Notes under the pieces: generated by a model
The model's input: the letters and a program-made list of their open reading frames with translations, nothing else
Told to the model about the DNA's origin: nothing
The model's database searches: none
Translations under genes and position numbers: made by a program
Shown: positions 1 to 64,000 of the stretch, one piece after another
Layout: each line of letters begins with the position of its first letter
Position numbering within the stretch: position 1 is the first letter of the stretch
Assembly: GCF_014645315.1 (NCBI RefSeq)
Contig: NZ_BMLQ01000003.1
Span: 309,804-373,803, forward strand
From: Citricoccus zhacaiensis
GTDB lineage: Bacteria; Actinomycetota; Actinomycetes; Actinomycetales; Micrococcaceae
Length of the DNA stretch: 64,000 nt
Direction of reading: 5' to 3'

Positions 1-99
1 AATCACCCCTACGGGGGATACAAGGCGTCTGGAATGGGACGGGAATTTGCACTAGAGGCGGTAGAGGCCTACCAGAACACCAAGACTATCTGGCGCTAA
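1..99 (+). CDS. Aldehyde dehydrogenase, C-terminal fragment (cut by the window start)
   Basis: Frame 1 is open from the first base and ends at a TAA at 97-99. The 32 visible residues contain PYGGYKASGMGRE followed by a tail ending NTKTIW. This is the characteristic C-terminus of NAD(P)-dependent aldehyde dehydrogenases, the conserved 'GG.K.SG.GRE' block before the oligomerization tail. The catalytic Cys and Glu lie outside the window, so the substrate cannot be told. It ends 9 bp from the convergent IclR gene. Given the neighbouring aromatic catabolism genes, oxidation of a ring-cleavage semialdehyde is possible, but that is inference only. Confidence 0.85.
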   Translation, partial: NHPYGGYKASGMGREFALEAVEAYQNTKTIWR

Positions 100-108
100 G
101 GCCGCGCG

Positions 109-909
109 TCAGTGGTGTCGGCCTCCGGACAGATGTGGGTTGGCATAGCGGTACTGGGCAGCGATGCGATCAGCGGCCTCCTGGAGCACCGGGACGATCG
201 TGTCGCGCATGGCGTTTTCACTTTCACGCACCGTGGTCGAGGACACCGAGATACCTCCGATGGCGACACCGTCGTGGATGATCGCGACGGCGGCCGCAAT
301 CATTCCGGGGTTCAACTCTTCTTGGGAGATGTCATAACCCTGTTCCCGAATGGACGCCAGCCGTTCACGCATCGCTGCGGCCGTTGTGATCGTGTGCGGC
401 GTATGGACGTCGAAGGGACTGGAGGACAGGAATTCCTCGAGCGCCTCAGTCGAGAGGTGGGCCAATAGCACTTTGCCCGTTGCGGTGGCATGCGCGGGGA
501 GCCGGGTCCCCACCCGAACGGAATGGGGCAGGGGCCGACGGTCCTCCAAGCGGGCCACATGCAGGACTTCCCCGCGGTCTAAGGTGCCCACACTGCAGGT
601 CTCGCCCGTCCGCTCGACTACGTCGGACATGAAAGGGTAGGAGACCTCAGGCAGGGAAGCGGCGCCAAAGTATCCGACGCTGAGTTCCAGGATTCGAGGC
701 GTGAGATTCCACAGTCCGTTCGCGGACTCCGCGTATCCCAGATGAGCGAAGGTCAGCAGGATTCGGCGCACGACTGGGCGAGAGAATCCCACCGTCTTGG
801 CGATGGCCGCGACACTCAAAGCAGAATTTCGACCGTCGAAGGCTCTGAGCACTTCCACCCCGCGTTCGATGCTCTGGATTCGATCGCGGGAGTGAGAGTC
901 GTCTTCCAT
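109..909 (-). CDS. IclR-family transcriptional regulator
   Basis: The 266-residue protein has an N-terminal winged helix of IclR type (about residues 12-70, beginning IQSIERGVEVLRAF). A C-terminal effector-binding domain follows, with the family landmarks LPAHATATGKVLLA and GGISVS. The ATG at 909 is chosen because it has the purine-rich GGGAGGGG about 6 bases upstream and starts just before the domain. A longer reading frame continues upstream but has no domain content. The closest relatives by motif are the PcaR/PcaU/PobR-like IclR regulators of aromatic catabolism. The gene is divergent from the binding lipoprotein gene at 1236 and convergent with the aldehyde dehydrogenase. It is likely to control one or both, acting on the 326-bp divergent intergenic region. 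Confidence 0.9.
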   Translation of the reverse strand: MEDDSHSRDRIQSIERGVEVLRAFDGRNSALSVAAIAKTVGFSRPVVRRILLTFAHLGYAESANGLWNLTPRILELSVGYFGAASLPEVSYPFMSDVVERTGETCSVGTLDRGEVLHVARLEDRRPLPHSVRVGTRLPAHATATGKVLLAHLSTEALEEFLSSSPFDVHTPHTITTAAAMRERLASIREQGYDISQEELNPGMIAAAVAIIHDGVAIGGISVSSTTVRESENAMRDTIVPVLQEAADRIAAQYRYANPHLSGGRHH

Positions 910-1151
910 GGTGGTGCCCCTCCCAGGCGTGTTGCTCGTGGAGTCACAGGACCGCCCTGGCTGCCACTTATGTCGATTGTACGCTCTGTGGTCATGCCAG
1001 TCGGAGCGTGGCTCCCCTGATTTGTTGCTCCAACAGGAATTGGTGGCCGTGGATCGTCGCCAGCTCAAACCTGATCGTGTCGATGCGGCAAAGCGATCCA
1101 CAGGAAGGTCCGCCGCTAAATGTACGCATAGCGTCCTCATAATCCGAAGAA

Positions 1152-1171
1152 TGTACAGAAATGTCTGGACA
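1152..1171. promoter_or_regulatory. Candidate operator in the iclR/binding-protein intergenic region
   Basis: The gene-free stretch 910-1235 separates the divergent IclR and binding-protein genes. Inside it I see an imperfect inverted repeat, TGTACAGA-AATG-TCTGGACA, with 8-base arms and one mismatch, centred about 75 bp before the start at 1236. The position and symmetry suit a regulator such as the adjacent IclR protein, but no binding data exist here. No convincing -35/-10 pair was found in the stretch, and nothing else in it is recognisable. Confidence 0.35.
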
Positions 1172-1235
1172 CTTACTGTGAGATATGTCACGATTTGGGC
1201 AGTTCGTGATGATCTGAAGCGTTGGAGGCTTAGCC

Positions 1236-2234
1236 ATGAAGAACAGGAACACGCGTCGAGGACTAGTCGGTTCCGCAACCCTGTTGGCGGCATCACTGGT
1301 GCTGGCGGGATGCGGAGGGGGCTCGGCCACGGAAGCGGGCGGCGCTGAGGCCGAGGGTGGAGTTCAAGCGGTGACGGCCGGGACCATCCCCGTTACAGAC
1401 TCGGGTCCGATCTTCCTCTCGAAGGAACAGGGTATCTGGGAGGATCACGATCTGGACCTCACGATCGAAACAGCGAACTCCTCGCCGACCATCATCTCCG
1501 CCATCATGTCCGGCGACTACCAGATCGGCTACGGCGGCGTGACGTCCGTCTTCCAGGCGGTGGAGAATGGCATTGATCTTCAGATCATCGCCCCCGCCAG
1601 CGCTACGGCGGACGATCCGGACAACGGCATCAACGACATCCTCGTCCTGCCGGACAGCGAGTTCCAGACCGCGGCCGACCTGGAGGGCCATAAAGTGGCG
1701 GTCAACGCCCTCGGTGGCTACGTCCAGCTCCTAGCCATGATCGCCATCAAGGAAGAGGGCGGCAACCCGGACAATGTTGAGTGGGTTGAACTGCCTGTCC
1801 CGGATCAGCCAGCGGCACTGGAGAACGGCAACATCGACGCGTTCGTGGCCGGTGAGCCGTTTGGCACCTTGGGGCGCAAGGACGGGCTCAGGACTCTGGC
1901 CAATCCGCATGCATTACTGAGCGACGGCGCCGTGGTGGCCGGCGTCTGGTTCGCAAGCCGCGCGGAGGTCGAGGCCAATCCCGAGTACTACGGGAAGATC
2001 GTCGACGCCATCAACGAGGCCAATACATACGCAGGGGAGAATGACGAAGAATTGCGCGCGGCCATTGCGGACCTCACCGGCATTGACCCTGGTTTGGCCG
2101 CTGAAATCCGATTGGGCTCTTACGGGAAATACGACCTCAGCCCGGAAAACCTCCAGCCCCTCGCGGACGCGGCAGTGGAGTTCGGGGTCGTCCAGAACAC
2201 CCCGGACCTGGAGGCGATGATCTGGAACCCGTGA
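1236..2234 (+). CDS. NMT1/SsuA-like ABC substrate-binding lipoprotein
   Basis: The 332-residue protein starts with a twin-arginine-containing lipoprotein signal peptide and a lipobox LAGC, with the lipidated Cys at residue 26. The mature part resembles the NMT1/THI5/SsuA periplasmic-binding fold. It shows a 'FLSKEQGIWEDHDLDL' region near the N-terminus, a G-YGG ligand loop, and an 'AALENGNIDAFVAGEPF' hinge. Such proteins bind sulfonates, thiamine precursors, nitrate, or aromatic acids such as phthalate. GGAGG lies 7 bases before the ATG. No permease or ATPase gene is adjacent. The next gene is an IlvD-type dehydratase 61 bp downstream, so the two may be cotranscribed. A second binding protein of the same class lies at 9256. 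The ligand is unknown; an aromatic or sugar acid is inferred from context. Confidence 0.85.
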   Translation: MKNRNTRRGLVGSATLLAASLVLAGCGGGSATEAGGAEAEGGVQAVTAGTIPVTDSGPIFLSKEQGIWEDHDLDLTIETANSSPTIISAIMSGDYQIGYGGVTSVFQAVENGIDLQIIAPASATADDPDNGINDILVLPDSEFQTAADLEGHKVAVNALGGYVQLLAMIAIKEEGGNPDNVEWVELPVPDQPAALENGNIDAFVAGEPFGTLGRKDGLRTLANPHALLSDGAVVAGVWFASRAEVEANPEYYGKIVDAINEANTYAGENDEELRAAIADLTGIDPGLAAEIRLGSYGKYDLSPENLQPLADAAVEFGVVQNTPDLEAMIWNP

Positions 2235-2295
2235 CTGCAATGGCCGGCACCTGTTCTCCGCCGTGGGGATGGGGCGGGACGGAAAGGATCTGACG

Positions 2296-4086
2296 ATGAC
2301 ATCGCCCTCAACACCGGACATCCCCACCGTTTGGCCACCGCTGCGAAGCAACTTTCCCGTGGATTCGATGCGCTCCCTGGCCCGGCGGGCCGAATGGAAG
2401 CCCCTGGGGATCAACCCCGAGCACCTGGACCGGCCCAAGGTGGCCATCGTCAACACCTCGAACGACCTGGCGGCGTGCTTCGCCCACCTGGACGAGATCG
2501 TGGTGGTGCTCAAGGAGGAGTTGCGGAGCCTGGGTGTGCTTCCCCTGGAGATCCGTACCTCCGCGCCCTCGGACTTCATCACGAGTGTCGGCCAGGCCGG
2601 CCGGTACGTGCTCCCGGCGCGGGACCTGATCACCAACGACATCGAGGTGATGGTCGAGGGAGCCCAGCTGGACGGGATGATCTGCCTCAGTTCCTGTGAC
2701 AAGACCACCCCGGCCCATCTGATGGCCGCCGGGCGGCTCAACGTGCCCACGGTGGTCATCCCCTGTGGCTACCAGCACTCCGGGCTGGCGGAGGACGGCG
2801 GCGCGGACATTGAGGAGGTGTTCCTCCAGGCCTCCTACCACTCCATCCGCGGAGGCGACCAGGCCGAGATGGAAGCGATGGCGGACGCCGCCATCCGCGG
2901 CCCGGGGGTCTGTGCTGGGCTGGCCACCGCCAACTCCATGCACATGATCGCCGAGGTGCTGGGCATGGCCGTCTCCGGCGCCGCCCCGGTCCGGGCGAAC
3001 AGCGAGCGGATGTGGGACTCCGTCCGCCGCTCCGCCGCGGCGATGGCCCACGCCCTGCGGCACGACGTCCGCCCTCGTGACGTCATCACCGCGGACGCCG
3101 TTCATGATGCGGTCACCGTGATGCTCTCCGTCGGCGCCTCGGTGAACACCATCAAGCACCTGCAGGCCATCGCGGTCGAGGCGGGACTGGACATCGACGT
3201 CTGGGAGGCCTTCCGCACCCAGGGCCGCCGGGTGCCGCTGCTGGCCTCCATCCGCCCCAACGGCCCCCACCTGGTGGAGGACCTCGAGGACGCTGGCGGC
3301 GCGGCCACGATCCTCCGGGAACTGGCATCCTTGCTGTCCACCGACCGAATCACGGTGACGGGCCAGACGCTCGCCGAGCGCATCGGCGCTGCGGCACCGG
3401 CAGATGGCACGGTCATTCGCAGTCTGGGCGATCCGTACTCCACCCAGCCTTCGATCGTGGTGCTGCGTGGCAGCCTGGCTGCCACCGGGTCGGTCTCCAA
3501 GCGGCCCATCCCGGATCCGGGGCCCTACACCTTCACCGGCCCCGCGAGGATCTTCCACTCCCGGGAGGAGGGGATCGAGGCCGTCGCCGCGGGCAGGGTG
3601 CAGGCCGGCGACGTGGTGGTCCTGCGCGGCCTCGGCCTGGAGGGCGGCCCGGGGATGGGGTTCGTCTCCGGCCTCATCTTCGCACTCGAGGGCGCCGGTC
3701 TGGCCGGGAAGGTCGGATTCGTCACCGACGGCCAGTACTCCGGGCTGGCCAACTCCGGGGTCATGGTGGGGGAGGTCTCTCCCGAGGCCGCCACCGGCGG
3801 CGCCATCGGGCTGATCCAGGACGGAGATCCCATCGCGATCGATCTCCAGGCCGGCACCATCGACGTCCTGGTGGACCCGGCGGTGCTGCAGGCCCGGCCG
3901 CCCTTCCGGCACCCGGAGGATCGCCAGCCCGACGCCGGCCCAGTCGGCTACCTGGACCTGTACCGCAGCGCCGTCCAGCCCCTGGCCTGCGGCGCGGTGC
4001 TGTGTCCGCGCCCGGGAGCCGTGGGGGCTGCGGGCACCGCGGGCCAGGGGGCCTGCGCCGCGGACGCCGGCCGGCCGGCGTCGTGA
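2296..4086 (+). CDS. IlvD/Edd-family dehydratase (dihydroxy-acid or sugar-acid dehydratase)
   Basis: The family catalyses dehydration of 2,3-dihydroxy acids or sugar acids using an Fe-S cluster and Mg2+. All three cluster cysteines are visible in the 596-residue product: Cys61 (in NDLAACFAH), Cys134 (in SSCDKTTP) and Cys206 (in GPGVCAGL). This pattern is that of the [2Fe-2S] sugar-acid dehydratases and IlvD. The C-terminal domain has the GLGLEGGPGMGFVSG and TDGQYSGLANSG blocks. The start at 2296 is preferred over an upstream ATG at 2263 because GGAAAGG lies 8 bases before it. The last ~40 residues are Ala/Gly/Pro-rich and atypical. The location in a catabolic block, not with ilvBNC, argues against branched-chain amino-acid synthesis. 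It is convergent with the MFS gene, 11 bp apart. Confidence 0.88.
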   Translation: MTSPSTPDIPTVWPPLRSNFPVDSMRSLARRAEWKPLGINPEHLDRPKVAIVNTSNDLAACFAHLDEIVVVLKEELRSLGVLPLEIRTSAPSDFITSVGQAGRYVLPARDLITNDIEVMVEGAQLDGMICLSSCDKTTPAHLMAAGRLNVPTVVIPCGYQHSGLAEDGGADIEEVFLQASYHSIRGGDQAEMEAMADAAIRGPGVCAGLATANSMHMIAEVLGMAVSGAAPVRANSERMWDSVRRSAAAMAHALRHDVRPRDVITADAVHDAVTVMLSVGASVNTIKHLQAIAVEAGLDIDVWEAFRTQGRRVPLLASIRPNGPHLVEDLEDAGGAATILRELASLLSTDRITVTGQTLAERIGAAAPADGTVIRSLGDPYSTQPSIVVLRGSLAATGSVSKRPIPDPGPYTFTGPARIFHSREEGIEAVAAGRVQAGDVVVLRGLGLEGGPGMGFVSGLIFALEGAGLAGKVGFVTDGQYSGLANSGVMVGEVSPEAATGGAIGLIQDGDPIAIDLQAGTIDVLVDPAVLQARPPFRHPEDRQPDAGPVGYLDLYRSAVQPLACGAVLCPRPGAVGAAGTAGQGACAADAGRPAS

Positions 4087-4097
4087 GCTGTGCTCTG

Positions 4098-5528
4098 TTA
4101 CCGCGAGCTCTCCCAGGAGGCGTCGAAGCGGCCGGTCCTCAGCGGCAGGATGGTCACCAGCGCCAGCGCGCCGAGGGCCAGGATGTACAGCGAGATCGGC
4201 CAGGAGGCGCCGAAGCTGGCATAGAGGCTGGTGGCGATCAGCGGGGCGAACCCGCCACCGACGATCGAGCCGATCTGGTAGGCCGTGGAGGCGCCCGAGT
4301 ACCGGACGTTCGCGGGGAACAACTCGGCCACCAGGGCCGCCTGCGGGCCGGCCATGAGCGACTGGGCGATCAGGAGCACGGCGAACCCGAGCAGGATCAG
4401 CACCGGTTGCGCGGTGTCCACGAGCCAGAAGAACGGGAAGGCGCCCAGGACCACGAATGCCGCGCCGGCCACGAAGACGGACTTCTGCCGGAACCGGTCC
4501 GCCAGCATGGCCCCCAGCAGCACCGTGACCAGGTGGACCACCGCGCCGCCGACGATCAGCCAGAGCATGGTGGGCTGGGGCAGGCCCAGTGCCTCGGTGC
4601 CGTAGGAGAGCATGTACACGGAGTAGAGGTAGCCGATGGCAGGGGAGGCCGCGGAGGCCAGACCGGCCAGCAGGGTGGTCCAGCCGTGGTGACGCAGCAG
4701 CTCTCCGAGCGGGAAGCGGTGCACCTCGTCGTTCTCCTGCGTCTGCTGGAACACCGGGGAGTCCTCAACCTTGAACCGCAGGTAGAGGGCCACGATGATC
4801 AGCAGGGCGGAGACCAGGAACGGCACGCGCCATCCCCAGGCCTCGAAGGCCTCCGGAGCGAGGGTGGCCGTGACGAGGATGAAGACCAGGTTGGACACGA
4901 TGATGCCGACCGGCAGGCCCATCTGCGGGAACGCGCCGAACAGGGCGCGCCGGTTCCGCGGGGCGTACTCGACCGCCATGAGGACCGCACCACCCCACTC
5001 GCCGCCCACGCCCAGGCCCTGGACGAAGCGCAGCACCACCAGCAGGATCGGCGCCCAGACGCCGATGGTCGCGAAGTTCGGCAGCAGGCCGATGCCCACG
5101 GTGGCGCCGCCCATCACCAGCATGGTGATCAGCAGCATCTTCTTGCGGCCGATCTGGTCGCCGAAGTGGCCGGCGAGCAGCCCGCCGATCGGCCGGGCGA
5201 TGAACCCGACCGCGAAGGTGGCGAAGGCCGCGAGCGTCCCGGCGATCGGGTCCTCGCTCGGGAAGAACTGCGGTCCGAAGATCAGGGCTGCCGCCGAGCC
5301 GTAGATGAAGAAGTCGTACCACTCGATGGCGGTGCCCACGAAGCTGGCGCCGAGGACCTTGCGCTGTTCGGCGGGGGTGGGGGCTACCGCGCCGGCCGAC
5401 GGCGTCGGGGAGTGGGGCGTCTCTGCGGCTGGAGCGACGGGGTGGTTCGAAGGCAAGGATCGAAACCTTTCTCGGATCTGGTCACGGGGGCATCGGTCGA
5501 GGTCGTCGTGCGGTGATCTGAAGCACAT
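4098..5528 (-). CDS. MFS transporter, metabolite:H+ symporter (MHS) family
   Basis: The 476-residue membrane protein has a ~55-residue polar N-terminus and then the MHS signature region, with GTAIEWYDFFIYG followed by 12 predicted membrane segments. The loop 2-3 motif GHFGDQIGRKKML and the 'VQGLGVGGEWGGAVLM' block are diagnostic of the family that includes shikimate (ShiA), proline/betaine (ProP), alpha-ketoglutarate (KgtP) and aromatic-acid symporters. A GGGGA sequence precedes the ATG at 5528. The gene is divergent from galB, and the shared 133-bp promoter region carries a near-palindrome found again at 9158. Proton-driven uptake of an aromatic or related carboxylic acid is the likely job, by context. 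Confidence 0.88.
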   Translation of the reverse strand: MCFRSPHDDLDRCPRDQIRERFRSLPSNHPVAPAAETPHSPTPSAGAVAPTPAEQRKVLGASFVGTAIEWYDFFIYGSAAALIFGPQFFPSEDPIAGTLAAFATFAVGFIARPIGGLLAGHFGDQIGRKKMLLITMLVMGGATVGIGLLPNFATIGVWAPILLVVLRFVQGLGVGGEWGGAVLMAVEYAPRNRRALFGAFPQMGLPVGIIVSNLVFILVTATLAPEAFEAWGWRVPFLVSALLIIVALYLRFKVEDSPVFQQTQENDEVHRFPLGELLRHHGWTTLLAGLASAASPAIGYLYSVYMLSYGTEALGLPQPTMLWLIVGGAVVHLVTVLLGAMLADRFRQKSVFVAGAAFVVLGAFPFFWLVDTAQPVLILLGFAVLLIAQSLMAGPQAALVAELFPANVRYSGASTAYQIGSIVGGGFAPLIATSLYASFGASWPISLYILALGALALVTILPLRTGRFDASWESSR

Positions 5529-5552
5529 GTCACTATCCCCGTAGGGAGTTGG

Positions 5553-5564
5553 ATTGTCAACAAT
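5553..5564. promoter_or_regulatory. Palindromic operator-like motif, copy 1
   Basis: The sequence ATTGTCAACAAT has two perfect 5-base half-sites (ATTGT/ACAAT) around CA. It lies 25 bp before the MFS start and about 98 bp before galB. On the minus strand it contains TTGACA, so it may overlap the -35 element of the MFS promoter. The same 11 bases recur at 9158 upstream of the VOC dioxygenase. The symmetry is typical of GntR/FCD-type operators; the binding protein is not identified in this window. Confidence 0.45.
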
Positions 5565-5661
5565 TTTGTTGGCAGTTTCACGGGTTCGTGTCTACGCTGG
5601 GAGCAAGAGTGAGCCTTCAGCACCGGCGCACCGGCGCTGACATCCCTGAAAGGAACCCACC

Positions 5662-6402
5662 ATGACCAGCAGTTCCCCCTCCGACCGTTCCGCCGGCCGC
5701 CTCCTGGTGGTCGGGGCCCATTCCGCTGACTTCGTCTGGCGTGCGGCCGGTGCCGTCGCCACGTTCGTGAAGGCCGGCGGCGAGGCCAAGGTCGTCGCCC
5801 TGACCTACGGTGAGCGCGGCGAGTCCGGAGTCCTGTGGCAGGAGGAGGGTCAGACCGAGGAGAACGTGAAGCGCATCCGCCACCAGGAGGCCGAGAAGGC
5901 CTCCCAGCATCTGGGTGCCTCCTTCGAGGCCTTCGATCTGGGTGACTACCCGCTGGTCAACGACCACTCAGACATCGAGCGGCTGGCCGACCTGATGCGC
6001 GAGTTCGCCCCGACCGTGGTGCTGACGCATCCGGACAAGGACCCCTTCAACCCGGACCATCCTGTCGCCTATGAGATGGTCCAGAAGGCCCGCCTGATGA
6101 CCTCGGGGGCCGGCGTGGAGTCCGGGTTCAAGACCGCCCCGCCGAGCGAGTTCCTGGTCTTCGAGCCCCACCAGCCCGAGCTGTGCGGCTTCGTGCCGTC
6201 CGTCTTCGTGGACATCACCGCCGTCTTCGAGCAGAAGAAGGCCGCCATGGCCGAGATGAAGGCGCAGGTCTACCTGCAGTCCTACTACGCCGAGCGCGCC
6301 GAGCACCGCGGCAATCACGCCCGCAAGGTCACCGGGAACAAGGAGATCCGCCAGGCCGAGGCCTTCATGCGCCTGGTCCCGAACGTGGTGGACAGCCTGT
6401 GA
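5662..6402 (+). CDS. galB: 4-oxalomesaconate hydratase-like, PIG-L superfamily
   Basis: The 246-residue protein belongs to the Zn-dependent PIG-L/LmbE fold, but carries the variant signature AHSADFVWRAAG (residues 19-30) rather than the AHPDDE of deacetylases. It also has YGERGES, LGDYP and FEPHQPE. From memory, these four blocks are those of GalB of Pseudomonas putida, which hydrates 4-oxalomesaconate to 4-carboxy-4-hydroxy-2-oxoadipate in gallate breakdown. GAAAGGAA lies 6 bases before the ATG. The next gene overlaps it by four bases (GTGA) and encodes the aldolase for the product, which strongly supports the assignment. No LigAB- or GalA-type dioxygenase is visible nearby. The ring-cleavage enzyme may be the VOC protein at 8077. 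Confidence 0.8.
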   Translation: MTSSSPSDRSAGRLLVVGAHSADFVWRAAGAVATFVKAGGEAKVVALTYGERGESGVLWQEEGQTEENVKRIRHQEAEKASQHLGASFEAFDLGDYPLVNDHSDIERLADLMREFAPTVVLTHPDKDPFNPDHPVAYEMVQKARLMTSGAGVESGFKTAPPSEFLVFEPHQPELCGFVPSVFVDITAVFEQKKAAMAEMKAQVYLQSYYAERAEHRGNHARKVTGNKEIRQAEAFMRLVPNVVDSL

Positions 6403-6992
6403 GCGAGCTGTCCGAGGCGGAGCTGATCGAGCGCTTCGCCGCCCTGCCGGTGGCCAACGTCGGTGACGCCATGGACCGCCTCAACGTGGTCGATTCCGGC
6501 ATCCAGTCCGTGTGGCCCTCCGCCGGTGCCAAGCTGGCCGGCCGCGCCGTCCCCGTGACGGTGGCCGGCGGGGACAACCTGGGCATCCACGAGACCATCC
6601 CCACCCTGCAGCCCGGAGACGTGCTCGTGGTCAACGGCCAGGCGGCCATCCACCGGGCGCTCATCGGAGAGCTCATCGCCGGCCGGGCCATGGCCCAGGG
6701 CTGCGTCGGCTTCGTGCTGGACGCCTGCGTCCGGGACGCGGTGGACCTCGAGCAGATGCGGTTCCCGGTCTTCGCCCGGGGCACGACGCCGGCCGGCCCC
6801 TACCGCAACGGGCCGTACGTTGGCGGGGTGGCGGCCGCCGTCGGGACCGTGGTGGTACATCCGGGCGACCTGGTGCTCGGGGACGACGACGGGGTCGCCA
6901 TCGTTCCCCGCGGCCGCGCCGCCGAGATTCTGGCCAAGGCCGAGGCCAAGCACGCCGCGGAGACGAAGCAGCGCGCCGAGATCGGCTCCTGA
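6399..6992 (+). CDS. RraA-like class II aldolase (probable 4-carboxy-4-hydroxy-2-oxoadipate aldolase)
   Basis: The 197-residue protein uses a GTG start that overlaps the galB stop by four bases, so translation is likely coupled. It has the HMG/CHA aldolase family motif: a Gly in GELIAG followed about 20 residues later by Arg-Asp in DACVRDA. The Asp/Arg pair binds the metal and pyruvate enolate. The AGPYRNG block and the DDDGV tail are also typical. This fold also includes RraA, an RNase E inhibitor, but RraA-type regulators lack such metabolic context. With GalB upstream, the inferred reaction is cleavage of 4-carboxy-4-hydroxy-2-oxoadipate to pyruvate and oxaloacetate, the last step of the gallate/protocatechuate 4,5-cleavage pathway. 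Confidence 0.82.
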   Translation: MSELSEAELIERFAALPVANVGDAMDRLNVVDSGIQSVWPSAGAKLAGRAVPVTVAGGDNLGIHETIPTLQPGDVLVVNGQAAIHRALIGELIAGRAMAQGCVGFVLDACVRDAVDLEQMRFPVFARGTTPAGPYRNGPYVGGVAAAVGTVVVHPGDLVLGDDDGVAIVPRGRAAEILAKAEAKHAAETKQRAEIGS

Positions 6993-7022
6993 GTCGAGCC
7001 GCCCTCACGTTGGGCCTGGAGC

Positions 7023-7055
7023 GATTCACGCTTTCGGCCGCCGAAAGCGTGAATC
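7023..7055. terminator. Perfect inverted repeat between convergent genes, probable bidirectional terminator
   Basis: A 15-base arm (GATTCACGCTTTCGG) pairs perfectly with its inverse across a 3-base loop. It lies 30 bp after the aldolase stop and 27 bp before the end of the convergent gene at 7082. There is no T tract on either strand, so it would be a non-canonical terminator or a strong 3' hairpin protecting both messages. Confidence 0.55.
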
Positions 7056-7081
7056 ATTCCCGACTCAACCGGGGGTGGCCG

Positions 7082-8041
7082 TCAGGGGAGTGGGTCGGCG
7101 GTCTCCGTGACGAGCTCGAGCTCCTCGATCGCTGGCCAGGCCGTCAGGGAGTCGATCGCCTCATCCTGATCGACCTCGCTCTCGGGGCTGTACATCTCCT
7201 CCGCCAGCATGATCGCCAGGGACTCCAGCCGCCCTTCGTGGATTTGCAGCTCGACCTCGAACACGGCCTCACCGCGCTGGAAGCGGGCCTTCACCGGCCA
7301 GGTCTGCGTCCGCGGGGTGATCCGCGGGGTGTCCGGGTGGACCACCAGGAAGGCGTCCGTGCTGAACCCGGCGTCCTGCTGCCCTGCCGTGCCCTGCTGC
7401 TCCACCGTCTGCAGTTGGATCCGTAGAGCTTCGGTGCCCGGGACGCCGGGCACCAGCAGCGCGTCCAGGACGGCTGCGACGGCGGGGCCGACGGGGCCGT
7501 GGCCGCCGTCGTCGGTGGACTCATCCGCGCCCTGCTGCAGCACGCGCTGCAGGGCGCGGGCCTCCGCGCGGTCGGAGGCCCAGCCGGCTGCCACCATCGC
7601 CACCCCGATGCCGGCCATCCACCAGCGCGGGCGGCGCACCCCGCGCTCGGTGAGCCAGTCCGTGATGCGGGCGTCCAGTGCCCCGAGCGGTTCGGCCAGG
7701 CCGAGGGTGAGGCCGCCGGCGGCCAGCGCCGCCGAGCCGCGTCCGATGTCGCCCAAGGGAATGAACTCTCCCCGCGGCCCGTCGGTGTAGCGAGCGGGCA
7801 TCCCCGCCGTGGCCCCGGCAGGCAGGGTGGCGGCGGTGTACGCGCCGGTGATTGCCGCCGTCGTGATCCGGTAGGCGGCCTGGGCGCCGGGCCCCAGATG
7901 CCGTGGCTCGACCAGCGTCAGTCCGCCGATGGCGGCGGCCGACGCCGCGGCGAACCATGGGGAGGCCGCGAGCGGCTGAGGTGGGGTGAACGCCTGGCCT
8001 GATAGGGGCGCGTAGGCGAACCAACCGAAGTTCTGGGGCAT
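7082..8041 (-). CDS. Hypothetical protein with hydrophobic N-terminal half
   Basis: The 319-residue product is not recognised. Its N-terminal ~170 residues are Ala/Gly-rich with several weakly hydrophobic stretches (for example AAASAAAIGGLTL and MAGIGVAMVAAGWAS) that could span or line a membrane. The C-terminal ~130 residues are soluble and acidic, ending in an Asp/Glu-rich tail. GC-rich codon use matches the neighbours, so it is a real gene. It sits between the galB-aldolase pair and the VOC dioxygenase on the opposite strand to galB. There is no evidence that it takes part in aromatic metabolism; it may be an unrelated resident gene. Confidence 0.7.
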   Translation of the reverse strand: MPQNFGWFAYAPLSGQAFTPPQPLAASPWFAAASAAAIGGLTLVEPRHLGPGAQAAYRITTAAITGAYTAATLPAGATAGMPARYTDGPRGEFIPLGDIGRGSAALAAGGLTLGLAEPLGALDARITDWLTERGVRRPRWWMAGIGVAMVAAGWASDRAEARALQRVLQQGADESTDDGGHGPVGPAVAAVLDALLVPGVPGTEALRIQLQTVEQQGTAGQQDAGFSTDAFLVVHPDTPRITPRTQTWPVKARFQRGEAVFEVELQIHEGRLESLAIMLAEEMYSPESEVDQDEAIDSLTAWPAIEELELVTETADPLP

Positions 8042-8076
8042 GATCCGAGCCTACGCGGCAGACAACTGCGGGTGGG

Positions 8077-9099
8077 TCAGGACTCCAGTCCCTCGTCCTG
8101 GTTCGGGGCGCCGTGCGGGTTGGCGGTGGCGTCCGCGTCCTCGACCACGGGGGTGCCGTGGGTGTGGAAGGTGGGGATGGTCTTCATGCCCCAGGCCTGG
8201 CCCTTGGCGCGCTCGCCCTGGGACCAGGGGATCGGCTTCCAGTCCGGGGCCAGGATCAGGCGGGAGCCCTGGTTGGCCAGCTCGATACGGTTGCCGCCCG
8301 GCTCCCACACGTAGAGGAAGAAGCCCTGCTGGATGGCGTGCTTGTAGGGGCCGTACTCGATGAAGATGCCGTTCTCCAGGAAAATATCAGCAGCTTTGAG
8401 GATGTCCTCGCGGGTGTCGGAGGCGAAGGCGAGGTGGTGCAGGCGGCCCGGGGTGCCCGTCCAGTCATCGGAGTACACCATGTCATAGGACTTCTGGCCG
8501 AAGGTGAACCAGTGGCCGCCCACGTCGCCGTCGTCGAGCTGGATGAACTCGGTGGTGTAGCCGCCCATCACGTTCTCGGTGAAGTCGCAGACGCCGGCCA
8601 TGTCCGCGGTCAGGTAGTTGATGTGGTCCAGGCGGCGGGCGTTGGCGCCGAAACCGGGGAACTTGGCGGCCTGGTTCTTCAGGGCCGGCCGGTCTGTGTC
8701 ATCGGCCTCGTACCACTCGGTGTCGAAGTAGACCTCCATCAGGTGCTGGTCCGGGTTGCGGTAGCGGAAGGTGCGGCCGCGGCCCATCTCGCCGTCCACC
8801 CAGCCCTCGCCCAACCCGGTCGCCTCGATGCGGGCCACCACGCGCTCGAGCGCCTCGGGGCTCTGGGCCCGCCAGGCCACGCGGCCCACGCCGGCGTGGG
8901 GCTTGGCGGTGAGCTTGATGGAGTAGGGCTCGTAGTCGTCCCAGCAGTGCAGGTAGGCGGATTCCTCGCCGTTCTCGGTGGTGCGGCCGACCTCGCGCAT
9001 GGCCAGTAGATCCCGGAAGAACCCGAGGGACTCCTCAAACTTCGGGGTATACAGCTCGACGGTGGAGAGGTGGGCGATGTCGCGGATGCGTTCGGTCAT
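8077..9099 (-). CDS. Type I extradiol ring-cleavage dioxygenase (VOC superfamily)
   Basis: The 340-residue protein has the two-module vicinal-oxygen-chelate fold of catechol 2,3-dioxygenases. The iron-binding 2-His-1-carboxylate triad is visible in the C-terminal module: His159 in RLDHINYL, His221/222 in RLHHLAF and Glu273 in GGNRIEL. AGGAG lies 9 bases before the chosen ATG at 9099; an in-frame upstream start lacks one. It should open a catechol-type ring next to the hydroxyls, using O2 and Fe(II). The substrate is not certain. With GalB and the aldolase in the same block, a carboxylated diol/triol such as protocatechuate or gallate is plausible, although those are usually cleaved by unrelated type II enzymes. 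The last ~45 residues form a Pro/Asp-rich extension. Confidence 0.87.
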   Translation of the reverse strand: MTERIRDIAHLSTVELYTPKFEESLGFFRDLLAMREVGRTTENGEESAYLHCWDDYEPYSIKLTAKPHAGVGRVAWRAQSPEALERVVARIEATGLGEGWVDGEMGRGRTFRYRNPDQHLMEVYFDTEWYEADDTDRPALKNQAAKFPGFGANARRLDHINYLTADMAGVCDFTENVMGGYTTEFIQLDDGDVGGHWFTFGQKSYDMVYSDDWTGTPGRLHHLAFASDTREDILKAADIFLENGIFIEYGPYKHAIQQGFFLYVWEPGGNRIELANQGSRLILAPDWKPIPWSQGERAKGQAWGMKTIPTFHTHGTPVVEDADATANPHGAPNQDEGLES

Positions 9100-9157
9100 G
9101 GACGGGCTCCTGTGGAGAAAAAACTGTGCGGATCGTGCTTCACGGATATTGAACAAG

Positions 9158-9169
9158 ATTGTCAACAAA
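9158..9169. promoter_or_regulatory. Palindromic operator-like motif, copy 2
   Basis: ATTGTCAACAAA matches the motif at 5553 in 11 of 12 positions and lies 59 bp before the VOC dioxygenase start. It falls in the divergent region shared with the binding lipoprotein at 9256. On the minus strand it again contains TTGACA, so it would overlap the dioxygenase promoter. Co-regulation of the two loci by one repressor is inferred. Confidence 0.45.
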
Positions 9170-9255
9170 ATCATAGACAGTTTGCGAGGCTATGGCTACG
9201 GTCATAGGTACTCGACTCGATTGTGATCCACCCCACACCTGATCCAGGAGTAGTC

Positions 9256-10251
9256 ATGAAGTCATCCCGCTTGAGCTTGCTGTCCGCCCTTGCCGTCGCA
9301 GGACTCGCCCTGACCGCCTGTTCCTCCGGGTCCCCATCCGGGACGGGCGACGCTCCGGCCTCCGGATCCGACTCGGCGAGCGGTGAACTCACCCAGGTCA
9401 CGGTCGGCCTCGTTCCGCTGGCCGCCTCGATCGCCGTCGAATACGGCATCCAGGAGGGCATCTTCGAGAAACACGGCCTCGACGTGGAGATCGCCCTCGC
9501 CAATGCCGGCGCCGCCATGCTGCCCGCTGTGTCCAACGGGCAGATGGACTTCGGAGTCGGCAACCCCTTGTCCGTCCTCACGGCCGTGGACCAGGGCCTG
9601 GACATGAAGATCGTGGCCGGATACTGCAACTCCGCGGACACGGGTGAGGACACCTCGGGAGTCGTCACGCGGGTGGACTCCGAGATCGAGGACTACGGAG
9701 ACCTGGCCGGCAAGACCACGTCCATCAACGCCCTGCGGACCCTCGGAGACCTGACGCTCATGGACCTGGCCGAACAGGGCGGCTCCGACCCGGCGGACGT
9801 GAAGTTCGCGGAGATGCCGTTCCAGGACATGCCGGCGCAGCTCGAGCAGGGGAACACAGACGCCATCTGGATCCCGGAGCCGTTCCTGACCACCGCGCTC
9901 GAGGATCCGGACAACGAGCTGCTCGGCTACTCGTTCCGTGATTCGATCGAGGGCATGCCGACCATGGTCACGTTCACCTCGGGCACCTTCGCCGAGGAGA
10001 ACCCGGAGACCGTGGAGCAGTTCCAGAAGGCCATCACCGAGGCGCTCGCCGCCACGGACGAGAACAATGATGAGGCCAAGAAGCTCCTGCCGGAGTTCAT
10101 GAACCTCCCCGAGGACGTGGCCACGGCCCTCAAGCTCGACGAGCTTGGAGGAGAGGTCCGCGAGGACCAGATCCATGCCATCGGCGAGCTGGCCGTGAAG
10201 TACGGGTTCATCGACCAGGAACCCGACCTGGACGCCATGATCATCCAGTAG
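9256..10251 (+). CDS. NMT1/SsuA-like ABC substrate-binding lipoprotein
   Basis: The 331-residue protein begins with a lipoprotein signal and lipobox LTAC (Cys22). The Ser/Gly/Asp-rich linker after it is typical of surface-anchored binding proteins of Gram-positives. The fold features match the protein at 1236: 'SIAVEYGIQEGIFEKHGLDV', a GVGNPLS loop, and 'QLEQGNTDAIWIPEPF'. CAGGAG lies 5 bases before the ATG at 9256. No permease or ATPase gene is adjacent, so it must work with a transporter encoded elsewhere, or sense ligand only. It is divergent from the VOC dioxygenase and shares its regulatory region, so an aromatic ligand is the best guess. Confidence 0.85.
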   Translation: MKSSRLSLLSALAVAGLALTACSSGSPSGTGDAPASGSDSASGELTQVTVGLVPLAASIAVEYGIQEGIFEKHGLDVEIALANAGAAMLPAVSNGQMDFGVGNPLSVLTAVDQGLDMKIVAGYCNSADTGEDTSGVVTRVDSEIEDYGDLAGKTTSINALRTLGDLTLMDLAEQGGSDPADVKFAEMPFQDMPAQLEQGNTDAIWIPEPFLTTALEDPDNELLGYSFRDSIEGMPTMVTFTSGTFAEENPETVEQFQKAITEALAATDENNDEAKKLLPEFMNLPEDVATALKLDELGGEVREDQIHAIGELAVKYGFIDQEPDLDAMIIQ

Positions 10252-10446
10252 TCCCGAGCACTCTCCACCAGCGCAAATATGGAAGAATAAGGGGTCGTTC
10301 GAACGCCACCCGGGGCAGCGGGTGAGCGCGGGGCCGTTGAGGCCGTCAGCCGCCGCGTCCGGACCACAGTGAGTGTTAATACAGCCGAGCGCTACCCCGC
10401 CGTCGGGCGGCGGATGCCTCGGCGAACCACCGCCCAAGGACCCCAC

Positions 10447-11145
10447 GTGAACTCTTCCGCACCTGCCCCTCAGCACACCCCCGCCCGTTTCGCCCCCACC
10501 GGCACCGGCCTCTATGCCATCTTCACGGCGGTCATGGCCGTAGTGCTGATCCTGTCCAACCTCGGAGCCTCCAAGGGCGTGACCTTCGGGCCCATCGTCA
10601 CGGACGGCGGGTTCTTCCTCTTCCCGTTGGCCTACATCATCGGGGACGTGGTCTCCGAGGTCTACGGATTCAAGGCCTCCCGGCGCGCCATCGTCACCAC
10701 GTTCGCCCTCTCGGTCTTCGCCGCGCTGTGCTTCTGGGTCATCATCGCCCTGCCTGGCGCCGAGTGGTACGACGGCCAGGATGCCCTCGTCCGTACCCTG
10801 GCGCCCGTGCCCCTGATCGTGCTCGCCTCCCTGCTCGGCTTCCTCGTCGGTCAGCTGGCCAACTCCTGGCTCATGGTCCGCCTCAAGCGCCGCTCCGGCG
10901 AGCGCCTGCTCTTCGGCCGGCTGGCAGCCTCCACCCTGGTCGGCGAGTTCCTGGACACCCTCGTGTTCTGCTCCATCGCGGCCGGCGTCATCGGTATCAC
11001 GGACCTGCCGACGTTCCTCAACTACGTGCTGGTGGGCTTCGTGTTCAAGTCCGTTGTAGAGATCGTCCTGTCCCCGGTGACCATGTGGGTCATCGGCCGG
11101 GTCAAGAAGGCCGAGCCGGCCTACGCCGCGGTGCCCGGGGCCTAG
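10447..11145 (+). CDS. Queuosine precursor transporter, VUT/YhhQ family
   Basis: The 232-residue integral membrane protein has about six hydrophobic segments. It carries the VUT-family blocks ILSNLGASKG, PLAYIIGDVVSEVYGFKASRR and GEFLDTLVFCSIA. Members such as E. coli YhhQ import preQ0/preQ1 for queuosine synthesis. The GTG at 10447 is preferred because AAGGA lies 7 bases upstream; the longer frame from 10369 has no such site. The preceding ~195 bp include a small hairpin (CCGCC-GTCG-GGCGG, 10397-10410) but no preQ1 aptamer that I can recognise. The enzyme that would use the substrate, Tgt, is encoded at 26787, which fits salvage without de novo preQ1 synthesis. Confidence 0.85.
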   Translation: MNSSAPAPQHTPARFAPTGTGLYAIFTAVMAVVLILSNLGASKGVTFGPIVTDGGFFLFPLAYIIGDVVSEVYGFKASRRAIVTTFALSVFAALCFWVIIALPGAEWYDGQDALVRTLAPVPLIVLASLLGFLVGQLANSWLMVRLKRRSGERLLFGRLAASTLVGEFLDTLVFCSIAAGVIGITDLPTFLNYVLVGFVFKSVVEIVLSPVTMWVIGRVKKAEPAYAAVPGA

Positions 11146-11191
11146 GGGCCCGAGACTTCACGCGGCCTCGAACGCCGGGGAAACTGGACCG

Positions 11192-11496
11192 ATGGCCCAC
11201 CCGCAGATGTACGACGACGGCGACCTCCACTTCCAGCGCGTCCGCGCGTTGGCCCTGGCCCTCCCGGCGGCGGACATGAAGGTCTCCCACGGGCGGCCGA
11301 CATCTCGTTCCTGGAGCAGGACCCACGGGCCTTCCGGCCGGCCTATCTGGGGCCCGCGGGCTGGTTCGGCATCGACCTGGACGGACTCGATCCGGCCCGG
11401 GACGAAGGATGGGATGAGGTCGCCGAGTGGCTCGAGACGAGTTACCGGCTCACCGCAGTGATGAAGTTGGTCAGGGAACTTCCTCGGCGGGATTGA
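11192..11496 (+). pseudogene. YjbR/MmcQ-like protein, broken by an internal deletion
   Basis: The first frame, from ATG 11192, reads MAHPQMYDDGDLHFQRV and then the family block ALPAADMKVSHGRP. At about 11298 the family sequence continues in another frame: DISFLEQDPRAFRPAYLGPAGWFGIDLDG in pieces, then WDEVAEWLETSYRLTA, ending at a TGA at 11494-11496. The middle third of the family (normally about 30-40 residues joining the two blocks) is missing, so a deletion with frame change at roughly 11295-11300 best explains it. Intact members are small, about 120-residue, DNA-binding-like proteins. No product is expected, or only an 89-residue hybrid. Confidence 0.75.
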
Positions 11497-11634
11497 GCGC
11501 AAGGGCGTCTCACCGCAACCCGCAAGGGCAGTGAGGGAGATTTCGCGGCCCCGTGCAGGGACGGAAACACCGCAGAAACGCCCGCTTCCTAGGTTGGGGG
11601 TATGCCCGCCCCCTCGCCCTTGGAGTGATGTCAC

Positions 11635-12480
11635 ATGTCCTATGTCAGCCCGCCAGACTTCGTGAAGCACATGGTGGACGCCGGTGAGTCCAAGGTCTTC
11701 ATGTCCACCCGGGACACCCTGATCCGCTCGTTCATGGCCGGTGCCATCCTGGCCCTCGCGGCCGCGTTCGCCATCACCGTCACCGTGCAGACCGGCAACG
11801 CACTCGTGGGTGCATTGCTGTTCCCGGTCGGCTTCATCCTGATCTACCTGCTCGGATTCGACCTGCTCACCGGTGTCTTCACCCTGGTCCCGCTGGCGTG
11901 GATCGACAAGAGGCCCGGCGTGACCATCGGCGGCCTGCTGCGCAACTGGGGCCTGGTCTTCGTCGGCAACTTCGCCGGCGCCTTCCTCGTGGCCATCATG
12001 ATGGTGGTGACCATGACCTACGGTTTCCAGACCCCGCCGAACGAGGTGGCCCAGCAGATCGGCTCCATCGGCGAGGGGAGAACTGTCGGCTACGCCGAAT
12101 TCGGCGCCGGCGGCATGCTGACCCTCTTCATTCGCGGCGTGCTCTGCAACTGGATGGTCTCGACCGGCGTCGTCGCCGCCTTCCTGGCCAAGGACGTCGT
12201 CGGCAAGGCCCTGATCATGTGGATGCCGGTCATGCTCTTCTTCTACATGGGATTCGAGCACTCCATCGTCAATATGTTCCTCTTCCCGGCCGGACTCATG
12301 CTGGGCGGCGAATTCTCCATCATGGACTACCTCGTCTGGAACGAGATCCCGACCGTGCTCGGCAACCTCGTGGGCGGCCTCTCCTTCGTGGGCCTGACGC
12401 TCTACGCCACCCACTACCGCACGGCGGCCAAGCGTCAGCCGAAGCTGCCGACCCTGTCCGACCACGTCGTGAGCCGGTGA
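11635..12480 (+). CDS. Formate/nitrite transporter (FNT) family channel, probable cyanate/nitrite permease
   Basis: The 281-residue protein has six membrane segments and the FNT landmarks. These are an N-terminal SPPDFVKHMVDAGESK, LLGFDLLTGVF after segment 2, and RGVLCNWMV plus MGFEHSIVNMF in the central and C-terminal pore halves. The FEHSIVNM motif carries the conserved central histidine. TGGAG lies about 9 bases before the ATG. The stop is only 2 bp before cynS. FNT channels pass small monovalent anions such as formate, nitrite and hydrosulfide. The tight pairing with cyanase suggests that cyanate, or the ammonium/bicarbonate economy around it, is the physiological cargo. That is inference from context. 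Confidence 0.9.
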   Translation: MSYVSPPDFVKHMVDAGESKVFMSTRDTLIRSFMAGAILALAAAFAITVTVQTGNALVGALLFPVGFILIYLLGFDLLTGVFTLVPLAWIDKRPGVTIGGLLRNWGLVFVGNFAGAFLVAIMMVVTMTYGFQTPPNEVAQQIGSIGEGRTVGYAEFGAGGMLTLFIRGVLCNWMVSTGVVAAFLAKDVVGKALIMWMPVMLFFYMGFEHSIVNMFLFPAGLMLGGEFSIMDYLVWNEIPTVLGNLVGGLSFVGLTLYATHYRTAAKRQPKLPTLSDHVVSR

Positions 12481-12482
12481 CC

Positions 12483-12932
12483 ATGGACCTGATCATGCCC
12501 AAGGCGCACGCTGCCGATCTCGTCAACGCCGCCCGCATCCGTGCTGGGCTCACCTGGGCGGACCTCGCCGGCGCCCTCGGCGCCGCCCCGGTGTGGACCA
12601 CGGCCGCGCTGCTGGGACAGCACCCGATGACCGCGGCCCAGGCCGGCGTCGTGGTCGAGATGCTCGGTCTGGGCGACGACGTGGCCGAGAGCCTGCAGCA
12701 GCAGCCGAACCGGGGCAGCGACCCGGCCGTGATGAACGATCCCACGATCTACCGGCTGATGGAGGCCATGTCGGTCTACGGGCCGGCGCTGAAGGCGTTG
12801 ATCCACGAGGAGTTCGGGGACGGGATCATGAGCGCCATCAATTTCAAGGTCAACCTCGACCGCCGTGCCGATCCGGATGGCGACCGCGTGGTCATCACCA
12901 TGGACGGCAAGTTCCTGGACTACCGCTGGTGA
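12483..12932 (+). CDS. cynS: Cyanate hydratase (cyanase)
   Basis: Cyanase converts cyanate and bicarbonate to ammonia and CO2 in the cytoplasm, as a decamer. The 149-residue length matches the family. The three catalytic residues are present: Arg91 and Glu94 in YRLMEAMSVYG, and Ser117 in GIMSAINF (equivalent to E. coli R96, E99 and S122). The N-terminal half is the expected helical DNA-binding-like domain, and the C-terminus VVITMDGKFL.Y is canonical. The ATG lies 2 bp after the FNT channel stop, so the two are surely cotranscribed. The role is detoxification of cyanate and use of it as a nitrogen source. A carbonic anhydrase often found in cyn operons is absent here. Confidence 0.95.
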   Translation: MDLIMPKAHAADLVNAARIRAGLTWADLAGALGAAPVWTTAALLGQHPMTAAQAGVVVEMLGLGDDVAESLQQQPNRGSDPAVMNDPTIYRLMEAMSVYGPALKALIHEEFGDGIMSAINFKVNLDRRADPDGDRVVITMDGKFLDYRW

Positions 12933-12939
12933 CCAGAAT

Positions 12940-12989
12940 GCCCCGGCCGTCACAGACCGTCATCTGGGGCGGCCTGGGACGGCCGGGGC
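12940..12989 (+). terminator. Long inverted repeat after cynS, probable terminator
   Basis: Seven bases after the cynS stop, a 12-base arm (GCCCCGGCCGTC) pairs perfectly with GACGGCCGGGGC across a 26-base loop. There is no T tract. It separates the cyanase operon from the riboswitch-controlled sulfur operon that follows. Confidence 0.5.
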
Positions 12990-13048
12990 GGCACATCGGC
13001 ACGGAACCGGGCGCAGATGACGCCAGGCCGCTGAACATGACCCGAGGC

Positions 13049-13077
13049 TTGGCGGCCGCGTGCTGACTGCCTAGGGT
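13049..13077 (+). promoter_or_regulatory. Promoter of the riboswitch-controlled sulfur operon
   Basis: A -35-like TTGGCG (13049-13054) and a -10-like TAGGGT (13072-13077) are spaced by exactly 17 bases. Transcription would start near 13084, immediately before the first base of the riboswitch P1 stem at 13086. The fit between predicted start and aptamer supports both calls. Confidence 0.6.
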
Positions 13078-13085
13078 CGAAAACA

Positions 13086-13205
13086 GAATCACGAGATCCG
13101 GTGCTAAGCCCTGGCTGGCCGGACGGCAACCCTCTCACCGTAGTGGGGTGCTCCAGGTGATGATTCGGCCTCCGGGGACCACCGCGGGGCAAGTACGGCA
13201 CCACC
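13086..13205 (+). ncRNA. SAM riboswitch of the SAM-IV / SAM-I/IV type
   Basis: The P1 stem pairs GAATCA (13086-13091) with TGATTC (13161-13166). Between the arms are the SAM-family core segments GTGCTAAGCCC, GGCCGGACGGCAACCC and CACCGTAGTGGGGTGCTCC, ending GGTGATGATTC. These match the actinobacterial SAM-IV aptamer pattern I know (GUCAAGCCC, CUGGCCGGCAACCC, GGUGGGGUGCC, GGGUGAUGAC). Downstream, GCGGGGCAAG resembles the extra 3' pseudoknot element of SAM-IV, hence the extended 3' boundary, which is approximate. The riboswitch should lower expression of the following seven genes when S-adenosylmethionine, and so sulfur, is plentiful. Just before the first start codon, GGTGT (13267-13271) can pair with ACACC (13288-13292) around the ribosome-binding GGGGA. 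This hints at translational control, which is inference. Confidence 0.85.
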
Positions 13206-13293
13206 GTGAATGCGTGTCCCGGCCGCAGGGCCCCGATGACGCCGTGTTCCGGGCCAACGCCATTCCGGTGTGCCATGGCTGACGGGGACACCC

Positions 13294-14667
13294 ATGACGG
13301 ACACCACCCACCTCGAACACCGCACCGCGCCTTCCGGCTTGCCCACTTTCGAGGAGCTGCGGGCAGCCATCGGCCCCACCGGGCCGACGGACGCTCAGCT
13401 CACCGCGCACTTCGCCCCCGTCTTCGCGGTCATCGCGGCGGGATCGGCACAGCGCGAGCAGGATCACGAGCTGGCGTTCGCCGCTATTGAACATCTCCGC
13501 GGCGCGGGATTCACGCGGGTGCGGCTCAGCCGCGACCACGGGGGCATCGGGGCGAGCCTGCCGCAACTGGCCGATCTGCTGGTGGACCTCGCCGCCGCGG
13601 ACTCCAACCTGCCTCAGGCGTTGCACGGGCACTTCATGTTCACGGAGCAGCACGAGAACGAGTCCCAGGGCGCGGTTTCCGAGTGGTGGCTGGCCGAAGT
13701 GGCGGCCGGGAAGATCTTCGGCAACGCCCTGGTGGAGTTGCCGCCGTCAGCAGGCCGGCGTCCCGTGCACTGGATCGACGCCGACCCGGACACCGTGCAG
13801 GCGGCTGCCGCCACGGGCACCACGGAGGTGGCCCGCTTGACCGGTGACAAGTTCTACTCCACCGGGGCGATCTTCGCCGATTACCTGCTGGTCTCCGCAG
13901 TCCGGCCCGGGCTCGAGGAGGACGGTCCGATCTTCGCGATCATCGATGCCCGTGATCCCGGGGTGCAGCGCATCGACGACTGGAACGGCTTCGGCCAGCG
14001 GCTCACCGCCTCCGGCACCACCACCCTGGACCACGTCCCCGTGCGGGCCCAGCGGACCCAGGAGTTCAACGTCCCCACGGGCGTGCTGGCCTACACCGTC
14101 CTGTGGATCGTGCTGGCGGCCACCCAGGCCGGGATCGGCGCCACCGCGCTGGCCGAGATCACCGCGTTCGTCCGCGGCCGGCGTCGTACCTACGACCACG
14201 CGACGGCGGAGACGCCGGCGGAGGACCCGCTGGTGCACCAGGTCATCGGTGCCGTGTCCGCCAAGGTGGGCTCGGCCCGGCACATCGTGCGGGGCGCCGC
14301 GGCCGTGGTGGAGGAGTCCTTCCTCCAGGTCCGGGGCCACACCGACCTGGAGGACCCCGTGGTGCTCCAGGCCCACGCCCGGGCCAACATCGCGCTGTCC
14401 GAGGCGACGCTCGTGGTGTCCGATCTGATCCTGGAGGCCACCAACCAGATCTTCGAGTCCGGCGGGGCCTCGGCCACGGATGCCAGCCGGCAGCTGCACC
14501 AGCACTGGCTCAACGCCCGGACGATCGCCAGCCACACCCCGTTGATCTACCGCACCCAGGCCGTGGGCGACTACCGGATCAACGGCGCCATCCCGCCCTT
14601 CCACTCCACGGCCCGCAACTCCGCCGCCGCGGAGGCCGCCACCCCAGCCACCACCGAAGGAGCATGA
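13294..14667 (+). CDS. SfnB/DszC-like flavin-dependent oxidoreductase (acyl-CoA dehydrogenase fold), paralog 1
   Basis: The 457-residue protein has the acyl-CoA dehydrogenase fold of the sulfur-acquisition SfnB family and of the dibenzothiophene monooxygenase DszC. Visible blocks are RLSRDHGGIGASLPQL near the N-terminus, TGDKFYSTGAIFADYLLVSA in the middle, DDWNGFGQRLTASGTT, and a C-terminal HWLNARTIASHTP followed by YR...GDYRINGA. There is no acyl-CoA dehydrogenase catalytic Glu context, as expected for monooxygenase relatives. The start at ATG 13294 has GGGGA upstream; a GTG at 13270 is also in frame. It is the first gene after the SAM riboswitch, and 41 bases of the leader lie inside a possible hairpin. 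It probably oxidises or desulfurizes an organosulfur compound with reduced FMN supplied by a separate reductase. Confidence 0.85.
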   Translation: MTDTTHLEHRTAPSGLPTFEELRAAIGPTGPTDAQLTAHFAPVFAVIAAGSAQREQDHELAFAAIEHLRGAGFTRVRLSRDHGGIGASLPQLADLLVDLAAADSNLPQALHGHFMFTEQHENESQGAVSEWWLAEVAAGKIFGNALVELPPSAGRRPVHWIDADPDTVQAAAATGTTEVARLTGDKFYSTGAIFADYLLVSAVRPGLEEDGPIFAIIDARDPGVQRIDDWNGFGQRLTASGTTTLDHVPVRAQRTQEFNVPTGVLAYTVLWIVLAATQAGIGATALAEITAFVRGRRRTYDHATAETPAEDPLVHQVIGAVSAKVGSARHIVRGAAAVVEESFLQVRGHTDLEDPVVLQAHARANIALSEATLVVSDLILEATNQIFESGGASATDASRQLHQHWLNARTIASHTPLIYRTQAVGDYRINGAIPPFHSTARNSAAAEAATPATTEGA

Positions 14668-15941
14668 TGACCACCACCACCGAGCGCGCCACCGCGCCCT
14701 CCACCGCCGCCTCCACCGGGTCTGAATCGTCCGGCCAGGCCTACCGGACCGTCCGCGAGCGGCTGGCCCCGGTGTTCGCCGCCATCGCGGACAGCGCCGC
14801 CGAACGGGAGGCCGAGCACATCATCGACCGCGGCGCCGTCCGGCGGCTGGCCGCGGCGGGATTCACCTCCCTGCGGGTGCCGGTGGAGTACGGCGGCGCC
14901 GGACTCTCCTTCGCAGAGCAGGCACAGCTGATCGTGGAGCTGGCGGCGGCGGACTCGAACCTCGTCCAGGCACTGCGTGCGCACCTCATCAACCAGGAGA
15001 ACGTGCTGGGGCACCCGGACCCGGTGTTCCGGGACCGGTGGCTGCGCCGCCTCGGGGACGGGGCCGTGGTCGGCAACGCCGTCACGGAGATCAACAACGC
15101 TGTGGGGGAGGGGACCACCACGCTGGTCCGGGACGCCGAAGGCACCTGGCGGCTCAACGGCACGAAGTACTACTCCACCGGGACGCTCTACGCCGACTGG
15201 ATCATCGTGGCGGCCGTGGAGGCCCAGGGTGAGGAGATCGCCGCCACGGTGTCCGTGAATGCCCCCGGGATCACGAGGCTGGACGACTGGGACGGCTTCG
15301 GGCAGCAACTCACCGCCTCCGGCACCACGGTATTCGAGAACACGCCGGTCGAGGCCGAGGAGGTCTACACCGGCGGCCTGGATGACGGCACCCGCGTCGC
15401 CACCGGCCAGGCCAGCTGGCAGTTCCTGCACCTCGCGGCGTTGACCGGCATCGCCGAGGCCATCGTGCGGGACGTCAGTGAGTACGTCCGCGGCCGGCGT
15501 CGTTCCTTCAGTCACGGGACAGCGGAGCTGCCGCGGGATGATGCCCAGGTGCTCCAGGTGGTCGGCGAGCTCTCCTCCGCCGCGTTCGCCGCGCGGGCCG
15601 CCTTCGAGTCCGTGGTCTCCGCGCTGGGCGGCGTCCTTGAGCGGGAGGCCGCCGGTGAGGACCTGCCGGAGGAGGACATCAACGTCCTCTACATCCGCGT
15701 CTACCAGGCCCAGCAGGTCATCGCGAAGAACGTCCTGGCCGCGGCCACGCACCTGTTCGAGGTGGGCGGCGCCTCGGCCCTGAGCCAGTCGAAGCGGCTG
15801 GACCGGCACTGGCGCAACGCCCGCGTGCTGGCCAACCACAACCCCCTGATCTACCGGTCCCGCCTCATCGGGGATTGGGAGGTCAACGCCACCCCGCCGG
15901 CCCGTTCCTACCGCATCGGCTCCGTGCCGAACGCCCAGTGA
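14667..15941 (+). CDS. SfnB/DszC-like flavin-dependent oxidoreductase, paralog 2
   Basis: The 424-residue protein is a diverged tandem paralog of the preceding gene. The same blocks are present: RVPVEYGGAGLSFAEQ, NGTKYYSTGTLYADWIIVAA, DDWDGFGQQLTASGTT, YVRGRRRSF and HWRNARVLANHNPLIYR. Two consecutive ATGs (14664 and 14667) follow GAAGGAG; the second gives the better spacing and overlaps the last base of the upstream stop. The pair may form a heteromer or act on successive steps. DszC/SfnB-type enzymes use reduced flavin and O2 on thioethers, sulfones or sulfinate-like substrates. The exact substrate cannot be told from sequence. Confidence 0.85.
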   Translation: MTTTTERATAPSTAASTGSESSGQAYRTVRERLAPVFAAIADSAAEREAEHIIDRGAVRRLAAAGFTSLRVPVEYGGAGLSFAEQAQLIVELAAADSNLVQALRAHLINQENVLGHPDPVFRDRWLRRLGDGAVVGNAVTEINNAVGEGTTTLVRDAEGTWRLNGTKYYSTGTLYADWIIVAAVEAQGEEIAATVSVNAPGITRLDDWDGFGQQLTASGTTVFENTPVEAEEVYTGGLDDGTRVATGQASWQFLHLAALTGIAEAIVRDVSEYVRGRRRSFSHGTAELPRDDAQVLQVVGELSSAAFAARAAFESVVSALGGVLEREAAGEDLPEEDINVLYIRVYQAQQVIAKNVLAAATHLFEVGGASALSQSKRLDRHWRNARVLANHNPLIYRSRLIGDWEVNATPPARSYRIGSVPNAQ

Positions 15942-15973
15942 ACCCGAACCCCGATCAGCATCCAGGAGACCCC

Positions 15974-17389
15974 ATGAGCACAGCCAACCGCACCCCCTCC
16001 CACACCGCCCCGCGCCCCCTGCGCTTCAACGCGTTCGTCATGAACACCACCAGCCACATCCACCACGGCCAGTGGCGCCGAGAGGATGCCGGCCAGACCG
16101 AGTTCACGGACGTCAACACGTGGATCAACCTCGCGAAGACCCTGGAGGCGGCCAAGTTCGACGCGATGTTCTTCGCGGACGTGGTGGGCCACTATGGCGA
16201 TGCCGACGCGGACTACTCCGTGTACGTCAACGAGGGCCTGCAGATCCCCTCCAACGATCCGACCGTGCTGCTCGGGGCGCTCGCCGTGGTCACCGAGCAC
16301 ATCGGGCTGGCCACCACCTCGAACGTGTTCCAGTCCCACCCGTTCCAGTTCGCCCGCCAGCTCTCCACCCTGGACCATATCTCCGGCGGCCGCATCGCGT
16401 GGAACATCGTCACGGGCACCCAGGACAACGGCTCGCGCAATTTCGGCCTGCCGCGGCTGACCGACCACGCCGAGCGCTACCGCTGGGCGGCGGAGTACAT
16501 CGACGTCACCTACAAGCTGTGGGAGGGTTCCTGGGACGAGGACGCGGTGATCAAGGACCGCGCTGGTTCGCGCTACTCGGTTCCGGAGAAGGTGCACAAG
16601 ATCCACCACGTGGGCGAGCGCTACTCGGTGGAGGGCCCGCACCTGCCCTCCCCGTCCCCGCAGCGCACGCCGGTGCTGTTCCAGGCCGGTTCCTCCGCCT
16701 CCGGCCGTGACTTCGCCGCCCGCAACGCCGAGGCCGTGTTCATCATCGCGACCACCCCGGATGTGGCCCGCCAGCAGATCGAGGACACCCGACGCCGCGC
16801 CGTTGAGGCAGGCCGGGCACCGGAGGACATCACGTTCTACCAGGGGCTCAGCTTCGTCATCGGGGACACCGAGGAGGAGGCTCAGCGGAAGCTGGAGGAG
16901 TACGAGCAGTACGCCTCCCTGGACGGGTACCTGGCCCATGCCGCCCTCGTGGATCCGGACGGCCGGGTCTATCCGCCCGAGACCCCGCTGAAGGACCTGG
17001 AGACGAACACCCAGAAGGGCTTCGCCGAGTGGGTCTCCAAGGCCATCACGGACCGCGAGCCCGTGGTGGCGGACATCGCCTGGCGTAGCCACCGCAACAG
17101 CCGCGTGGTGGGCACCCCGGAGCAGATCGCCGACCAGCTGGAGCAGTGGCAGGCGGCCGGCGTGGACGGCATCAACGTCATCAACTGGGTCATCCCCGGC
17201 TCCTTCGAGGAGTTCGCGGAGAAGGTCCTGCCGGTGCTGCGTGAACGTGGCCTGGCCCAGTCCGAGTACGCTCCGGGCACCCTGCGCCAGAAGCTCTTCG
17301 GCCGCGACCGGCTCCCCGAGACCCACCCGGCCGCCCAGTACCGCGGAGCCTTCGCCCGCCTGGAAGAGACCGTGCCCGCCGGCGCCTGA
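15974..17389 (+). CDS. LLM-class flavin monooxygenase, NtaA/SnaA/DszA/DmoA family
   Basis: The 471-residue protein is a bacterial-luciferase-like (TIM-barrel) monooxygenase. Family landmarks are LRFNAFVMNTTSHIHHGQW at the N-terminus, EAAKFDAMFFADV, QLSTLDHISGGRIAWNIVTG, RYRWAAEYI, PQRTPVLFQAGSSASGR and GTPEQIADQLEQWQAAGVDG. The length and insertions place it with the NtaA/DszA group rather than the shorter SsuD group. CAGGAG lies 5 bases before the ATG. DszA and DmoA cleave C-S bonds of sulfones and dimethyl sulfide with FMNH2. The SAM riboswitch upstream and the paralogs beside it make C-S cleavage the likely role. No flavin reductase is encoded in the operon. Confidence 0.88.
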   Translation: MSTANRTPSHTAPRPLRFNAFVMNTTSHIHHGQWRREDAGQTEFTDVNTWINLAKTLEAAKFDAMFFADVVGHYGDADADYSVYVNEGLQIPSNDPTVLLGALAVVTEHIGLATTSNVFQSHPFQFARQLSTLDHISGGRIAWNIVTGTQDNGSRNFGLPRLTDHAERYRWAAEYIDVTYKLWEGSWDEDAVIKDRAGSRYSVPEKVHKIHHVGERYSVEGPHLPSPSPQRTPVLFQAGSSASGRDFAARNAEAVFIIATTPDVARQQIEDTRRRAVEAGRAPEDITFYQGLSFVIGDTEEEAQRKLEEYEQYASLDGYLAHAALVDPDGRVYPPETPLKDLETNTQKGFAEWVSKAITDREPVVADIAWRSHRNSRVVGTPEQIADQLEQWQAAGVDGINVINWVIPGSFEEFAEKVLPVLRERGLAQSEYAPGTLRQKLFGRDRLPETHPAAQYRGAFARLEETVPAGA

Positions 17390-17440
17390 CCCCCGCGCCT
17401 CCCGGCCACGAGAGCTGCCCAGCGGCCCGAAAGGAACCCC

Positions 17441-19240
17441 ATGAACACCCCACCCTCCCCGAACGCGCCCGAAAACCGACCAGTCTCGGCTTGGCAGACG
17501 GCCACCACCACGGCCAGCAGCAGGGCACGACGCCGGCCGGGCGCCCTCACCGCCGGCATCGCCCTGGCCGTGGGGTCGGCCTTGGTCCTGTCCGCCTGCT
17601 CTTCCGGGACGGCGGGCCCGCAGGAGCAGGCAGCCTTGACCGGCTCCGCCACGGAGCCGGTCCAGGGCGGTGTCCTCGAGTACGGGCACCTCCAGGAGCC
17701 CAACTGCATCTTCGGCGGTTGGATCCAGGAGAACTTCACGGCCCGCCAGGTGCTGGACAACCTGGTCTCGGCCACGGAGGACGGCTCGGTGGTGCCGTGG
17801 ATCGCCACCGACTGGGAGGTCTCCGAGGACCAGTTGGTCTGGACGCTGACGCTGCGGGATGACGTCCACTTCACGGACGGCACGCCGCTGGACGCGGAGG
17901 CCGTGGCCTACAACTTCGACTACTGGATGGACGGCGGCAACGGCACGGCCGCAGCTCATCTGGGCGGGTTCTACGACCACTCCGAGGTGGTGGATGCTGA
18001 CACGGTGGAGATCCACCTCTCCGCCCCGTTCGCCCCGTTCCTGTCCACCCTCTCGCAGTCGTACTTCGGCCTGCAGTCACCGACGGCGCTGCAGACCCGG
18101 ACGGTGGAGGAGAACTGCACCGAACCGATCGGCTCCGGCCCCTTCACGGTCAAGGACTGGAAGCGCGGCGAGTACATCGAGTTCGAGCGCAACGAGGACT
18201 ACGACTGGGCCCCGGAGAACGCACGGCACCAGGGACCGGCCTACCTGGAGGGCATCCGGTGGAACATCGTCCCGGATGGCACCTCGCGCTACGGCTCCCT
18301 GCTGGCCGGAGAGATGGACGCGATCGGTGAGGTCCCTGCCGTCAACATCGCCGAGGCGCGCCAGCGGTATGACTTCACGCAGTACATCACCCCCGGCCGG
18401 CCCGTGGTCATCAACCTGAACACCGAACGCGGCATCTTCACCGACCAGGCCGTCCGCCAGGCGCTGAGCCACGCCACGGACCGCGAGGCGAACATCGAGT
18501 CGGCCTTCCTGGGCACCGTCCCGTTCGAGCCCAGTGGCTACCTCTCCCAGTCCACGCCCGGCTATGACGCGGACGCGGCCCAGCAGTACCCCTTCGACTT
18601 GGAGAAGGCGAACGAGCTGTTGGACGGGGCCGGGTGGACCGGTCGCGCTGAGGACGGTACCCGGATCAAGGACGGGCAGCGGCTGCAGGTGAAGATCGTC
18701 TACGGCCTGAACACCATCGTCACGCCGGACGGCAACACCGCCATCCAGAACTTCCAGGAACAGGCCCGGGCCGCCGGATTCGACATCGAGCTGCGACCAC
18801 TCACCCCCTCCGAGAACTTCTCCGGCGCCTACTCCACTCCGGACAGCTATGACGGCAGCGTCGGGTACTGGACCAGTCCGCACGCCGGGATCCTCAACAT
18901 CAACTACCGGCCCTCCACCGAGGAGGCGCCCAACGGGGCCAACACCACGTTCCTGGACAACGAAGAGGTGTTCACCACCATCCAACAGGCCCTGCAGGCA
19001 CCCACGGACGCGGAGGTCACCGCGACGTTCTCCGAGGCCCAGTATCAGCTCAGCGAGCTGGCCCCCGCGATCGGCCTGTATACGCAGACCAACACCCTGG
19101 CGGTCTCAGACCGGGTCAGCGGCCTGTGGCTCGAGCCCGCCCAGGGTGGGCCGATCTTCCACGACGCCCACTTCACCTCGGAGGAGGCCCGGGACTCATC
19201 CCAGGGCTTCTCCGCAGCGAACGCAGAGAACGAAGGCTGA
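17441..19240 (+). CDS. Peptide/nickel-type (family 5) ABC substrate-binding lipoprotein
   Basis: The 599-residue protein has an unusually long polar N-terminus before its hydrophobic signal core, then the lipobox LSAC (Cys53). The mature region is an SBP_bac_5 (DppA/OppA/NikA-like) protein, showing LVWTLTLRDDVHFTDGTPLDAEAVAYNFDYW, ENCTEPIGSGPFTVKDWKRGE, and AVRQALSHATDRE. AAAGGAA lies 6 bases before the ATG. It is followed 3 bp later by the first permease. In this sulfur-regulated operon the cargo is probably an organosulfur compound or a sulfur-containing peptide/thiol conjugate rather than general peptides. Confidence 0.92.
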   Translation: MNTPPSPNAPENRPVSAWQTATTTASSRARRRPGALTAGIALAVGSALVLSACSSGTAGPQEQAALTGSATEPVQGGVLEYGHLQEPNCIFGGWIQENFTARQVLDNLVSATEDGSVVPWIATDWEVSEDQLVWTLTLRDDVHFTDGTPLDAEAVAYNFDYWMDGGNGTAAAHLGGFYDHSEVVDADTVEIHLSAPFAPFLSTLSQSYFGLQSPTALQTRTVEENCTEPIGSGPFTVKDWKRGEYIEFERNEDYDWAPENARHQGPAYLEGIRWNIVPDGTSRYGSLLAGEMDAIGEVPAVNIAEARQRYDFTQYITPGRPVVINLNTERGIFTDQAVRQALSHATDREANIESAFLGTVPFEPSGYLSQSTPGYDADAAQQYPFDLEKANELLDGAGWTGRAEDGTRIKDGQRLQVKIVYGLNTIVTPDGNTAIQNFQEQARAAGFDIELRPLTPSENFSGAYSTPDSYDGSVGYWTSPHAGILNINYRPSTEEAPNGANTTFLDNEEVFTTIQQALQAPTDAEVTATFSEAQYQLSELAPAIGLYTQTNTLAVSDRVSGLWLEPAQGGPIFHDAHFTSEEARDSSQGFSAANAENEG

Positions 19241-19243
19241 GCC

Positions 19244-20269
19244 ATGTCCGTCACCACCGAAACCCTCACCACGGCACCCGCCCAGCCCTCAAGCCCGGAG
19301 CCCGTCCGGCGCGGGCGCCCGGTCACCTCGACCGCCGCGCTCATCGGGAAGAAGGTCCTCGGCGCGCTGTTCGTCATCTGGGCCGCGGCCTCGATCACCT
19401 TCCTCATCCAGTCCCTGCTGCCTGGGGACCGCGCCACGCTCCTGCTGAACCAGCAGACCGGGCAGGTGCAGGAGCGCTCCGCCGAGGAACTGGCGCCGAT
19501 CAACGAGCAGTTCGGCTTCGACGATCCGCTGCTCGTCCAGTACGTCACCTTCCTGGGTGGCCTGCTGCGCGGGGACCTGGGCATCTCCTACACCCTGTAC
19601 CAGCCGGTCACCACCGTGATCGGGGACCAGATCGTCCCCACCCTGGTCCTGACGTTCACCGCCCTCGCCGTGGCCTGGGCCCTGGCGATCGTGCTCCTGC
19701 TGCTCACGGCCCGCCGCGCGCCCTGGGTGTCCCGGATCTTCTCCGGCCTCGAGTCCGCGGCGGCCGCCCTGCCGCAGTACTGGCTGGGCATCATCCTGCT
19801 CGTGGTGTTCTCCCTGTGGCTGGGGCTCTTCCCCGTGGTCTCGGGCAGCGGCACGGCCGGCCTGGTGCTGCCGGCGCTGACCCTCGGCATCCCGCTGGCC
19901 GGCTTCCTCGCCCAGGTGATGCGCGCCGAGTTCGAGCGGACCATGGATGAACCGTTCGTCCTCACCGCCCGGGCCCGCGGCATGTCCGACGGCGGCGTGC
20001 GGCTGCGCCACGTGCTGCGCCACTCGCTGTTGCCCGGTCTCAGCCTGACCGGCTGGGCGGTGGGAGCCCAGTTCTCCGCCGCCGTGATCGCCGAGAACGT
20101 GTTCGCCCGGCCCGGCCTCGGACGGGTCCTGGTCACCGCAGTCAACGGCCGTGACCTGCCCGTGGTCTGCGGCGTGGTCATGCTCGTGGCCCTCGTCTAT
20201 GTGATCACCAACCTGATCGTGGACACCGCCTACATCCTCGTGGATCCCCGACTGAAGGAGGCAGCATGA
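19244..20269 (+). CDS. ABC transporter permease, DppB/OppB type
   Basis: The 341-residue protein has six membrane segments. The BPD_transp_1 EAA loop is visible as DEPFVLTARARGMSDGGVRLRHVLRHSLLP near the C-terminal third. The large extracytoplasmic loop after the first segment (residues ~60-110) is typical of the B-type subunit. It starts 3 bp after the binding-protein gene and overlaps the next permease by 4 bases (ATGA), so subunits are probably made in balanced amounts. Confidence 0.92.
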   Translation: MSVTTETLTTAPAQPSSPEPVRRGRPVTSTAALIGKKVLGALFVIWAAASITFLIQSLLPGDRATLLLNQQTGQVQERSAEELAPINEQFGFDDPLLVQYVTFLGGLLRGDLGISYTLYQPVTTVIGDQIVPTLVLTFTALAVAWALAIVLLLLTARRAPWVSRIFSGLESAAAALPQYWLGIILLVVFSLWLGLFPVVSGSGTAGLVLPALTLGIPLAGFLAQVMRAEFERTMDEPFVLTARARGMSDGGVRLRHVLRHSLLPGLSLTGWAVGAQFSAAVIAENVFARPGLGRVLVTAVNGRDLPVVCGVVMLVALVYVITNLIVDTAYILVDPRLKEAA

Positions 20270-21177
20270 CCGCCCAGCCCCAGAGCCAGCCTCGAATACC
20301 AGCCGACGCCGGCACCACCGGTGGGGTGCCCGCCGCGCCTCACCCGGCCGGGCCGGTGCAGTCCGCCACCTGGCGACGGGTCCCGGTCACCGTGTGGATC
20401 GCCGGGGTGTTCGCGGGGCTGCTGCTCCTCGCCGCCTTCGCCCCGGGCGTCCTGGCCACCCATGATCCGCGCGCCATCACCTTGGGCAGCCCGCTGGCCG
20501 CGCCCAGCTGGGAGCACTGGTTCGGTACCGACCAGTCGGGCCGGGACCTGTACTCGAGGATCGTGCACGGCACCACTCAATCCCTGCTGATCGGGCTCGG
20601 TTCCGCGGCCGTGGGCGTGGGACTCGCCGTGGTCTTCGGGTCCTGGGCAGCACTGGGCGGACGCTGGGCGGACGCCGTCATCGGCCGGGCGATCGAGGTC
20701 CTCTTCGCCTTCCCCATCCTGCTGCTGGCCATGGTGTTCATCGCGGTCTACGGGCCCTCGGTGCAGACCCTGATCCTCGCGGTCGGGCTGGGGATCGCCC
20801 CCGGCTATGCCCGGATGGTCCGCGCCCAGGTGATGAGCGTCCGGCGGTCCGGCTACGTCCAGGCGGCGCAGGCCCTGGGGCACCACCCCGGACGGGTCCT
20901 GGCGCAGCACATCCTGCCGAACGCCCTGCGGCCCCTGCTGGCGGTCCTGACCCTCGGCATCGGTCAGTCCATCGTCTGGGCCTCCGGCCTGGCGTTCCTC
21001 GGCTTCGGGGTGGCCCCGCCCTCACCCGAGTGGGGTGCCCTCCTGGAAGCCGGCCGCCCCTACATCATCGAGGCCTGGTGGCTGGAGATCATCCCTGGCC
21101 TGGCCGTGCTGGCCACCGCCCTGACCGCCACCGTCCTCGGCAAGTTCGTGGAGTCCACCCTAGAAGGAGAACGCTGA
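20266..21177 (+). CDS. ABC transporter permease, DppC/OppC type
   Basis: The 303-residue protein has a ~45-residue cytoplasmic N-terminus and then six membrane segments. It carries the C-type hallmarks HWFGTDQSGRDLYSRIVHGTTQSLLIG and the EAA loop SGYVQAAQALGHHPGRVLAQHILPNALRP. AAGGAGG precedes the overlapping ATG. It pairs with the DppB-type subunit upstream to form the channel for the organosulfur importer. Confidence 0.92.
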   Translation: MTAQPQSQPRIPADAGTTGGVPAAPHPAGPVQSATWRRVPVTVWIAGVFAGLLLLAAFAPGVLATHDPRAITLGSPLAAPSWEHWFGTDQSGRDLYSRIVHGTTQSLLIGLGSAAVGVGLAVVFGSWAALGGRWADAVIGRAIEVLFAFPILLLAMVFIAVYGPSVQTLILAVGLGIAPGYARMVRAQVMSVRRSGYVQAAQALGHHPGRVLAQHILPNALRPLLAVLTLGIGQSIVWASGLAFLGFGVAPPSPEWGALLEAGRPYIIEAWWLEIIPGLAVLATALTATVLGKFVESTLEGER

Positions 21178-22985
21178 TGACCACCCTGACCGACACCGCC
21201 ACGCCCCTCCTGACGGACCCGGCCCCTGAGGGCGGCGCCGCCGGAGCAGCGTCCCGCCCCCTGGTCGAGGTGGAGAACCTCAACGTCTGGTTCTCGGACG
21301 CCCACGGCCGCCGCAGCCACGTGGTGCATGACGTCTCCGTGCAGATCCACGCCGGCGAGTGCGTGGCGATCATCGGCGAGTCGGGCTCCGGGAAGTCCGT
21401 GACCGCCCGGACCCTCATCGGCCTGACCGGACCCAACTCCCACGTGCGGGCGGACACGGCCACCGCCCTGGGCCGGGACATCCAGACGCTGCGGGACACG
21501 GACTGGCGGTCCATCCGCGGCAAGGACATCGGCTTCATCCTGCAGGACGCCCTCGTCTCCCTGGACCCACTGCGTACCGTGGGAGCGGAGATCGGTGAAT
21601 CGCTGCGCCTGCACGGCGTGCGGGACCGCGCGGAGCGGGCGGCCCGGGTGGAACAGCTGCTCGCGGAGGTCGGCGTCCCCGAGCCGCACCTGGTGGCAGG
21701 CCAGCGCCCGGACCAGCTCTCCGGCGGCCTGCGCCAGCGCGCCCTGATCGCCTCGGCCATCGCCAACCACCCGTCCCTGGTGGTGGCCGACGAACCGACC
21801 ACCGCCCTCGACGTCACCGTCCAGGCCCAGGTCCTGGACCTGCTGGCCCAGCGCAAGGCGGACGGCACCGCGATCCTGCTGATCAGCCATGACTTCTCCG
21901 TGGTGGGACGGCTGGCCGACCGCGTGCTGGTGATGCAGGGTGGCTGGATCGTGGAGTCCGGGACCGCGGCCGAGGTGCTGGAGAACCCGCAGCACCCCTA
22001 CACCCGCCAGCTGCTGGACGCCGTGCCCTCCGGGCACACCAAGGGTGAGTACCTCACCGAGGAGGGCCGGGCTCGGGCCGCAGCGCGCGCGACGACGGCC
22101 GGCACCTCACAGCGCACGGCCCCGGCCGGCGTCGGGAACCCGGCAGAGCCGAAGGACGAGGCGAGCCAGGTGCCCGCGGTGCTGTCCGCGCGCGGACTGA
22201 CCAAGTCCTACCGGGGGCCGGACGGCCGGGACCGCACCGTGGTGCGGGACGTGTCCTTCGACGTGCACGCCGGGCGGACCCTCGGCATCGTGGGGGAGTC
22301 CGGCTCCGGCAAATCCACCACGGCGTCCATGGCCCTGGGCTTCATCGCCCCGGACGCGGGCACCGTCCTGCTGGACGGTGCACCCTGGAGCGAGCTGTCC
22401 CTGGCCGGGCGGAGGTCCCGCCGCCGCGAGGTGACCGTGGTCTATCAGGACCCGCTGAGCTCCTTCGACCCGCGGTGGAGCGGCGAGAGGATCCTCACCG
22501 ACGCGCTCGACGCCGGCACGGCCCCCGGGGTGTTCGCCTCGTCCCGGGCGCGGCGGGCCCACCGGCAGGAGCAGTCCGAGCGGGCGGCGCAGCTGGCCCG
22601 CCTGGTCGGCCTCACCCCGGAGCACCTGGCCAAGCACCCGCTGCGGCTCTCCGGGGGCCAACGGCAGCGGCTCTCGATCGCCCGCGCCCTGGCCCCGGAG
22701 CCGAAGGTCGTGGTGCTGGACGAGGCCGTCTCCGCCCTGGACGTCTCGGTGCAGGCCCAGGTGCTGGACCTGCTCACCGAACTCCAGGAGACCCTCGGGA
22801 CCACCTACCTGTTCATCTCCCACGACCTCGGGGTGATCCACCATATGAGCGACGAGATCCTGGTCATGAAGGACGGGGTGGCCGTGGAGCACGGAGACGC
22901 CGACCGCGTGTTCGAACAGCCGGAACACCACTACACCCAGGCACTGCTGGGCTCCCTGCAGGCGCTCTCGACCACGGTCCGCTGA
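21177..22985 (+). CDS. Fused double ABC ATPase (DppD-DppF type)
   Basis: The 602-residue protein carries two complete nucleotide-binding domains. The first has Walker A GESGSGKS (about residues 66-73) and a slightly divergent signature LSGGLRQR. The second has Walker A GESGSGKS (about 372-379) and signature LSGGQRQR with Walker B VVVLDEAVSALD. Each is followed by the ~70-residue C-terminal extension typical of peptide-importer ATPases (NPQHPYTRQLL and QPEHHYTQALL). A polar linker of about 60 residues joins them. The ATG shares its A with the upstream TGA, and AAGGAG is upstream. It powers the importer formed with the preceding genes and is the last gene of the operon. The convergent aldo/keto reductase ends 6 bp away. 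Confidence 0.93.
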   Translation: MTTLTDTATPLLTDPAPEGGAAGAASRPLVEVENLNVWFSDAHGRRSHVVHDVSVQIHAGECVAIIGESGSGKSVTARTLIGLTGPNSHVRADTATALGRDIQTLRDTDWRSIRGKDIGFILQDALVSLDPLRTVGAEIGESLRLHGVRDRAERAARVEQLLAEVGVPEPHLVAGQRPDQLSGGLRQRALIASAIANHPSLVVADEPTTALDVTVQAQVLDLLAQRKADGTAILLISHDFSVVGRLADRVLVMQGGWIVESGTAAEVLENPQHPYTRQLLDAVPSGHTKGEYLTEEGRARAAARATTAGTSQRTAPAGVGNPAEPKDEASQVPAVLSARGLTKSYRGPDGRDRTVVRDVSFDVHAGRTLGIVGESGSGKSTTASMALGFIAPDAGTVLLDGAPWSELSLAGRRSRRREVTVVYQDPLSSFDPRWSGERILTDALDAGTAPGVFASSRARRAHRQEQSERAAQLARLVGLTPEHLAKHPLRLSGGQRQRLSIARALAPEPKVVVLDEAVSALDVSVQAQVLDLLTELQETLGTTYLFISHDLGVIHHMSDEILVMKDGVAVEHGDADRVFEQPEHHYTQALLGSLQALSTTVR

Positions 22986-22990
22986 GGCGC

Positions 22991-24073
22991 TCAGTCGATC
23001 CGGGCGGAGACGTTCCAGATGTCGATGGTGGACACCTCACCGGGCTGCTTGCCGGTGATCGCATCGATGCACGCCAGCTCCTCGTCCGTGAACGCCGTGT
23101 TGGCCAGGGCGCCCAGGTTCTCGTCCAGCTGGCCCGTCGAGGAGGCGCCCAGCAGCACCGAGGTCACGCCGCCTGGCCGCAGCAGCCACGAGATCGCCAG
23201 CTGGGCCAGGGACTGCCCGCGCTCGCCGGCCAGCTCGTTCAGCGCCCGTGCCGTCGCGAGGTTCTCCTCCGTCAGGTGACCACTGAGGGAGGTGCGGCCG
23301 CCGGAGGGGACGGCGCCGTCGTCGTGCAGGTACTTGTCCGTCAGCAGGCCCTGGGCCAGCGGCGTGAAGGCGATGGACCCCATGCCCTGTTCCTGCAGGG
23401 TCTGCAGGAGGCCGTCCTCCACCCAGCGGTTCAGCAGGGAGTAGGCCGGCTGGTGGATGACCAGCGGGGTGCCCAGCTCCCGGGCGATGCGCTGGGCCTC
23501 GACCGTGCGCTCGGGCGAGTAGGAGGACAGGCCCACGTAGAGCGCCTTGCCCTGGGTGACCAGGGTGTGCAGGGCACCGATGGTCTCCTCCAGGGGCGTG
23601 TCCGCATCCGCGCGGTGGGAGTAGAACAGGTCCACATAGTCCAGGCCCATCCGCTGCAGGGAGGCATTCGCGGCGGCCAGGATGTACTTGCGGGAGCCCA
23701 GGTTGCCGTACGGCCCCGGCCACATGTTCCAGCCCGCCTTCGAGGAGATGATCAGCTCGTCCCGGTAGCGGCCCAGGTCTTTGGCCAGGACCCGGCCGAA
23801 GTTCTCCTCGGCGGATCCGGCGGGCGGCCCGTAGTTGTTGGCCAGGTCGAAGTGGGTGATGCCGCGGTCGAAGGCGTGGGTCAGGATCTCCCGCTGGGTG
23901 GAGAAGGGACGGTTGTCCCCGAAGTTCCACCACAGTCCCAGGCTGATCGGCGGCAGCGCGAGGCCCGTGGCGCCGACCCGGCGGTAGCCGGTGGACTCAT
24001 AGCGGTCCGCCGCCGCCACGTAGGGAGCGTGGTGTTCGGGCGTGGGCACGGGGCTGATCTCACCGGTGTTCAT
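22991..24073 (-). CDS. Aldo/keto reductase, YghZ/MgrA (L-glyceraldehyde-3-phosphate reductase-like) group
   Basis: The 360-residue NADPH-dependent reductase has the AKR barrel landmarks. These are an Asp/Tyr pair region (FDLANNYGPPAGSAEENFG, with the catalytic Tyr), a Lys in IISSKAGWNMWPGPYG, and a His in DLFYSHRADADTP. The WPGPYG stretch is characteristic of the YghZ group, which reduces methylglyoxal and glyceraldehyde 3-phosphate. GGAGG lies 6 bases before the ATG at 24073. It is monocistronic and divergent from the SRPBCC gene at 24145. The role is probably aldehyde detoxification. Confidence 0.9.
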   Translation of the reverse strand: MNTGEISPVPTPEHHAPYVAAADRYESTGYRRVGATGLALPPISLGLWWNFGDNRPFSTQREILTHAFDRGITHFDLANNYGPPAGSAEENFGRVLAKDLGRYRDELIISSKAGWNMWPGPYGNLGSRKYILAAANASLQRMGLDYVDLFYSHRADADTPLEETIGALHTLVTQGKALYVGLSSYSPERTVEAQRIARELGTPLVIHQPAYSLLNRWVEDGLLQTLQEQGMGSIAFTPLAQGLLTDKYLHDDGAVPSGGRTSLSGHLTEENLATARALNELAGERGQSLAQLAISWLLRPGGVTSVLLGASSTGQLDENLGALANTAFTDEELACIDAITGKQPGEVSTIDIWNVSARID

Positions 24074-24144
24074 GCAGTTCCTCCAAGACGTTGGTCGGTC
24101 CTCTACCGTGGAGCACTGTACGCCCCGGATGGCAGGCTGGGGAC

Positions 24145-25044
24145 ATGAGCGAAACACAGGGCCATCCGGCCGTCATCGGCGAACCCTCTGCCCGGTTCGA
24201 GCGGGACGGTCCGGGCTGCTGGGCCATCGTGGAGGTGGCCGTCCCCGGAACCGCCGAGGAGGTCTGGGATTCGGTTGCCACCGGCCCCGGCTACCGCCGC
24301 TGGTTCGTGGAGGCGGAGCTGGAGCCCCGCGTTGGCGGCGCCCTGGTGACCCACCATGGCGACTTCGGCGACTCCGAGGGCACCATCACCGCCTGGGATC
24401 CGCCCCACCGCTATGCGTACGTGGAACCCGACTGGATGGGCGAGGGCGCCCCGGTCCCCGACTGGACCACCGAGATCACCCTGGAACCTGTGCCCGACGA
24501 CGGCCCGCCGGCCACCCTCGTCCGGCTCACCAGCGGCGTGGCCACCGAGGCGGACACCTGGGGCGAGGACATCGGGGGCACACTGCCCGGCTGGCGGTCC
24601 GCGCTGCGGCTGCTCGCCGAGTACCACGCCCACTTCGCCGGGCGGGAGACCGCCCAGGCCTTGGTGATGCGCGAGGTCCCGGCGGGGCATCGGCTGACGG
24701 TGCTGCTGGGATTGGAGGGGGCCGTCGTCGGGCAGCAGGCCACCGCCCGCGCCGAGACCGATGGGCGGCACCTCGCGGTGACCGGCACGGTGATCGAAGC
24801 GAGCAGCGGCCCGGGCGGCACGGGGCCGACCCAGCAGGACTCGGTGGTGCTGCGCGTGACCGACGGGACCGGCGGGACCACACCGGGCGTCTACGAGTTC
24901 GGCACCATACAGTACGGCGAGACCAGGATGTCCGTGGTGCGTGGCTACCTGCACGTCCCGGCCGGTGCGGACCCAGGGGCCGCCGAGGCGGCCCGGACCG
25001 TCGAGCGCGACTGGGCCGGCGTCCTCGATGTGCTCCTGGCGTGA
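24145..25044 (+). CDS. SRPBCC (AHSA1/START-like) domain protein
   Basis: The 299-residue protein has an N-terminal SRPBCC ligand-binding fold of the AHSA1 type (about residues 25-165). It shows VPGTAEEVWDSVATGPGYRRWFVEAELEPRVGG and a central tryptophan-rich strand, ending with GWRSALRLLAEYHAHFAG. A second β-rich half of about 130 residues appears to be a divergent repeat or companion domain. Proteins of this family bind hydrophobic ligands or act as chaperone-like adaptors, and many are paired with ArsR regulators, which is not the case here. GGGGA lies near the ATG. The function is unknown. Confidence 0.8.
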   Translation: MSETQGHPAVIGEPSARFERDGPGCWAIVEVAVPGTAEEVWDSVATGPGYRRWFVEAELEPRVGGALVTHHGDFGDSEGTITAWDPPHRYAYVEPDWMGEGAPVPDWTTEITLEPVPDDGPPATLVRLTSGVATEADTWGEDIGGTLPGWRSALRLLAEYHAHFAGRETAQALVMREVPAGHRLTVLLGLEGAVVGQQATARAETDGRHLAVTGTVIEASSGPGGTGPTQQDSVVLRVTDGTGGTTPGVYEFGTIQYGETRMSVVRGYLHVPAGADPGAAEAARTVERDWAGVLDVLLA

Positions 25045-25135
25045 TCTCTCTCCGTCGCTGGGATTCGGTTCCATTTGACGTGCGACTCAGTCCCGCCCCA
25101 TAGTGGTCTGCGTCACCCGCGTAGAGGAGTCATGG

Positions 25136-26773
25136 ATGTCCACCACGAATGCCACCACCGCCCCACCCGCAGCCGCGCTGGCGGCGCAGTACGAACCGCT
25201 CTCCCCGCTGGGCTTCCTGGGCCGGACCGCGGCGGTCTTCCCCGAGCGCGAGGCCGTGGTCTACGGACGCCGCCGATCCACCTACCGTGAGTTCGCCGGG
25301 GAGGTGCAGCAGCTGGCGAAGGCCCTGAAGGCCGCCATCTCGCCGGGCCAGACCGTCACGTTCATCGCCCCCAACATCCCGCAGATGCTGGTGGCACACT
25401 TCGCCGTGCCCCTGGCGGGCGGTGTCCTCAGTGCCCTCAATCCGCGGCTCACGCCACGGGAGGTCGGCTACATCCTGGAGCACTCCGAAGCCGCGGTGGT
25501 CTTCGCGGATGCGGAGGTGGCGGCCCAGGTGCGGGAGGTCGCCTCCGGCCTGCCGAGGGACCCGCTAGTGGTCGAGATCGTGGACTCCGAGGCCGGCCAT
25601 GCCGCTCCCACCGGGGCGGGCGTCCTGACCTATGACGTGTTCCTGGACCGTGCGCCGGGCGGCGAGGACCTGCCCTGGCGGGTGGAGGACGAGGAAGCGC
25701 CCATCACGCTCAACTACACCTCCGGGACCACGGGACCGCCCAAGGGCGTGCTGTACACCCACCGTGGGGCGTACCTGGCGGCGCAGGGCGAGGTCTTCCA
25801 CAACGGGTACACGGGCACCACGCGATTCCTGTGGACCCTGCCGATGTTCCACTGCAACGGCTGGTGCATGCCGTGGGCGGTCACGGCGGCCGGCGGCACC
25901 CACGTCTGTCTGCGCGCCGTGCGCCAGGACCCCATCTGGGATGCCTTCGAGGAAGAGGGCATCACCCATCTCAGCGGGGCGCCGATCGTCTGCGCCATGA
26001 TCGTCGAGTCCGAGCGGTCCCACGGCCTGGAACGCGAGGTGCGGATGACGACTGCCGGTGCTGCCCCGCCACCGTCCGTGATCGAGGCGCTGGAGTCCCT
26101 GAACATCACTCCGGTCCACGTCTACGGGCTCACGGAGAGCTACGGCCCCTTCACCATCTGTGAACCACAGGAGTCATGGTCCAGCCTGCCGGCTGCCGAG
26201 CGCGCCCGGTTGATGGCCCGCCAGGGCGTGCCGATGGTCCATGCCGCCCAGGTGGCCATCCTGGACCCGGAGCTGAACGTCCTGCCCGCGGATGGCGAGA
26301 CCATGGGAGAGGTGGCCCTGCGCGGCAACGGGGTGATGAAGGAGTACTTCAAGAACCCCGAGGCCACGGCGGAGGCCTTCCGCGGGGGCTGGTACCACAC
26401 CGGGGATCTCGGCGTGATGCACCCGGACGGCTACCTCCAGCTGATGGACCGGCTCAAGGACATCATCATCTCCGGCGGGGAGAACATCTCCTCGATCGAG
26501 GTGGAGTCCGTGCTGCACGCCCATCCGCAGGTCGCAGACGTGGCCGTGGTGGGCCTCCAGGACGCCAAGTGGGGTGAGCGGCCGGTGGCCTTCGTGGTCC
26601 TGGAGGCCGGCGCCGAGGTCGCCTCGGAGGACCTCCGGGCCACCTGCAAGGAGTCCCTGGCCGGGTTCAAGGTGCCGGACCGGGTGGAGTTCGTGGACGA
26701 ATTGCCCCGGACGGCCACCGGCAAGATCCGCAAGAACACCCTGCGGACACTCGAGTCCAGCCAGTCCAGCTGA
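25136..26773 (+). CDS. AMP-forming acyl-CoA ligase (medium/long-chain fatty acid or related)
   Basis: The 545-residue ANL-superfamily enzyme activates a carboxylic acid with ATP and CoA. Motif A3 is LNYTSGTTGPPKGV (about residues 190-203). A5 is VYGLTESYGP, A7 is YHTGDLG, A8 includes GGENISSIEVE, and the catalytic Lys is in TGKIRKNTL near residue 530. The N-terminal block PLSPLGFLGRTAAVFPEREAVVYG is that of the AlkK/DmdB-like subgroup. GAGGAG lies 6 bases before the ATG at 25136. The subgroup includes enzymes for short and medium acyl chains and for 3-methylmercaptopropionate; the substrate here cannot be assigned. It is monocistronic and convergent with tgt. Confidence 0.88.
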   Translation: MSTTNATTAPPAAALAAQYEPLSPLGFLGRTAAVFPEREAVVYGRRRSTYREFAGEVQQLAKALKAAISPGQTVTFIAPNIPQMLVAHFAVPLAGGVLSALNPRLTPREVGYILEHSEAAVVFADAEVAAQVREVASGLPRDPLVVEIVDSEAGHAAPTGAGVLTYDVFLDRAPGGEDLPWRVEDEEAPITLNYTSGTTGPPKGVLYTHRGAYLAAQGEVFHNGYTGTTRFLWTLPMFHCNGWCMPWAVTAAGGTHVCLRAVRQDPIWDAFEEEGITHLSGAPIVCAMIVESERSHGLEREVRMTTAGAAPPPSVIEALESLNITPVHVYGLTESYGPFTICEPQESWSSLPAAERARLMARQGVPMVHAAQVAILDPELNVLPADGETMGEVALRGNGVMKEYFKNPEATAEAFRGGWYHTGDLGVMHPDGYLQLMDRLKDIIISGGENISSIEVESVLHAHPQVADVAVVGLQDAKWGERPVAFVVLEAGAEVASEDLRATCKESLAGFKVPDRVEFVDELPRTATGKIRKNTLRTLESSQSS

Positions 26774-26786
26774 CCCAGATAACCGG

Positions 26787-28130
26787 TCAGGCCTTCGGCG
26801 CGTAGTAGCGGCCGAGCACCTCGTCCTTCAGGTCCCAGAACGTGCCGTCCTGGATGGAGACGCGGATCCGGTCCACCAGGCGCACGGTGAAGCGCTCGTT
26901 GTGGACGGAGATCAGCGTGTGCGCCACCATCTCCTTGGCTTTGATGAGGTGGTGGATGTACGCCCGCGTGTAGTGGGCGCAGGTGTAGCAGTCGCAGCCC
27001 TCCTCCAGCGGGGAGAAGTCGCGCTTGTATTTGGCCCCGGGCAGGTTGAAGCGGCCGCCGGAGGTGTAGAAGGCGCCGGTGCGGGCCACGCGGGTGGGGG
27101 AGACGCAGTCGAAGGTGTCCGCTCCGTTCTCCACGGCGGTGAACAGGTCGTCCGGTTCGGAGATGCCCAGCAGGTGCCGGGGCTTGTCCTCCGGCAGCTC
27201 CTCGGCGCACCAGCCGACGATCGTGCCCAGGTTCTCCTTCTCCAGTGCCCCGCCGATCCCGTAGCCGTCGAAGCCGTGTTCAAGAGACTGACTGTCACTG
27301 TCACCGTGGCCGCCGCCGGGGAATCCGGTGCGCATGGCGGCCAGGTCACCGCACGCCTTGCGCCGCAGGTCCTCGTACTGCGCCCCCTGGATGACCCCGA
27401 ACAGGGCCTGGTAGGGCTTGGCCGCGCGCTCGCCGGTGAGGCGGGCGTGTTCGACGAGGCAGCGCTGGGCCCAGCGGCGGGTCCGCTCGAGGGCTTCCTC
27501 CTGGTAGCCGCGGGAGTTGTGCAGGGTGGTGAGCTCGTCGAAGGCGAACATGATGTCCGCGCCGAGCTGGTGCTGGATACCCACGGAGACCTCCGGGGTG
27601 AAACGGTGCCGGTCCCCGTTGAGGTGGGACTTGAACCAGACCCCGTCCTCGTCCACGTTGGCCAGTCGCTCCTTGCCGGGCGCCACCGCGTCGTCCGCGC
27701 CCTGGCCGGAGGGAGCCTTCGGACCGGCCATGTCGATGACCTTCTTGAACCCCGAGCCCAGGCTCATCACCTGGAAACCGCCGGAATCGGTGAACGTCGG
27801 CCCGTGCCAGTTCATGAACTGTCCCAGGCCGCCGGCCTCGTCCAGCAAGTCCGCTCCCGGCTGCAGGTACAGGTGATACGCGTTGGCCAGCAGGGCCTGC
27901 GCGCCGAGCTCCGCCATGGCCTCGGGCAGCACGGCCTTCACGCTGGCCTGCGTGGCCACCGGGATGAACGCCGGCGTCTGGATGGTGCCGTGCGGGGTGG
28001 TGATGGTCCCGGTGCGGCCCGGACGCGGCTGCCCGTCCGGTCCCGTCAGGCGGGAGCCGACGGCGAAGGAGAAGTCCCGCGGAGTGGCCGCGGCGTGCGC
28101 TGGGTTACGGGGGGACGTCTGATGGGTCAC
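26787..28130 (-). CDS. tgt: tRNA-guanine transglycosylase
   Basis: Tgt exchanges the wobble guanine of GUN-anticodon tRNAs for a queuosine precursor base. The 447-residue protein has the catalytic Asp in TFTDSGGFQV, the second Asp region in MFAFDELTT, and the C-terminal zinc site C-x-C-x2-C in CDCYTCAH with the following His in AYIHHL. An insertion relative to E. coli Tgt (PKAPSGQGADDAVAPG) fits actinobacterial forms. The GTG at 28130 is chosen because homology begins just after it; AAGGAA is about 13 bases upstream. No queACDEF genes are visible, but a YhhQ-type precursor transporter is encoded at 10447. Confidence 0.93.
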   Translation of the reverse strand: MTHQTSPRNPAHAAATPRDFSFAVGSRLTGPDGQPRPGRTGTITTPHGTIQTPAFIPVATQASVKAVLPEAMAELGAQALLANAYHLYLQPGADLLDEAGGLGQFMNWHGPTFTDSGGFQVMSLGSGFKKVIDMAGPKAPSGQGADDAVAPGKERLANVDEDGVWFKSHLNGDRHRFTPEVSVGIQHQLGADIMFAFDELTTLHNSRGYQEEALERTRRWAQRCLVEHARLTGERAAKPYQALFGVIQGAQYEDLRRKACGDLAAMRTGFPGGGHGDSDSQSLEHGFDGYGIGGALEKENLGTIVGWCAEELPEDKPRHLLGISEPDDLFTAVENGADTFDCVSPTRVARTGAFYTSGGRFNLPGAKYKRDFSPLEEGCDCYTCAHYTRAYIHHLIKAKEMVAHTLISVHNERFTVRLVDRIRVSIQDGTFWDLKDEVLGRYYAPKA

Positions 28131-28206
28131 GGTGGGCGGGGTTCCTTCGGTCGGGGGTCTGCCATCAATGGTATGTATCAGGGGAGAGAAGCATGACCAC
28201 AGGAGA

Positions 28207-29349
28207 ATGAGGGGGACGGTGGCGGACAGCACGGACGAGGCCGGGGGCCGGACGAGGCCCCGGCTCGCGGACATCAACCCGATCCCCTCGTTCTTCACCA
28301 TGGCACCGGCCGACCGGGACCACGAGGTGGCGGTCCGCTGCGGGATCACGGTGCTGGTCCCGCTGCTGACACTGCTGCTGATCGATCGGATCGACCTGGC
28401 GGTCTTCGCCTCCTTCGGCGCCTTCACCGGGATCTACGGGCGGAACCTGGCGCACGGCGCCCGATTGCAGATGCAGGCCCGGGCCGGCGCCCTCATGGCC
28501 GTGGTGCTGCTGCTGGCCACCCTGGCCGGGCGCAACGGCCTGTCCGGGTCTGAGCAACCCTGGGCCCTGGTGGGGCTGACCACTCTCGTGGCCGGAGCCT
28601 GTGCTGTGGTGGCCGCCTACTGGAACCTGCGCCCGTCCGGGTCCCTGTTCCACATCTTCGCTTTCGCGGCGGTGTCCTCCGTGCCGTTCCAGCCGCCCCT
28701 GGGCGAGGCGATGCTGACGGCGGTGCTGACCATCGCGTTCGCGCTGCTGGTCGGGATCTCCTCCCGGGTACTGCCCCGGAACCGGCACCGCATCGAACGG
28801 CCCGCCGGCCAGCCGATCACCGGGCGGCACCGGCTGGTCTGGTCCGAGGCGGCCTGGTACGTGGTGGCCGCCGGGGTGGCCGGCTCGCTGGCGACGGCGC
28901 TGGGGCCGGTGCTGGGCATCGATCACAACTACTGGGCCATGGTCGCCGCCGTGGTCCCGCTCGTCGGCCACTCCACGCGCTACCGCGTGAACCGCGGCCT
29001 GCAGCGCATCCTGGGTACTTTCCTGGGCCTGCTGGTCCTCGCCGGGGTCCTGTGGATCCACCCGCCGCTGTGGGCCATCGTGCTGATCATCGCCCTGCTG
29101 CAGTGCACCGCCGAGCTCTACATCGCCCGCCAGTACATCCTGGCGCAGATCGCCGTCACGCCACTGGCCCTGCTCTCCACCGTTCTGGCCATGAGCGCCT
29201 CCACCGCCGCCGTGGACACCACCGGGCTGATCTACGACCGCTTCGTCGAGACCGTGATCGGCGCCCTCGTGGGCATGGCCTGCGTCTTGACGCCCTGGGC
29301 CTGGCGCAAGTGGGTGCTCCACTCCGCGCACCCGTCCCGCATCGGGTGA
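28207..29349 (+). CDS. FUSC-type membrane protein (aromatic acid exporter-like)
   Basis: The 380-residue protein has two clusters of hydrophobic segments (about residues 40-190 and 215-360). The FUSC/aromatic-acid-exporter motif is seen in ASFGAFTGIYGRN and again in NYWAMVAAVVPLVGHSTRYRVNRGLQRILGTFLG. The duplicated membrane arrangement without the usual large cytoplasmic domain suggests a short version of the AaeB/YccS family. The ATG at 28207 abuts AGGAGA; an in-frame GTG at 28219 after GAGGGGG is an alternative start. It is divergent from tgt. Export of toxic aromatic acids would suit the catabolic setting, but nothing in the sequence proves it. Confidence 0.8.
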   Translation: MRGTVADSTDEAGGRTRPRLADINPIPSFFTMAPADRDHEVAVRCGITVLVPLLTLLLIDRIDLAVFASFGAFTGIYGRNLAHGARLQMQARAGALMAVVLLLATLAGRNGLSGSEQPWALVGLTTLVAGACAVVAAYWNLRPSGSLFHIFAFAAVSSVPFQPPLGEAMLTAVLTIAFALLVGISSRVLPRNRHRIERPAGQPITGRHRLVWSEAAWYVVAAGVAGSLATALGPVLGIDHNYWAMVAAVVPLVGHSTRYRVNRGLQRILGTFLGLLVLAGVLWIHPPLWAIVLIIALLQCTAELYIARQYILAQIAVTPLALLSTVLAMSASTAAVDTTGLIYDRFVETVIGALVGMACVLTPWAWRKWVLHSAHPSRIG

Positions 29350-29353
29350 CCGG

Positions 29354-30277
29354 TCAGTCGCCCGGGGCGGTGTCCGCGATCCGATCCGCCAGGGCGCGCA
29401 ACGCCGCGACCTCGCGGCGCACGCGCCGGTCCAGCTCCTCTTCCGTGAACGTCTCCGAGCCGCCGCGGGCTCGCAAGTACATCAGCGTGGCCAGCCGGGA
29501 CTCGCGCCATCCGCGTTCGCCGATCGGATCACCGTTGGCCTCGGCGCGCAGCACCTCGCGGTCGTAGAGGTTCGGCTCGTTCATCTGCCGTTGGCGGATC
29601 TCGGCAGCCCGCTGGGCGCGGATCGGATCCTCTTCGTCCTGGTCCGGCTCGGCCAGGCGGGCACCGGCGGCCCGGCCCTCCGCCTCCTCGCCGCGGTGGA
29701 AGTGGATGTTGGCGGCCAGGGCCAGGGAGGACTCGATGGACTTCCACCGCCCCATGGCCCCGTCATAGGGCAACTGGGTCAGCAGGGTCGTCAGCCGCAG
29801 GGCGCCGTCCGAGTCGTCCAGGTCGATGAACAGGTGCCGGGCCAGCGTGTCGATGTCCTCGAGCTGAGCACCCGAGCGCAGGTTGATGCCCCGGGACAGC
29901 TTCGAGGCCACGGCCAGCACGTGCTGGTTGTCCGGGTGCAGCTGGGCGACCTCCACGACCGTGGCCTCCGGGCTGCCCTCCTCCACGGGGGAGAGGTCCG
30001 TGCTGACGTCCAGGGCCGGCGCCGGCCGGTGCGTGCGCACGCGGATCGTGGAGCCGTAGGCGATCCGCACCTCGCGGCCGTCGGACAGGGTGGCGACCAC
30101 GAGGGCCGGGGTGCCGAAATCGTCGCGGGTCGTGCGGACCTGGGCCACGGGGGTCGACGGCTCACCCTGCCGGGTCAGGAACCGGTCGCCCGGCCCGACC
30201 TGCTGGGCCTTGACGGAGCGCAGGTAGTCTCCTGCGGCGTCGTGCGTTCCGGTGTTCTGGGGGTTCGGGGCGGTCAT
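29354..30277 (-). CDS. Conserved hypothetical cytoplasmic protein
   Basis: The 307-residue soluble protein is not recognised with confidence. The N-terminal ~90 residues are β-rich (VGPGDRFLTRQGEPSTPVAQV, then SDGREVRIAYGSTIRVR). The middle part is helical, with an LDDSDGALRLTTLLTQLP block, and the C-terminus is strongly charged (QDEEDPIRAQRAAEIRQRQ). It starts 3 bp after the NUDIX-like gene on the same strand, so the two form an operon. No catalytic motif stands out. Confidence 0.75.
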   Translation of the reverse strand: MTAPNPQNTGTHDAAGDYLRSVKAQQVGPGDRFLTRQGEPSTPVAQVRTTRDDFGTPALVVATLSDGREVRIAYGSTIRVRTHRPAPALDVSTDLSPVEEGSPEATVVEVAQLHPDNQHVLAVASKLSRGINLRSGAQLEDIDTLARHLFIDLDDSDGALRLTTLLTQLPYDGAMGRWKSIESSLALAANIHFHRGEEAEGRAAGARLAEPDQDEEDPIRAQRAAEIRQRQMNEPNLYDREVLRAEANGDPIGERGWRESRLATLMYLRARGGSETFTEEELDRRVRREVAALRALADRIADTAPGD

Positions 30278-30280
30278 GGC

Positions 30281-30820
30281 TCAGCGCCCCCAGCCCACGT
30301 GGGCGAGCGCCTGGCGCACCAGGTTCCCGCGGCCACCGATGAACTCGGACTGGACCGCCTCGCTGACCGCCTCCTCCGGGGTCAGCCAGGACAGCTCGAG
30401 GGCATCGCCGCGGGGCTGGCACTCACCCGTCACGGGGACCAGGTAGGCCAGGGCCACCGCGTGCTGGCGGTCGTCCGTCAGTCCGGTCTCCGAGGGGCTC
30501 GGGAAGTATTCGGCCACCGTGAACGGGGTGATGGACGGCGGCAGCTGCGGCAGGGCGAGCGGGCCGAGGTCCTTCTCCAGGTGGCGCATGAGGGCGGCAC
30601 GCACGGTCTCCCGGTACTGCACCCGGCCGGAGACCAGGGTGCGGCGCAGGTGGCCGTCACCGTCGGCCCGGTACAGCAGCCCGATCTCCGACACGTATCC
30701 GAGGGGGTCCAGGCGAACCGGCAGGGCCTCCACGTAGACCATGGGCAGGCGGCGGCGGGCCTCGTACAGTTCCTCTTCCGACAGCCACCCGGGATTCGGG
30801 TCGGGGGTGCGAACGCTCAT
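30281..30820 (-). CDS. NUDIX-hydrolase-like protein (DUF4916-like)
   Basis: The 179-residue protein resembles the actinobacterial NUDIX-related family with an N-terminal EEELYEARRRLPMVYVEALPVR block and GRVQYRETVRAALMRHLEKDLGP at the NUDIX-helix position. The canonical NUDIX box GX5EX7REUXEEXGU is degenerate: RETVRAALMRHLEKDLG keeps the RE and the spacing but not the EE pair. Catalytic activity is therefore doubtful. A start at ATG 30820 has GAGGG upstream; longer in-frame extensions have no domain content. It is the first gene of a two-gene operon with the hypothetical gene at 29354. Confidence 0.75.
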   Translation of the reverse strand: MSVRTPDPNPGWLSEEELYEARRRLPMVYVEALPVRLDPLGYVSEIGLLYRADGDGHLRRTLVSGRVQYRETVRAALMRHLEKDLGPLALPQLPPSITPFTVAEYFPSPSETGLTDDRQHAVALAYLVPVTGECQPRGDALELSWLTPEEAVSEAVQSEFIGGRGNLVRQALAHVGWGR

Positions 30821-30889
30821 GCCCTCAGTTCTACCCGAGTCCGGTGCACCGGTCACGCCGACGGTCCGTGGAGGGGGCAGACTGGGGAC

Positions 30890-31162
30890 ATGTCCAGCGG
30901 AGCGGTCGGTGTCATCGTGTTCTTGTTCTTCGCCTTGGTGGCCATGGCGTTCATGCTCGCCTTCGCCGCGGCCTACCGGGAGCGCTGGCTGCAATGGCGA
31001 TCGCATCGCCAGCCCGGGGCCCGAGAGTCCCGGACCCCGGGAATAGCGCCGGCGGAAGACAGCCGGCACCATCCGTGTGGGTCAGATCAGCCCGCCACGC
31101 CTGCGGCCGCGGTTTCCCGTTGGCGTACCGGCGTGGACAGCCGGCCCCAGGAACCGCGGTGA
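30890..31162 (+). CDS. Small single-span membrane protein (tentative)
   Basis: The frame encodes 90 residues. Residues 5-29 (GAVGVIVFLFFALVAMAFML and following) form one clear membrane helix, then a basic Arg/Trp/Gln-rich segment and a polar tail. GGGGA lies 4 bases before the ATG. The last 76 bp run antisense through the 3' end of the old yellow enzyme gene, which weakens the C-terminal part of the prediction. The N-terminal hydrophobic pattern is coherent, so I keep it as a probable small gene of unknown function. Confidence 0.45.
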   Translation: MSSGAVGVIVFLFFALVAMAFMLAFAAAYRERWLQWRSHRQPGARESRTPGIAPAEDSRHHPCGSDQPATPAAAVSRWRTGVDSRPQEPR

Positions 31163-32289
31163 TAGGCCGGGGCCAGCAGCTGCCGCCACCGCTCGTCGCC
31201 GAGTGACTGGGCGGCCTCCACGGGCCAATTGGGGTGGACCAGGGCGGCCCGGCCGATGTCGACGGCATCCGCCCGGCCCTCGGCGAGCACGGAGTCGGCG
31301 AGCTCGGGATCGGTGATCGCCCCGACGGCCGAGACGAACAGGCGGCGGGAGGCGCCGTCGTCGGACAGCTGCATGCCCTGCCCCGCATCCAGGGTGAGGT
31401 CGGCGGTGCCGGCGAGGACGGCGTCGGCCAGGGGAACCTGATAGGCGGGGCCCTTGGGGCCCTGGTAGACGTCCCCGATGCCGCCGGAGGAGACATCCAC
31501 CCAGTCCAGGCCCAGGCCTGTGAGTTCGCGGACGAGGCGGACCGTGTCCTGCTCGCCCCAACTGTCCTCGAGCCAGTCGGAGCCGGAGAGCCGGATGCCG
31601 AGGATCTTCTCCGCCGGCCATACCTCACGGACCGCCTCCACGATCCGGCGGGCCAGGCGGGTGCGGTTCTCGAAGGAGCCGCCCCACTCATCGGTCCGGC
31701 GGTTGGTGACGGGGGACAGGAACTGGTGGATGAGGTAACCGTGGGCCCCGTGGATCTGCACGGCGGCGAACCCGGCCTCGTCCGCGCGGCGGGCGGACGC
31801 GGCGAAGGCCTCGATGACCTGCTCGATCTCGGCACCGCTCAGCTCCCGGGTGGGGCCGACGGCGGAGACGGCCGGGACACCGGAGGGAGAGACGGTCTCC
31901 CAGCCGCCCTCGTCCAGCGGGATGCCCTCATCCGGGTAGCCCGGGTGGGCCGGCCAGGTGGAGGCCTTGGAGCCGGCATGGGCCAGCTGGATGGCCGGGA
32001 CGGCGCCCTGGGAGCGGATGAAGTCGACGATCGGCGCCCAAGCATCCCGTTGGACGTCGTTCCAGAGCCCGGTGTCCTGGTCCGAGATGCGTCCCTCGGG
32101 GAGCACCGAGGAGGCCTCGGCCACCACCATCCCGAAACCACCGGTGGCGCGGGCACCCAGGTGCGCCAGATGCCAGGGCCCGGGGACGCCGTCCTTGGCG
32201 GTGACGTTGTACTGGCACATGGGAGGCAGGATCAGCCGGTTGCGCAGGGTGAGGCCGGACACGGTCACGGGATCGAAGAGAAGACTCAT
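31087..32289 (-). CDS. Old yellow enzyme family NADH:flavin oxidoreductase (YqjM-like)
   Basis: The 400-residue FMN enzyme has the TIM-barrel and catalytic features of the YqjM (thermophilic-like) OYE class. These include LRNRLILPPMCQY with the class-specific Cys, WHLAHLGARATGG, IQLAHAGSKAS, the His pair region FAAVQIHGAHGYLIHQFLSP, and TDEWGGSFENRTRLARRIVE. OYEs reduce activated C=C bonds of unsaturated aldehydes, ketones and nitro compounds with NAD(P)H. The ATG at 32289 is chosen at the start of homology; the frame runs on upstream without domain content. It is divergent from the small gene at 32338. Confidence 0.92.
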   Translation of the reverse strand: MSLLFDPVTVSGLTLRNRLILPPMCQYNVTAKDGVPGPWHLAHLGARATGGFGMVVAEASSVLPEGRISDQDTGLWNDVQRDAWAPIVDFIRSQGAVPAIQLAHAGSKASTWPAHPGYPDEGIPLDEGGWETVSPSGVPAVSAVGPTRELSGAEIEQVIEAFAASARRADEAGFAAVQIHGAHGYLIHQFLSPVTNRRTDEWGGSFENRTRLARRIVEAVREVWPAEKILGIRLSGSDWLEDSWGEQDTVRLVRELTGLGLDWVDVSSGGIGDVYQGPKGPAYQVPLADAVLAGTADLTLDAGQGMQLSDDGASRRLFVSAVGAITDPELADSVLAEGRADAVDIGRAALVHPNWPVEAAQSLGDERWRQLLAPAYHRGSWGRLSTPVRQRETAAAGVAG

Positions 32290-32337
32290 GTCAGGCACAA
32301 CCACGGGGTGGTCCGGGAGTATTCCTAGACTGACCCC

Positions 32338-32646
32338 ATGCCGTCCTTCCGCGCCCGACTCCAGATCGGTGACCTGTTGCCCGGCCATGCCCCCGAAGAG
32401 GTGATGGACCGCGCCGAGACGGCCTTGGCCGCCACCCACAACGTGGAGGCCAAGGACCTGGAGGTCGTGGCACGCGTGCCGCGCATCGTCCTGCGGTTCA
32501 CGGTCCCCGACTCCACCTGGGACTGGGAGAACCGGGCCGCCCTCGCCGCGGCCGGCCGGATGCGCGAGGGTGTCCGGGACGTGGCCACGACCGGTCGCCT
32601 GGACGTGCTCCGCCGGGACCGCGGGCGGTGGTCGCCGGTCGGCTAG
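32338..32646 (+). CDS. Hypothetical protein, 102 residues
   Basis: A compact soluble protein with alternating α/β pattern: RARLQIGDLLPGHAPEEVMDRAETALAA, then VEAKDLEVVARVPRIVLRFTVP. No known motif. Its TAG overlaps the TAG of the convergent gene at 32643 in a shared CTAG. Coding character and the clean start 49 bp from the divergent OYE gene support a real gene. Confidence 0.65.
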   Translation: MPSFRARLQIGDLLPGHAPEEVMDRAETALAATHNVEAKDLEVVARVPRIVLRFTVPDSTWDWENRAALAAAGRMREGVRDVATTGRLDVLRRDRGRWSPVG

Positions 32647-34412
32647 AACTCGTCGACCTCGTGGCCCAGGGCGGCCCGGTGCTCGGCATGGTTGATCCGG
32701 TAACGGCGGTTCTCGGTGGCCAGCAGCACCATGAAGAGGCCCATGGCGGCCACGATCGCGACCCAGACGGAGGGCATGGACCCCACGAGCCGGGGCACCA
32801 GGATCGAGGCCAGGCCCCAGGAGAGGCCCAGGGCGATGCTGATGCGGCCACGCTCGGTCATGGACATCATGGCGGTGCCCCAGACCACCACCACCAGGGT
32901 GAGCACGGTCCAGACCGGGCCGGGGATCCAGAGCAGGTTGATTCCGAGGGACTGCAGCCAGACGGACGCATTCGTGGCGGCGAAGATCAGGGCCCATCCC
33001 GTGAACAGCCCGATCATGCCGTCCGTGATGGCCCGCTCCACGCGATTCCGCGCGGTGTAGAGGTTCAGCTGATGGACGCTGTCCACCAGGAGATAGCCCA
33101 GGGCCAGCCAGACGAACAGCTCCACTCCGAGCATGATCCCGGTCCGGGCGAGGACGAACCACGCCACTGTGCCCACCAGGGCCACTGCCACGCGCCAGCC
33201 GGTGGCGCGTTGCCGGTCCGCGGACGCCTGGCTCGGCAACCACTGGTGCACCGTGTAGATGCCCAGGGCCACCCACAGCACCGGCCAGATGAGCTGGTGC
33301 CAGAAGGCCATGGACAGCATGGAGAAGCCGCCGGCGAACCGTCCCTGATGCAGCTCGTGCAGCCACGGCCCGGTGGCGTCCTCGCCCAGGAAACCCAGGC
33401 CGTAGACGCCGCCGAGCACGAAGGCCAGGTAGGCCACGGTCACGGTGACCCGGCGGAGCAGGTCCAGCGGGGTCGGTGCCGGGTCCGGTTCCCGGGAGGG
33501 CAGGTTGTAGGGCGGGATGTAGCCGTGAGGAGCCGGCGCCGGCTCTGGCCCCGTGGCAGTGGCGACCGGCCGGGTACGCCGGACCGTGGAGGCCTCGATG
33601 GCCTGGGCCTTCTCCACGATCCGGTCGCGGTGACGCCATTCCGGCAACGAGGCCCGGGCCCGTTCCAGCAGTTGGGCATCGGTCAGGTTCTCGCCGCGCT
33701 CTTCCAGCATGGCACGCCGTTCCGCCGGGGGCACCCAGTCGGTCCCATCGGACTCGCGGGCCGCGACCTGGAGAGCCCACGTCTCGCGTTCGCGCTGGCG
33801 GGCCAGCCACTCCTCGTGCTCCTGGCGTTCCATCTCCCGGCGCAGGGCCTCTTCCTCGGCGCGCTGGAGTTCCAGCAGCCGTTCCTGCTCGAGGAGTGCC
33901 TCCTCCTCGGCCTGGCGTCTGGCCTCGAGTTCGGCCTCCTCGGCGGCGAGCCGTTCGGCCTCGAGTCGGTCTGCCTCGGCTTGCTCGGCGGCGCGCTGAC
34001 GCTCGATCTCCGCCTGCCGTTCGGCGGCAGCCTTCTCCTCGGCGCGGCGTTGACGTTCCGCCTCGCGGTGGGCCTTCTGCCGTTCGTAGGCGGCCTTCAT
34101 GGTGGTCGGCGACTCGTAGATGGACTGGGAGACCTTGTCCCAGTCGGGTTCACCGAGGGAATCGAGCCAGTCGTTGAAGGACTCGAGGGGGCCCTGCGTC
34201 TCGTGGGTGCTGGCGTGCCGCAAGCGCGGCTGGTCCGCGGCGGGCTTCCGAGAGGATTCCGTGCTGGCCTCAGTGGCGCTTTCAGCAGCACTGTCAGGGA
34301 CGCGATCGGAGCGTGATCCGCCACCCGCTCCGGTGGCTGCCGGACCGGACGGCCTCTCCGCCGCGGCCTTCATCCGTTCCAGCGCAGCAGAGGACGACGA
34401 CTCAGCGTTCAC
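32643..34412 (-). CDS. Large membrane protein with a long charged coiled coil
   Basis: The 589-residue product has three parts. Residues 1-100 are Ser/Ala/Pro-rich and probably disordered. Residues ~105-225 form a continuous Glu/Ala/Arg/Gln-rich helix (AERQRRAEEKAAAERQAEI and on) with strong coiled-coil character. The C-terminal ~270 residues carry about seven hydrophobic segments (for example VTVAYLAFVLGGVYGLGFLG and WTVLTLVVVVWGTAMM). The GTG start overlaps the DedA stop by four bases, so it is the last gene of a three-gene operon (35026-36045, 34409-35029, this gene). The family is not recognised. The architecture suggests a membrane-anchored scaffold or envelope protein. Confidence 0.75.
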   Translation of the reverse strand: MNAESSSSAALERMKAAAERPSGPAATGAGGGSRSDRVPDSAAESATEASTESSRKPAADQPRLRHASTHETQGPLESFNDWLDSLGEPDWDKVSQSIYESPTTMKAAYERQKAHREAERQRRAEEKAAAERQAEIERQRAAEQAEADRLEAERLAAEEAELEARRQAEEEALLEQERLLELQRAEEEALRREMERQEHEEWLARQRERETWALQVAARESDGTDWVPPAERRAMLEERGENLTDAQLLERARASLPEWRHRDRIVEKAQAIEASTVRRTRPVATATGPEPAPAPHGYIPPYNLPSREPDPAPTPLDLLRRVTVTVAYLAFVLGGVYGLGFLGEDATGPWLHELHQGRFAGGFSMLSMAFWHQLIWPVLWVALGIYTVHQWLPSQASADRQRATGWRVAVALVGTVAWFVLARTGIMLGVELFVWLALGYLLVDSVHQLNLYTARNRVERAITDGMIGLFTGWALIFAATNASVWLQSLGINLLWIPGPVWTVLTLVVVVWGTAMMSMTERGRISIALGLSWGLASILVPRLVGSMPSVWVAIVAAMGLFMVLLATENRRYRINHAEHRAALGHEVDEF

Positions 34413-35029
34413 CCATCACCTCTCCCCGAGCGCCGCCGGATGGCGACGATCCCCGCAATGATCAACCCTGCAAGGGTACCCAATCCCATGCCCACCACGG
34501 CGCTGGCCCAGAACGGCAGGCCTGTCGCGCTGCCGGTGAACCAGCCGAGACCCACCATGTAGACGGACCACACAACAGAACCGATACCTGACAGGGCCAG
34601 GAACGGGCCCCAGGGGATGCCGGCGATCCCGGCGGCGGCCATGGACGCCGTCCGGCCGCCCGACACGAAGCGCAACACGAACAGGGAGGCATACCCCGGC
34701 GCCGGGCCGGCCTTGTCCAGCAGCCTCAGGATCCCCCGGTGGATGCGCTGGCCCCACGAGGCGCGGTCGAGCAGCCCGGTCAACTGGAACCGGAACAGGG
34801 CGTACAGCCCGATGTCCCCGGCCCAGCACCCCAGCCACGCTGCCAGCACGGAGGGGACCAGAGCCACGCTGCCCAGCTGGGACATGGCCCCCGAGCCGAT
34901 GACGAACAGTTCGCTCGGCACGGGCGGCACGGGCGCATCGACGGCCACCAGGACCGCGGTCAGGAGGTGGAACCACCCGCCCAGCGACTCGACCCAGGCG
35001 GTGTCCAAGCCCGCCTGCAGGTCCGTCAC
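34409..35029 (-). CDS. DedA-family membrane protein
   Basis: The 206-residue protein has the DedA/SNARE-associated fold: a re-entrant N-terminal segment VAVDAPVPPVPSELFVIGSGAM, an ALFRFQLTG loop, the conserved RFVSGGRTASMAAAGIAGIPWGPFLALSGIG (normally R-x-x-P-G-x-R), and terminal membrane helices. DedA proteins are linked to undecaprenyl- or phospholipid flipping and membrane homeostasis. The usual 'RFIPGVR' proline is replaced by Ser here. The GTG start overlaps the pseudouridine synthase stop by four bases. Confidence 0.82.
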   Translation of the reverse strand: MTDLQAGLDTAWVESLGGWFHLLTAVLVAVDAPVPPVPSELFVIGSGAMSQLGSVALVPSVLAAWLGCWAGDIGLYALFRFQLTGLLDRASWGQRIHRGILRLLDKAGPAPGYASLFVLRFVSGGRTASMAAAGIAGIPWGPFLALSGIGSVVWSVYMVGLGWFTGSATGLPFWASAVVGMGLGTLAGLIIAGIVAIRRRSGRGDG

Positions 35030-36045
35030 GCTCCCGGCTCCGGGCGTTCGGCCAGCGCCAGCCGGGAGCTGAACTGCCGTGGGGCACCGGTCAGCGGATC
35101 CGTGAACCCGATCGTGTGGGCCAGCAGCTGCAACGGCCGGTCGTAGTCGTCCGGGGCAGCGTCCAGCAGGACCGGATAGAAGGGGTCGTTGAGAATCCCC
35201 AGCCCGAGGGCGGCCAGGTGCACGCGCAGCTGATGGGTGCGTCCGGTCCGCGGATGCAGGCGGACGTGGGCGACGCCGGCCCCGGCCCAGGTGCCCGCGG
35301 AGACCCCGGTACCGATCAGCTCGATCCGGGTCTGGGCATTGGCCCCCACGGTCGGCCGGTTCGTCTTCCGGCCCGGTCGGGTGGCCTGGCCCAGGCAGCG
35401 GCCCGAGTCCCGGGGGCCGTAGTCCAGCGTGCGGGCGGTGAGCACACCCTTCACCTTGTCCATCCGGTTGCGGTAGGTCAGCGGGAACCGGCCGGCAGCG
35501 CCGCCGTCGGGAAGCGCCGAGACGGCCTCGTAGACCTTCCAGATCTGGCGCCGTTCGAAGAGCACCTGGTAGGCGCCCCGGGTGTCCGGATTGGTGGAGA
35601 ACATCACCACGCCGGCGGTCGCCCGGTCGAGGCGGTGCATGGGCACGAGATGGTCCAGCCCGAGCTGGTTGCGCAGCCGCACCAGTGCCGATTCCTGCAC
35701 GAAGCGTCCCCCCGGTGTGGTCGGCAGGAAATGCGGCTTGTCCGCCACCACCAGGTGCTCGTCCTGATGGAGCACCGTGATGGGGAAGGGGATGGGCGCC
35801 TCCTGCGGAACACTGCGGTAGTACCAGACGAAGTCGTGGGCGCTCAGGGGGGTGTGTTCGGTGACCGCGGTGCCGTCGGCGGCGCGGACCTCGCCGGTGC
35901 GGAAGCGTTCGACGATCCCCACCGGGTCCACATGGCCCCACCGGTGCAAAACGTAGGCCAGGATGGTGTCCCAACCGCTGTCCGGGACGGTGAGGCGGGT
36001 GGCGTTCACGCCGTCACGGACGGGCAGGGGCGGTTGCTGGGACAC
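35026..36045 (-). CDS. RluA-family pseudouridine synthase
   Basis: The 339-residue protein converts uridine to pseudouridine in RNA. The catalytic motif HRLDRATAG contains the essential Asp, and the C-terminal RTGRTHQLRVHLAALG block is canonical. The N-terminal ~100 residues (HRWGHVDPVGIVERFRTGEV and on) replace a typical S4 domain. A GTG start is used. It heads an operon with the DedA and coiled-coil membrane genes. Whether rRNA or tRNA is modified cannot be told. Confidence 0.9.
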   Translation of the reverse strand: MSQQPPLPVRDGVNATRLTVPDSGWDTILAYVLHRWGHVDPVGIVERFRTGEVRAADGTAVTEHTPLSAHDFVWYYRSVPQEAPIPFPITVLHQDEHLVVADKPHFLPTTPGGRFVQESALVRLRNQLGLDHLVPMHRLDRATAGVVMFSTNPDTRGAYQVLFERRQIWKVYEAVSALPDGGAAGRFPLTYRNRMDKVKGVLTARTLDYGPRDSGRCLGQATRPGRKTNRPTVGANAQTRIELIGTGVSAGTWAGAGVAHVRLHPRTGRTHQLRVHLAALGLGILNDPFYPVLLDAAPDDYDRPLQLLAHTIGFTDPLTGAPRQFSSRLALAERPEPGA

Positions 36046-36099
36046 GGCCCCAGTCTTCCAGACCCGCAGCGCCGCCTTCTACGCCGCCGTCACTCGCGG

Positions 36100-37290
36100 T
36101 CAGTCACCGGTGGTCTCGTCCGCGCTGGCGGGCCCGCGGTTCTCCGGCACGAGGACGGTGATGTTGCCGGGCCCGGGCTTCGTCCGGCCGGAGCGACCGG
36201 TGGGGATCTCCGCGCCGACGTCCGCGATGACCGACTCCAGCTCGGCCCCCGCCGGGACCACGCAGTCGCCGAGCAGGACCGACCGGGACACCCGGGCGCC
36301 GGCTTCCACCACCACGCCGGGACCGACGATGCTGTGCTCGACCTCGCCCCTGATCCGGCAGCCGGCCGTCACGAGGGACGCGGACACCGTGGCCCGGGTG
36401 TCGATCCAGGCCGGAGGGGCATGCTTCGGGTTCGTGATCAGGGGCCAGCCGGGCCGGTCCAGGTCCAGGCCGGTGCCGTCCAGCAGTTCCATGTGCGCCT
36501 TGAAGTAGGCCTCCACGGTGCCGACGTCCCGCCAGTACCCGTCCAGCCGGTAGGCGTGCGTTCTCCGGTGACCCACGAAGGCCGGGACGATCGACTCCCC
36601 GTAGTCGCCCAGGGAGTCACCGTCCGCGTCCCCGCGCTCCGCCGTGAGCCGGCGGGTCACCTGCCCGAGTGCGGCCACGTCGTAGATGAAGATCTCCGTG
36701 GCCACCACGCTGCCCTCCGGATCCTCGGGCTTGTGGTCGTAACGGGTGACCGTGTGGTCCGCGTCCACCTGCACCACCCCGAAGCGGGAGGGGTCCTCGT
36801 CCGTCTGCGTGGTCACCACGGTCAGCTCGGATCCCCGGGCGCGGTGCTGCTCCAGCGCCGGCCGCAGGTCGAACTGGTACAGGTGGTCGGCGCTGAGCAC
36901 CACCACGGTGTCCGCGCCGAAGGACTCCAGCAGGGGCACCTGCTGGTGCAGGGCGTGCCCGTTGCCGGCGGCGAAGCCCTCCTCGGTGCGCCCCTCGGCC
37001 GGGGGCAGCAGACGCAGGCCATGACGGGTGCCGTCCAGGTCCCACGGCCGGCCACCGGCCAGGTGCTGGTTGAGGGTGAAGGGCCGGTACTGCTCCACGA
37101 TCCACACGTCCTTCAGACCCGAGTTGGCCAGGTTGGACAGGACCACGTCGATGAGCCGGTACTGCCCGGCCACCGGGACGGCCGGTTTGGATCGGGCATC
37201 GGTCAGCGGGGACAGCCGGCTGCCCTGGCCTCCGGCCAGGACGAGGGCCACGGTGGAATGGGCACGGTCCTGCGGGAACGGATCGGCCAT
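36100..37290 (-). CDS. glgC: Glucose-1-phosphate adenylyltransferase (ADP-glucose pyrophosphorylase)
   Basis: The 396-residue enzyme makes ADP-glucose from ATP and glucose 1-phosphate for glycogen. The nucleotide-binding loop is LAGGQGSRLSPLTDARSKPAVPVAG, followed by YRLIDVVLSNLANSG. WILADH-type substrate contacts appear as VLSADHLYQFD and VGTVEAYFKAHMEL. The C-terminal third is a left-handed β-helix (VEHSIVGPGVVVEAGARVSRSVLLGDCVV). GGAGG lies 6 bases before the ATG. glgA, glgB and glgX are not in the window. The tail after residue ~370 is Pro/Gly-rich and polar. Confidence 0.92.
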   Translation of the reverse strand: MADPFPQDRAHSTVALVLAGGQGSRLSPLTDARSKPAVPVAGQYRLIDVVLSNLANSGLKDVWIVEQYRPFTLNQHLAGGRPWDLDGTRHGLRLLPPAEGRTEEGFAAGNGHALHQQVPLLESFGADTVVVLSADHLYQFDLRPALEQHRARGSELTVVTTQTDEDPSRFGVVQVDADHTVTRYDHKPEDPEGSVVATEIFIYDVAALGQVTRRLTAERGDADGDSLGDYGESIVPAFVGHRRTHAYRLDGYWRDVGTVEAYFKAHMELLDGTGLDLDRPGWPLITNPKHAPPAWIDTRATVSASLVTAGCRIRGEVEHSIVGPGVVVEAGARVSRSVLLGDCVVPAGAELESVIADVGAEIPTGRSGRTKPGPGNITVLVPENRGPASADETTGD

Positions 37291-37342
37291 CTGAGCCTCC
37301 TCGGGATCTGACGCCCCGGCCGCAGCTGATCGTCTGCGCGGG

Positions 37343-38260
37343 TCACTGCTGGCAACGCCTACACCAGTACAGCGTACGTGCCTCCCCGGAGGTATCCCCG
37401 AAGGCCTCCATGCTCACCGGCCCGCCGCAGCGCAGACAGCTCTCCCGCTGGCGGCCGTAGACCCAGTATGGCGGCGTGCTCCGCCGTTCCGGCCGGGCCG
37501 TGGGGAGCGTGACGCGCACGCCGTAGGGGGCGCCGTCGTCGGGCACCACGCTCGTGGTGGTGCGCCGGGGTGCCGGTCGGCCGGGCAGGGCCGGAGCCGT
37601 GTTGGCACGCATCAGGTCCCGGGCCAGGTCCACCAGGCCCGGCAGGTCTGGGACGGAGGAGACCGGCCGGTGCGGGTCCAGCCTGGCCAGCAGGAGGGCC
37701 TCGCAGCGGTAGATGTTGCCGATGCCGGAGAGCAGCCGTTGGTCCAGCAGGGCCAGTCCGATGGGCCGATCCGGGTCCGCGAGCAGCCGCCGGACCGCTT
37801 CCGCCCTCAGCTCGCCGGCGCGGTCAGGAGCTTCCCACTCCGGGTCCAGCAGGTCGGGACCGAGGAAGCCCAGCCGCTCCGGGACCTCAGCGGTGGGCAG
37901 GACTTCGAGCAGCCCCAGTTGGAACCCGACCACCTGGTGACGGGCCGTCTCCAGCACGCACCGGGCCTGCCAGCCGGGATGCCGCCAGCGCGGCGTGACC
38001 GGGGATCCGGCGCCGTCCACCCGGGTGTATGTCTCCCAGCGGCCCTCCATCTTGAGGTGGGAGAGCACGGTCAGTCCCTCGGCGGCGTCGACCTCGAGCA
38101 GGAGGTACTTGGCCCGGGGCCGGACCGAAAGCACCGTCGTCCCCGCAAGGTCCAGGGTGGCCAACCGGGGGACGCGGAAGTCGGTGCGGACTAGTTCCTG
38201 GCCTTCCAGCACCGGCCGCAGCCGGTCGGCCAGTCGGACGAGGGAGTCACCTTCGGGCAT
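37343..38260 (-). CDS. nei: Fpg/Nei-family DNA glycosylase (endonuclease VIII-like)
   Basis: The 305-residue enzyme excises oxidised pyrimidines and nicks the abasic site. It has the catalytic N-terminus MPEGDS (Pro2 nucleophile, Glu3), the helix-two-turn-helix GLALLDQRLLSGIGNIYRCEAL with the conserved Asn, and a C-terminal zinc finger CLRCGG...CRRCQQ. The 'MPEGDSL' start marks the actinobacterial Nei2 group rather than Fpg (MPELPE). It begins 3 bp after the lhr stop, in the common actinobacterial lhr-nei arrangement that couples a helicase with base excision repair. Confidence 0.92.
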   Translation of the reverse strand: MPEGDSLVRLADRLRPVLEGQELVRTDFRVPRLATLDLAGTTVLSVRPRAKYLLLEVDAAEGLTVLSHLKMEGRWETYTRVDGAGSPVTPRWRHPGWQARCVLETARHQVVGFQLGLLEVLPTAEVPERLGFLGPDLLDPEWEAPDRAGELRAEAVRRLLADPDRPIGLALLDQRLLSGIGNIYRCEALLLARLDPHRPVSSVPDLPGLVDLARDLMRANTAPALPGRPAPRRTTTSVVPDDGAPYGVRVTLPTARPERRSTPPYWVYGRQRESCLRCGGPVSMEAFGDTSGEARTLYWCRRCQQ

Positions 38261-38263
38261 GGC

Positions 38264-41200
38264 TCACGACCTGAACCTCAGCCCGGACGGGGACGAGTAG
38301 AACCCTGCCTCGGCCAGTGCCGTGGCCAGGGCGGTGCCCGTGATGGCTAGGCCGTTGACCTTCTCCAGGGACATCTTCTCCACCCGCGCGGTCCGCAGGG
38401 CCCATGCCAACGCCGTGGCCATCGCGCCGAGGGCCGGGGGGTCGTCCGAGAACAGCAGCAGGGTGCGCCCGCCCCGTTCGACGTACAGGGCCAGTTCACC
38501 GGCTACGAGGACGACGACGGCGCCCGCCTTCCGCCCGGGCCGTTGCCCGGTCGGCCGCACGCCGTCCGGGCCGGCAGGAAGTTCCGGCCAGGGCAGGGCC
38601 GCGCCGTAGGGGTTGGCGGGGTCGGTGGCCGCCAACGCGATGGCGTGCGGCGCGGGCTCTGCGCGGTGATCCTGCCAGGGCGACGGTGCCCCGGCGTGCT
38701 GGGGGGACGGCACGTCCTGCTGGGCGAACCCGCGCAGCCGGTCCACGGTGGCCCCCGTGGAGAACTGGGCGGCGCCGAGGTGCTCCACGTAGTAGCCGCG
38801 GCGGACCTGCCCGGCCTCCTCCATCCGGCTCAGCAGCCGGTACTGGGTGGCGAAGCCGCCGGTGACCTCCTCTGCCATCACGGAGCCGCGGGTGATGACG
38901 CCATAGCGGTCCAGCAGGTATTCGGCGGTGGCGTGCGCCCGGACGGTCGCATCAGCCGAGGGCTCGGGCAGCAGGGACCAGCGGCCGGCGGCCCGGGCCA
39001 CGTCCATCGGCCCCAGGTCCGCGGGCAGGCCACCGGCCGGACGCAACAGGGCATCCGTCCGTCCCGCTTCGGCGCCAAGACTGCCGGAGGCCTCCTCCAG
39101 CCGCTTCAGCCGAGACAGTCTCGCGCCGCGGCCGGGTCGTGCCGGCCTCGCCCGCGGCGACCGCGATCTGGACTTGTGCGCGGTGCGGCCCTGACCCAGC
39201 AGCCCGCGGATCGGGGCGAAGGTGTCGTTGCCCACGAGCCCGGCCCAGACCAGGTCCCAGAGGGCGCGGAGGAGCTCCCCGGAGGAGGCCCGCGGCGCCG
39301 GCTCGTCGCGCGTGACCTCCGTGACCTCCGCGGCAGCGAGGACGGTGCGCGCCCGCTCGGCGAGCTGGCCGAAGAACCAGGCGCCGCCGCCGTCGAGCAC
39401 GTCCAGCAGGGCCCGGTGTGCGGGACCGAGTTCGACGCCCTCGGTCCGGGCCAGGGACAGGTCCGCGGACTCGGCACTGTGGAAGGCGACCCAGCCGTCA
39501 TTGCCACTGGCGGCGGCCGTGCCGGACCAGAGGAACTCGCCACTGGCCAGCAACTCGTCCAGGAGAGCCGGCGTGTAGTCGCGGACGCGGGAGGGCAGGA
39601 CGTGGCTCTCCCACCCGCTGGCGGGCACGGGGACGCCGGAGAGCTGGTCGAGCACGGTGGCCACCCCGTCGATCCCGGACAGCGTGGCCGGGGAGCCGCC
39701 GCCGGAAGCCGGGGACAGGTGCTGCCAGTCGGCGAGGAATCGGGCATAGGCGGACTGCTCGACCGGTTCCACCTCCGCCCGCAGCGCCGCCAGGGACCGC
39801 CGTCGGATGCGCCGCAACACCTCGACCTCGCACCACTCGGTCTCGTGCGGGCCGGCGGGCCGGGAGTCGTCCCCGTCAGCACCGTGGCCGGCCGTGGGGC
39901 GGAACTGCCCCTCGGTCACGCGGTGCTCGGCGGAGAGCCGCTGCAGGACCTGGAGCACGACGGCGGCGCCCAGCCCCAGCGCCCTCCCGGCCTCGGCGGC
40001 GGTGAAGGGCCCGTGGGTCCGCGCATAGCGGGAGACGAGGTCACCGAGCGGATCCTCGACGGGCTCGATGAAGGCCACGGGAAGGCCCATGGGCAGGGCG
40101 ACACCGAGGGCATCGCGCAACCGGGCCGCGTCCTCCACGGCGGCATACCGGGTCTCGCCGTTGATCCTGACCCGCAGGGCCCGGTTCGCGGTGACGAGCT
40201 GGTCCAGCAATCCGATCGCCTCTGTGTGCTCGTGCGTCTCCTCGGCGGGACGTAAACGGGCTGCGGCACCCTCGGCGGTCAGGGGACCGAGCAGCCGGAG
40301 GAGGTCCGCGAGCCCCTCGGCGCCCTTGACCCGGCGGTCCGGGGAGAGCCGTTGCAGGTCCGCCTCCACCGTGGCCATGACGTCCGGATCCAGGAGGTCA
40401 CGCAACTCGGCGCGCCCCAGCAGCTCGTTGAGCAGGCCGGGGTCCAGGGACAGGGCGGCAGCCCGGCGTTCGGCCAGTGGGGAGTCGCCCTCGTAGATGA
40501 ACTGGGCCACGTAGCCGAACAGCAGCGACTGGGCGAAGGGTGAAGGGGTCTGCGTGGTGGTCTCCACCAGCCGCAGCGACTTCGCCTCGATCCGGGTCGC
40601 GAGGTCCTTGAGGGCCGGGAGGTCGTAGACGTCCTGGAGGCATTCGCGGACCGTCTCGAGGATGATCGGGAACTGCGGGTACTTCCGCGCGACCTCCAGC
40701 AACTGGGCCGAGCGCTGGCGCTGTTGCCACAGCGGGGAGCGTTTGCCGGGATCCCGGCGGGGGAGCAGCAGCGCCCGGGCGGCGTTCTCCCGGAACCGGG
40801 CGGCGAACAGGGCCGAACCGCCCACCTCGGCGGTGACGAGTTCCTCGAGTTCCTCCGCCGTGAAGAGGAACAGGTCCGCTCCGGGGGGCTCGTCCTCCAT
40901 CATCGGCACCCGCAGGACGATGCCGTCGTCGGCGGCCATCGCCGAGCCGTCCATGCCGTACCGCGCATGCAGCCGGGCGCCGACGGCCAGCGCCCACGGC
41001 GCGTGCACCGGCATCCCGAAGGGCGAGTGCAGCACCACGCGCCAGTCTCCGAGCTCGTCATGGAACCGCTCCACCACGAGGGTCTTCTCCGTGGGCAGCT
41101 GCCCGGTGGCCTCCCGCTGCTCGGTCAGGTACGCGCTCAGGTTGTCCTGGGCCCACTCGTCCAGTCCGGCCGCCGCCAGGCGCTCGGCCATCGGGTTACC

Positions 41201-43243
41201 GACGCCGGCCTGGTCCCCGCCCAGCCCGGCCGACACCTCGCGGCGGAAGGCCCCGACCGCCTCGCCGAGTTCGACGGGACGGCCCTCGGCATCGCCCCGC
41301 CAGAACGGGAGACGCCCTGGCTGCCCGAAGGCGGGGATCACGAGGACCCGGTCGTGGGTGATGTCCTGGATCTGCCAACTCGTGGCGCCGAGCACGATCA
41401 CGTCTCCCACGCGGGATTCGTAGACCATCTCCTCGTCGAGCTCGCCCACCCGGCGTCCGCCGGTACGCGCGGTGCCTGACGTGACCTTCGCGTCGCCGGT
41501 CTTCTCGTCCTCGGTGCCGGCGAGGAAGACACCGAAGAGGCCGCGGTCCGGGATGGTCCCGCCGGAGGTGACCGCCAGCCACTGTGAGCCGTTGCGTCCC
41601 GCCAGGGTGCCGGCCTCCCGGTCCCAGACCACGCGCGGGCGCAGCTCAGCGAACTCGTCCGAGGGGTAGCGGCCGGAGAGCAGGTCGAGTACCGACTCGT
41701 AGGCGGAATGCGGCAGGGTCGCGAAGGGCGCGGAACGGCGGAGCAGATCGAACCAGGCCTCGACGTCGAGCTCGTCCAGGGCACAGGCGGCCACGGTCTG
41801 CTGGGCCAGGATGTCCAGCGGGTTGGCCGGGATGGACATCGACTCGATCCTGCCGGAGAGCATGCGCTCGACCACCACGGTGGTGTCCACCAGGTCCCCG
41901 CGGTGCTTGGGGAAGAACCAGCCGGTGGAGGTCTCACCGACCTGGTGGCCGGCCCGGCCCACGCGCTGCAGCCCGGAGGCCACCGAGGGCGGTGACTCGA
42001 CCTGGATGACGAGGTCCACCGCGCCCATGTCGATGCCGAGCTCCAGCGAACTGGTCGCGACCACGCAGCGCAGCTGGCCGGACTTGAGCGCGTCCTCGAT
42101 GAGGGCTCGCTGTTCTTTGGAGACCGAACCGTGGTGCGCGCGGGCGAACTCGGTGCCGGTTCCCTGCGAGGCATGGCCGGCGGACTGGCCCGCGCCGCCC
42201 ATCAGCTGGGCAGGAGGACCGGACCGGCCGGCGTCGGGCACCGGGGGCAAATCTGGGGGTGGCTCCGCGACCTGGCGTTCCTCCCAGATCTCGTTGAGGC
42301 GGCCGGTGAGCCGCTCGGCGAGCCGGCGGGAGTTGGCGAAGACGATGGTGGAGCGGTTCGCCTCGATCAGGTCGACGATCCGCTCCTCCACGTGCGGCCA
42401 GATCGAGGCGTTCGTCTGCAGCCCGGAACCGGGTCCCAGGTCGTGGGCGGAGGGGGCCGAGGGAAGTTCGGTCATGTCCGGCACCGGGACGGTGACGTGC
42501 ACGTCCCAGGACTTAGTGGAGGCCGGGGCCACGATGCCCACCGGTTGGACGCCGCCGAGGAAGCGGGCGACCTCCTCCTTCGGCTCCACCGTGGCCGAGA
42601 GCCCGATCCGCTGGGCGGGCCTCGCCAGCAAGGCGTCGAGCCGTTCGAGGGAGACCGCGAGGTGGGCGCCGCGTTTGGTCCCGGCCACGGCGTGGACCTC
42701 GTCCACGATCACCGTCTGAACCCCCGCCAGGGTGGACCGTGCCTGGGAGGTCAGCATGAGGTAGAGAGATTCCGGGGTGGTGATGAGGATGTCCGGGGGA
42801 TGGCTGGCCAGCTGCCGGCGCTCGCGGGCCGGGGTATCCCCGGACCGCACGCCCACGCGGACGTCCGGGGCGGCCTCGCCGAGGCGCTTGGCCGTCTGGG
42901 TGATGCCGATGAGAGGCGCCCGCAGGTTGCGCTCGACGTCCACGCCCAGGGCCTTGAGCGGGGAGATGTAGAGGACGCGGGTCTGATTCTTGGCCGAGGG
43001 GGCACGCAGGAACCCGTCGAGGGCCCAGAGGAAGGCCGAGAGCGTCTTGCCCGAGCCGGTGGGCGCGACGACCAGCACATGCTGGCCGGAGGAGATGGCG
43101 TCCCAGGCGCCGAGCTGCGCGGTGGTCGGCGCGGCGAAGGCCCCCTCGAACCACTCGCGGGTGGCAGGGGTGAAGCGGGCAAGCACCTCGTCCGCAGCAG
43201 GTTCTGCGGCGACGGGTCGGGAGTCTCGGGCCATCGCGGCCAT
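38264..43243 (-). CDS. lhr: Lhr-type ATP-dependent DNA helicase
   Basis: The 1659-residue superfamily 2 helicase unwinds DNA:DNA and RNA:DNA duplexes 3'-5'. Motif I is [18 protein letters not shown] (about residues 60-77), motif II DEVH in [15 protein letters not shown], motif [16 protein letters not shown] and [11 protein letters not shown]. The Lhr-specific β-barrel/winged-helix core is followed by the long Lhr C-terminal domain found in full-length actinobacterial Lhr. A Pro/Gln/Gly insertion ([18 protein letters not shown] and on) sits between motifs in the second RecA lobe. The start at 43243 is chosen near homology onset; a second ATG at 43234 is possible. The frame extends far upstream over the divergent lipoprotein gene and is not used. 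Confidence 0.93.
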
Positions 43244-43319
43244 GCTACGCCGGGACGCAGACGTCCTAGCCCTGTCACCTAAGGTGGGTGGACAGGGGAC
43301 CGCTGAGGAGCCGGGAGTC

Positions 43320-43760
43320 ATGATGAAGCGCAGGATCGGTACGGTACTGGGCCTCGGGGCCCTGCTGGTGGTCACCGGATGCAGCCAGGGAGGGACCGGG
43401 ATCGCACTCCTCGACGAGCCCGCGACCGGGCAGCTGGAGGCTCCCGCTTGGGAGGGCATCGATCCGCAGAGTGTGCGCTTCGTGGCCGAGAATGAGGGCG
43501 TGTCCTACTACCTGGCCATGCCCGCCGATCCTGAGATGGCCGGAGGAGTGTGCCTGGTGGCTGGCGAGCCGGGCGCCATCGCCTGTGGTGGACCGTCTCC
43601 TGCCGGTCCTCCGCCTGGTTCCCCGCTCCTGACCCTCGATTTCGGCACGGGAGAGGCCGCCGTGTTCCGTGATGGTGCCGACACCTCGGAACTGACGGAC
43701 GAGGGCTGGACCCAGGTTCACGAGAACCTGCTGGTGCGGGATTCCGAACGGGTCTCGTAG
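43320..43760 (+). CDS. Small secreted lipoprotein
   Basis: The 146-residue protein has a lipoprotein signal (KRRIGTVLGLGALLVVTGC) with the lipidated Cys at residue 21. The mature part is ~125 residues with two cysteines (CLVAGEPGAIACGG) likely in a disulfide. No family is recognised. Two ATGs in a row follow GGGAG. It is divergent from lhr and convergent with rlmH. Confidence 0.75.
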   Translation: MMKRRIGTVLGLGALLVVTGCSQGGTGIALLDEPATGQLEAPAWEGIDPQSVRFVAENEGVSYYLAMPADPEMAGGVCLVAGEPGAIACGGPSPAGPPPGSPLLTLDFGTGEAAVFRDGADTSELTDEGWTQVHENLLVRDSERVS

Positions 43761-43778
43761 GTGGACAAGACCACCGCC

Positions 43779-44237
43779 CTACACGTGGTGGTACGGCCGG
43801 CCGCCGGCGATCTCCTGGGCGCGGTAGAGCTGTTCGGCCACGACCAGGCGGACGAGCTGGTGCGGGAAGACGAGCTGGGACAGTGACCAGACGGTGTTGG
43901 CACGGGAATGCACGGAGCCGTCCACACCGTAGGCGCCGCCGATGACGAGGGTGACGGTCTGTCCGGCGTCGAACCGGCCCTGGAGGTGACGGGACAAGCC
44001 GGGCGAGTCGAAGTTGGTGCCGCGTTCGTCGAGCAGCACCAGGTGATCGCGCTCGCCGACCTTGGCCAGGATGCGGGTCGATTCCTCCTCGCGGGCCGCG
44101 TCCCCCTCGCGGGAGGAGTGGGGAAGCAGCTGCCAGGTGACATCGAAGGGTTTCTTGAGTCGTTTGACGTAGCGGTCGATCCCCTCGGACACCCAGGATT
44201 CGTGTTTCTTGCCGACGGCCAGGACCTTCACGCTCAT
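43779..44237 (-). CDS. rlmH: 23S rRNA (pseudouridine1915-N3)-methyltransferase RlmH
   Basis: The 152-residue SPOUT-class methyltransferase modifies helix 69 of 23S rRNA in the assembled ribosome. Diagnostic blocks are MSVKVLAVGKKHESW, LLDERGTNFDS, the knot region VTLVIGGAYGVDGSV, and the C-terminus LVVAEQLYRAQEIAGGRPYHH. Length and tail are exactly those of the family. The start overlaps the LysR stop by four bases, so it may be expressed together with the regulator. Confidence 0.95.
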   Translation of the reverse strand: MSVKVLAVGKKHESWVSEGIDRYVKRLKKPFDVTWQLLPHSSREGDAAREEESTRILAKVGERDHLVLLDERGTNFDSPGLSRHLQGRFDAGQTVTLVIGGAYGVDGSVHSRANTVWSLSQLVFPHQLVRLVVAEQLYRAQEIAGGRPYHHV

Positions 44238-45208
44238 GGGACCATCCTGTCAGGACCGGGTCCGAGGGGATTCCGTGCACCGATGGAGGAGAACTCGCCG
44301 GGGTCTCCGCGCAGGGCCCGCAGTACGGTGCCGTGGAACCAGTCGAGGGCCGCAGTGTGCTGGCTGGTGGTCCGCTTCAGCAGCGAGATCTCGACTCCCG
44401 GCAGCTCGAAGGGCAGGTCTCGCAGGACCAGGGGCCAGGTCTCCGCCCAGCCGCGGGCGATCGATGCCGGGACGGTGGCGATCAGGGGGTTCGGCGCGGA
44501 CAGCAACGGTGGCAGCGAGGCGAAATGACGCAGGGAGACCGCCGGATGAATCGGTGCTCCGAGCCGTCGGAGCGCCGCGTCCAGGGCCGGCCGGCCGGAG
44601 TCCCCGGCCACCACGGCATGATCGGCACGGAGGTAGTCGTCCATCGTCAGGGCCGGAGCCACCCCGTCGGTGCCGTCTGCCGCCAACGGATGGTGCTGGC
44701 CCATGAGCACGGCGTAGCGCTCCGACTTCAGCACCTGGTGTTCGAAGGACCCGGAGATCGGCAGGGACGTCACGGCCAGGTCCACCGTTCCCCGGGCCAG
44801 CCAGTCGGGAAGCTGATCGAGGTCCAGCGAGACCACATCGATGCCGATGCCCGGAGCAGCGGAGCGGACGGCGGCGAACAGCGCCGGGAAATAGCCGATC
44901 TCGCCCAACTCGGACATGGCCACGGTGAAGCGGCGGTCCGAGGTGGCCGGGTCGAAGGAGTGGACCGCGTCCAGGGCCCGATCGATGGTCATCAGGGCGT
45001 CGCGGAACGAGGGGTAGATCGACTGGGCCGCCGCGGTGGGCTCCATGGTCCGGCCCACCCGGTGGAACAGCGGATCATCCCATTGGCGTCGCATGCGCGT
45101 CAGCGCCTGGCTCACGGCGGGCTGGGTGACGTAGAGCCGGGCCGCGGCCCCGGTGAGGCTCCGCGATTCGTACACGGCCACGAAGGTCCGCAGGAGGTTC
45201 AGGTCCAT
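44234..45208 (-). CDS. LysR-family transcriptional regulator
   Basis: The 324-residue protein has the LysR winged helix (residues 1-62: MDLNLLRTFVAVYESRSLTGAAARLYVTQPAVSQALTRM) and a periplasmic-binding-like effector domain. It is divergent from the LigM-type demethylase gene; nested inverted repeats with the LysR T-N11-A core lie in the shared 122-bp region. It is therefore probably the activator of demethylation of methoxylated aromatic acids, and may also repress itself. Confidence 0.9.
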   Translation of the reverse strand: MDLNLLRTFVAVYESRSLTGAAARLYVTQPAVSQALTRMRRQWDDPLFHRVGRTMEPTAAAQSIYPSFRDALMTIDRALDAVHSFDPATSDRRFTVAMSELGEIGYFPALFAAVRSAAPGIGIDVVSLDLDQLPDWLARGTVDLAVTSLPISGSFEHQVLKSERYAVLMGQHHPLAADGTDGVAPALTMDDYLRADHAVVAGDSGRPALDAALRRLGAPIHPAVSLRHFASLPPLLSAPNPLIATVPASIARGWAETWPLVLRDLPFELPGVEISLLKRTTSQHTAALDWFHGTVLRALRGDPGEFSSIGARNPLGPGPDRMVP

Positions 45209-45223
45209 GGCTCAGCGACTCAA

Positions 45224-45268
45224 TCTGCGAGATCTATGGATAAGCAATTCTTATGCTCACCTCGCAGA
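45224..45268. promoter_or_regulatory. Nested LysR-type operator between lysR and the demethylase gene
   Basis: An inner palindrome ATAAG-CAATT-CTTAT (45240-45254) contains the LysR T-N11-A core. It is framed almost concentrically by an outer inverted repeat, TCTGCGAG (45224-45231) and CTCGCAGA (45261-45268). It sits 16 bp before lysR and 62 bp before the demethylase start, the usual position for a LysR recognition site in divergent pairs. Confidence 0.6.
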
Positions 45269-45330
45269 ACTATACGTAGGCTGACGGTGACATCGCCATC
45301 CGAGTACCGACGTCCACCGAGGAGTTCCTC

Positions 45331-46692
45331 ATGTCCCAGCATCCAGAATCCCTGGCCGCGGCCATCGCCCGCGCCGGCTCGCCCGTCGAGTACCTGCGCC
45401 ATGCTTCGTCGAAACCCACCGTCTTCCCCGTGCAGCCGGAGTTCACGAACTGGCGCTCGGAGCAGCAGTCCTGGCGCACCTCCGTGGCGCTGCTGGACCA
45501 GTCACACCACATGACCGACCTGTTCATCACCGGTCCGGATGCGCTGAAGCTGCTCTCCGACGTGGGCGTCAACAGCTTCGCGAAGTTCGCTCCGGACAAG
45601 GCCAAGCAGTTCATCGCCGTCAACCACGAGGGCTACCTCATCGGCGACGCCATCCTCTTCTACCTGGAGGAGGACTCCTTCGACCTGGTCGGCTGGCACA
45701 TGGTGCTGGACTGGGTGCAGTACCACGGGGAGACCGGCGACTATGACGTCACCTTCGAGCGTGATGCCAGCTCCGCCGTGCGCCAGGGGGATCCGAAGCA
45801 GTACCGCTTCGAGGTCCAGGGCCCCCGTGCCCTCGAGCTCATGGAGAAGGCCACCGGGTCCGCGGTCCCGGAGACCAGGTTCTTCGGCATGGCCACCTTC
45901 GAGATCGACGGCGTCCAGGTCCGATCGCTGCGCCACGGCATGGCGGGGCAGCCGGGCTTCGAGTTGTTCGGTCCGTGGGCCGACGGTGAGCGGGTCCGGT
46001 CCGCCCTGCTGGCCGCCGGGGAGGGGCTGGACCTGGTGCAGGTCGGCTCGAAGGCCTATTCGTCTTCCAACCTGGAGTCGGCCTGGGTCCCCTCTCCGTT
46101 CCCGGCGATCTTCAGCGGCGAGGGCACCGAGGCCTACCGCGAGTGGTTGCCGGCCAGCCGGGCCGGTTCCCTGGCGGGCAGCTTCGACTCCGCGGCGGTG
46201 GAGGACTACTACCTGACGCCGTACGACCTCGGTTACGGACGGAGCGTGTCCTTCGACCACGAGTTCATCGGCAAGGCTGCCCTGGAGCGCCACGCGGCCG
46301 AGCAGCAACGCCAGAAGGTCACCCTGGTTTGGAGGCCAGAGGACGTCGCCGCCGCCATCCAGACCCAGTTCGAATCCGGGGTGCCGGCGAAGTACATCGA
46401 CTTTCCCAAGGCCCGCTACGGCCAGTACCAGGTGGACCGTGTGCTCGCGGACGGTCGGGACGTCGGGATCTCGCACGACGTCGGCTACCTCACCAACGAG
46501 CACGCGTTCGTCTCGCTGGCGAGCCTCGACCATGACGTGGCGGCCCCCGGCACCGAGGTCACCGTGGTGTGGGGCGAGACGACGCCCTCGGCCAAGCCCT
46601 CGGTGGAGAACCACCGTCAGGTACGGATCCGGGCGACCGTGGAGCCGGCCCCGTACTCATCCTTCGCCCGGGAGAACTACCGCAAGAACTAG
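45331..46692 (+). CDS. LigM/DesA-like tetrahydrofolate-dependent aromatic O-demethylase (GcvT fold)
   Basis: The 453-residue protein belongs to the GcvT-fold demethylases that move the methyl of methoxy-benzoates (vanillate, syringate, 3-O-methylgallate) to tetrahydrofolate. Shared blocks with LigM, recalled from memory, are EFTNWRSEQ.SWR, LDQSHHMTDL, DALKLLSDVGVNS, FEVQGPRALELMEKA, LRHGMAGQPGFELFGPW and SAWVPSPFPAI. Length and block order fit LigM far better than the shorter GcvT or DmdA. GAGGAG lies about 9 bases before the ATG. The stop overlaps the convergent sufU stop in a CTAG. Its product (protocatechuate or gallate) could enter the GalB route encoded at 5.7-7 kb. Confidence 0.82.
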   Translation: MSQHPESLAAAIARAGSPVEYLRHASSKPTVFPVQPEFTNWRSEQQSWRTSVALLDQSHHMTDLFITGPDALKLLSDVGVNSFAKFAPDKAKQFIAVNHEGYLIGDAILFYLEEDSFDLVGWHMVLDWVQYHGETGDYDVTFERDASSAVRQGDPKQYRFEVQGPRALELMEKATGSAVPETRFFGMATFEIDGVQVRSLRHGMAGQPGFELFGPWADGERVRSALLAAGEGLDLVQVGSKAYSSSNLESAWVPSPFPAIFSGEGTEAYREWLPASRAGSLAGSFDSAAVEDYYLTPYDLGYGRSVSFDHEFIGKAALERHAAEQQRQKVTLVWRPEDVAAAIQTQFESGVPAKYIDFPKARYGQYQVDRVLADGRDVGISHDVGYLTNEHAFVSLASLDHDVAAPGTEVTVVWGETTPSAKPSVENHRQVRIRATVEPAPYSSFARENYRKN

Positions 46693-47147
46693 CGGGTCTC
46701 GGCCTCCACGAGGGCGTGCTCGGCGGCGACCCAGCCGAGCATCGCGCACTTCACCCGGGCCACGTAGCGGGAGACCCCGCCGAGGGCCACGGCGTCGCCG
46801 AGCAGTTCCTCGTCCGGGGCGATCTTGCCGCGCGACTGCATGGCGGTGCGGAAGGCGTCGATGCGGGTGCGCAGGTCTTCCACCGTCAGTCCTTCGGCGA
46901 GCTCGGTCAGCAGGGAGGCCGAGGCCTGCGAGATCGCGCAGCCGTGGCCCTCCCAGCGGATCCGCTCGACCACCCGGTCGGCACCCTCGCCGCTCAGGTG
47001 CACCTCGAGGGTGATCTCATCGCCGCAGGTCGGATTGAGCTGGTGCGACTGCCCGGCCGCACGGCCCAGCAGGCCGACGCCGTAGGGGTTCTTCGAATAA
47101 TCCAGGATGACCTGCTGGTACAGGTTCTGCAGTTCGGACGAGCTCAC
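46689..47147 (-). CDS. sufU: Fe-S cluster/sulfur-transfer protein SufU
   Basis: The 152-residue protein accepts persulfide sulfur from SufS for Fe-S cluster assembly. The three zinc/sulfur ligand cysteines are present: Cys41 (NPTCGDE), Cys70 (GHGCAISQASASLL) and Cys134 (KCAMLGW). The insertion between the second and third Cys separates SufU from IscU. The GTG start overlaps the sufS stop by four bases. sufBCD is not in the window. Confidence 0.94.
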   Translation of the reverse strand: MSSSELQNLYQQVILDYSKNPYGVGLLGRAAGQSHQLNPTCGDEITLEVHLSGEGADRVVERIRWEGHGCAISQASASLLTELAEGLTVEDLRTRIDAFRTAMQSRGKIAPDEELLGDAVALGGVSRYVARVKCAMLGWVAAEHALVEAETR

Positions 47148-48445
47148 GCCTTCACTCCAAAGAAGTTCGCGGTGGCGGCCACCCCCTCCAGGAAGCGGTC
47201 CACCTCCTCGGTGGTGTTGTAGAGGTAGGTGCTGGCACGGGTGGAGGCCGTGATTCCGAGCCGCCGGTGCAGGGGTTGGGCGCAATGGTGGCCCACGCGG
47301 ATGGCGATGCCCTGATCGTCCAGGAACTGGCCGACGTCGTGGGCGTGCACCCCGGCGAGGTCGAAGCTGGCCGCGCCCACGCGCGGTCCGGGAGCGGATC
47401 CGCCCAGAACCGTCACGCCGGGGATCTCGGCGAGCCCGGCCAGCAGGCGGGCTCCGAGTTCGTCCTCGTGGGCGGCGATGCGATCCATGCCGATGCCCTT
47501 CAGGTACTCCACGGCGGCGGCCAGGGCAATGGCCTGCGAGACCTTCTGGGTGCCTGCCTCGAAGCGCTGCGGCGGCGGCAGGTACTCCGCGGCCTCCATG
47601 GTGACCGTGGTGATCATGGAGCCTCCGGTGAGGAACGGGGGCATGGCCGCCAGCAGCTCGCCGCGCCCGTAGAGCGCGCCGATACCCGTGGGGCCCAGCA
47701 TCTTGTGGCCGGAGAACGCGGCGAAGTCCACATCGAGTGCCTTCAGGTCCACGGGCAGGTGCGGGACGGACTGGCAGGCGTCCAGCACCACGAAAGCTCC
47801 GACGGCGCGGGCCCTGGCCACGAGCTCCTCGACCGGGTTGATGAGCCCCAGGACGTTGGAGACGTGGGTGAAGGCCAGCAGGCGGGTGCGTGGGGTGATG
47901 ACCTCGTCCGCGGCCTCCATCCGCAGGGCGCCGTCGTCGCCCACGGGGATGTAGCGCAGCGTGGCCCCGGTGCGGAAGGCGAGCTCCTGCCAGGGGATGA
48001 GGTTGGCGTGGTGCTCCATCTCCGTCACCACGATCTCGTCCCCGGCGCCCAGCCGGAAGCGTTCGGCGGCAGCGCCACCGCGGCCCGCGCTGGCATTGGA
48101 GAACGCGTAGGCCACCAGGTTCAGCGCCTCGGTGGCGTTGGAGGTCCAGACGAGCTCGTCCTCTTCCGCACCCACGAAGTCGGCGACCGTGGCCCGGGCG
48201 TCCTCGAAGAGCACGGTCGCCTCGGCCGCCAGCGTATGCGCGCCGCGGTGGACCGCGGCGTTGAGGTTCTCGTAGTAGTGCCGCTCGGCATCCAGCACGG
48301 TTCGCGGCTTCTGTGACGTGGCGCCTGAGTCCAGGTAGGCCAGCGGATGGCCGTTCACCTCGGTGGCCAGCAGCGGGAAGTCCTCACGCCAGAGATTGAT
48401 CTCGGCCGCCGTGGGGGCGTGGGTCGTCTCGGAGGTTCCGGTCAT
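47144..48445 (-). CDS. sufS: Cysteine desulfurase SufS
   Basis: The 433-residue PLP enzyme takes sulfur from cysteine. The PLP lysine lies in AFSGHKMLGPTGIG, and the reactive Cys in GHHCAQPLHRRLG near residue 395. The N-terminal block FPLLATEVNGHPLAYLDSGATSQKP is typical of group II (SufS/CsdB) enzymes. AAAGG lies about 9 bases before the ATG at 48445. It is cotranscribed with sufU. Confidence 0.95.
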   Translation of the reverse strand: MTGTSETTHAPTAAEINLWREDFPLLATEVNGHPLAYLDSGATSQKPRTVLDAERHYYENLNAAVHRGAHTLAAEATVLFEDARATVADFVGAEEDELVWTSNATEALNLVAYAFSNASAGRGGAAAERFRLGAGDEIVVTEMEHHANLIPWQELAFRTGATLRYIPVGDDGALRMEAADEVITPRTRLLAFTHVSNVLGLINPVEELVARARAVGAFVVLDACQSVPHLPVDLKALDVDFAAFSGHKMLGPTGIGALYGRGELLAAMPPFLTGGSMITTVTMEAAEYLPPPQRFEAGTQKVSQAIALAAAVEYLKGIGMDRIAAHEDELGARLLAGLAEIPGVTVLGGSAPGPRVGAASFDLAGVHAHDVGQFLDDQGIAIRVGHHCAQPLHRRLGITASTRASTYLYNTTEEVDRFLEGVAATANFFGVKA

Positions 48446-48544
48446 CTGCGCTGCCTTTCGACGGGGTCGTCTGCCGTGTGCACCACTGGCATAGCACCGG
48501 GAGGCCTTGATTTGTTCCTCGTGTTACGCCCCGGGCCGACATGC

Positions 48545-48592
48545 GAGAAGGCCTCCACATCCCGGGGGATCCCGGGCCGTGGAGGCCTTCTC
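48545..48592 (-). terminator. Hairpin downstream of tRNA-Ser
   Basis: A 14-base perfect arm (GAGAAGGCCTCCAC) pairs with GTGGAGGCCTTCTC around a 20-base GC-rich loop. It lies 4 bp past the encoded CCA end of tRNA-Ser in the direction of its transcription. No T tract follows, so it is probably a terminator or 3' processing hairpin. Confidence 0.6.
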
Positions 48593-48595
48593 AAC

Positions 48596-48685
48596 TGGCG
48601 GTGACGGTGGGATTTGAACCCACGGTAGGGGTGAACCTACACAACATTTCGAGTGTTGCACCTTCGGCCGCTCGGACACGTCACC
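48596..48685 (-). tRNA. tRNA-Ser (anticodon CGA)
   Basis: Read on the minus strand, the acceptor stem GGTGACG pairs with CGTCACC. The discriminator is G, as expected for serine, and the CCA end is encoded (48598-48596). The anticodon arm is CAACA-CTCGAAA-TGTTG, giving CGA, which reads UCG codons. A long variable arm (GTAGG...CCTAC) and the T-loop GGTTCAAATCC complete a class II tRNA. Without CCA it spans 48599-48685. Confidence 0.96.
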
Positions 48686-48695
48686 AGACCGCACC

Positions 48696-48725
48696 ACTGT
48701 ACCGGAGGGGGTCGGCCCCACCCAA
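48696..48725 (-). promoter_or_regulatory. Promoter of tRNA-Ser
   Basis: On the minus strand TTGGGT (48725-48720) and TACAGT (48701-48696) are separated by 18 bases, with the -10 element 11 bases before the tRNA 5' end. The match is moderate but the position is right. Confidence 0.45.
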
Positions 48726-48749
48726 ACCACTCAGATCTGCTCGCTCCAC

Positions 48750-49226
48750 TCAGCGGCGGTGGTCGCGGAAGAAGTCGGTCAGGAGCCCGGCGCACTCCAC
48801 CTCGCGGAGTCCGGCGTGGACTTCCACCCAGTGATTCAGCCGGGGCTCGCGCACCACGTCGAACACGGACCCGCACGCTCCCGCCTTGGGATCCCAGGCA
48901 CCGAACACCAACCGCGGGATGCGCGCCAGCACCAGGGCCCCGGCGCACATGGCACACGGTTCCAACGTGACCACCAGCGTGCAGTCGGTCAGCCGCCAGC
49001 CGTCCCCATCGCCTGTTTCACGACGCGCGGAGGCGGCCTCGCGCAGCGCGAGCACCTCGGCGTGGGCGGTGGGATCCCCGGTCGCCTCGCGCTCGTTGCG
49101 TCCGGTCCCCAGGATGGTCCCGTCCGGGCCCACGACGACGGCGCCGATCGGCACGTCGGAGGTCTCCAGTGCGGCACGGGCCTGGTCCAGGGCAGCACCC
49201 ATCCACTCGTGGTGCGAGGTCTTCAT
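48750..49226 (-). CDS. tadA: tRNA-specific adenosine deaminase TadA
   Basis: The 158-residue zinc enzyme deaminates A34 of tRNA-Arg(ACG) to inosine. The catalytic zinc motif is HAE (residues 55-57) with PCAMC (Cys91 and Cys94). The C-terminus ([14 protein letters not shown]) matches TadA rather than guanine deaminases. The substrate tRNA-Arg(ACG) is encoded at 51826 in this same window. It is divergent from upp. Confidence 0.95.
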
Positions 49227-49318
49227 GGGCTGACCCTAGCCTTCCCGCGAGCTTCCCGTGCCGGATCGGCGGCCCGGTGGCCGGTGGTGGAACCCGTGCG
49301 CCCGGTAGGGTTGTGCCC

Positions 49319-49954
49319 ATGCGCGTACAGCTCGTGGAACATCCGCTCGTCAGCCACAAATTGACCGTTCTCCGCAAGAAGGAGACGCCGTCGATGATCT
49401 TCCGGCAACTCACCGAGGAGCTCGTCATGCTGTTGGCCTATGAGGCCACCCGGGACGTGAAGGTCGAGCCCGTGGAGATCGAGACCCCGGTGGCGAGGAT
49501 GACCGGCGTCGCGCTGGCCAAGCCGACCCCGCTGGTGGTGCCCATTCTGAGGGCCGGGCTGGGCATGCTCGAGGGCATGGTGCGGATGGCGCCCTCGGCA
49601 GAGGTCGGGTTCCTGGGCATGGCCCGGAACGAGGAGACCCTGGACATCGTCACCTACGCGGAACGGCTGCCGGCGGACCTGACCAACCGCCACGTCTTCC
49701 TGCTGGACCCCATGCTGGCCACCGGGGGCACCCTGGTGGAGGCGGTGCGGTTCATGTACGCCCGCAATGCGCAGCGGGTGACCTGCATCTGCCTGCTGGG
49801 CGCTCCGGAGGGGATCTCCCGGTTGGAGCGCGAGCTGGCGGACGTGGAGGTGGACATCTACCTGGCCGCGATCGACGAGCGGCTGGACGAGCAGTCCTAC
49901 ATCGTCCCCGGATTGGGCGATGCCGGAGACCGCCTCTACGGCCTGGCGGAGTAG
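49319..49954 (+). CDS. upp: Uracil phosphoribosyltransferase
   Basis: The 211-residue enzyme salvages uracil to UMP with PRPP. Diagnostic blocks are [16 protein letters not shown] at the N-terminus, [11 protein letters not shown], the PRPP loop [11 protein letters not shown], and the uracil-binding C-terminus [16 protein letters not shown]. Length is typical. It is divergent from tadA and monocistronic. Confidence 0.96.
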
Positions 49955-50056
49955 CTCGAGGCGGTCACCGGCGTGGTAACAATGCTGCGAACCCGGGAGA
50001 TTCGCAGTAAGTTGCCCCCACAGTGCCTCAATGGGTGTTTCACAACCAGGAATGGG

Positions 50057-50072
50057 TGTGATCTTGCTCACG
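50057..50072 (+). promoter_or_regulatory. CRP/GlxR-like binding site
   Basis: TGTGA-TCTTGC-TCACG matches the CRP/GlxR consensus TGTGA-N6-TCACA in nine of ten specific positions. It lies in the 374-bp gene-free stretch 49955-50328, which is visibly less GC-rich than the genes around it. It is about 257 bp before the winged-helix gene. Two copies of AATGGGTGT flank this area (near 50029 and 50051). A cAMP-responsive control is inferred. Confidence 0.5.
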
Positions 50073-50085
50073 AATCGACGCATTT

Positions 50086-50102
50086 GTCTCACATAGTGAG
50101 AC
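50086..50102. promoter_or_regulatory. Perfect inverted repeat in the upp/winged-helix intergenic region
   Basis: GTCTCAC-ATA-GTGAGAC has perfect 7-base arms and lies 14 bp after the CRP-like site. It may be a second operator or a short hairpin. Farther on, TGTGAC and GTCACA (about 50131-50157) form a looser inverted repeat. No open frame in the stretch looks coding. Confidence 0.4.
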
Positions 50103-50328
50103 CCCCGTTCCATTGTTACTTGCAAGGAACGAATGTGACGGCCGAGTGTTGTCACATGAACTTCCGCGACTCGGCGGTCCCCTCGGGGGCGACGATTGTT
50201 CGGCGATGGTGCCGGCGGTCTGGCCGGGCCGGCTCCTGTCCGGAGTGTCTGCAGCGGGGAACGGCCGTGATCCGGCCTGACTCGCAGCCCTCACGCCGAA
50301 CAGGACACTGACGCAAGGATTCATCGAC

Positions 50329-51165
50329 ATGACAACCAGTCCCCAGGGATACGTCCACATCTCGGTCCGCAACGCCCAGCGTCGTGCGGCACGGGTCCGC
50401 AGTTACCGTGAGCACGGCGGTACCTATGGGACGCCGGCGAGCCGGCAGCTCCACTCGGTCGAGAATGTCGTGGAGCCCGCCGGGGAGGCTGAGCAGCAGG
50501 CACCCCAGACGGCGCCGATGCCGGTCCTGGCCCCCAATGGGATCCCCGGCCCTCAGGCTGTGGCCACCGAGACCGAAGCCCGTGGCTTCGTCATCTACGT
50601 GGGCATGGACGAGTCAGCCGCCTCGGCCGCCGGGACGTCGCTGACCCGGCTGGCCAACGAGCTGCGCCACTATGTCGAATCCCTGGTGCCGGGCTCCCAG
50701 TCCGCCGCGGCCGTGGCGATCGCCCCGGCAGGCGCTCCCGGCTCCGACCTCGAGGTCGTCCGCCAGGTCCTCGGGGATCCGACCATTCAGCAGGGCATCC
50801 GCCCGGACCTGCTCCAGGCCCCGGCCCCGGTCTCGACCCGCCAGCCGGGCGTCCTGATCGATCTCGCACGCCGCGAGGTGCAGCTGGACGGTGAGGGCCT
50901 GAACCTCACCTACAAGGAGTTCGAGCTGCTCAACTACCTCGTGGAGAACGGTGGCCGCACCGTGGGCCGGGACGAACTGCTCGAATCCCTGTGGAGGAAC
51001 TCGGACGAGGTGCCGAACGAGCGCACCATCGACGTCCACATCCGCCGGCTGCGGTCCAAGCTGGGCCGGCTGTCCGGCACCGTCCGGACCGTGCGCGGGC
51101 AAGGGTACCGCTTCTACGAGCACCCCGAAGTGGTCGTCTGGGCCGCGCCCGAATACAGCATCTGA
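50329..51165 (+). CDS. OmpR/PhoB-type winged-helix regulator lacking a receiver domain
   Basis: The 278-residue protein ends with a clear OmpR-type DNA-binding domain (about residues 180-265): VLIDLARREVQLDGEGLNLTYKEFELLNYLVENGGRTVGRDELLESLW, then ERTIDVHIRRLRSKLG and VRGQGYRFY. The N-terminal ~170 residues are not a phospho-receiver: no DD...D...K set is seen. Instead there is an Arg-rich start, a Pro/Ala-rich linker, and a ~65-residue segment (GFVIYVGMDESAASAAGTSLTRLANELRHYVESL) that may be a small α/β domain. It therefore cannot be activated by a normal histidine kinase. A long leader with a CRP-like site precedes it. sixA follows 27 bp later. Confidence 0.82.
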   Translation: MTTSPQGYVHISVRNAQRRAARVRSYREHGGTYGTPASRQLHSVENVVEPAGEAEQQAPQTAPMPVLAPNGIPGPQAVATETEARGFVIYVGMDESAASAAGTSLTRLANELRHYVESLVPGSQSAAAVAIAPAGAPGSDLEVVRQVLGDPTIQQGIRPDLLQAPAPVSTRQPGVLIDLARREVQLDGEGLNLTYKEFELLNYLVENGGRTVGRDELLESLWRNSDEVPNERTIDVHIRRLRSKLGRLSGTVRTVRGQGYRFYEHPEVVVWAAPEYSI

Positions 51166-51192
51166 GTCATGTCCGGCACGTAGGCTGGCCGC

Positions 51193-51747
51193 ATGCCTGC
51201 CGACGCCGCCACGCCTGACCGTATCGACACCTCCGGGGACAAGACCCTGATCCTGCTGCGCCATGCCAAGTCGGACTGGCCGGACGGCGTGAACGACCAC
51301 GACCGCCCCCTGGGCGGCCGCGGCAACCGCGAGGCGCCCGCCGCCGGCCAGTGGCTGGCCGGGCAGGGACTGTACCCGGACATGATCCTGTGCTCGGATG
51401 CCGTGCGCACCCGCCAGACCTGCACCTGGGTCTGCAGCGAACTCGGGGAGAAGGCGCCCACTCCCTACCTGGATTCGCGTCTCTACGAGGCTGATGCCAC
51501 CCGTGCCCTGGCCGTGATCAATGAGACCGAGGAGCGGGTGCGGACGCTGATGGTCATCGGGCACATGCCGTGGGTGCAGGACCTGGGCATGCGGATCGCC
51601 TCGGTGGACTCGGACGAGGAGGCCGTCGTCTCCATGGCGGAGCGCTATCCCACGCTGGGCCTGCAGGTCTTCAAGGTGCCGGGGGAGTGGGCGTCACTGG
51701 ACGGGCGCGACGCGCGGATGACCCACTTCGTGGTGCCGCGCCCCTGA
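51193..51747 (+). CDS. sixA: SixA-like phosphohistidine phosphatase (histidine phosphatase superfamily)
   Basis: The 184-residue protein has the RHG-type motif LLRHAKSDWP with the nucleophilic His, the second phosphate pocket SDAVRTRQT, and the second catalytic His in VIGHMPWVQDL. The RHAKS variant and small size are those of SixA, which removes phosphate from phosphohistidine proteins (HPt domains or PTS Npr). It follows the winged-helix gene by 27 bp and may be cotranscribed. Confidence 0.85.
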   Translation: MPADAATPDRIDTSGDKTLILLRHAKSDWPDGVNDHDRPLGGRGNREAPAAGQWLAGQGLYPDMILCSDAVRTRQTCTWVCSELGEKAPTPYLDSRLYEADATRALAVINETEERVRTLMVIGHMPWVQDLGMRIASVDSDEEAVVSMAERYPTLGLQVFKVPGEWASLDGRDARMTHFVVPRP

Positions 51748-51766
51748 CAAGGGGTCGGACGCACAA

Positions 51767-51797
51767 CAAAAAACCCGGATCCTCCGTGGATCCGGGT
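51767..51797 (-). terminator. Intrinsic terminator of tRNA-Arg
   Basis: On the minus strand a 10-base stem (ACCCGGATCC/GGATCCGGGT, loop ACGGA) is followed by TTTTT and GTTG. This is the one classical T-tailed terminator in the window. A second small hairpin GGTCTGA-TGTG-TCAGACC (51805-51822) lies between it and the tRNA. The T-run is on the minus strand, so it serves the tRNA rather than sixA. Confidence 0.85.
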
Positions 51798-51825
51798 GTG
51801 AGCTGGTCTGATGTGTCAGACCACT

Positions 51826-51902
51826 TGGTGCGCCCTAAGGGATTCGAACCCCTGACCTTCTGTTCCGTAGACAGACGCTCTATCCAGCTGAGCTAAGGGC
51901 GC
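51826..51902 (-). tRNA. tRNA-Arg (anticodon ACG)
   Basis: On the minus strand the acceptor GCGCCCT pairs with AGGGCGC, the discriminator is A, and CCA is encoded (51828-51826). The anticodon arm TCTGT-CTACGGA-ACAGA gives ACG, the form whose A34 is converted to inosine by TadA (gene at 48750). The T-loop GGTTCGAATCC is canonical. Confidence 0.97.
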
Positions 51903-51926
51903 ATCGACCGCGATCGGCCTTGAAAG

Positions 51927-51955
51927 ACTATACCGGCCCGGTGGCGGTTCACCAA
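51927..51955 (-). promoter_or_regulatory. Promoter of tRNA-Arg
   Basis: On the minus strand TTGGTG (51955-51950) and TATAGT (51932-51927) are spaced by 17 bases, with the -10 element 24 bases before the tRNA. This is a good vegetative-type promoter. Confidence 0.65.
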
Positions 51956-52180
51956 ATCCTGGATTCCGGCCGAGGCCGCGCGTGCGGGCCGGGTGCGCCG
52001 CCGTCGTCCGCTGGGCCGGGGTGCGTGAATGTCAGGTGGCGTCACCGAAACGTCGGCGAAATCTCCGTGGGTAGAATGACTCGTGGAGACGGTGTACGCA
52101 CAATGGGGTGCCGGCCGCTGACGGCCTCATTCCCTTGTGCCCAACCGGAATGCACCCGCAACCCAATGGAGGGAACCCCC

Positions 52181-54022
52181 ATGGCCAAAAACTCCTCACT
52201 CGCGTTCGCAGATCGCGCTGTGGCGGAAGCGCCGACCAGTTACGGCAAGCTTCTCGACTGGGTGAAGGAGGTTGCCGAGCTCACGGAGCCCGACTCCGTG
52301 TATTGGGTGGACGGCTCCCAGGAGGAGTACGACCGCCTGGCCGGCGAACTGGTCGAGGCGGGCACCTTCGTCAAGCTCGCCGAGGACAAGTTCCCGAACT
52401 CCTACGCCGCCTTCTCCGACCCCGCCGATGTGGCGCGCGTGGAGGACCGGACGTTCATCTGCTCCGAGAAGGAGGAGGACGCCGGCTTCACCAACAACTG
52501 GATGGACCCGTCCGAGATGAAGGGCATCCTCAAGGACACCTTCGCCGGATCCATGCACGGCCGCACGATGTACGTGATCCCCTTCGTGATGGGCCACCTT
52601 GAGGCCGATGACCCGAAGTTCGGCGTCGAGATCACGGACTCCGCCTACGTGGTGAACTCCATGCGCATCATGGCCCGCATCGGGACGGACGTGCTGAAAA
52701 AGATGGAGGAGACCGAGGCGTTCTTCGTCCCGGCCCTGCACTCCGTCGGTGCCCCGCTCGAGGAGGGCGAGGCCGATGTGGCGTGGCCGTGCAACGAGAC
52801 CAAGTGGATCGTGCACTTCCCCGAGGAGCGCTCCATCTGGTCCTACGGCTCCGGCTACGGCGGCAACGCCCTGCTGGGCAAGAAGTGCTACGCGCTGCGT
52901 ATCGCCTCGGTCATGGCCCGGGACGAGGGATGGCTGGCCGAGCACATGCTGATCCTCAAGCTGACCAACCCGGAGGGCAAGTCCTACACGATCTCCGGCG
53001 CGTTCCCCTCCGCCTGCGGCAAGACCAACCTCGCGCTGATCGAGCCGACCATCGAGGGCTGGAAGGCGGAGACCCTGGGTGATGACATCACCTGGATCCG
53101 CCCCGGCAAGGACGGCGAGTTCCGGGTGGTCAACCCGGAGGCCGGCTACTTCGGCGTGGCACCCGGCACCGGGTGGGGCACCAACCCGAACGCCATGAAG
53201 GCCATCGCCCAGGGCAACTCGATCTTCACCAACGTCGCCCTGACCGATGACGGCGGCGTGTGGTGGGAGGGCATGACGGACGAGGTCCCGGCCCATCTGA
53301 CCGACTGGCGCGGCAATGAATGGACCCCCGAGTCCGGTACCCCTGCCGCCCATCCGAACTCGCGGTTCTGCACCCCGATCGACCAGACGGAGATGCTGGC
53401 CGACGAATACCACGAACCCAACGGGGTCAAGCTGGACGCCATCCTCTTCGGCGGCCGCCGCAAGACCACCATCCCGCTGGTGACCGAGTCCTTCGACTGG
53501 GAGGACGGCATCTTCAAGGGGGCCACCCTCTCCTCGGAGACCACGGCGGCCGCCGTCGGTGCCGTGGGCGTGGTCCGTCGGGACCTGATGGCCATGCTGC
53601 CGTTCATCGGCTATGACGCGGGCGACTACCTGGAGCACTGGGTCAAGGTCTCCGGCGAGGTGGACCAGGCCAAGCTGCCGAAGATCTACCTGGTCAACTG
53701 GTTCCGCCGCAACCGGGACGGCGGCTTCGCCTGGCCCGGCTTCGGGGAGAACTCCCGCGTGCTGAAGTGGGTCGTGGAACGCCTCGAGGGCACGGCCGAT
53801 GCCACCGAGACCCCGGTCGGCTTCGTCCCCACCGCGGACTCGCTGGACCTCTCCGGCCTGGAGCTGTCTGCCGCCGATCTCGAGGACGCCCTCCGCGTGG
53901 ACGCCGAGGAGTGGAAGGACGAGGTGGCCTCCATCGAGGAATGGTTCGCCCGCTTCGGTGCCTCCCTGCCCGCCTCGATCGCCGGCCAGCTGGACGGGTT
54001 GCGCCAGCGCGTCAACGGCTGA
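52181..54022 (+). CDS. pckG: Phosphoenolpyruvate carboxykinase (GTP)
   Basis: The 613-residue enzyme interconverts oxaloacetate and PEP with GTP, the entry step of gluconeogenesis. Landmarks are [38 protein letters not shown], the kinase-1 P-loop FPSACGKTN (about residues 275-283), and [25 protein letters not shown] at the guanine-binding region. GGAGGG lies 7 bases before the ATG at 52181. Upstream, TAGAAT (52072-52077) may be the -10 element. The enzyme would be needed when the cell grows on aromatic acids, because the GalB/aldolase route yields pyruvate and oxaloacetate. Confidence 0.96.
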
Positions 54023-54043
54023 CCACGCTGACTCCGTTGGCTA

Positions 54044-54085
54044 CGCCGCCGCCCGGTACCGCTTCGGTGCCGGGCGGCGGCGTTT
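54044..54085 (+). terminator. Intrinsic terminator of pckG
   Basis: A 17-base GC-rich stem (CGCCGCCGCCCGGTACC with GGTGCCGGGCGGCGGCG, one G-T pair) closes a GCTTC loop and is followed by TTTAA. It lies 22 bp after the pckG stop. Confidence 0.85.
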
Positions 54086-54199
54086 AACCGAGCAGGACCA
54101 CGCAGGTCGCCTCCTCCACAGGGCACGACGGCGGCGCCCTCCTCCACCGTTCGGCGCACCGGGCGCTGGGGTGTCCGTCCCGGCTGGAATACTGGCCGC

Positions 54200-56407
54200 A
54201 TGGCGCACAATGACAACGACGGTGACTTCCCTGGCGACACCTCGACGGCCCGGGAGGCTCTGCGGGCCGAGGCCCGTGAGGTCCTGTGCCGGCTGGTGGG
54301 CCGCGAGGACGCGGACTTCCACCCCGGCCAGTTCGAGGCGATCGAGGCCCTGGTGGCGGATCGGCGCCGGGCTTTGGTGGTCCAGCGGACCGGCTGGGGC
54401 AAGTCCGCGGTGTACTTCGTGGCCTCCCTCTTGCTGCGTGCACGGGGTGCGGGCCCCACGTTGATCGTCTCGCCGCTGCTGGCACTGATGCGGGACCAGG
54501 TCTCCGCGGCGGGCCGCGCCGGGGTGCGCGCCGAAGCCATCAACTCCGCGAACGCCACCGAATGGGACCAGATTCGGGAGCGGCTCGCTGCAGACACGGT
54601 GGACGTGCTGCTGGTGTCCCCCGAGCGGCTCAACAACCCGCAGTTCCGGGACGTGCAATTGCCGGACCTCATCCGCCGGACCGGGATGCTGGTGGTGGAT
54701 GAGGCGCACTGCATCTCGGACTGGGGCCATGACTTCCGTCCCGACTACCGGCGGATCCGGGACCTCATCGCCCAACTGCCCGGTGCCGGTGACCGCCGTG
54801 TGCCGGTGCTGGCCACCACGGCCACCGCCAATGAGCGCGTGGTCCAGGACGTCGCCGAACAATTGGGCGTGGCCGGAGCAGAGGGCTCGGGCGAGGTCTT
54901 CGTCCTGCGCGGTCCGCTGGCCCGTTCCTCCCTGCGGCTAGGGGTGCTGCGCATGCCGAGCCCCGCCAGTCGGCTCGCCTGGCTGCTGACGCACCTGGAC
55001 TCGCTGCCCGGGTCCGGGATCGTCTACGCACTCACCGTCTCCGCGGCCGAGGACACCGCGCGCGCCCTGCGGGACGCCGGCCATGAGGTGGTGTCCTACA
55101 CCGGGCGAACCGACCCGGAACAGCGGGCCGAACTGGAGCAGGCCCTGAAGGACAACCGGGTCAAGGCCCTGGTCGCCACCTCGGCCCTGGGCATGGGCTT
55201 TGACAAGCCGGACCTGGGCTTCGTGGTCCACCTCGGCGCACCCAGCTCTCCGGTGGCCTACTACCAGCAGGTCGGCCGCGCCGGCCGTGCCACGGACCAC
55301 GCCGATGTGCTGCTGCTGCCCGGCACCGAGGATCGCGAGATCTGGCGCTACTTCGCCACCACGTCCATGCCGGACGAGCACCAGGCCCGGGCCGTGCTGG
55401 GAGAGCTGGAGGCCGCCGGTAAACCGCTGTCCGTCCCCGCCCTGGAGACCCGGGTGGACCTGAAGCGCACCCCGCTGGAGCTGCTGCTCAAGGTCCTGGC
55501 CGTGGACGGGGCCGTGGAACGCACCCAGGGTGGCTGGCAGCGGACCAGGCAGCCGTGGACGTATGACGGCGAACGCTACGGCCGGGTGGCCCAGGCCCGC
55601 CTCGCCGAGGAGAAGCTCATGCTGGACTACGAGAACACGTCCGGATGCCGCATGGAGTTCCTCTCGCATGTCCTGGATGACCCGGAGGCGGCGCCCTGCG
55701 GCAGGTGTGACAACTGCGCCGGCCGGTGGTTCCCCACGGGCATCGACGAGACGGCCAAGGGCAGTGCCTCGAAGGCGTTGGGCCGGGTGGGGGTACCCAT
55801 CGAACCGCGCCGGAGCTGGCCCAGCGGTATGGACAGGCTGGGGGTGCCCCTGAAGGGCCGCATCCCGGAGGATTCCCAGGTGGCCGAGGGGCGGGCCGTG
55901 GCCCGGCTGACTGACCTGGGCTGGGGCGGACGGCTGCGCACCCTGTTCACGGTCGCAGAAGGGGGTGTGCAGGATGCTCCCGTGGAGCAGGACCTGCTGC
56001 AGGGAGCAGTCCAGGTCCTGGCGTCCTGGGACTGGGAGGAACGGCCCATCGCGGTGGTCTCCATGCCGTCCCGCTCGCGCCCCCAGTTGGTGGGCTCCTT
56101 CGCGGAGGGCATCGCCCGGATCGGCCGCCTGCCGTATCTGGGCTCCCTCGACCTCGTGGACGGAGGGCCTCGCGGGGAGTCCGGCGGCAACAGTGCCTTC
56201 CGGTTGGCCTCGGTCTGGCGGATGTTCTCCGTCCCCGAGGAGCTGGCCTCCGCATTGGCCTCCGCCCGAGAATCCGGACGGCACGGCCCGGTGCTCCTCA
56301 TCGACGATCGCACGGACAGCCGCTGGACGCTGACCGAGGCCGGGCGCGTCCTGCGCGAGGCCGGGGCCAGTGGGGTGCTGCCCTTCGTCCTGGCTCTGAA
56401 CGGGTAG
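54200..56407 (+). CDS. recQ: RecQ-family DNA helicase with a C-terminal phosphoribosyltransferase-like segment
   Basis: The 735-residue protein has RecQ helicase motifs: motif I RTGWGKS (63-69), motif II DEAH (167-170) followed by CISDWGHDFRPDY, motif V/VI STSALGMGFDKP-like ATSALGMGFDKPDLG, and QQVGRAGR. The zinc-binding cysteines are at Cys483 and CGRCDNC (500-506). No HRDC domain follows. Instead there is a ~170-residue tail with PVLLIDDRTDSRWTLTEAGRVLREAGA (about 696-722), which resembles the PRPP-binding loop of type I phosphoribosyltransferases. Motif I has Arg and Trp where PTGxGKS is usual. The role is unwinding in recombination and repair, and the tail function is unknown. Confidence 0.88.
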   Translation: MAHNDNDGDFPGDTSTAREALRAEAREVLCRLVGREDADFHPGQFEAIEALVADRRRALVVQRTGWGKSAVYFVASLLLRARGAGPTLIVSPLLALMRDQVSAAGRAGVRAEAINSANATEWDQIRERLAADTVDVLLVSPERLNNPQFRDVQLPDLIRRTGMLVVDEAHCISDWGHDFRPDYRRIRDLIAQLPGAGDRRVPVLATTATANERVVQDVAEQLGVAGAEGSGEVFVLRGPLARSSLRLGVLRMPSPASRLAWLLTHLDSLPGSGIVYALTVSAAEDTARALRDAGHEVVSYTGRTDPEQRAELEQALKDNRVKALVATSALGMGFDKPDLGFVVHLGAPSSPVAYYQQVGRAGRATDHADVLLLPGTEDREIWRYFATTSMPDEHQARAVLGELEAAGKPLSVPALETRVDLKRTPLELLLKVLAVDGAVERTQGGWQRTRQPWTYDGERYGRVAQARLAEEKLMLDYENTSGCRMEFLSHVLDDPEAAPCGRCDNCAGRWFPTGIDETAKGSASKALGRVGVPIEPRRSWPSGMDRLGVPLKGRIPEDSQVAEGRAVARLTDLGWGGRLRTLFTVAEGGVQDAPVEQDLLQGAVQVLASWDWEERPIAVVSMPSRSRPQLVGSFAEGIARIGRLPYLGSLDLVDGGPRGESGGNSAFRLASVWRMFSVPEELASALASARESGRHGPVLLIDDRTDSRWTLTEAGRVLREAGASGVLPFVLALNG

Positions 56408-56436
56408 ACATCCAGCGGGGGAGATAACGTGGTCTC

Positions 56437-57747
56437 ATGGACCTCAACACCCTGCTGAATGTGGCCCTCGTCGTGCTCTTCGTGCTGATCGGTGGAGTGT
56501 TCGCCGGCACGGAGATGGCCATCGTCAACCTGCGGCAATCCCAGACCCAGGCGATCGAGGACAGCGGACCGCGGGGCGCTAAGACCGCGGCGCTGGTCCG
56601 TGACCCCAACCTGTTCCTCTCTGCCGTGCAGATCGGCGTCACCGTCGCCGGTTTCTTCTCCTCGGCCTACGGGGCCTCCACGATCGCGCCGGACCTCGCG
56701 CCCGTCCTGGTCGGTTGGGGGCTCGGGGAGCAGGCCGCGAGCACCGTGGCCCTGGTGGGCATGACCCTGGTCATCGCCTACCTGTCCCTGGTGTTCGGTG
56801 AGCTCGTGCCGAAGCGGATGGCGATGCAGAATGCGGTGGGCTTCACCAAGGTCCTGGCTCCGCCGTTGGGAGCCTTCGCCGTCCTGATGCGCCCGGTCAT
56901 CGGGCTGCTCTCGGTGTCCACCAACGTGGTGGTCCGCCTGCTCGGCGGCGATCCGAAGGCTCACCAGGAGGCGGTCTCCGCCGAGGAGATCCGCTCGATG
57001 GTGAGCACATCGGAGGCGCTCGAGGACACGGACCGGCACGTGCTGCAGTCCGTGTTCGAAGCCGCTGACCGCACGGTGGTGGAAGTCATGCGGCCGCGGC
57101 CCGAGGTGAACTTCCTGGCCGGGGAGACCAGCGTGGCCGAGGCCCTGCGGCAGTTGGCCGACCTGCCCAACTCGCGTTACCCCATCACCGGGGAGGACTC
57201 GGATGATGTCCTCGGCTTCATCCACATCCGCGACCTGTTGCGGGTGCCGGACCCGTCAACGACGCTGGCCGGGATCGCCCGCGAGATCACCGTGCTGCCC
57301 GGCACAGTGGACGTGTTGCATGCCCTGAGCCGCATGCGGTCCAGCGGCAACCAGATCGCCCTGGTCATCGACGAATACGGGGGCACCGACGGGATCGTCA
57401 CGCTGGAGGACCTGCTGGAGGAACTCGTCGGGGACATCTACGACGAGTTCGATGACAGCCTGGCCGCGGAGGACAACGCCCTGGCGTGGGGAGAGGATGC
57501 CGAGGTGGACGGCGGACTGATCCTGCAGGAACTGGCCCAGCAGACCGGCGTCGAACTGCCGGACGACGGCTCCTACGAGACCGTCGGCGGCTTCGTGATG
57601 GCCCAGCTGGGGCGCGTCCCCGAGGCGGGGGATCGGGTGGAGGCCGAAGGGGCTGGTCTGGAGGTCCTGGACATGGACGGCCACCGGGTCGGACGCGTCC
57701 GGATCACCCGCACCTCGGACCCCGAACGCGTTGAGGGCAGAGGGTAG
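56437..57747 (+). CDS. CNNM/CorC-type membrane protein with CBS pair (HlyC/CorC family)
   Basis: The 436-residue protein has an N-terminal DUF21/CNNM membrane domain (residues 1-180, three to four helices, with GVFAGTEMAIVNLRQSQ and FGELVPKRMAMQN). Two CBS motifs follow (about 205-325, ending EYGGTDGIVTLEDLLEELVGDI), then a C-terminal CorC/HlyC domain. Relatives export Mg2+ or Co2+; older names call them hemolysins, but there is no evidence for haemolysis. It starts 29 bp after recQ. Confidence 0.9.
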   Translation: MDLNTLLNVALVVLFVLIGGVFAGTEMAIVNLRQSQTQAIEDSGPRGAKTAALVRDPNLFLSAVQIGVTVAGFFSSAYGASTIAPDLAPVLVGWGLGEQAASTVALVGMTLVIAYLSLVFGELVPKRMAMQNAVGFTKVLAPPLGAFAVLMRPVIGLLSVSTNVVVRLLGGDPKAHQEAVSAEEIRSMVSTSEALEDTDRHVLQSVFEAADRTVVEVMRPRPEVNFLAGETSVAEALRQLADLPNSRYPITGEDSDDVLGFIHIRDLLRVPDPSTTLAGIAREITVLPGTVDVLHALSRMRSSGNQIALVIDEYGGTDGIVTLEDLLEELVGDIYDEFDDSLAAEDNALAWGEDAEVDGGLILQELAQQTGVELPDDGSYETVGGFVMAQLGRVPEAGDRVEAEGAGLEVLDMDGHRVGRVRITRTSDPERVEGRG

Positions 57748-57789
57748 TCCTGGTCTCCGCCCCCCACCGCTGACCAGGCGTTCAGGCGT

Positions 57790-59310
57790 TCAGGCGTCCT
57801 GGCGCACGAGGTTGAGGACGGCGTCGCGGACGCGGGTCATGGTGCCGGCGTCGTGGGCCTCGCCGTTGTAGCGCAGGAACGGTTCGGTGTTGGACGGGCG
57901 CAGGTTGAACCACCAGGTGCCGTCCACCGCGGTCACGGTGGTGCCGTCCATGCCGTCCACGAGCACCTCGATGCCGGCCAGGCCCTGGTCCTGTAGGCAT
58001 GGCTCACAGGTCGTCGCGAGACCGCCGTCGACGCGGCCGTCCTCGATCCAGCCGGAGGCGAACACCTCCAGGACCCGGTCCACGGCGCCGGCCTTGTCCT
58101 CGACCTCGGAGTTGATCTCGCCGGAAGCGGCGTACGGGTCGTACTCGGCCGCCAGCTCGGACAGCGGCAACTCCTGGGTCCCGAGGGCCGCCAGCACGTG
58201 CATGGCCGCGAGCATCCCGGTGTCCGCGTTGTAGAAGTCGCGGAAGTAGTAGTGCGCGGAGTGCTCGCCGCCGAACACGGCCCCCTCGGCGGCCATGACG
58301 GCCTTGATGAAGGAATGGCCCACCCGGGTCTTCACGGCGCGGCCGCCCTCAGCCGCCACCAGTTCGGGGACGGCATGGGAGGTGATGAGGTTGTGGATGA
58401 TCACCGGCTCCGGCTCCGGGGCCTGCACGGCCCCGTTGACGGTGTCCCCGGCCCGGGCCCGGGCGATCTCGCGGCGGGCCACCAGGCCGGTGACCGCGGA
58501 GGGGGAGACGGGGGTGCCCTGCTCGTCGATCACGAAGCAGCGGTCGGCGTCGCCGTCGAAGGCCAGGCCGATGTCCGCGCCGTGGGCCAGGACGGCCCGC
58601 TGCAGGTCACGTAGGTTCTCCGGTTCCAGCGGGTTGGCCGGATGGTTGGGGAAGGTGCCGTCCAGTTCGAAGTACAGCGGCTCGATCTGCAGCGGCAGGC
58701 CCTCCAGCACGGTGTCGCCGAGGACTGCGGGGGTGGTCTTGCCGGCCATCCCGTTGCCGGCATCCACCACGACCTTCAACTCCCGGATGCCGGACAGGTC
58801 CACGAGGGAGCGCAGATAGGCGGCATAGCCGGCGAGCATGTCCTGCTCCGTCACGGTCCCGGGGGCCTCCACCGCCGGGATCTCGCCGGCGTCGAGGTAG
58901 CGCTGGGCCACATCACGGATCTCGTACAGCCCGGTGTCCGAGGACACCGGGACCGCGCCGGCCTTCGCCATCTTCATGCCGTTGTAGGCGGCAGGATTGT
59001 GGGAGGCGGTGAAGACCACCCCGGCGGCCTGCTCCACACCACAGGCGTAGTACAGCATGTCCGTGGAGATCAGCCCCAGCATCACCACGTCCGCCCCGCG
59101 GGAGGTGGCCCCGTCCGCGAAGGCCCGGGCGAACTCAGGCGAGGACGGGCGCATGTCCCCACCGACCAGCACCCGGGAGCCAGCCAGGCCCAGCACATCC
59201 ACGAAGGCCGCGCCCACGGCCCTGACGGATCCCTCAGTGATCGATTCCCCGACGATGCCGCGCACGTCATAAGCCTTGAAGGACTGGGTGAGATCCACAG
59301 AAGTCGTCAT
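57790..59310 (-). CDS. manB: Phosphomannomutase/phosphoglucomutase
   Basis: The 506-residue α-D-phosphohexomutase interconverts hexose 6- and 1-phosphates. The phosphoserine loop is FTASHNP (Ser103), the Mg2+ loop DGDADR (252-257), the sugar loop GGEHSAHY, and the phosphate-binding end RPSNTEPFLR. It probably supplies mannose 1-phosphate or glucose 1-phosphate for cell-wall glycans and, with GlgC at 36100, for glycogen. It is divergent from the MFS gene at 59385. Confidence 0.93.
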   Translation of the reverse strand: MTTSVDLTQSFKAYDVRGIVGESITEGSVRAVGAAFVDVLGLAGSRVLVGGDMRPSSPEFARAFADGATSRGADVVMLGLISTDMLYYACGVEQAAGVVFTASHNPAAYNGMKMAKAGAVPVSSDTGLYEIRDVAQRYLDAGEIPAVEAPGTVTEQDMLAGYAAYLRSLVDLSGIRELKVVVDAGNGMAGKTTPAVLGDTVLEGLPLQIEPLYFELDGTFPNHPANPLEPENLRDLQRAVLAHGADIGLAFDGDADRCFVIDEQGTPVSPSAVTGLVARREIARARAGDTVNGAVQAPEPEPVIIHNLITSHAVPELVAAEGGRAVKTRVGHSFIKAVMAAEGAVFGGEHSAHYYFRDFYNADTGMLAAMHVLAALGTQELPLSELAAEYDPYAASGEINSEVEDKAGAVDRVLEVFASGWIEDGRVDGGLATTCEPCLQDQGLAGIEVLVDGMDGTTVTAVDGTWWFNLRPSNTEPFLRYNGEAHDAGTMTRVRDAVLNLVRQDA

Positions 59311-59384
59311 GGGAGTCAATCCTAGGCCAGCTCGTGAGACCAGCGCGGTCAAAGGGTCCTGGTCACGGGGCTAGAGTCGGGATC

Positions 59385-60584
59385 GTGGAGACAGGCACGT
59401 CAGGACCGTGGTCCGGACACATTCCCGGGACCCCCGGCTACCGCCGCCTGCTGCTAGGACTGTTCCTGGCCGGCGTCGCAACCTTCGCCCAGCTGTACTC
59501 CCCGCAGGGCCTGCTCCCGCTGATCAGCGGGGACCTCGGTATCACCGCCTCCGATGCCGCCCTCATGGTCTCCCTGGCCACCCTGGGACTGGCCATCGGC
59601 GTGATCCCGTGGTCTTATGCCGGTGACCGTTTCGGCCGGAAGCGGGTCATGGGGTGGGCCATCATGGCGGCCTGTGCCTTCTCGTTGACGGCGGTGGCCG
59701 TGCCGGATCTCGAGGCCATCCTGGCCTTCCGCCTCCTTGAAGGGTTTGCCCTCGGGGGCGTTCCGGCGCTGGCCCTGGCCTACCTCAACGAGGAGGTCAG
59801 CTCCGCCTCCTCGGCCCTGGCGGCCGGAACGTACATCTCCGGAACAACCCTCGGCGGGCTGGCCGGGCGTCTCCTGGCCGCGCCCGTCGGGGAGCTGACG
59901 GACTGGCGACTCGGCATGCTCGCCGTCACCGTGTTGTCCGTGGCCTGCGCCATCGCCTTCCTGATCCTGGCCCCGGCTGCCCGGGGCTTCACGCCGCACC
60001 GGACCACCTTCCGGCAGGCGGTCCGTGCGTTGGCGGGCAACCTGCGGTCCCCGGCCCTGCTGATCATCTACGCCCAGGGGTTGCTGCTGATGGGCGGATT
60101 CGTGGCGATGTACAACTACCTCGGATTCCACCTGGCCGGTGACCCGTTCAACCTGCCCATCGCGGTGGTGTCCCTGGTCTTCGTGGCCTACCTGGCCGGG
60201 ACCGGGACCTCGCCGCTGGCCGGTCGACTGGCCGGGCGCCACGGGCGCCGGCCAGTGCTGCTGGTGTCCACGGGGTCCATGATCGCCGGGGTGCTGCTCA
60301 CCCTGGTCCCCTCCCTGTGGGTGATGCTGCCGGCCACGATCATCTTCACCGGCGGGTTCTTCGCGGCCCACGCGGTGGCGTCCGGCTGGGCGGGGGCGGC
60401 CGCCGTGGCCGGCCGGGCGCAGTCGGCCTCGCTCTACAACTTCGGCTACTACGCGGGCTCCAGCCTGTTCGGCTGGCTCGGCGGGGTGTTCCTGGCGGGG
60501 GCCGGTTGGCCTGGTCCCGTACTCATGACGGCGGCCCTCGCGGTGGTGGCGGCGATCCTGGGTTGGTTCATGCGCGGTAGATGA
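59385..60584 (+). CDS. MFS transporter, YnfM/AraJ-like drug/metabolite exporter
   Basis: The 399-residue protein has 12 predicted membrane segments. The motif-A loop is WSYAGDRFGRKRVM, and LLEGFALGGVPALALAYLNEE together with FTGGFFAAHAVASGWAG place it in the YnfM/Bcr-like exporter group. The GTG at 59385 is the first start near the hydrophobic core; the upstream 17 in-frame residues are polar and Arg/Gly-rich. The stop overlaps a LacI-like palindrome at 60582. Confidence 0.85.
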   Translation: METGTSGPWSGHIPGTPGYRRLLLGLFLAGVATFAQLYSPQGLLPLISGDLGITASDAALMVSLATLGLAIGVIPWSYAGDRFGRKRVMGWAIMAACAFSLTAVAVPDLEAILAFRLLEGFALGGVPALALAYLNEEVSSASSALAAGTYISGTTLGGLAGRLLAAPVGELTDWRLGMLAVTVLSVACAIAFLILAPAARGFTPHRTTFRQAVRALAGNLRSPALLIIYAQGLLLMGGFVAMYNYLGFHLAGDPFNLPIAVVSLVFVAYLAGTGTSPLAGRLAGRHGRRPVLLVSTGSMIAGVLLTLVPSLWVMLPATIIFTGGFFAAHAVASGWAGAAAVAGRAQSASLYNFGYYAGSSLFGWLGGVFLAGAGWPGPVLMTAALAVVAAILGWFMRGR

Positions 60585-60595
60585 GAACGCTCTCA
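60582..60595. promoter_or_regulatory. LacI-family-like operator
   Basis: TGAGAACGCTCTCA is a near-perfect 14-base palindrome centred on CG, the form bound by many LacI/GalR proteins. Its first bases are the stop codon of the MFS gene, and it lies 100 bp before the P-loop gene at 60695. No LacI-family gene is in the window. Confidence 0.45.
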
Positions 60596-60694
60596 TTCCG
60601 GACTCATGCACCCCTCATGGCGTGTTGGTTCCATGGTTCTTGAGGCCGGCGGAACACCCCGGACGGTCACTGAAACACAGCGAGAGGCCACGCC

Positions 60695-61861
60695 ATGACC
60701 ATCGAGATGACTCAACCGGGCAGCGCCCTGACCATCGTTGACACCATCGGTGCCACCTACCAGCGGGCAGAGCTTCCGGCTCGCATCCAAGCCGCCTACA
60801 CCACCCGCTTCGTCGACGCCGCTCTGGCCGCGGACCGCTCCGCCTTCCACCTGGCCAGCGGCCCCACTGTCACTCCGCAGCCCGGCGACGTGGTCGTGGC
60901 CCGTGTGAGCGAGATCCTCAACCACAAGCGCGTGGAGACCCCCGAGTCCCGCAAGGCCATCCTCTTCCCCGGCCACGTCGTAATGCTGGCGTACGGCCAC
61001 CGCTACGCCGCCGACCAATTCCTGGCCCACGTGCCGGACTCCCTGGAACCCTGCCACCTGGTCGCCGCCGGCGGCGTGGCCGGCATGGTCACCGAGCAAC
61101 ACGCGGACATGGACGATCCGACGAGGATCGAGCCGCTGGGCCTGCTCGCGGATGAGTCCGGCATCGTCAACCTCTCCCGCTTCGCCCCGTACTCGCTGAA
61201 CCCGGTTCCGGCCCTCGGTGCTCCCGCCGAAGAGTTGGACGCCGCCCTGCCAGGCCGCCCGACCGTGGTCGCCGTGCTCGGTACCTCGATGAACTCCGGC
61301 AAGTCCACCGCCATGGCCACCCTCGTCAACGGCCTGACCAACGCCGGGCTGACGGTCTCCGCCGGGAAGTCCACCGGCACCGGCGCCGGCAACGACCCGA
61401 TGATCTACGTGGACGGAGGCGCTGCCAAGGTCCTGGACTTCACCGACTTCGGGTATCCCACCACCTTCAAGCTCGACTTCGAGCAGGTCCGCTCGTTGAC
61501 GGTGAACCTGGTGGATGCCATGGCGGAGACCGATACCGATGTGGTTGTCGTCGAGATCGCCGACGGCGTGTACCAAGGCGAGACCGCCCGGCTGCTGCAC
61601 GATCCGCTCTTCCAGTCCGTGGTGGACCGCGTGGTCTTCGCCGCCGGTGACGCCCTCGGTGCCGTGGGCGGCGTCCGCGAACTACAGGACGCCGGCCTGG
61701 ATGTGGCCGCGGTCTCGGGGGTGCTGACCTCCTCCCCGCTGGCCACCGCCGAGGCCAACGAGGTGCTGGCCTGCCTCGGGGTGCCCGTCATCGACACCTA
61801 CGAACTCACGAGCGCAGCCGTCTCGACCGGCCTGCTGCCCCGGGCCGGGAGAACATCCTGA
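60695..61861 (+). CDS. P-loop NTPase of unknown function (DUF1611-like)
   Basis: The 388-residue protein has an N-terminal ~200-residue domain with a conserved-looking ILNHKRVETPESRKAILFPGH block. A C-terminal P-loop domain follows, with Walker A LGTSMNSGKSTAMATLV (about residues 197-213) and a Walker-B-like VVVVEIADG. The arrangement resembles DUF1611-type and BioD/CobQ-like P-loop proteins, some of which are ligases. No exact family assignment is possible by eye. The stop overlaps, by four bases, a CTG that could start the next gene, so the two are probably coupled. A LacI-like palindrome lies upstream. Confidence 0.75.
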   Translation: MTIEMTQPGSALTIVDTIGATYQRAELPARIQAAYTTRFVDAALAADRSAFHLASGPTVTPQPGDVVVARVSEILNHKRVETPESRKAILFPGHVVMLAYGHRYAADQFLAHVPDSLEPCHLVAAGGVAGMVTEQHADMDDPTRIEPLGLLADESGIVNLSRFAPYSLNPVPALGAPAEELDAALPGRPTVVAVLGTSMNSGKSTAMATLVNGLTNAGLTVSAGKSTGTGAGNDPMIYVDGGAAKVLDFTDFGYPTTFKLDFEQVRSLTVNLVDAMAETDTDVVVVEIADGVYQGETARLLHDPLFQSVVDRVVFAAGDALGAVGGVRELQDAGLDVAAVSGVLTSSPLATAEANEVLACLGVPVIDTYELTSAAVSTGLLPRAGRTS

Positions 61862-61995
61862 ACCCGGACCGTCCCCAGCGCCGGTTCCGGCTGTCGGCTG
61901 ACGACACCGCTGAGGCCCTGGGTGACAGCGCCGTCGGTGCCGCCACGGACCAGGAGGACGAAGGCACGACCGAGGCCACCGGCCGGGGGGAGCGG

Positions 61996-63690
61996 ATGCC
62001 GACCGTCTGGGCGGGGCGACGGCGCCATCTCCTGGTGATCCTGTTCCTGCTCGGCATCTTCCAGGCGATCATGGCCCTGGTCATGTCCTTCACGGTGGAT
62101 TCTCTGCTGGGGATGCCCGCCCAGGTCAACGCGGCACTCAACGCCGGGACGGCCCCGGACGGATCCGCCCTGGACCCGGCCGCCGTGGCGGAGGCGGGCA
62201 CCTACGTGCCGTGGTTGCAGTTGTCCGTCCTGGCCGTCACCGTGCTCTCCATCTTCGGCGCCCGCTGGGGGGAGCGCGTGGTGGGGGAGGACCTCGGCCA
62301 GGACTATGTTTACGAACTGCGCCGCAAGCTGATCGGCACCACACTGGCCGGCTCCGGCAACCCGTCCCTGGGCGTGACCATCACCCGTGCCTCCAATGAC
62401 CTGACCTCTGTGCGCAACTGGGTGTCCCAGGGCATGGTGCCCCTGTTGACCTCGCTGCCGCTGATCGTGGTGGTGCTCGGCGTGCTGGCCATCTCCAACT
62501 GGCAGGTCGGCTTGGCCGTCGGCATTCCCATCGTGCTGCTCGGGCTGGCAGTGCCGCCCCTGGCCAAGGCGACCTTCACCCGCGCGAGGTACCTGCGCCG
62601 GCGTCGAGGCCGGATGTCCGCCCGCATCGCGGACACCGTCCGCGCGGGGGAGTCCATTCAGGCGGCTGGCGGCATCAATCGCGAGCTCAACGCCCTGGAT
62701 CGGGACTCGGGCAAGGTGGTCAACGCGGCTGTGTCCCGCGCCCGCATCACGGGGCTGGTCCGCGCCTCCGCCATCACGGCGGCCTCCCTGGCCACCGCCG
62801 CCGTGGTGGTGCTCGGCACCCTCGGCATGATCGACACCGCCGGCGTGGCCTCCGCCATGACCCTGGTGGGCGTGATGTCCACCCCGCTGGGGGACCTGGG
62901 CCGCGTGGTCGAGTACCGGCAGAACTACAAGGCCGCCCGTCGCATCCAGGCGCCGTTGCTGGCCCAGTCCGAGGTGCTCCGGAAGGCCGAGAAGGACCGT
63001 GAGGAGAACTGGAAGGACGTGGCGCGGGAGCGCTCGGAGGACGGTCGCAACGGGCTGCGGATCCGCCGCATGGTGGTCCAGGGCCAACGCGTTCCCCTGC
63101 TCCAGGCCGGTGCCGGCGAGGTCATTCAGATCACGTCGCACGACCCGGGGCGGATCCAGCCGTTCCTGATGAACCTGCTGGCGGGCCAGAACACGGCGGC
63201 GGAGCCGGGCGGTCAGGTCCCCGGCCTCGAGATGGTCGTGGACGGCTATGACTACACCCGGGCACCGGGCCGCCAGCGGCGCAAGCTGCTCGGCCACGCC
63301 TCCGTGCGCGTGCCGCTCGAGCGGGGGACCGTGTCCCGGGCCATCACCTACCGCAATCCCCAGGCCACGGACGAGCAGACCCGGGAGGCCTTCGCCCGGG
63401 TGGGTCTGGACCGCGTCCTGGAGGCGTTCCCCCGCGGCGAGGACACGCGGCTCAAGAACGGGGGCCAGCCGCTGACGGGCTCGCAGGTGGCCCGGCTCAA
63501 GCTGGGCCGCGCCCTGCTGGGCAACCCGCCGCTGCTGGTACTGGACGGCATCGATGCAGATCTGGACGGAGAAGGCCTGCGCCTGTTGCGGACCGAGCTG
63601 GAGGCCTATCCCGGCGTGGTCCTGTTCACCTCGCAGAATCCCGGACGGATGGCTCCGGGACACCGGGTCTGGACCGTCGACGCACCCTGA
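61996..63690 (+). CDS. ABC exporter-type half-transporter with degenerate nucleotide-binding domain
   Basis: The 564-residue protein has six membrane helices in the ABC type-1 exporter order (residues ~10-310), with the cytoplasmic blocks LRRKLIGTTLAG and RRRRGRMSARIADTVRAGESIQAAGG. The C-terminal domain has the ABC shape but lacks the catalytic parts. The Walker A position reads EVIQITSHDPGR with no GKS/T, Walker B is LLVLDGID with Gly for the catalytic Glu, and the signature is LTGSQVARLKLGRALL. It may therefore hydrolyse no ATP and need a partner. ATG 61996 follows GGAG with short spacing. The frame is open back to a CTG at 61858 that has a better ribosome-binding site, so ~46 more residues are possible. 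Confidence 0.82.
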   Translation: MPTVWAGRRRHLLVILFLLGIFQAIMALVMSFTVDSLLGMPAQVNAALNAGTAPDGSALDPAAVAEAGTYVPWLQLSVLAVTVLSIFGARWGERVVGEDLGQDYVYELRRKLIGTTLAGSGNPSLGVTITRASNDLTSVRNWVSQGMVPLLTSLPLIVVVLGVLAISNWQVGLAVGIPIVLLGLAVPPLAKATFTRARYLRRRRGRMSARIADTVRAGESIQAAGGINRELNALDRDSGKVVNAAVSRARITGLVRASAITAASLATAAVVVLGTLGMIDTAGVASAMTLVGVMSTPLGDLGRVVEYRQNYKAARRIQAPLLAQSEVLRKAEKDREENWKDVARERSEDGRNGLRIRRMVVQGQRVPLLQAGAGEVIQITSHDPGRIQPFLMNLLAGQNTAAEPGGQVPGLEMVVDGYDYTRAPGRQRRKLLGHASVRVPLERGTVSRAITYRNPQATDEQTREAFARVGLDRVLEAFPRGEDTRLKNGGQPLTGSQVARLKLGRALLGNPPLLVLDGIDADLDGEGLRLLRTELEAYPGVVLFTSQNPGRMAPGHRVWTVDAP

Positions 63691-63713
63691 GGGTCTCGCC
63701 CTAGACTGGGACC

Positions 63714-64000
63714 ATGGAATACCTCGTTCCGGTGTTGATCCTGGTGGTCGTGGCCGCCGTCGTCGGTGGCGGCGCATGGGTGCTGTCGCGCCGTGCCGCA
63801 TCCGGTTCCACCTCCGGAAAGCCAGCTCACCGACCGCGGCGGGGGTCCCTGGCCGGCCGCATCAGCTCCGATAACGCCAAGGTCGCCTCGAACCGGATGG
63901 ACCAGGCCGCGCACCGCGAGGTCTATCGGCTGATCGCCGCCGGCCGCACCGCCGAGGCCGTGACCGCCTACCGCCGCTCCACCGGACTCGGCACCTTCGA
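63714..64000 (+). CDS. Membrane-anchored protein, cut by the window end
   Basis: The first 95 residues are visible: an N-terminal membrane helix (residues 4-25, VPVLILVVVAAVVGGGAWVL), a basic linker (PAHRPRRGSLAGR), and the start of a cytoplasmic domain (HREVYRLIAAGRTAEAVTAYRRSTGLGTF). The last block resembles the C-terminal domain of ribosomal protein L7/L12 (K.REITGLGLKEA pattern), which occurs in several actinobacterial membrane proteins of unknown role. It starts 23 bp after the ABC gene. Confidence 0.7.
   Translation, partial: MEYLVPVLILVVVAAVVGGGAWVLSRRAASGSTSGKPAHRPRRGSLAGRISSDNAKVASNRMDQAAHREVYRLIAAGRTAEAVTAYRRSTGLGTF

Follow-up and report, generated by a model that had tools for sequence, protein, structure and literature searches.

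The seven co-directional genes at 13294-22985 on the forward strand of the window (the whole 64-kb stretch of DNA analysed here) probably form a SAM-repressed operon for scavenging organosulfur compounds, as one arm of a wider SAM-IV regulon. These close-set genes lie 3' of a SAM-IV aptamer and encode two DszC/MsuC-type group D monooxygenases, a group C monooxygenase of the NtaA/DmoA type and all the components of a peptide/nickel-type ABC importer (Table 1). The aptamer, the gene set and the recurrent link between SAM-IV and such oxygenases are direct readings of sequence. No internal stop interrupts any of the seven reading frames, and the intergenic distances are -4, 32, 51, 3, -4 and -1 bases, with sfnB2 starting at 14664, in agreement with the tightly spaced unit described by the initial annotation, whose gene names our family scans reproduced at the superfamily level.

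Table 1. Features of the SAM-IV-led operon and its leader (positions in the window).
Feature	Position	Strand	Description
Candidate promoter	13049..13077	+	TTGGCG 13049-13054, 17-base spacer, TAGGGT 13072-13077
SAM-IV riboswitch aptamer	13087..13201	+	RF00634, full length
Pseudoknot 5' half, CCTGG	13110..13114	+	Complementary to 13153-13157
Pseudoknot 3' half, CCAGG	13153..13157	+	Complementary to 13110-13114
Leader, aptamer to first gene	13202..13293	+	Ribosome-site-like GGGGA begins 10 bases before ATG
sfnB1	13294..14667	+	DszC/MsuC-like group D flavin monooxygenase, 457 aa
sfnB2	14664..15941	+	Second DszC/MsuC-like group D flavin monooxygenase, 425 aa
llm (LLM)	15974..17389	+	NtaA/DmoA-family FMN-dependent group C monooxygenase, 471 aa
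Family-5 substrate-binding protein (SBP)	17441..19240	+	599 aa; PF00496
Opp/Nik-type permease 1	19244..20269	+	PF00528, PF19300
Opp/Nik-type permease 2	20266..21177	+	PF00528
Fused double ATPase	21177..22985	+	PF00005 (ABC_tran) and PF08352 (oligo_HPY), two stretches each

Covariance-model searching (cmscan at the Rfam gathering threshold) bore out the SAM riboswitch that had been proposed upstream of this unit: RF00634 matched over model positions 1-116 of 116 with 91.8 bits (SAM-IV cut-off 38 bits; E 2.8e-15), and the only other matches in the 64-kb window at this threshold were two tRNAs. The aptamer had been described as having a mixed SAM-IV/SAM-I/IV core; the SAM-IV part of that description stands and the mixture is dropped, one full-length SAM-IV match being enough, with the limit that cmscan reports only the best match per clan. 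The CCAGG/CCAGA group comprises 55 distinct aptamers; in an alignment of 44 of them, from which a further model was derived, 92.9% of helix cells were paired and two-sided changes occurred in 22 of 34 pairs. On four of the five measures none of 500 shuffles equalled the real alignment, and on the fifth one did. The last helix (columns 114-141) is poorly conserved, with 73% of cells paired.

The promoter proposed 5' of the aptamer fared less evenly. It was not picked up by a 9-of-12 consensus scan, which passed no promoter, yet TA(G/C)GGT directly 5' of the aptamer is kept in all seven aligned leaders (from seven of the eight genus genomes). No intrinsic terminator was found in the leader and folding gave no clear ribosome-site switch, so the control is a predicted one, acting through either transcription or translation. 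A ribosome-site-masking stem picked out by eye (GTGTCCC/GGGACAC) was rejected, being broken in a close relative (L034) and not clearly favoured by folding.

Family assignment places both sfnB1 and sfnB2 among the group D (acyl-CoA-dehydrogenase-fold) flavin monooxygenases, with PF08028 scores of 40.7 and 52.7 bits, respectively (cut-off 22.7). They are relatives of SfnB and DszC and should be called neither, since they miss the equivalog cut-offs for SfnB (TIGR04022; 223.3 and 244.5 bits against 430.9) and, by far, for DszC (NF043015; 86.6 and 116.8 bits against 850). The best solved chains for sfnB1 are 8cda (a probable monooxygenase), 5xb8 (a thermophilic DszC-type enzyme) and 6u76 (methanesulfinate monooxygenase); the best for sfnB2 is again 6u76, to which residues 29-414 align, residues 60-412 aligning to DszC. 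A C-terminal HWxNxR...H.P..Y stretch is common to sfnB2, 6u76 and DszC and is also present in sfnB1. Plasmid tblastn matched 610 records with sfnB1 and 650 with a DszC-nearer relative, with identities under 60% throughout and Rhizobium and Sinorhizobium at the top, and no dsz record was among the matches listed. LLM passes TIGR03860, the NtaA/DmoA family, with 490.9 bits (cut-off 279.7), and misses both SfnG (TIGR04021; 103 bits against 382.95) and alkanesulfonate monooxygenase (TIGR03565; 76.5 against 518.2). Its best solved relatives are hexachlorobenzene dehalogenase (445 bits), alkane monooxygenase (389) and dimethylsulfide monooxygenase (362), followed by YtnJ/MoxC (253), DszA (223) and EDTA monooxygenase (131).

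The other four genes encode what is, by its domains, a peptide/nickel-type ABC importer: an SBP_bac_5 binding protein, two BPD_transp_1 permeases and an oligo_HPY ATPase. The SBP carries a lipobox-like LSAC near its N-terminus and scores 268 bits against PF00496 (cut-off 32.4). It falls under the cut-off of all 10 NCBIfam models it matched; TIGR04028 (KPN_01854) gave 229.5 bits against 468.5 and the glutathione-binding protein GsiB 123.3 against 594, and its best solved matches are nickel-binding proteins. The initial annotation had read the oligopeptide-type importer as a possible sign of a large substrate. We abandon that argument, as nickel chelates and EDTA are also among the ligands of family-5 binding proteins (PMC7312458) and three of the eight genus genomes retain SAM-IV and the enzymes with no close SBP orthologue. 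The importer most likely brings in the substrate of LLM, because a related importer and LLM co-occur under SAM-IV, without the SfnB pair, in two genomes of another family (SAM-IV-SBP-permease-permease-ATPase-LLM); relative to the window, LLM is 70-72% and the SBP 47-51% identical there.

Two-component flavin oxygenases of the SfnB/LLM type need a flavin reductase partner. The genome holds three SAM-IV copies, which precede the operon described here, metY-metX and a PF01613 flavin reductase gene (contig C7), the last being one of two PF01613 genes found in this genome; three full-length NtaA-type genes lie on contig C2, where SAM-IV was not detected. We infer that SAM, when plentiful, would bind the aptamer and turn the operon off, with expression following when SAM is low. 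The binding protein, permeases and double ATPase would then take up an organosulfur compound, its sulfur would be oxygenated by one or both of the DszC/MsuC-like enzymes using reduced flavin supplied by the SAM-IV-led reductase on contig C7, and the NtaA/DmoA-type enzyme would cleave the C-S bond to yield sulfite or an equivalent. The sulfur would end in homocysteine via MetY, likewise SAM-IV-led, so that a single end product would govern import, oxidation and assimilation. The known pathway from dimethylsulfone to sulfite is composed of S-oxygenation by group D enzymes, C-S cleavage by group C enzymes and an FMN reductase (PMC8234197).

SAM-IV leads into SfnB/LLM-type oxygenase genes in all eight genus genomes, whose 28 SAM-IV sites precede SfnB/LLM genes (12 sites), metY (8), flavin reductase (7) and an MFS gene (1). 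Two genus members have a second SAM-IV between sfnB2 and llm, and the order SAM-IV-llm-sfnB1-sfnB2 is found in one. Outside the genus, oxygenase genes follow SAM-IV in 11 of 31 other genera of the family, and also in other families of the order. Of the 111 sites in the 31 genera, SfnB/LLM operons follow 15, and a flavin reductase is the first gene behind another 15; downstream genes, at these sites as at those in the genus and outside the family, were classed by tblastn against proteins drawn from those loci, the names being assigned by scanning representatives only, and 13 of the 111 sites fell outside every class. LLM genes lay within 9 kb downstream of SAM-IV on the same strand in 14 of 70 cases (the 70 include one under cut-off and one fragment) where 0.36 were expected, and SfnB-like genes in 9 of 51 where 0.25 were expected, on a chance estimate based on uniform placement of genes and rounded genome sizes, in which same-operon genes count singly. 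This placement of the same enzyme types far above the uniform expectation, together with metY-metX and the reductase behind the genome's other two SAM-IV copies, supports the sulfur-scavenging role first suggested by the initial annotation.

Counting against this reading, the majority of relatives in the 31 genera are not SAM-IV-led (56 of 70 LLM and 42 of 51 SfnB-like genes lie beyond the 9-kb downstream range), 11 of these genera lack SAM-IV sites of both the oxygenase type and the reductase type, and the 12-kb locus of a Micrococcus lylae sfnB1 relative (42%) gave no SAM-IV at the gathering threshold. Loci outside the family were 21 of 30, the window's own family being left out; these 30 were best-per-genome matches of the model trained on the CCAGG/CCAGA group and hence are biased towards that group. 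Other SAM-IV targets in the family include MetQNI and, behind some copies, NRAMP, MntR and VIT1 genes.

The substrate could be drawn more narrowly, as sulfur-containing peptides, glutathione conjugates or S-substituted cysteines salvaged through the oligopeptide-type importer, S-oxidation and cleavage. This appears unlikely: the importer is indeed peptide-type, and YtnJ/MoxC, which acts in salvage of S-substituted cysteine, is among LLM's solved relatives (253 bits), but the seven genes include no peptidase or deacetylase, the SBP scores well under the GsiB cut-off (123 against 594 bits), and three of eight genus genomes have the SfnB pair and no close SBP orthologue. It is far less probable that a metal chelate or aminopolycarboxylate is what the importer and LLM act on, with SAM-IV control reflecting a SAM-metallophore link and not sulfur supply. 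Although the Chelativorans operon pairs a family-5-type binding protein with an FMNH2-dependent EDTA monooxygenase (PMC7312458), nickel-binding proteins are the SBP's best solved matches and NRAMP, MntR and VIT1 genes stand behind some of the family's SAM-IV copies, LLM is much nearer dimethylsulfide monooxygenase than EDTA monooxygenase (362 against 131 bits), two DszC/MsuC-like genes suit S-oxygenation, and SAM-IV ahead of metY-metX, MetQNI and flavin reductase indicates sulfur. Least credible of all is a role in carbon use or detoxification, with the enzymes oxidising alkanes, halogenated aromatics or some other compound free of sulfur. The two best solved matches of LLM take their names from hexachlorobenzene and alkanes, which counts against organosulfur scavenging, but carbon use under SAM control would make little sense, and LLM, SfnB-like and flavin reductase genes recur behind SAM-IV across many genera.

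Beyond the organosulfur operon itself, what appears new is that the letters of the SAM-IV pseudoknot track target class within the family, with exceptions, the pairing being retained as the letters change. Its letters were read off with a fixed text pattern, which matched 129 of the 139 sites. CCCGG/CCGGG occurs in most metY/metX leaders of the family, and CCTGG/CCAGG in the aptamer of the window. As an absolute rule this is contradicted: within the family, two SBP5-LLM-SfnB operons carry TCGGA and 3 of 50 metY/X and SufS-like leaders carry other letters, and exceptions are more frequent outside it. There, among 20 regions chosen from four genomes, six misfits carry CCGGG ahead of SfnB-like genes (L236, L240), ABC ATPase genes (L228, L242) or weakly MFS-like genes (L229, L241), and no motif was found in L232. 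L224, from the set of 21 loci outside the family, is an additional misfit.

A tentative and somewhat unlikely extension is that SAM-IV in this set of actinobacteria has diverged into three or more paralogous sensors, told apart by their pseudoknots and with thresholds tuned to different SAM levels, the third possibly having drifted to another ligand or role. The first (CCCGG/CCGGG) would serve metY-metX and SufS-like operons; the second (CCTGG/CCAGG or TCTGG/CCAGA) organosulfur oxygenases, their flavin reductase, MetQNI and other importers; and the third (TCCGA/TCGGA) VIT1 and NRAMP metal transporters and unknown small proteins. Different SAM thresholds per subclass would switch synthesis and scavenging on in order. 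The pseudoknot-target link offers a natural set in which to ask if riboswitch paralogues differ in the ligand level to which they are tuned.

Control of the Pseudomonas sfn/msu genes lies with SfnR-type proteins, whereas cis RNA control is predicted here; moreover, our LLM is no SfnG or alkanesulfonate-monooxygenase equivalog, and our importer is peptide-type. The two systems share group D, group C and separate reductase components (SfnG, MsuC, MsuD and the FMN reductase MsuE or SfnF in Pseudomonas; PMC8234197). The dszABC-dszD system of Rhodococcus and Gordonia likewise has DszC-like and DszA-superfamily enzymes and a separate flavin reductase, and repression by good sulfur sources is an expected likeness (PMC9426449); it differs in that no DszB-type gene is among our seven and the DszC cut-off is missed by far. 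Shutdown of organosulfur cleavage under good sulfur, important for biodesulfurization, is discussed for dsz through protein regulators, the repressor WhiB1 and the activator DszGR (PMC9426449), and the organosulfur operon would supply, for this group, an answer at the RNA level. The Chelativorans EDTA operon (EppABCD, EmoA, EmoB) shares a NikA/DppA/OppA-like SBP, an importer and an FMNH2-dependent monooxygenase, but acts on C-N bonds of chelators, has an LLM distant from ours (131 bits), and no SfnB-type gene is named in the available portion of its description (PMC7312458).

The SAM-IV system of metY/metX (MAV_4315 of M. avium) has in common the aptamer family, the expected ligand and a place in the 5' leader of sulfur genes, but targets homocysteine synthesis and not uptake and oxidative cleavage of organic sulfur (PMC3774663). 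The published SAM-IV targets named in the accessible accounts are metY/metX-type genes or cg1478, and a link to organosulfur oxygenases was not found in the literature searched, the discovery paper's own target list lying outside that search. If our reading is correct, SAM-IV would be the common sensor for the sulfur economy as a whole in Micrococcaceae and neighbouring families, taking in two-component oxygenases and, separately, their flavin reductase, and a position behind SAM-IV would give many poorly annotated NtaA-type and SfnB-like genes a testable sulfur label. In Candidatus Pelagibacter ubique, too, several SAM riboswitches answer sulfur limitation, with osmC and metY among the targets, but these are SAM-II and SAM-V, and sulfur acquisition is reported to be constitutive there whereas the importer is switch-led here (PMC5069961). 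In some Micrococcaceae, osmC and metY are among the SAM-IV targets.

Scanning of the window with cmscan returned a full-length SAM-IV aptamer (91.8 bits), bearing out the SAM riboswitch proposed in the initial annotation. Gene 1 begins a further 92 bases beyond the aptamer, and the seven genes that had been described as tightly spaced are all intact and separated by -4 to 51 bases; the last of them stops 5 bases short of an aldo/keto reductase frame. In a cyanase gene just 5' of the riboswitch, the open frame runs on for ~200 codons 5' of the cyanase domain, which makes an internal start probable.

Coordinates of features in the window and in compared genomes
Feature	Sequence	Position	Strand	Remark
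Cyanase open frame	window	11898-12932	+	just 5' of the riboswitch
SAM-IV aptamer	window	13087-13201	+	full length
Aldo/keto reductase frame	window	22991-24157	-	convergent with the operon
RF02912 match	locus L046, G007 contig	10722-10797	-	AAC/AAD leader or attI site
Divergent pair of SAM-IV model matches	G227 C11	49524-49839		~100 bases apart
Divergent pair of SAM-IV model matches	G214 C23	40395-40729		~100 bases apart

The two SfnB/DszC-like enzymes claimed at the outset (sfnB1 and sfnB2; 37% identical to each other by tblastn) are DszC/MsuC/SfnB-type flavin monooxygenases with the acyl-CoA-dehydrogenase fold. Both score above the PF08028 cut-off, and both fall short of the equivalog cut-offs for SfnB and DszC. 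The best solved relative of sfnB2 is methanesulfinate monooxygenase. Gene 3 (LLM), predicted to be DszA/NtaA-like, passes the NtaA/DmoA-family cut-off (490.9 versus 279.7), and among solved relatives it scores 445 bits with hexachlorobenzene dehalogenase, 389 with alkane monooxygenase, 362 with dimethylsulfide monooxygenase and, far below these three, 131 with EDTA monooxygenase. The expected peptide-type ABC importer was likewise recovered in full by family scan, genes 4-7 encoding all components of a family-5 importer, whose ATPase is a fused double one. Its binding protein carries a lipobox-like stretch, as read from the sequence, and reaches the cut-off of no NCBIfam model from which a substrate could be named.

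Two more SAM-IV copies are present in the same genome (3.69 Mb, 23 contigs), one ahead of metY-metX and the other ahead of a PF01613 flavin reductase, one of two PF01613 genes found there. In the sfn/msu system, both oxygenase kinds take reduced flavin from a separate reductase (PMC8234197). Given this need, and since no reductase is encoded among the seven genes, the SAM-IV-led reductase would be the natural partner of the window oxygenases. For regulation and pathway, we infer a scheme in which SAM bound to the aptamer would turn the operon off and SAM shortage would turn it on; an organosulfur compound would be imported, S-oxygenated and then cleaved at C-S, and the resulting sulfite would be reduced and its sulfur captured by MetY. 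No intrinsic terminator was found in the leader, and leader folding was uninformative on translation versus transcription control.

All eight genus genomes carry 3-4 SAM-IV copies (28 in total), with SfnB or LLM genes as the target at 12 sites, metY at 8, flavin reductase at 7 and an MFS transporter at 1. The complete seven-gene operon stands behind a single SAM-IV in three genomes (the window's, G001 and G006). An extra SAM-IV sits between sfnB2 and llm in G002 and G004, G003 and G005 have SAM-IV-sfnB1-sfnB2 alone, and the order in G007 is SAM-IV-llm-sfnB1-sfnB2. Relatives of the binding protein at least 80% identical occur in five of the eight; at E 1e-40, G003 and G007 have only 36%-identical relatives and G005 none. 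In two Enteractinococcus genomes SAM-IV (76.8 and 76.5 bits) lies immediately 5' of sfnB1 (73-75% identical), and M. lylae has a 42% sfnB1 relative without SAM-IV at the gathering threshold within the locus scanned. A fourth SAM-IV in G001 and G006 heads a second operon (loci L038 and L040), in which an SfnB-like gene and another reading frame are joined by genes for a binding protein, permeases, ATPase and LLM; this LLM is NtaA-type and the binding protein TIGR04028-like (393 bits, below the cut-off of 468.5). The G007 contig with the RF02912 match also has SAM-IV 5' of an MFS transporter gene.

SAM-IV was present in all 120 family genomes sampled. Among 31 other genera, represented by one genome apiece with every listed site fetched (n=111), the class was metY/metX first at 33 sites (31 genomes), flavin reductase first at 15 (15 genomes), SufS-like first at 9, DUF1737-rhodanese-MetB at 8, LLM first at 5, VIT1 at 5, SfnB first, MFS then LLM, MetQ and OsmC at 4 each, PIN-NRAMP at 3, SBP5-ABC-LLM-SfnB at 2, and MTHFR and SBP3 at 1 each, with 13 not assigned. 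SfnB/LLM operons lie downstream of 15 of the 111 sites, from 11 genomes. G012 adds a twelfth genome, its LLM lying behind a site where the reductase comes first. G010 has separate SAM-IV copies for an MFS-LLM pair and for the adjoining flavin reductase. Either an SfnB/LLM operon or a reductase follows SAM-IV in 20 of the 31 genomes, and neither does in 11. Within 9 kb downstream of SAM-IV on the same strand we observed 14 of 70 NtaA-family genes (0.36 expected) and 9 of 51 SfnB-like genes (0.25 expected). Since the remaining 56 and 42 lie elsewhere, the proposed control by SAM-IV would be just one arrangement among several.

The finding of a SAM switch on an organosulfur operon stands, stronger than first stated: the window operon would be one part of a family-wide SAM-IV regulon, in which an established riboswitch class precedes targets of a kind that is new relative to the literature found. 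That literature, accessible in part and with most subscription papers outside its coverage, yielded no report tying a SAM riboswitch to desulfurization or SAM-IV to sulfur monooxygenases. In M. avium, SAM-IV precedes the gene for O-acetylhomoserine sulfhydrylase (PMC3774663), in C. glutamicum it precedes cg1478, cited there with no function (PMC3890552), and a third paper gives the target as 'metXY in Actinomycetales' (PMC4239095); a survey with 13 SAM-IV sites has Corynebacteriaceae and Mycobacteriaceae as its actinobacterial groups (PMC3766115), and two SAM-IV papers name no targets in the parts available (PMC6890682, PMC2864571). Riboswitch and Micrococcaceae together gave a single match in this coverage, concerning Listeria.

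The SufS-like cysteine desulfurase follows a strong SAM-IV in nine of 31 genera (L089, L093, L095, L101, L102, L105, L108, L110, L111), accompanied by a methyltransferase (8/9), an NRAMP Mn transporter (6/9) and an MntR/DtxR-like regulator (8/9), which suggests a sulfur-manganese link, as yet unexplained. The DUF1737, rhodanese and MetB/MetY-like genes come from eight genera (L127, L139, L143, L162, L164, L168, L179, L190). Of the 22 sites with a SAM-IV-led flavin reductase, 11 have a gene for an S4-domain protein (PF01479) after the reductase, with no evident reason for the pairing (L005, L039, L041, L042, L043, L044, L045, L149, L156, L160, L175).

Across the 139 genus and family sites, the pseudoknot halves (5'/3') of all 47 oxygenase/reductase leaders (21 SfnB/LLM-first, 22 flavin-reductase-first and 4 MFS-LLM) read CCTGG/CCAGG (42) or TCTGG/CCAGA (5). 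Letters of this type also occur in the leaders of OsmC (4), MetQ (3/4), MTHFR, SBP3 and the genus MFS gene. Of the 50 metY/X and SufS-like leaders, 47 have CCGGG as the 3' half and 49 a 5' half matching the 3' half. TCGGA is found at 20 sites (VIT1 5, PIN-NRAMP 3, SBP5-LLM-SfnB operons 2, and 10 of the 13 not assigned). The text pattern is absent at 10 of 139 sites, seven of them DUF1737-rhodanese-MetB, a class in which the usual 3' pattern is missing from 7/8 aptamers. The paired letter changes support the pseudoknot itself, and they show the aptamers to be divided into target-linked groups. At 21 loci outside the family, 8/8 assigned leaders with CCAGG stand before SBP5, LLM or MetQ genes, and 9/10 assigned leaders with CCGGG stand before metY or SufS-like genes, three loci having no class; the pattern is broken in 6/20 chosen regions there, two being CCGGG ahead of SfnB-like genes. 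The TCCGA/TCGGA subgroup includes VIT1 (L161, L171, L174, L181, L188), PIN/NRAMP (L180, L182, L183) and loci without an assigned target (L165, L166, L177, L178, L184, L187, L189, L192, L194, L195), and also lies 5' of several short reading frames, some beginning 11-28 bases past the aptamer.

A covariance model (R1) built from 44 CCAGG/CCAGA-group leaders and run against 119 genomes of the order matched 72 at E 1e-6. In G165 and G206, from another family, SAM-IV is followed by SBP-permease-permease-ATPase-LLM (identity to the window's proteins: LLM 70-72%, SBP 47-51%, permeases 56-61%); importer plus LLM is thus a module found behind SAM-IV without the SfnB pair. G003 and G005 provide the converse, the SfnB pair without the importer, and the gene order in G227 is SBP-permeases-ATPase-LLM-SfnB. 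The window operon looks like two cassettes under one switch, each of which would keep its own SAM-IV in G002 and G004. G227, G201 and G214, from another family of the order, have 9-10 R1 matches each, including the divergent pairs tabulated for G227 and G214.
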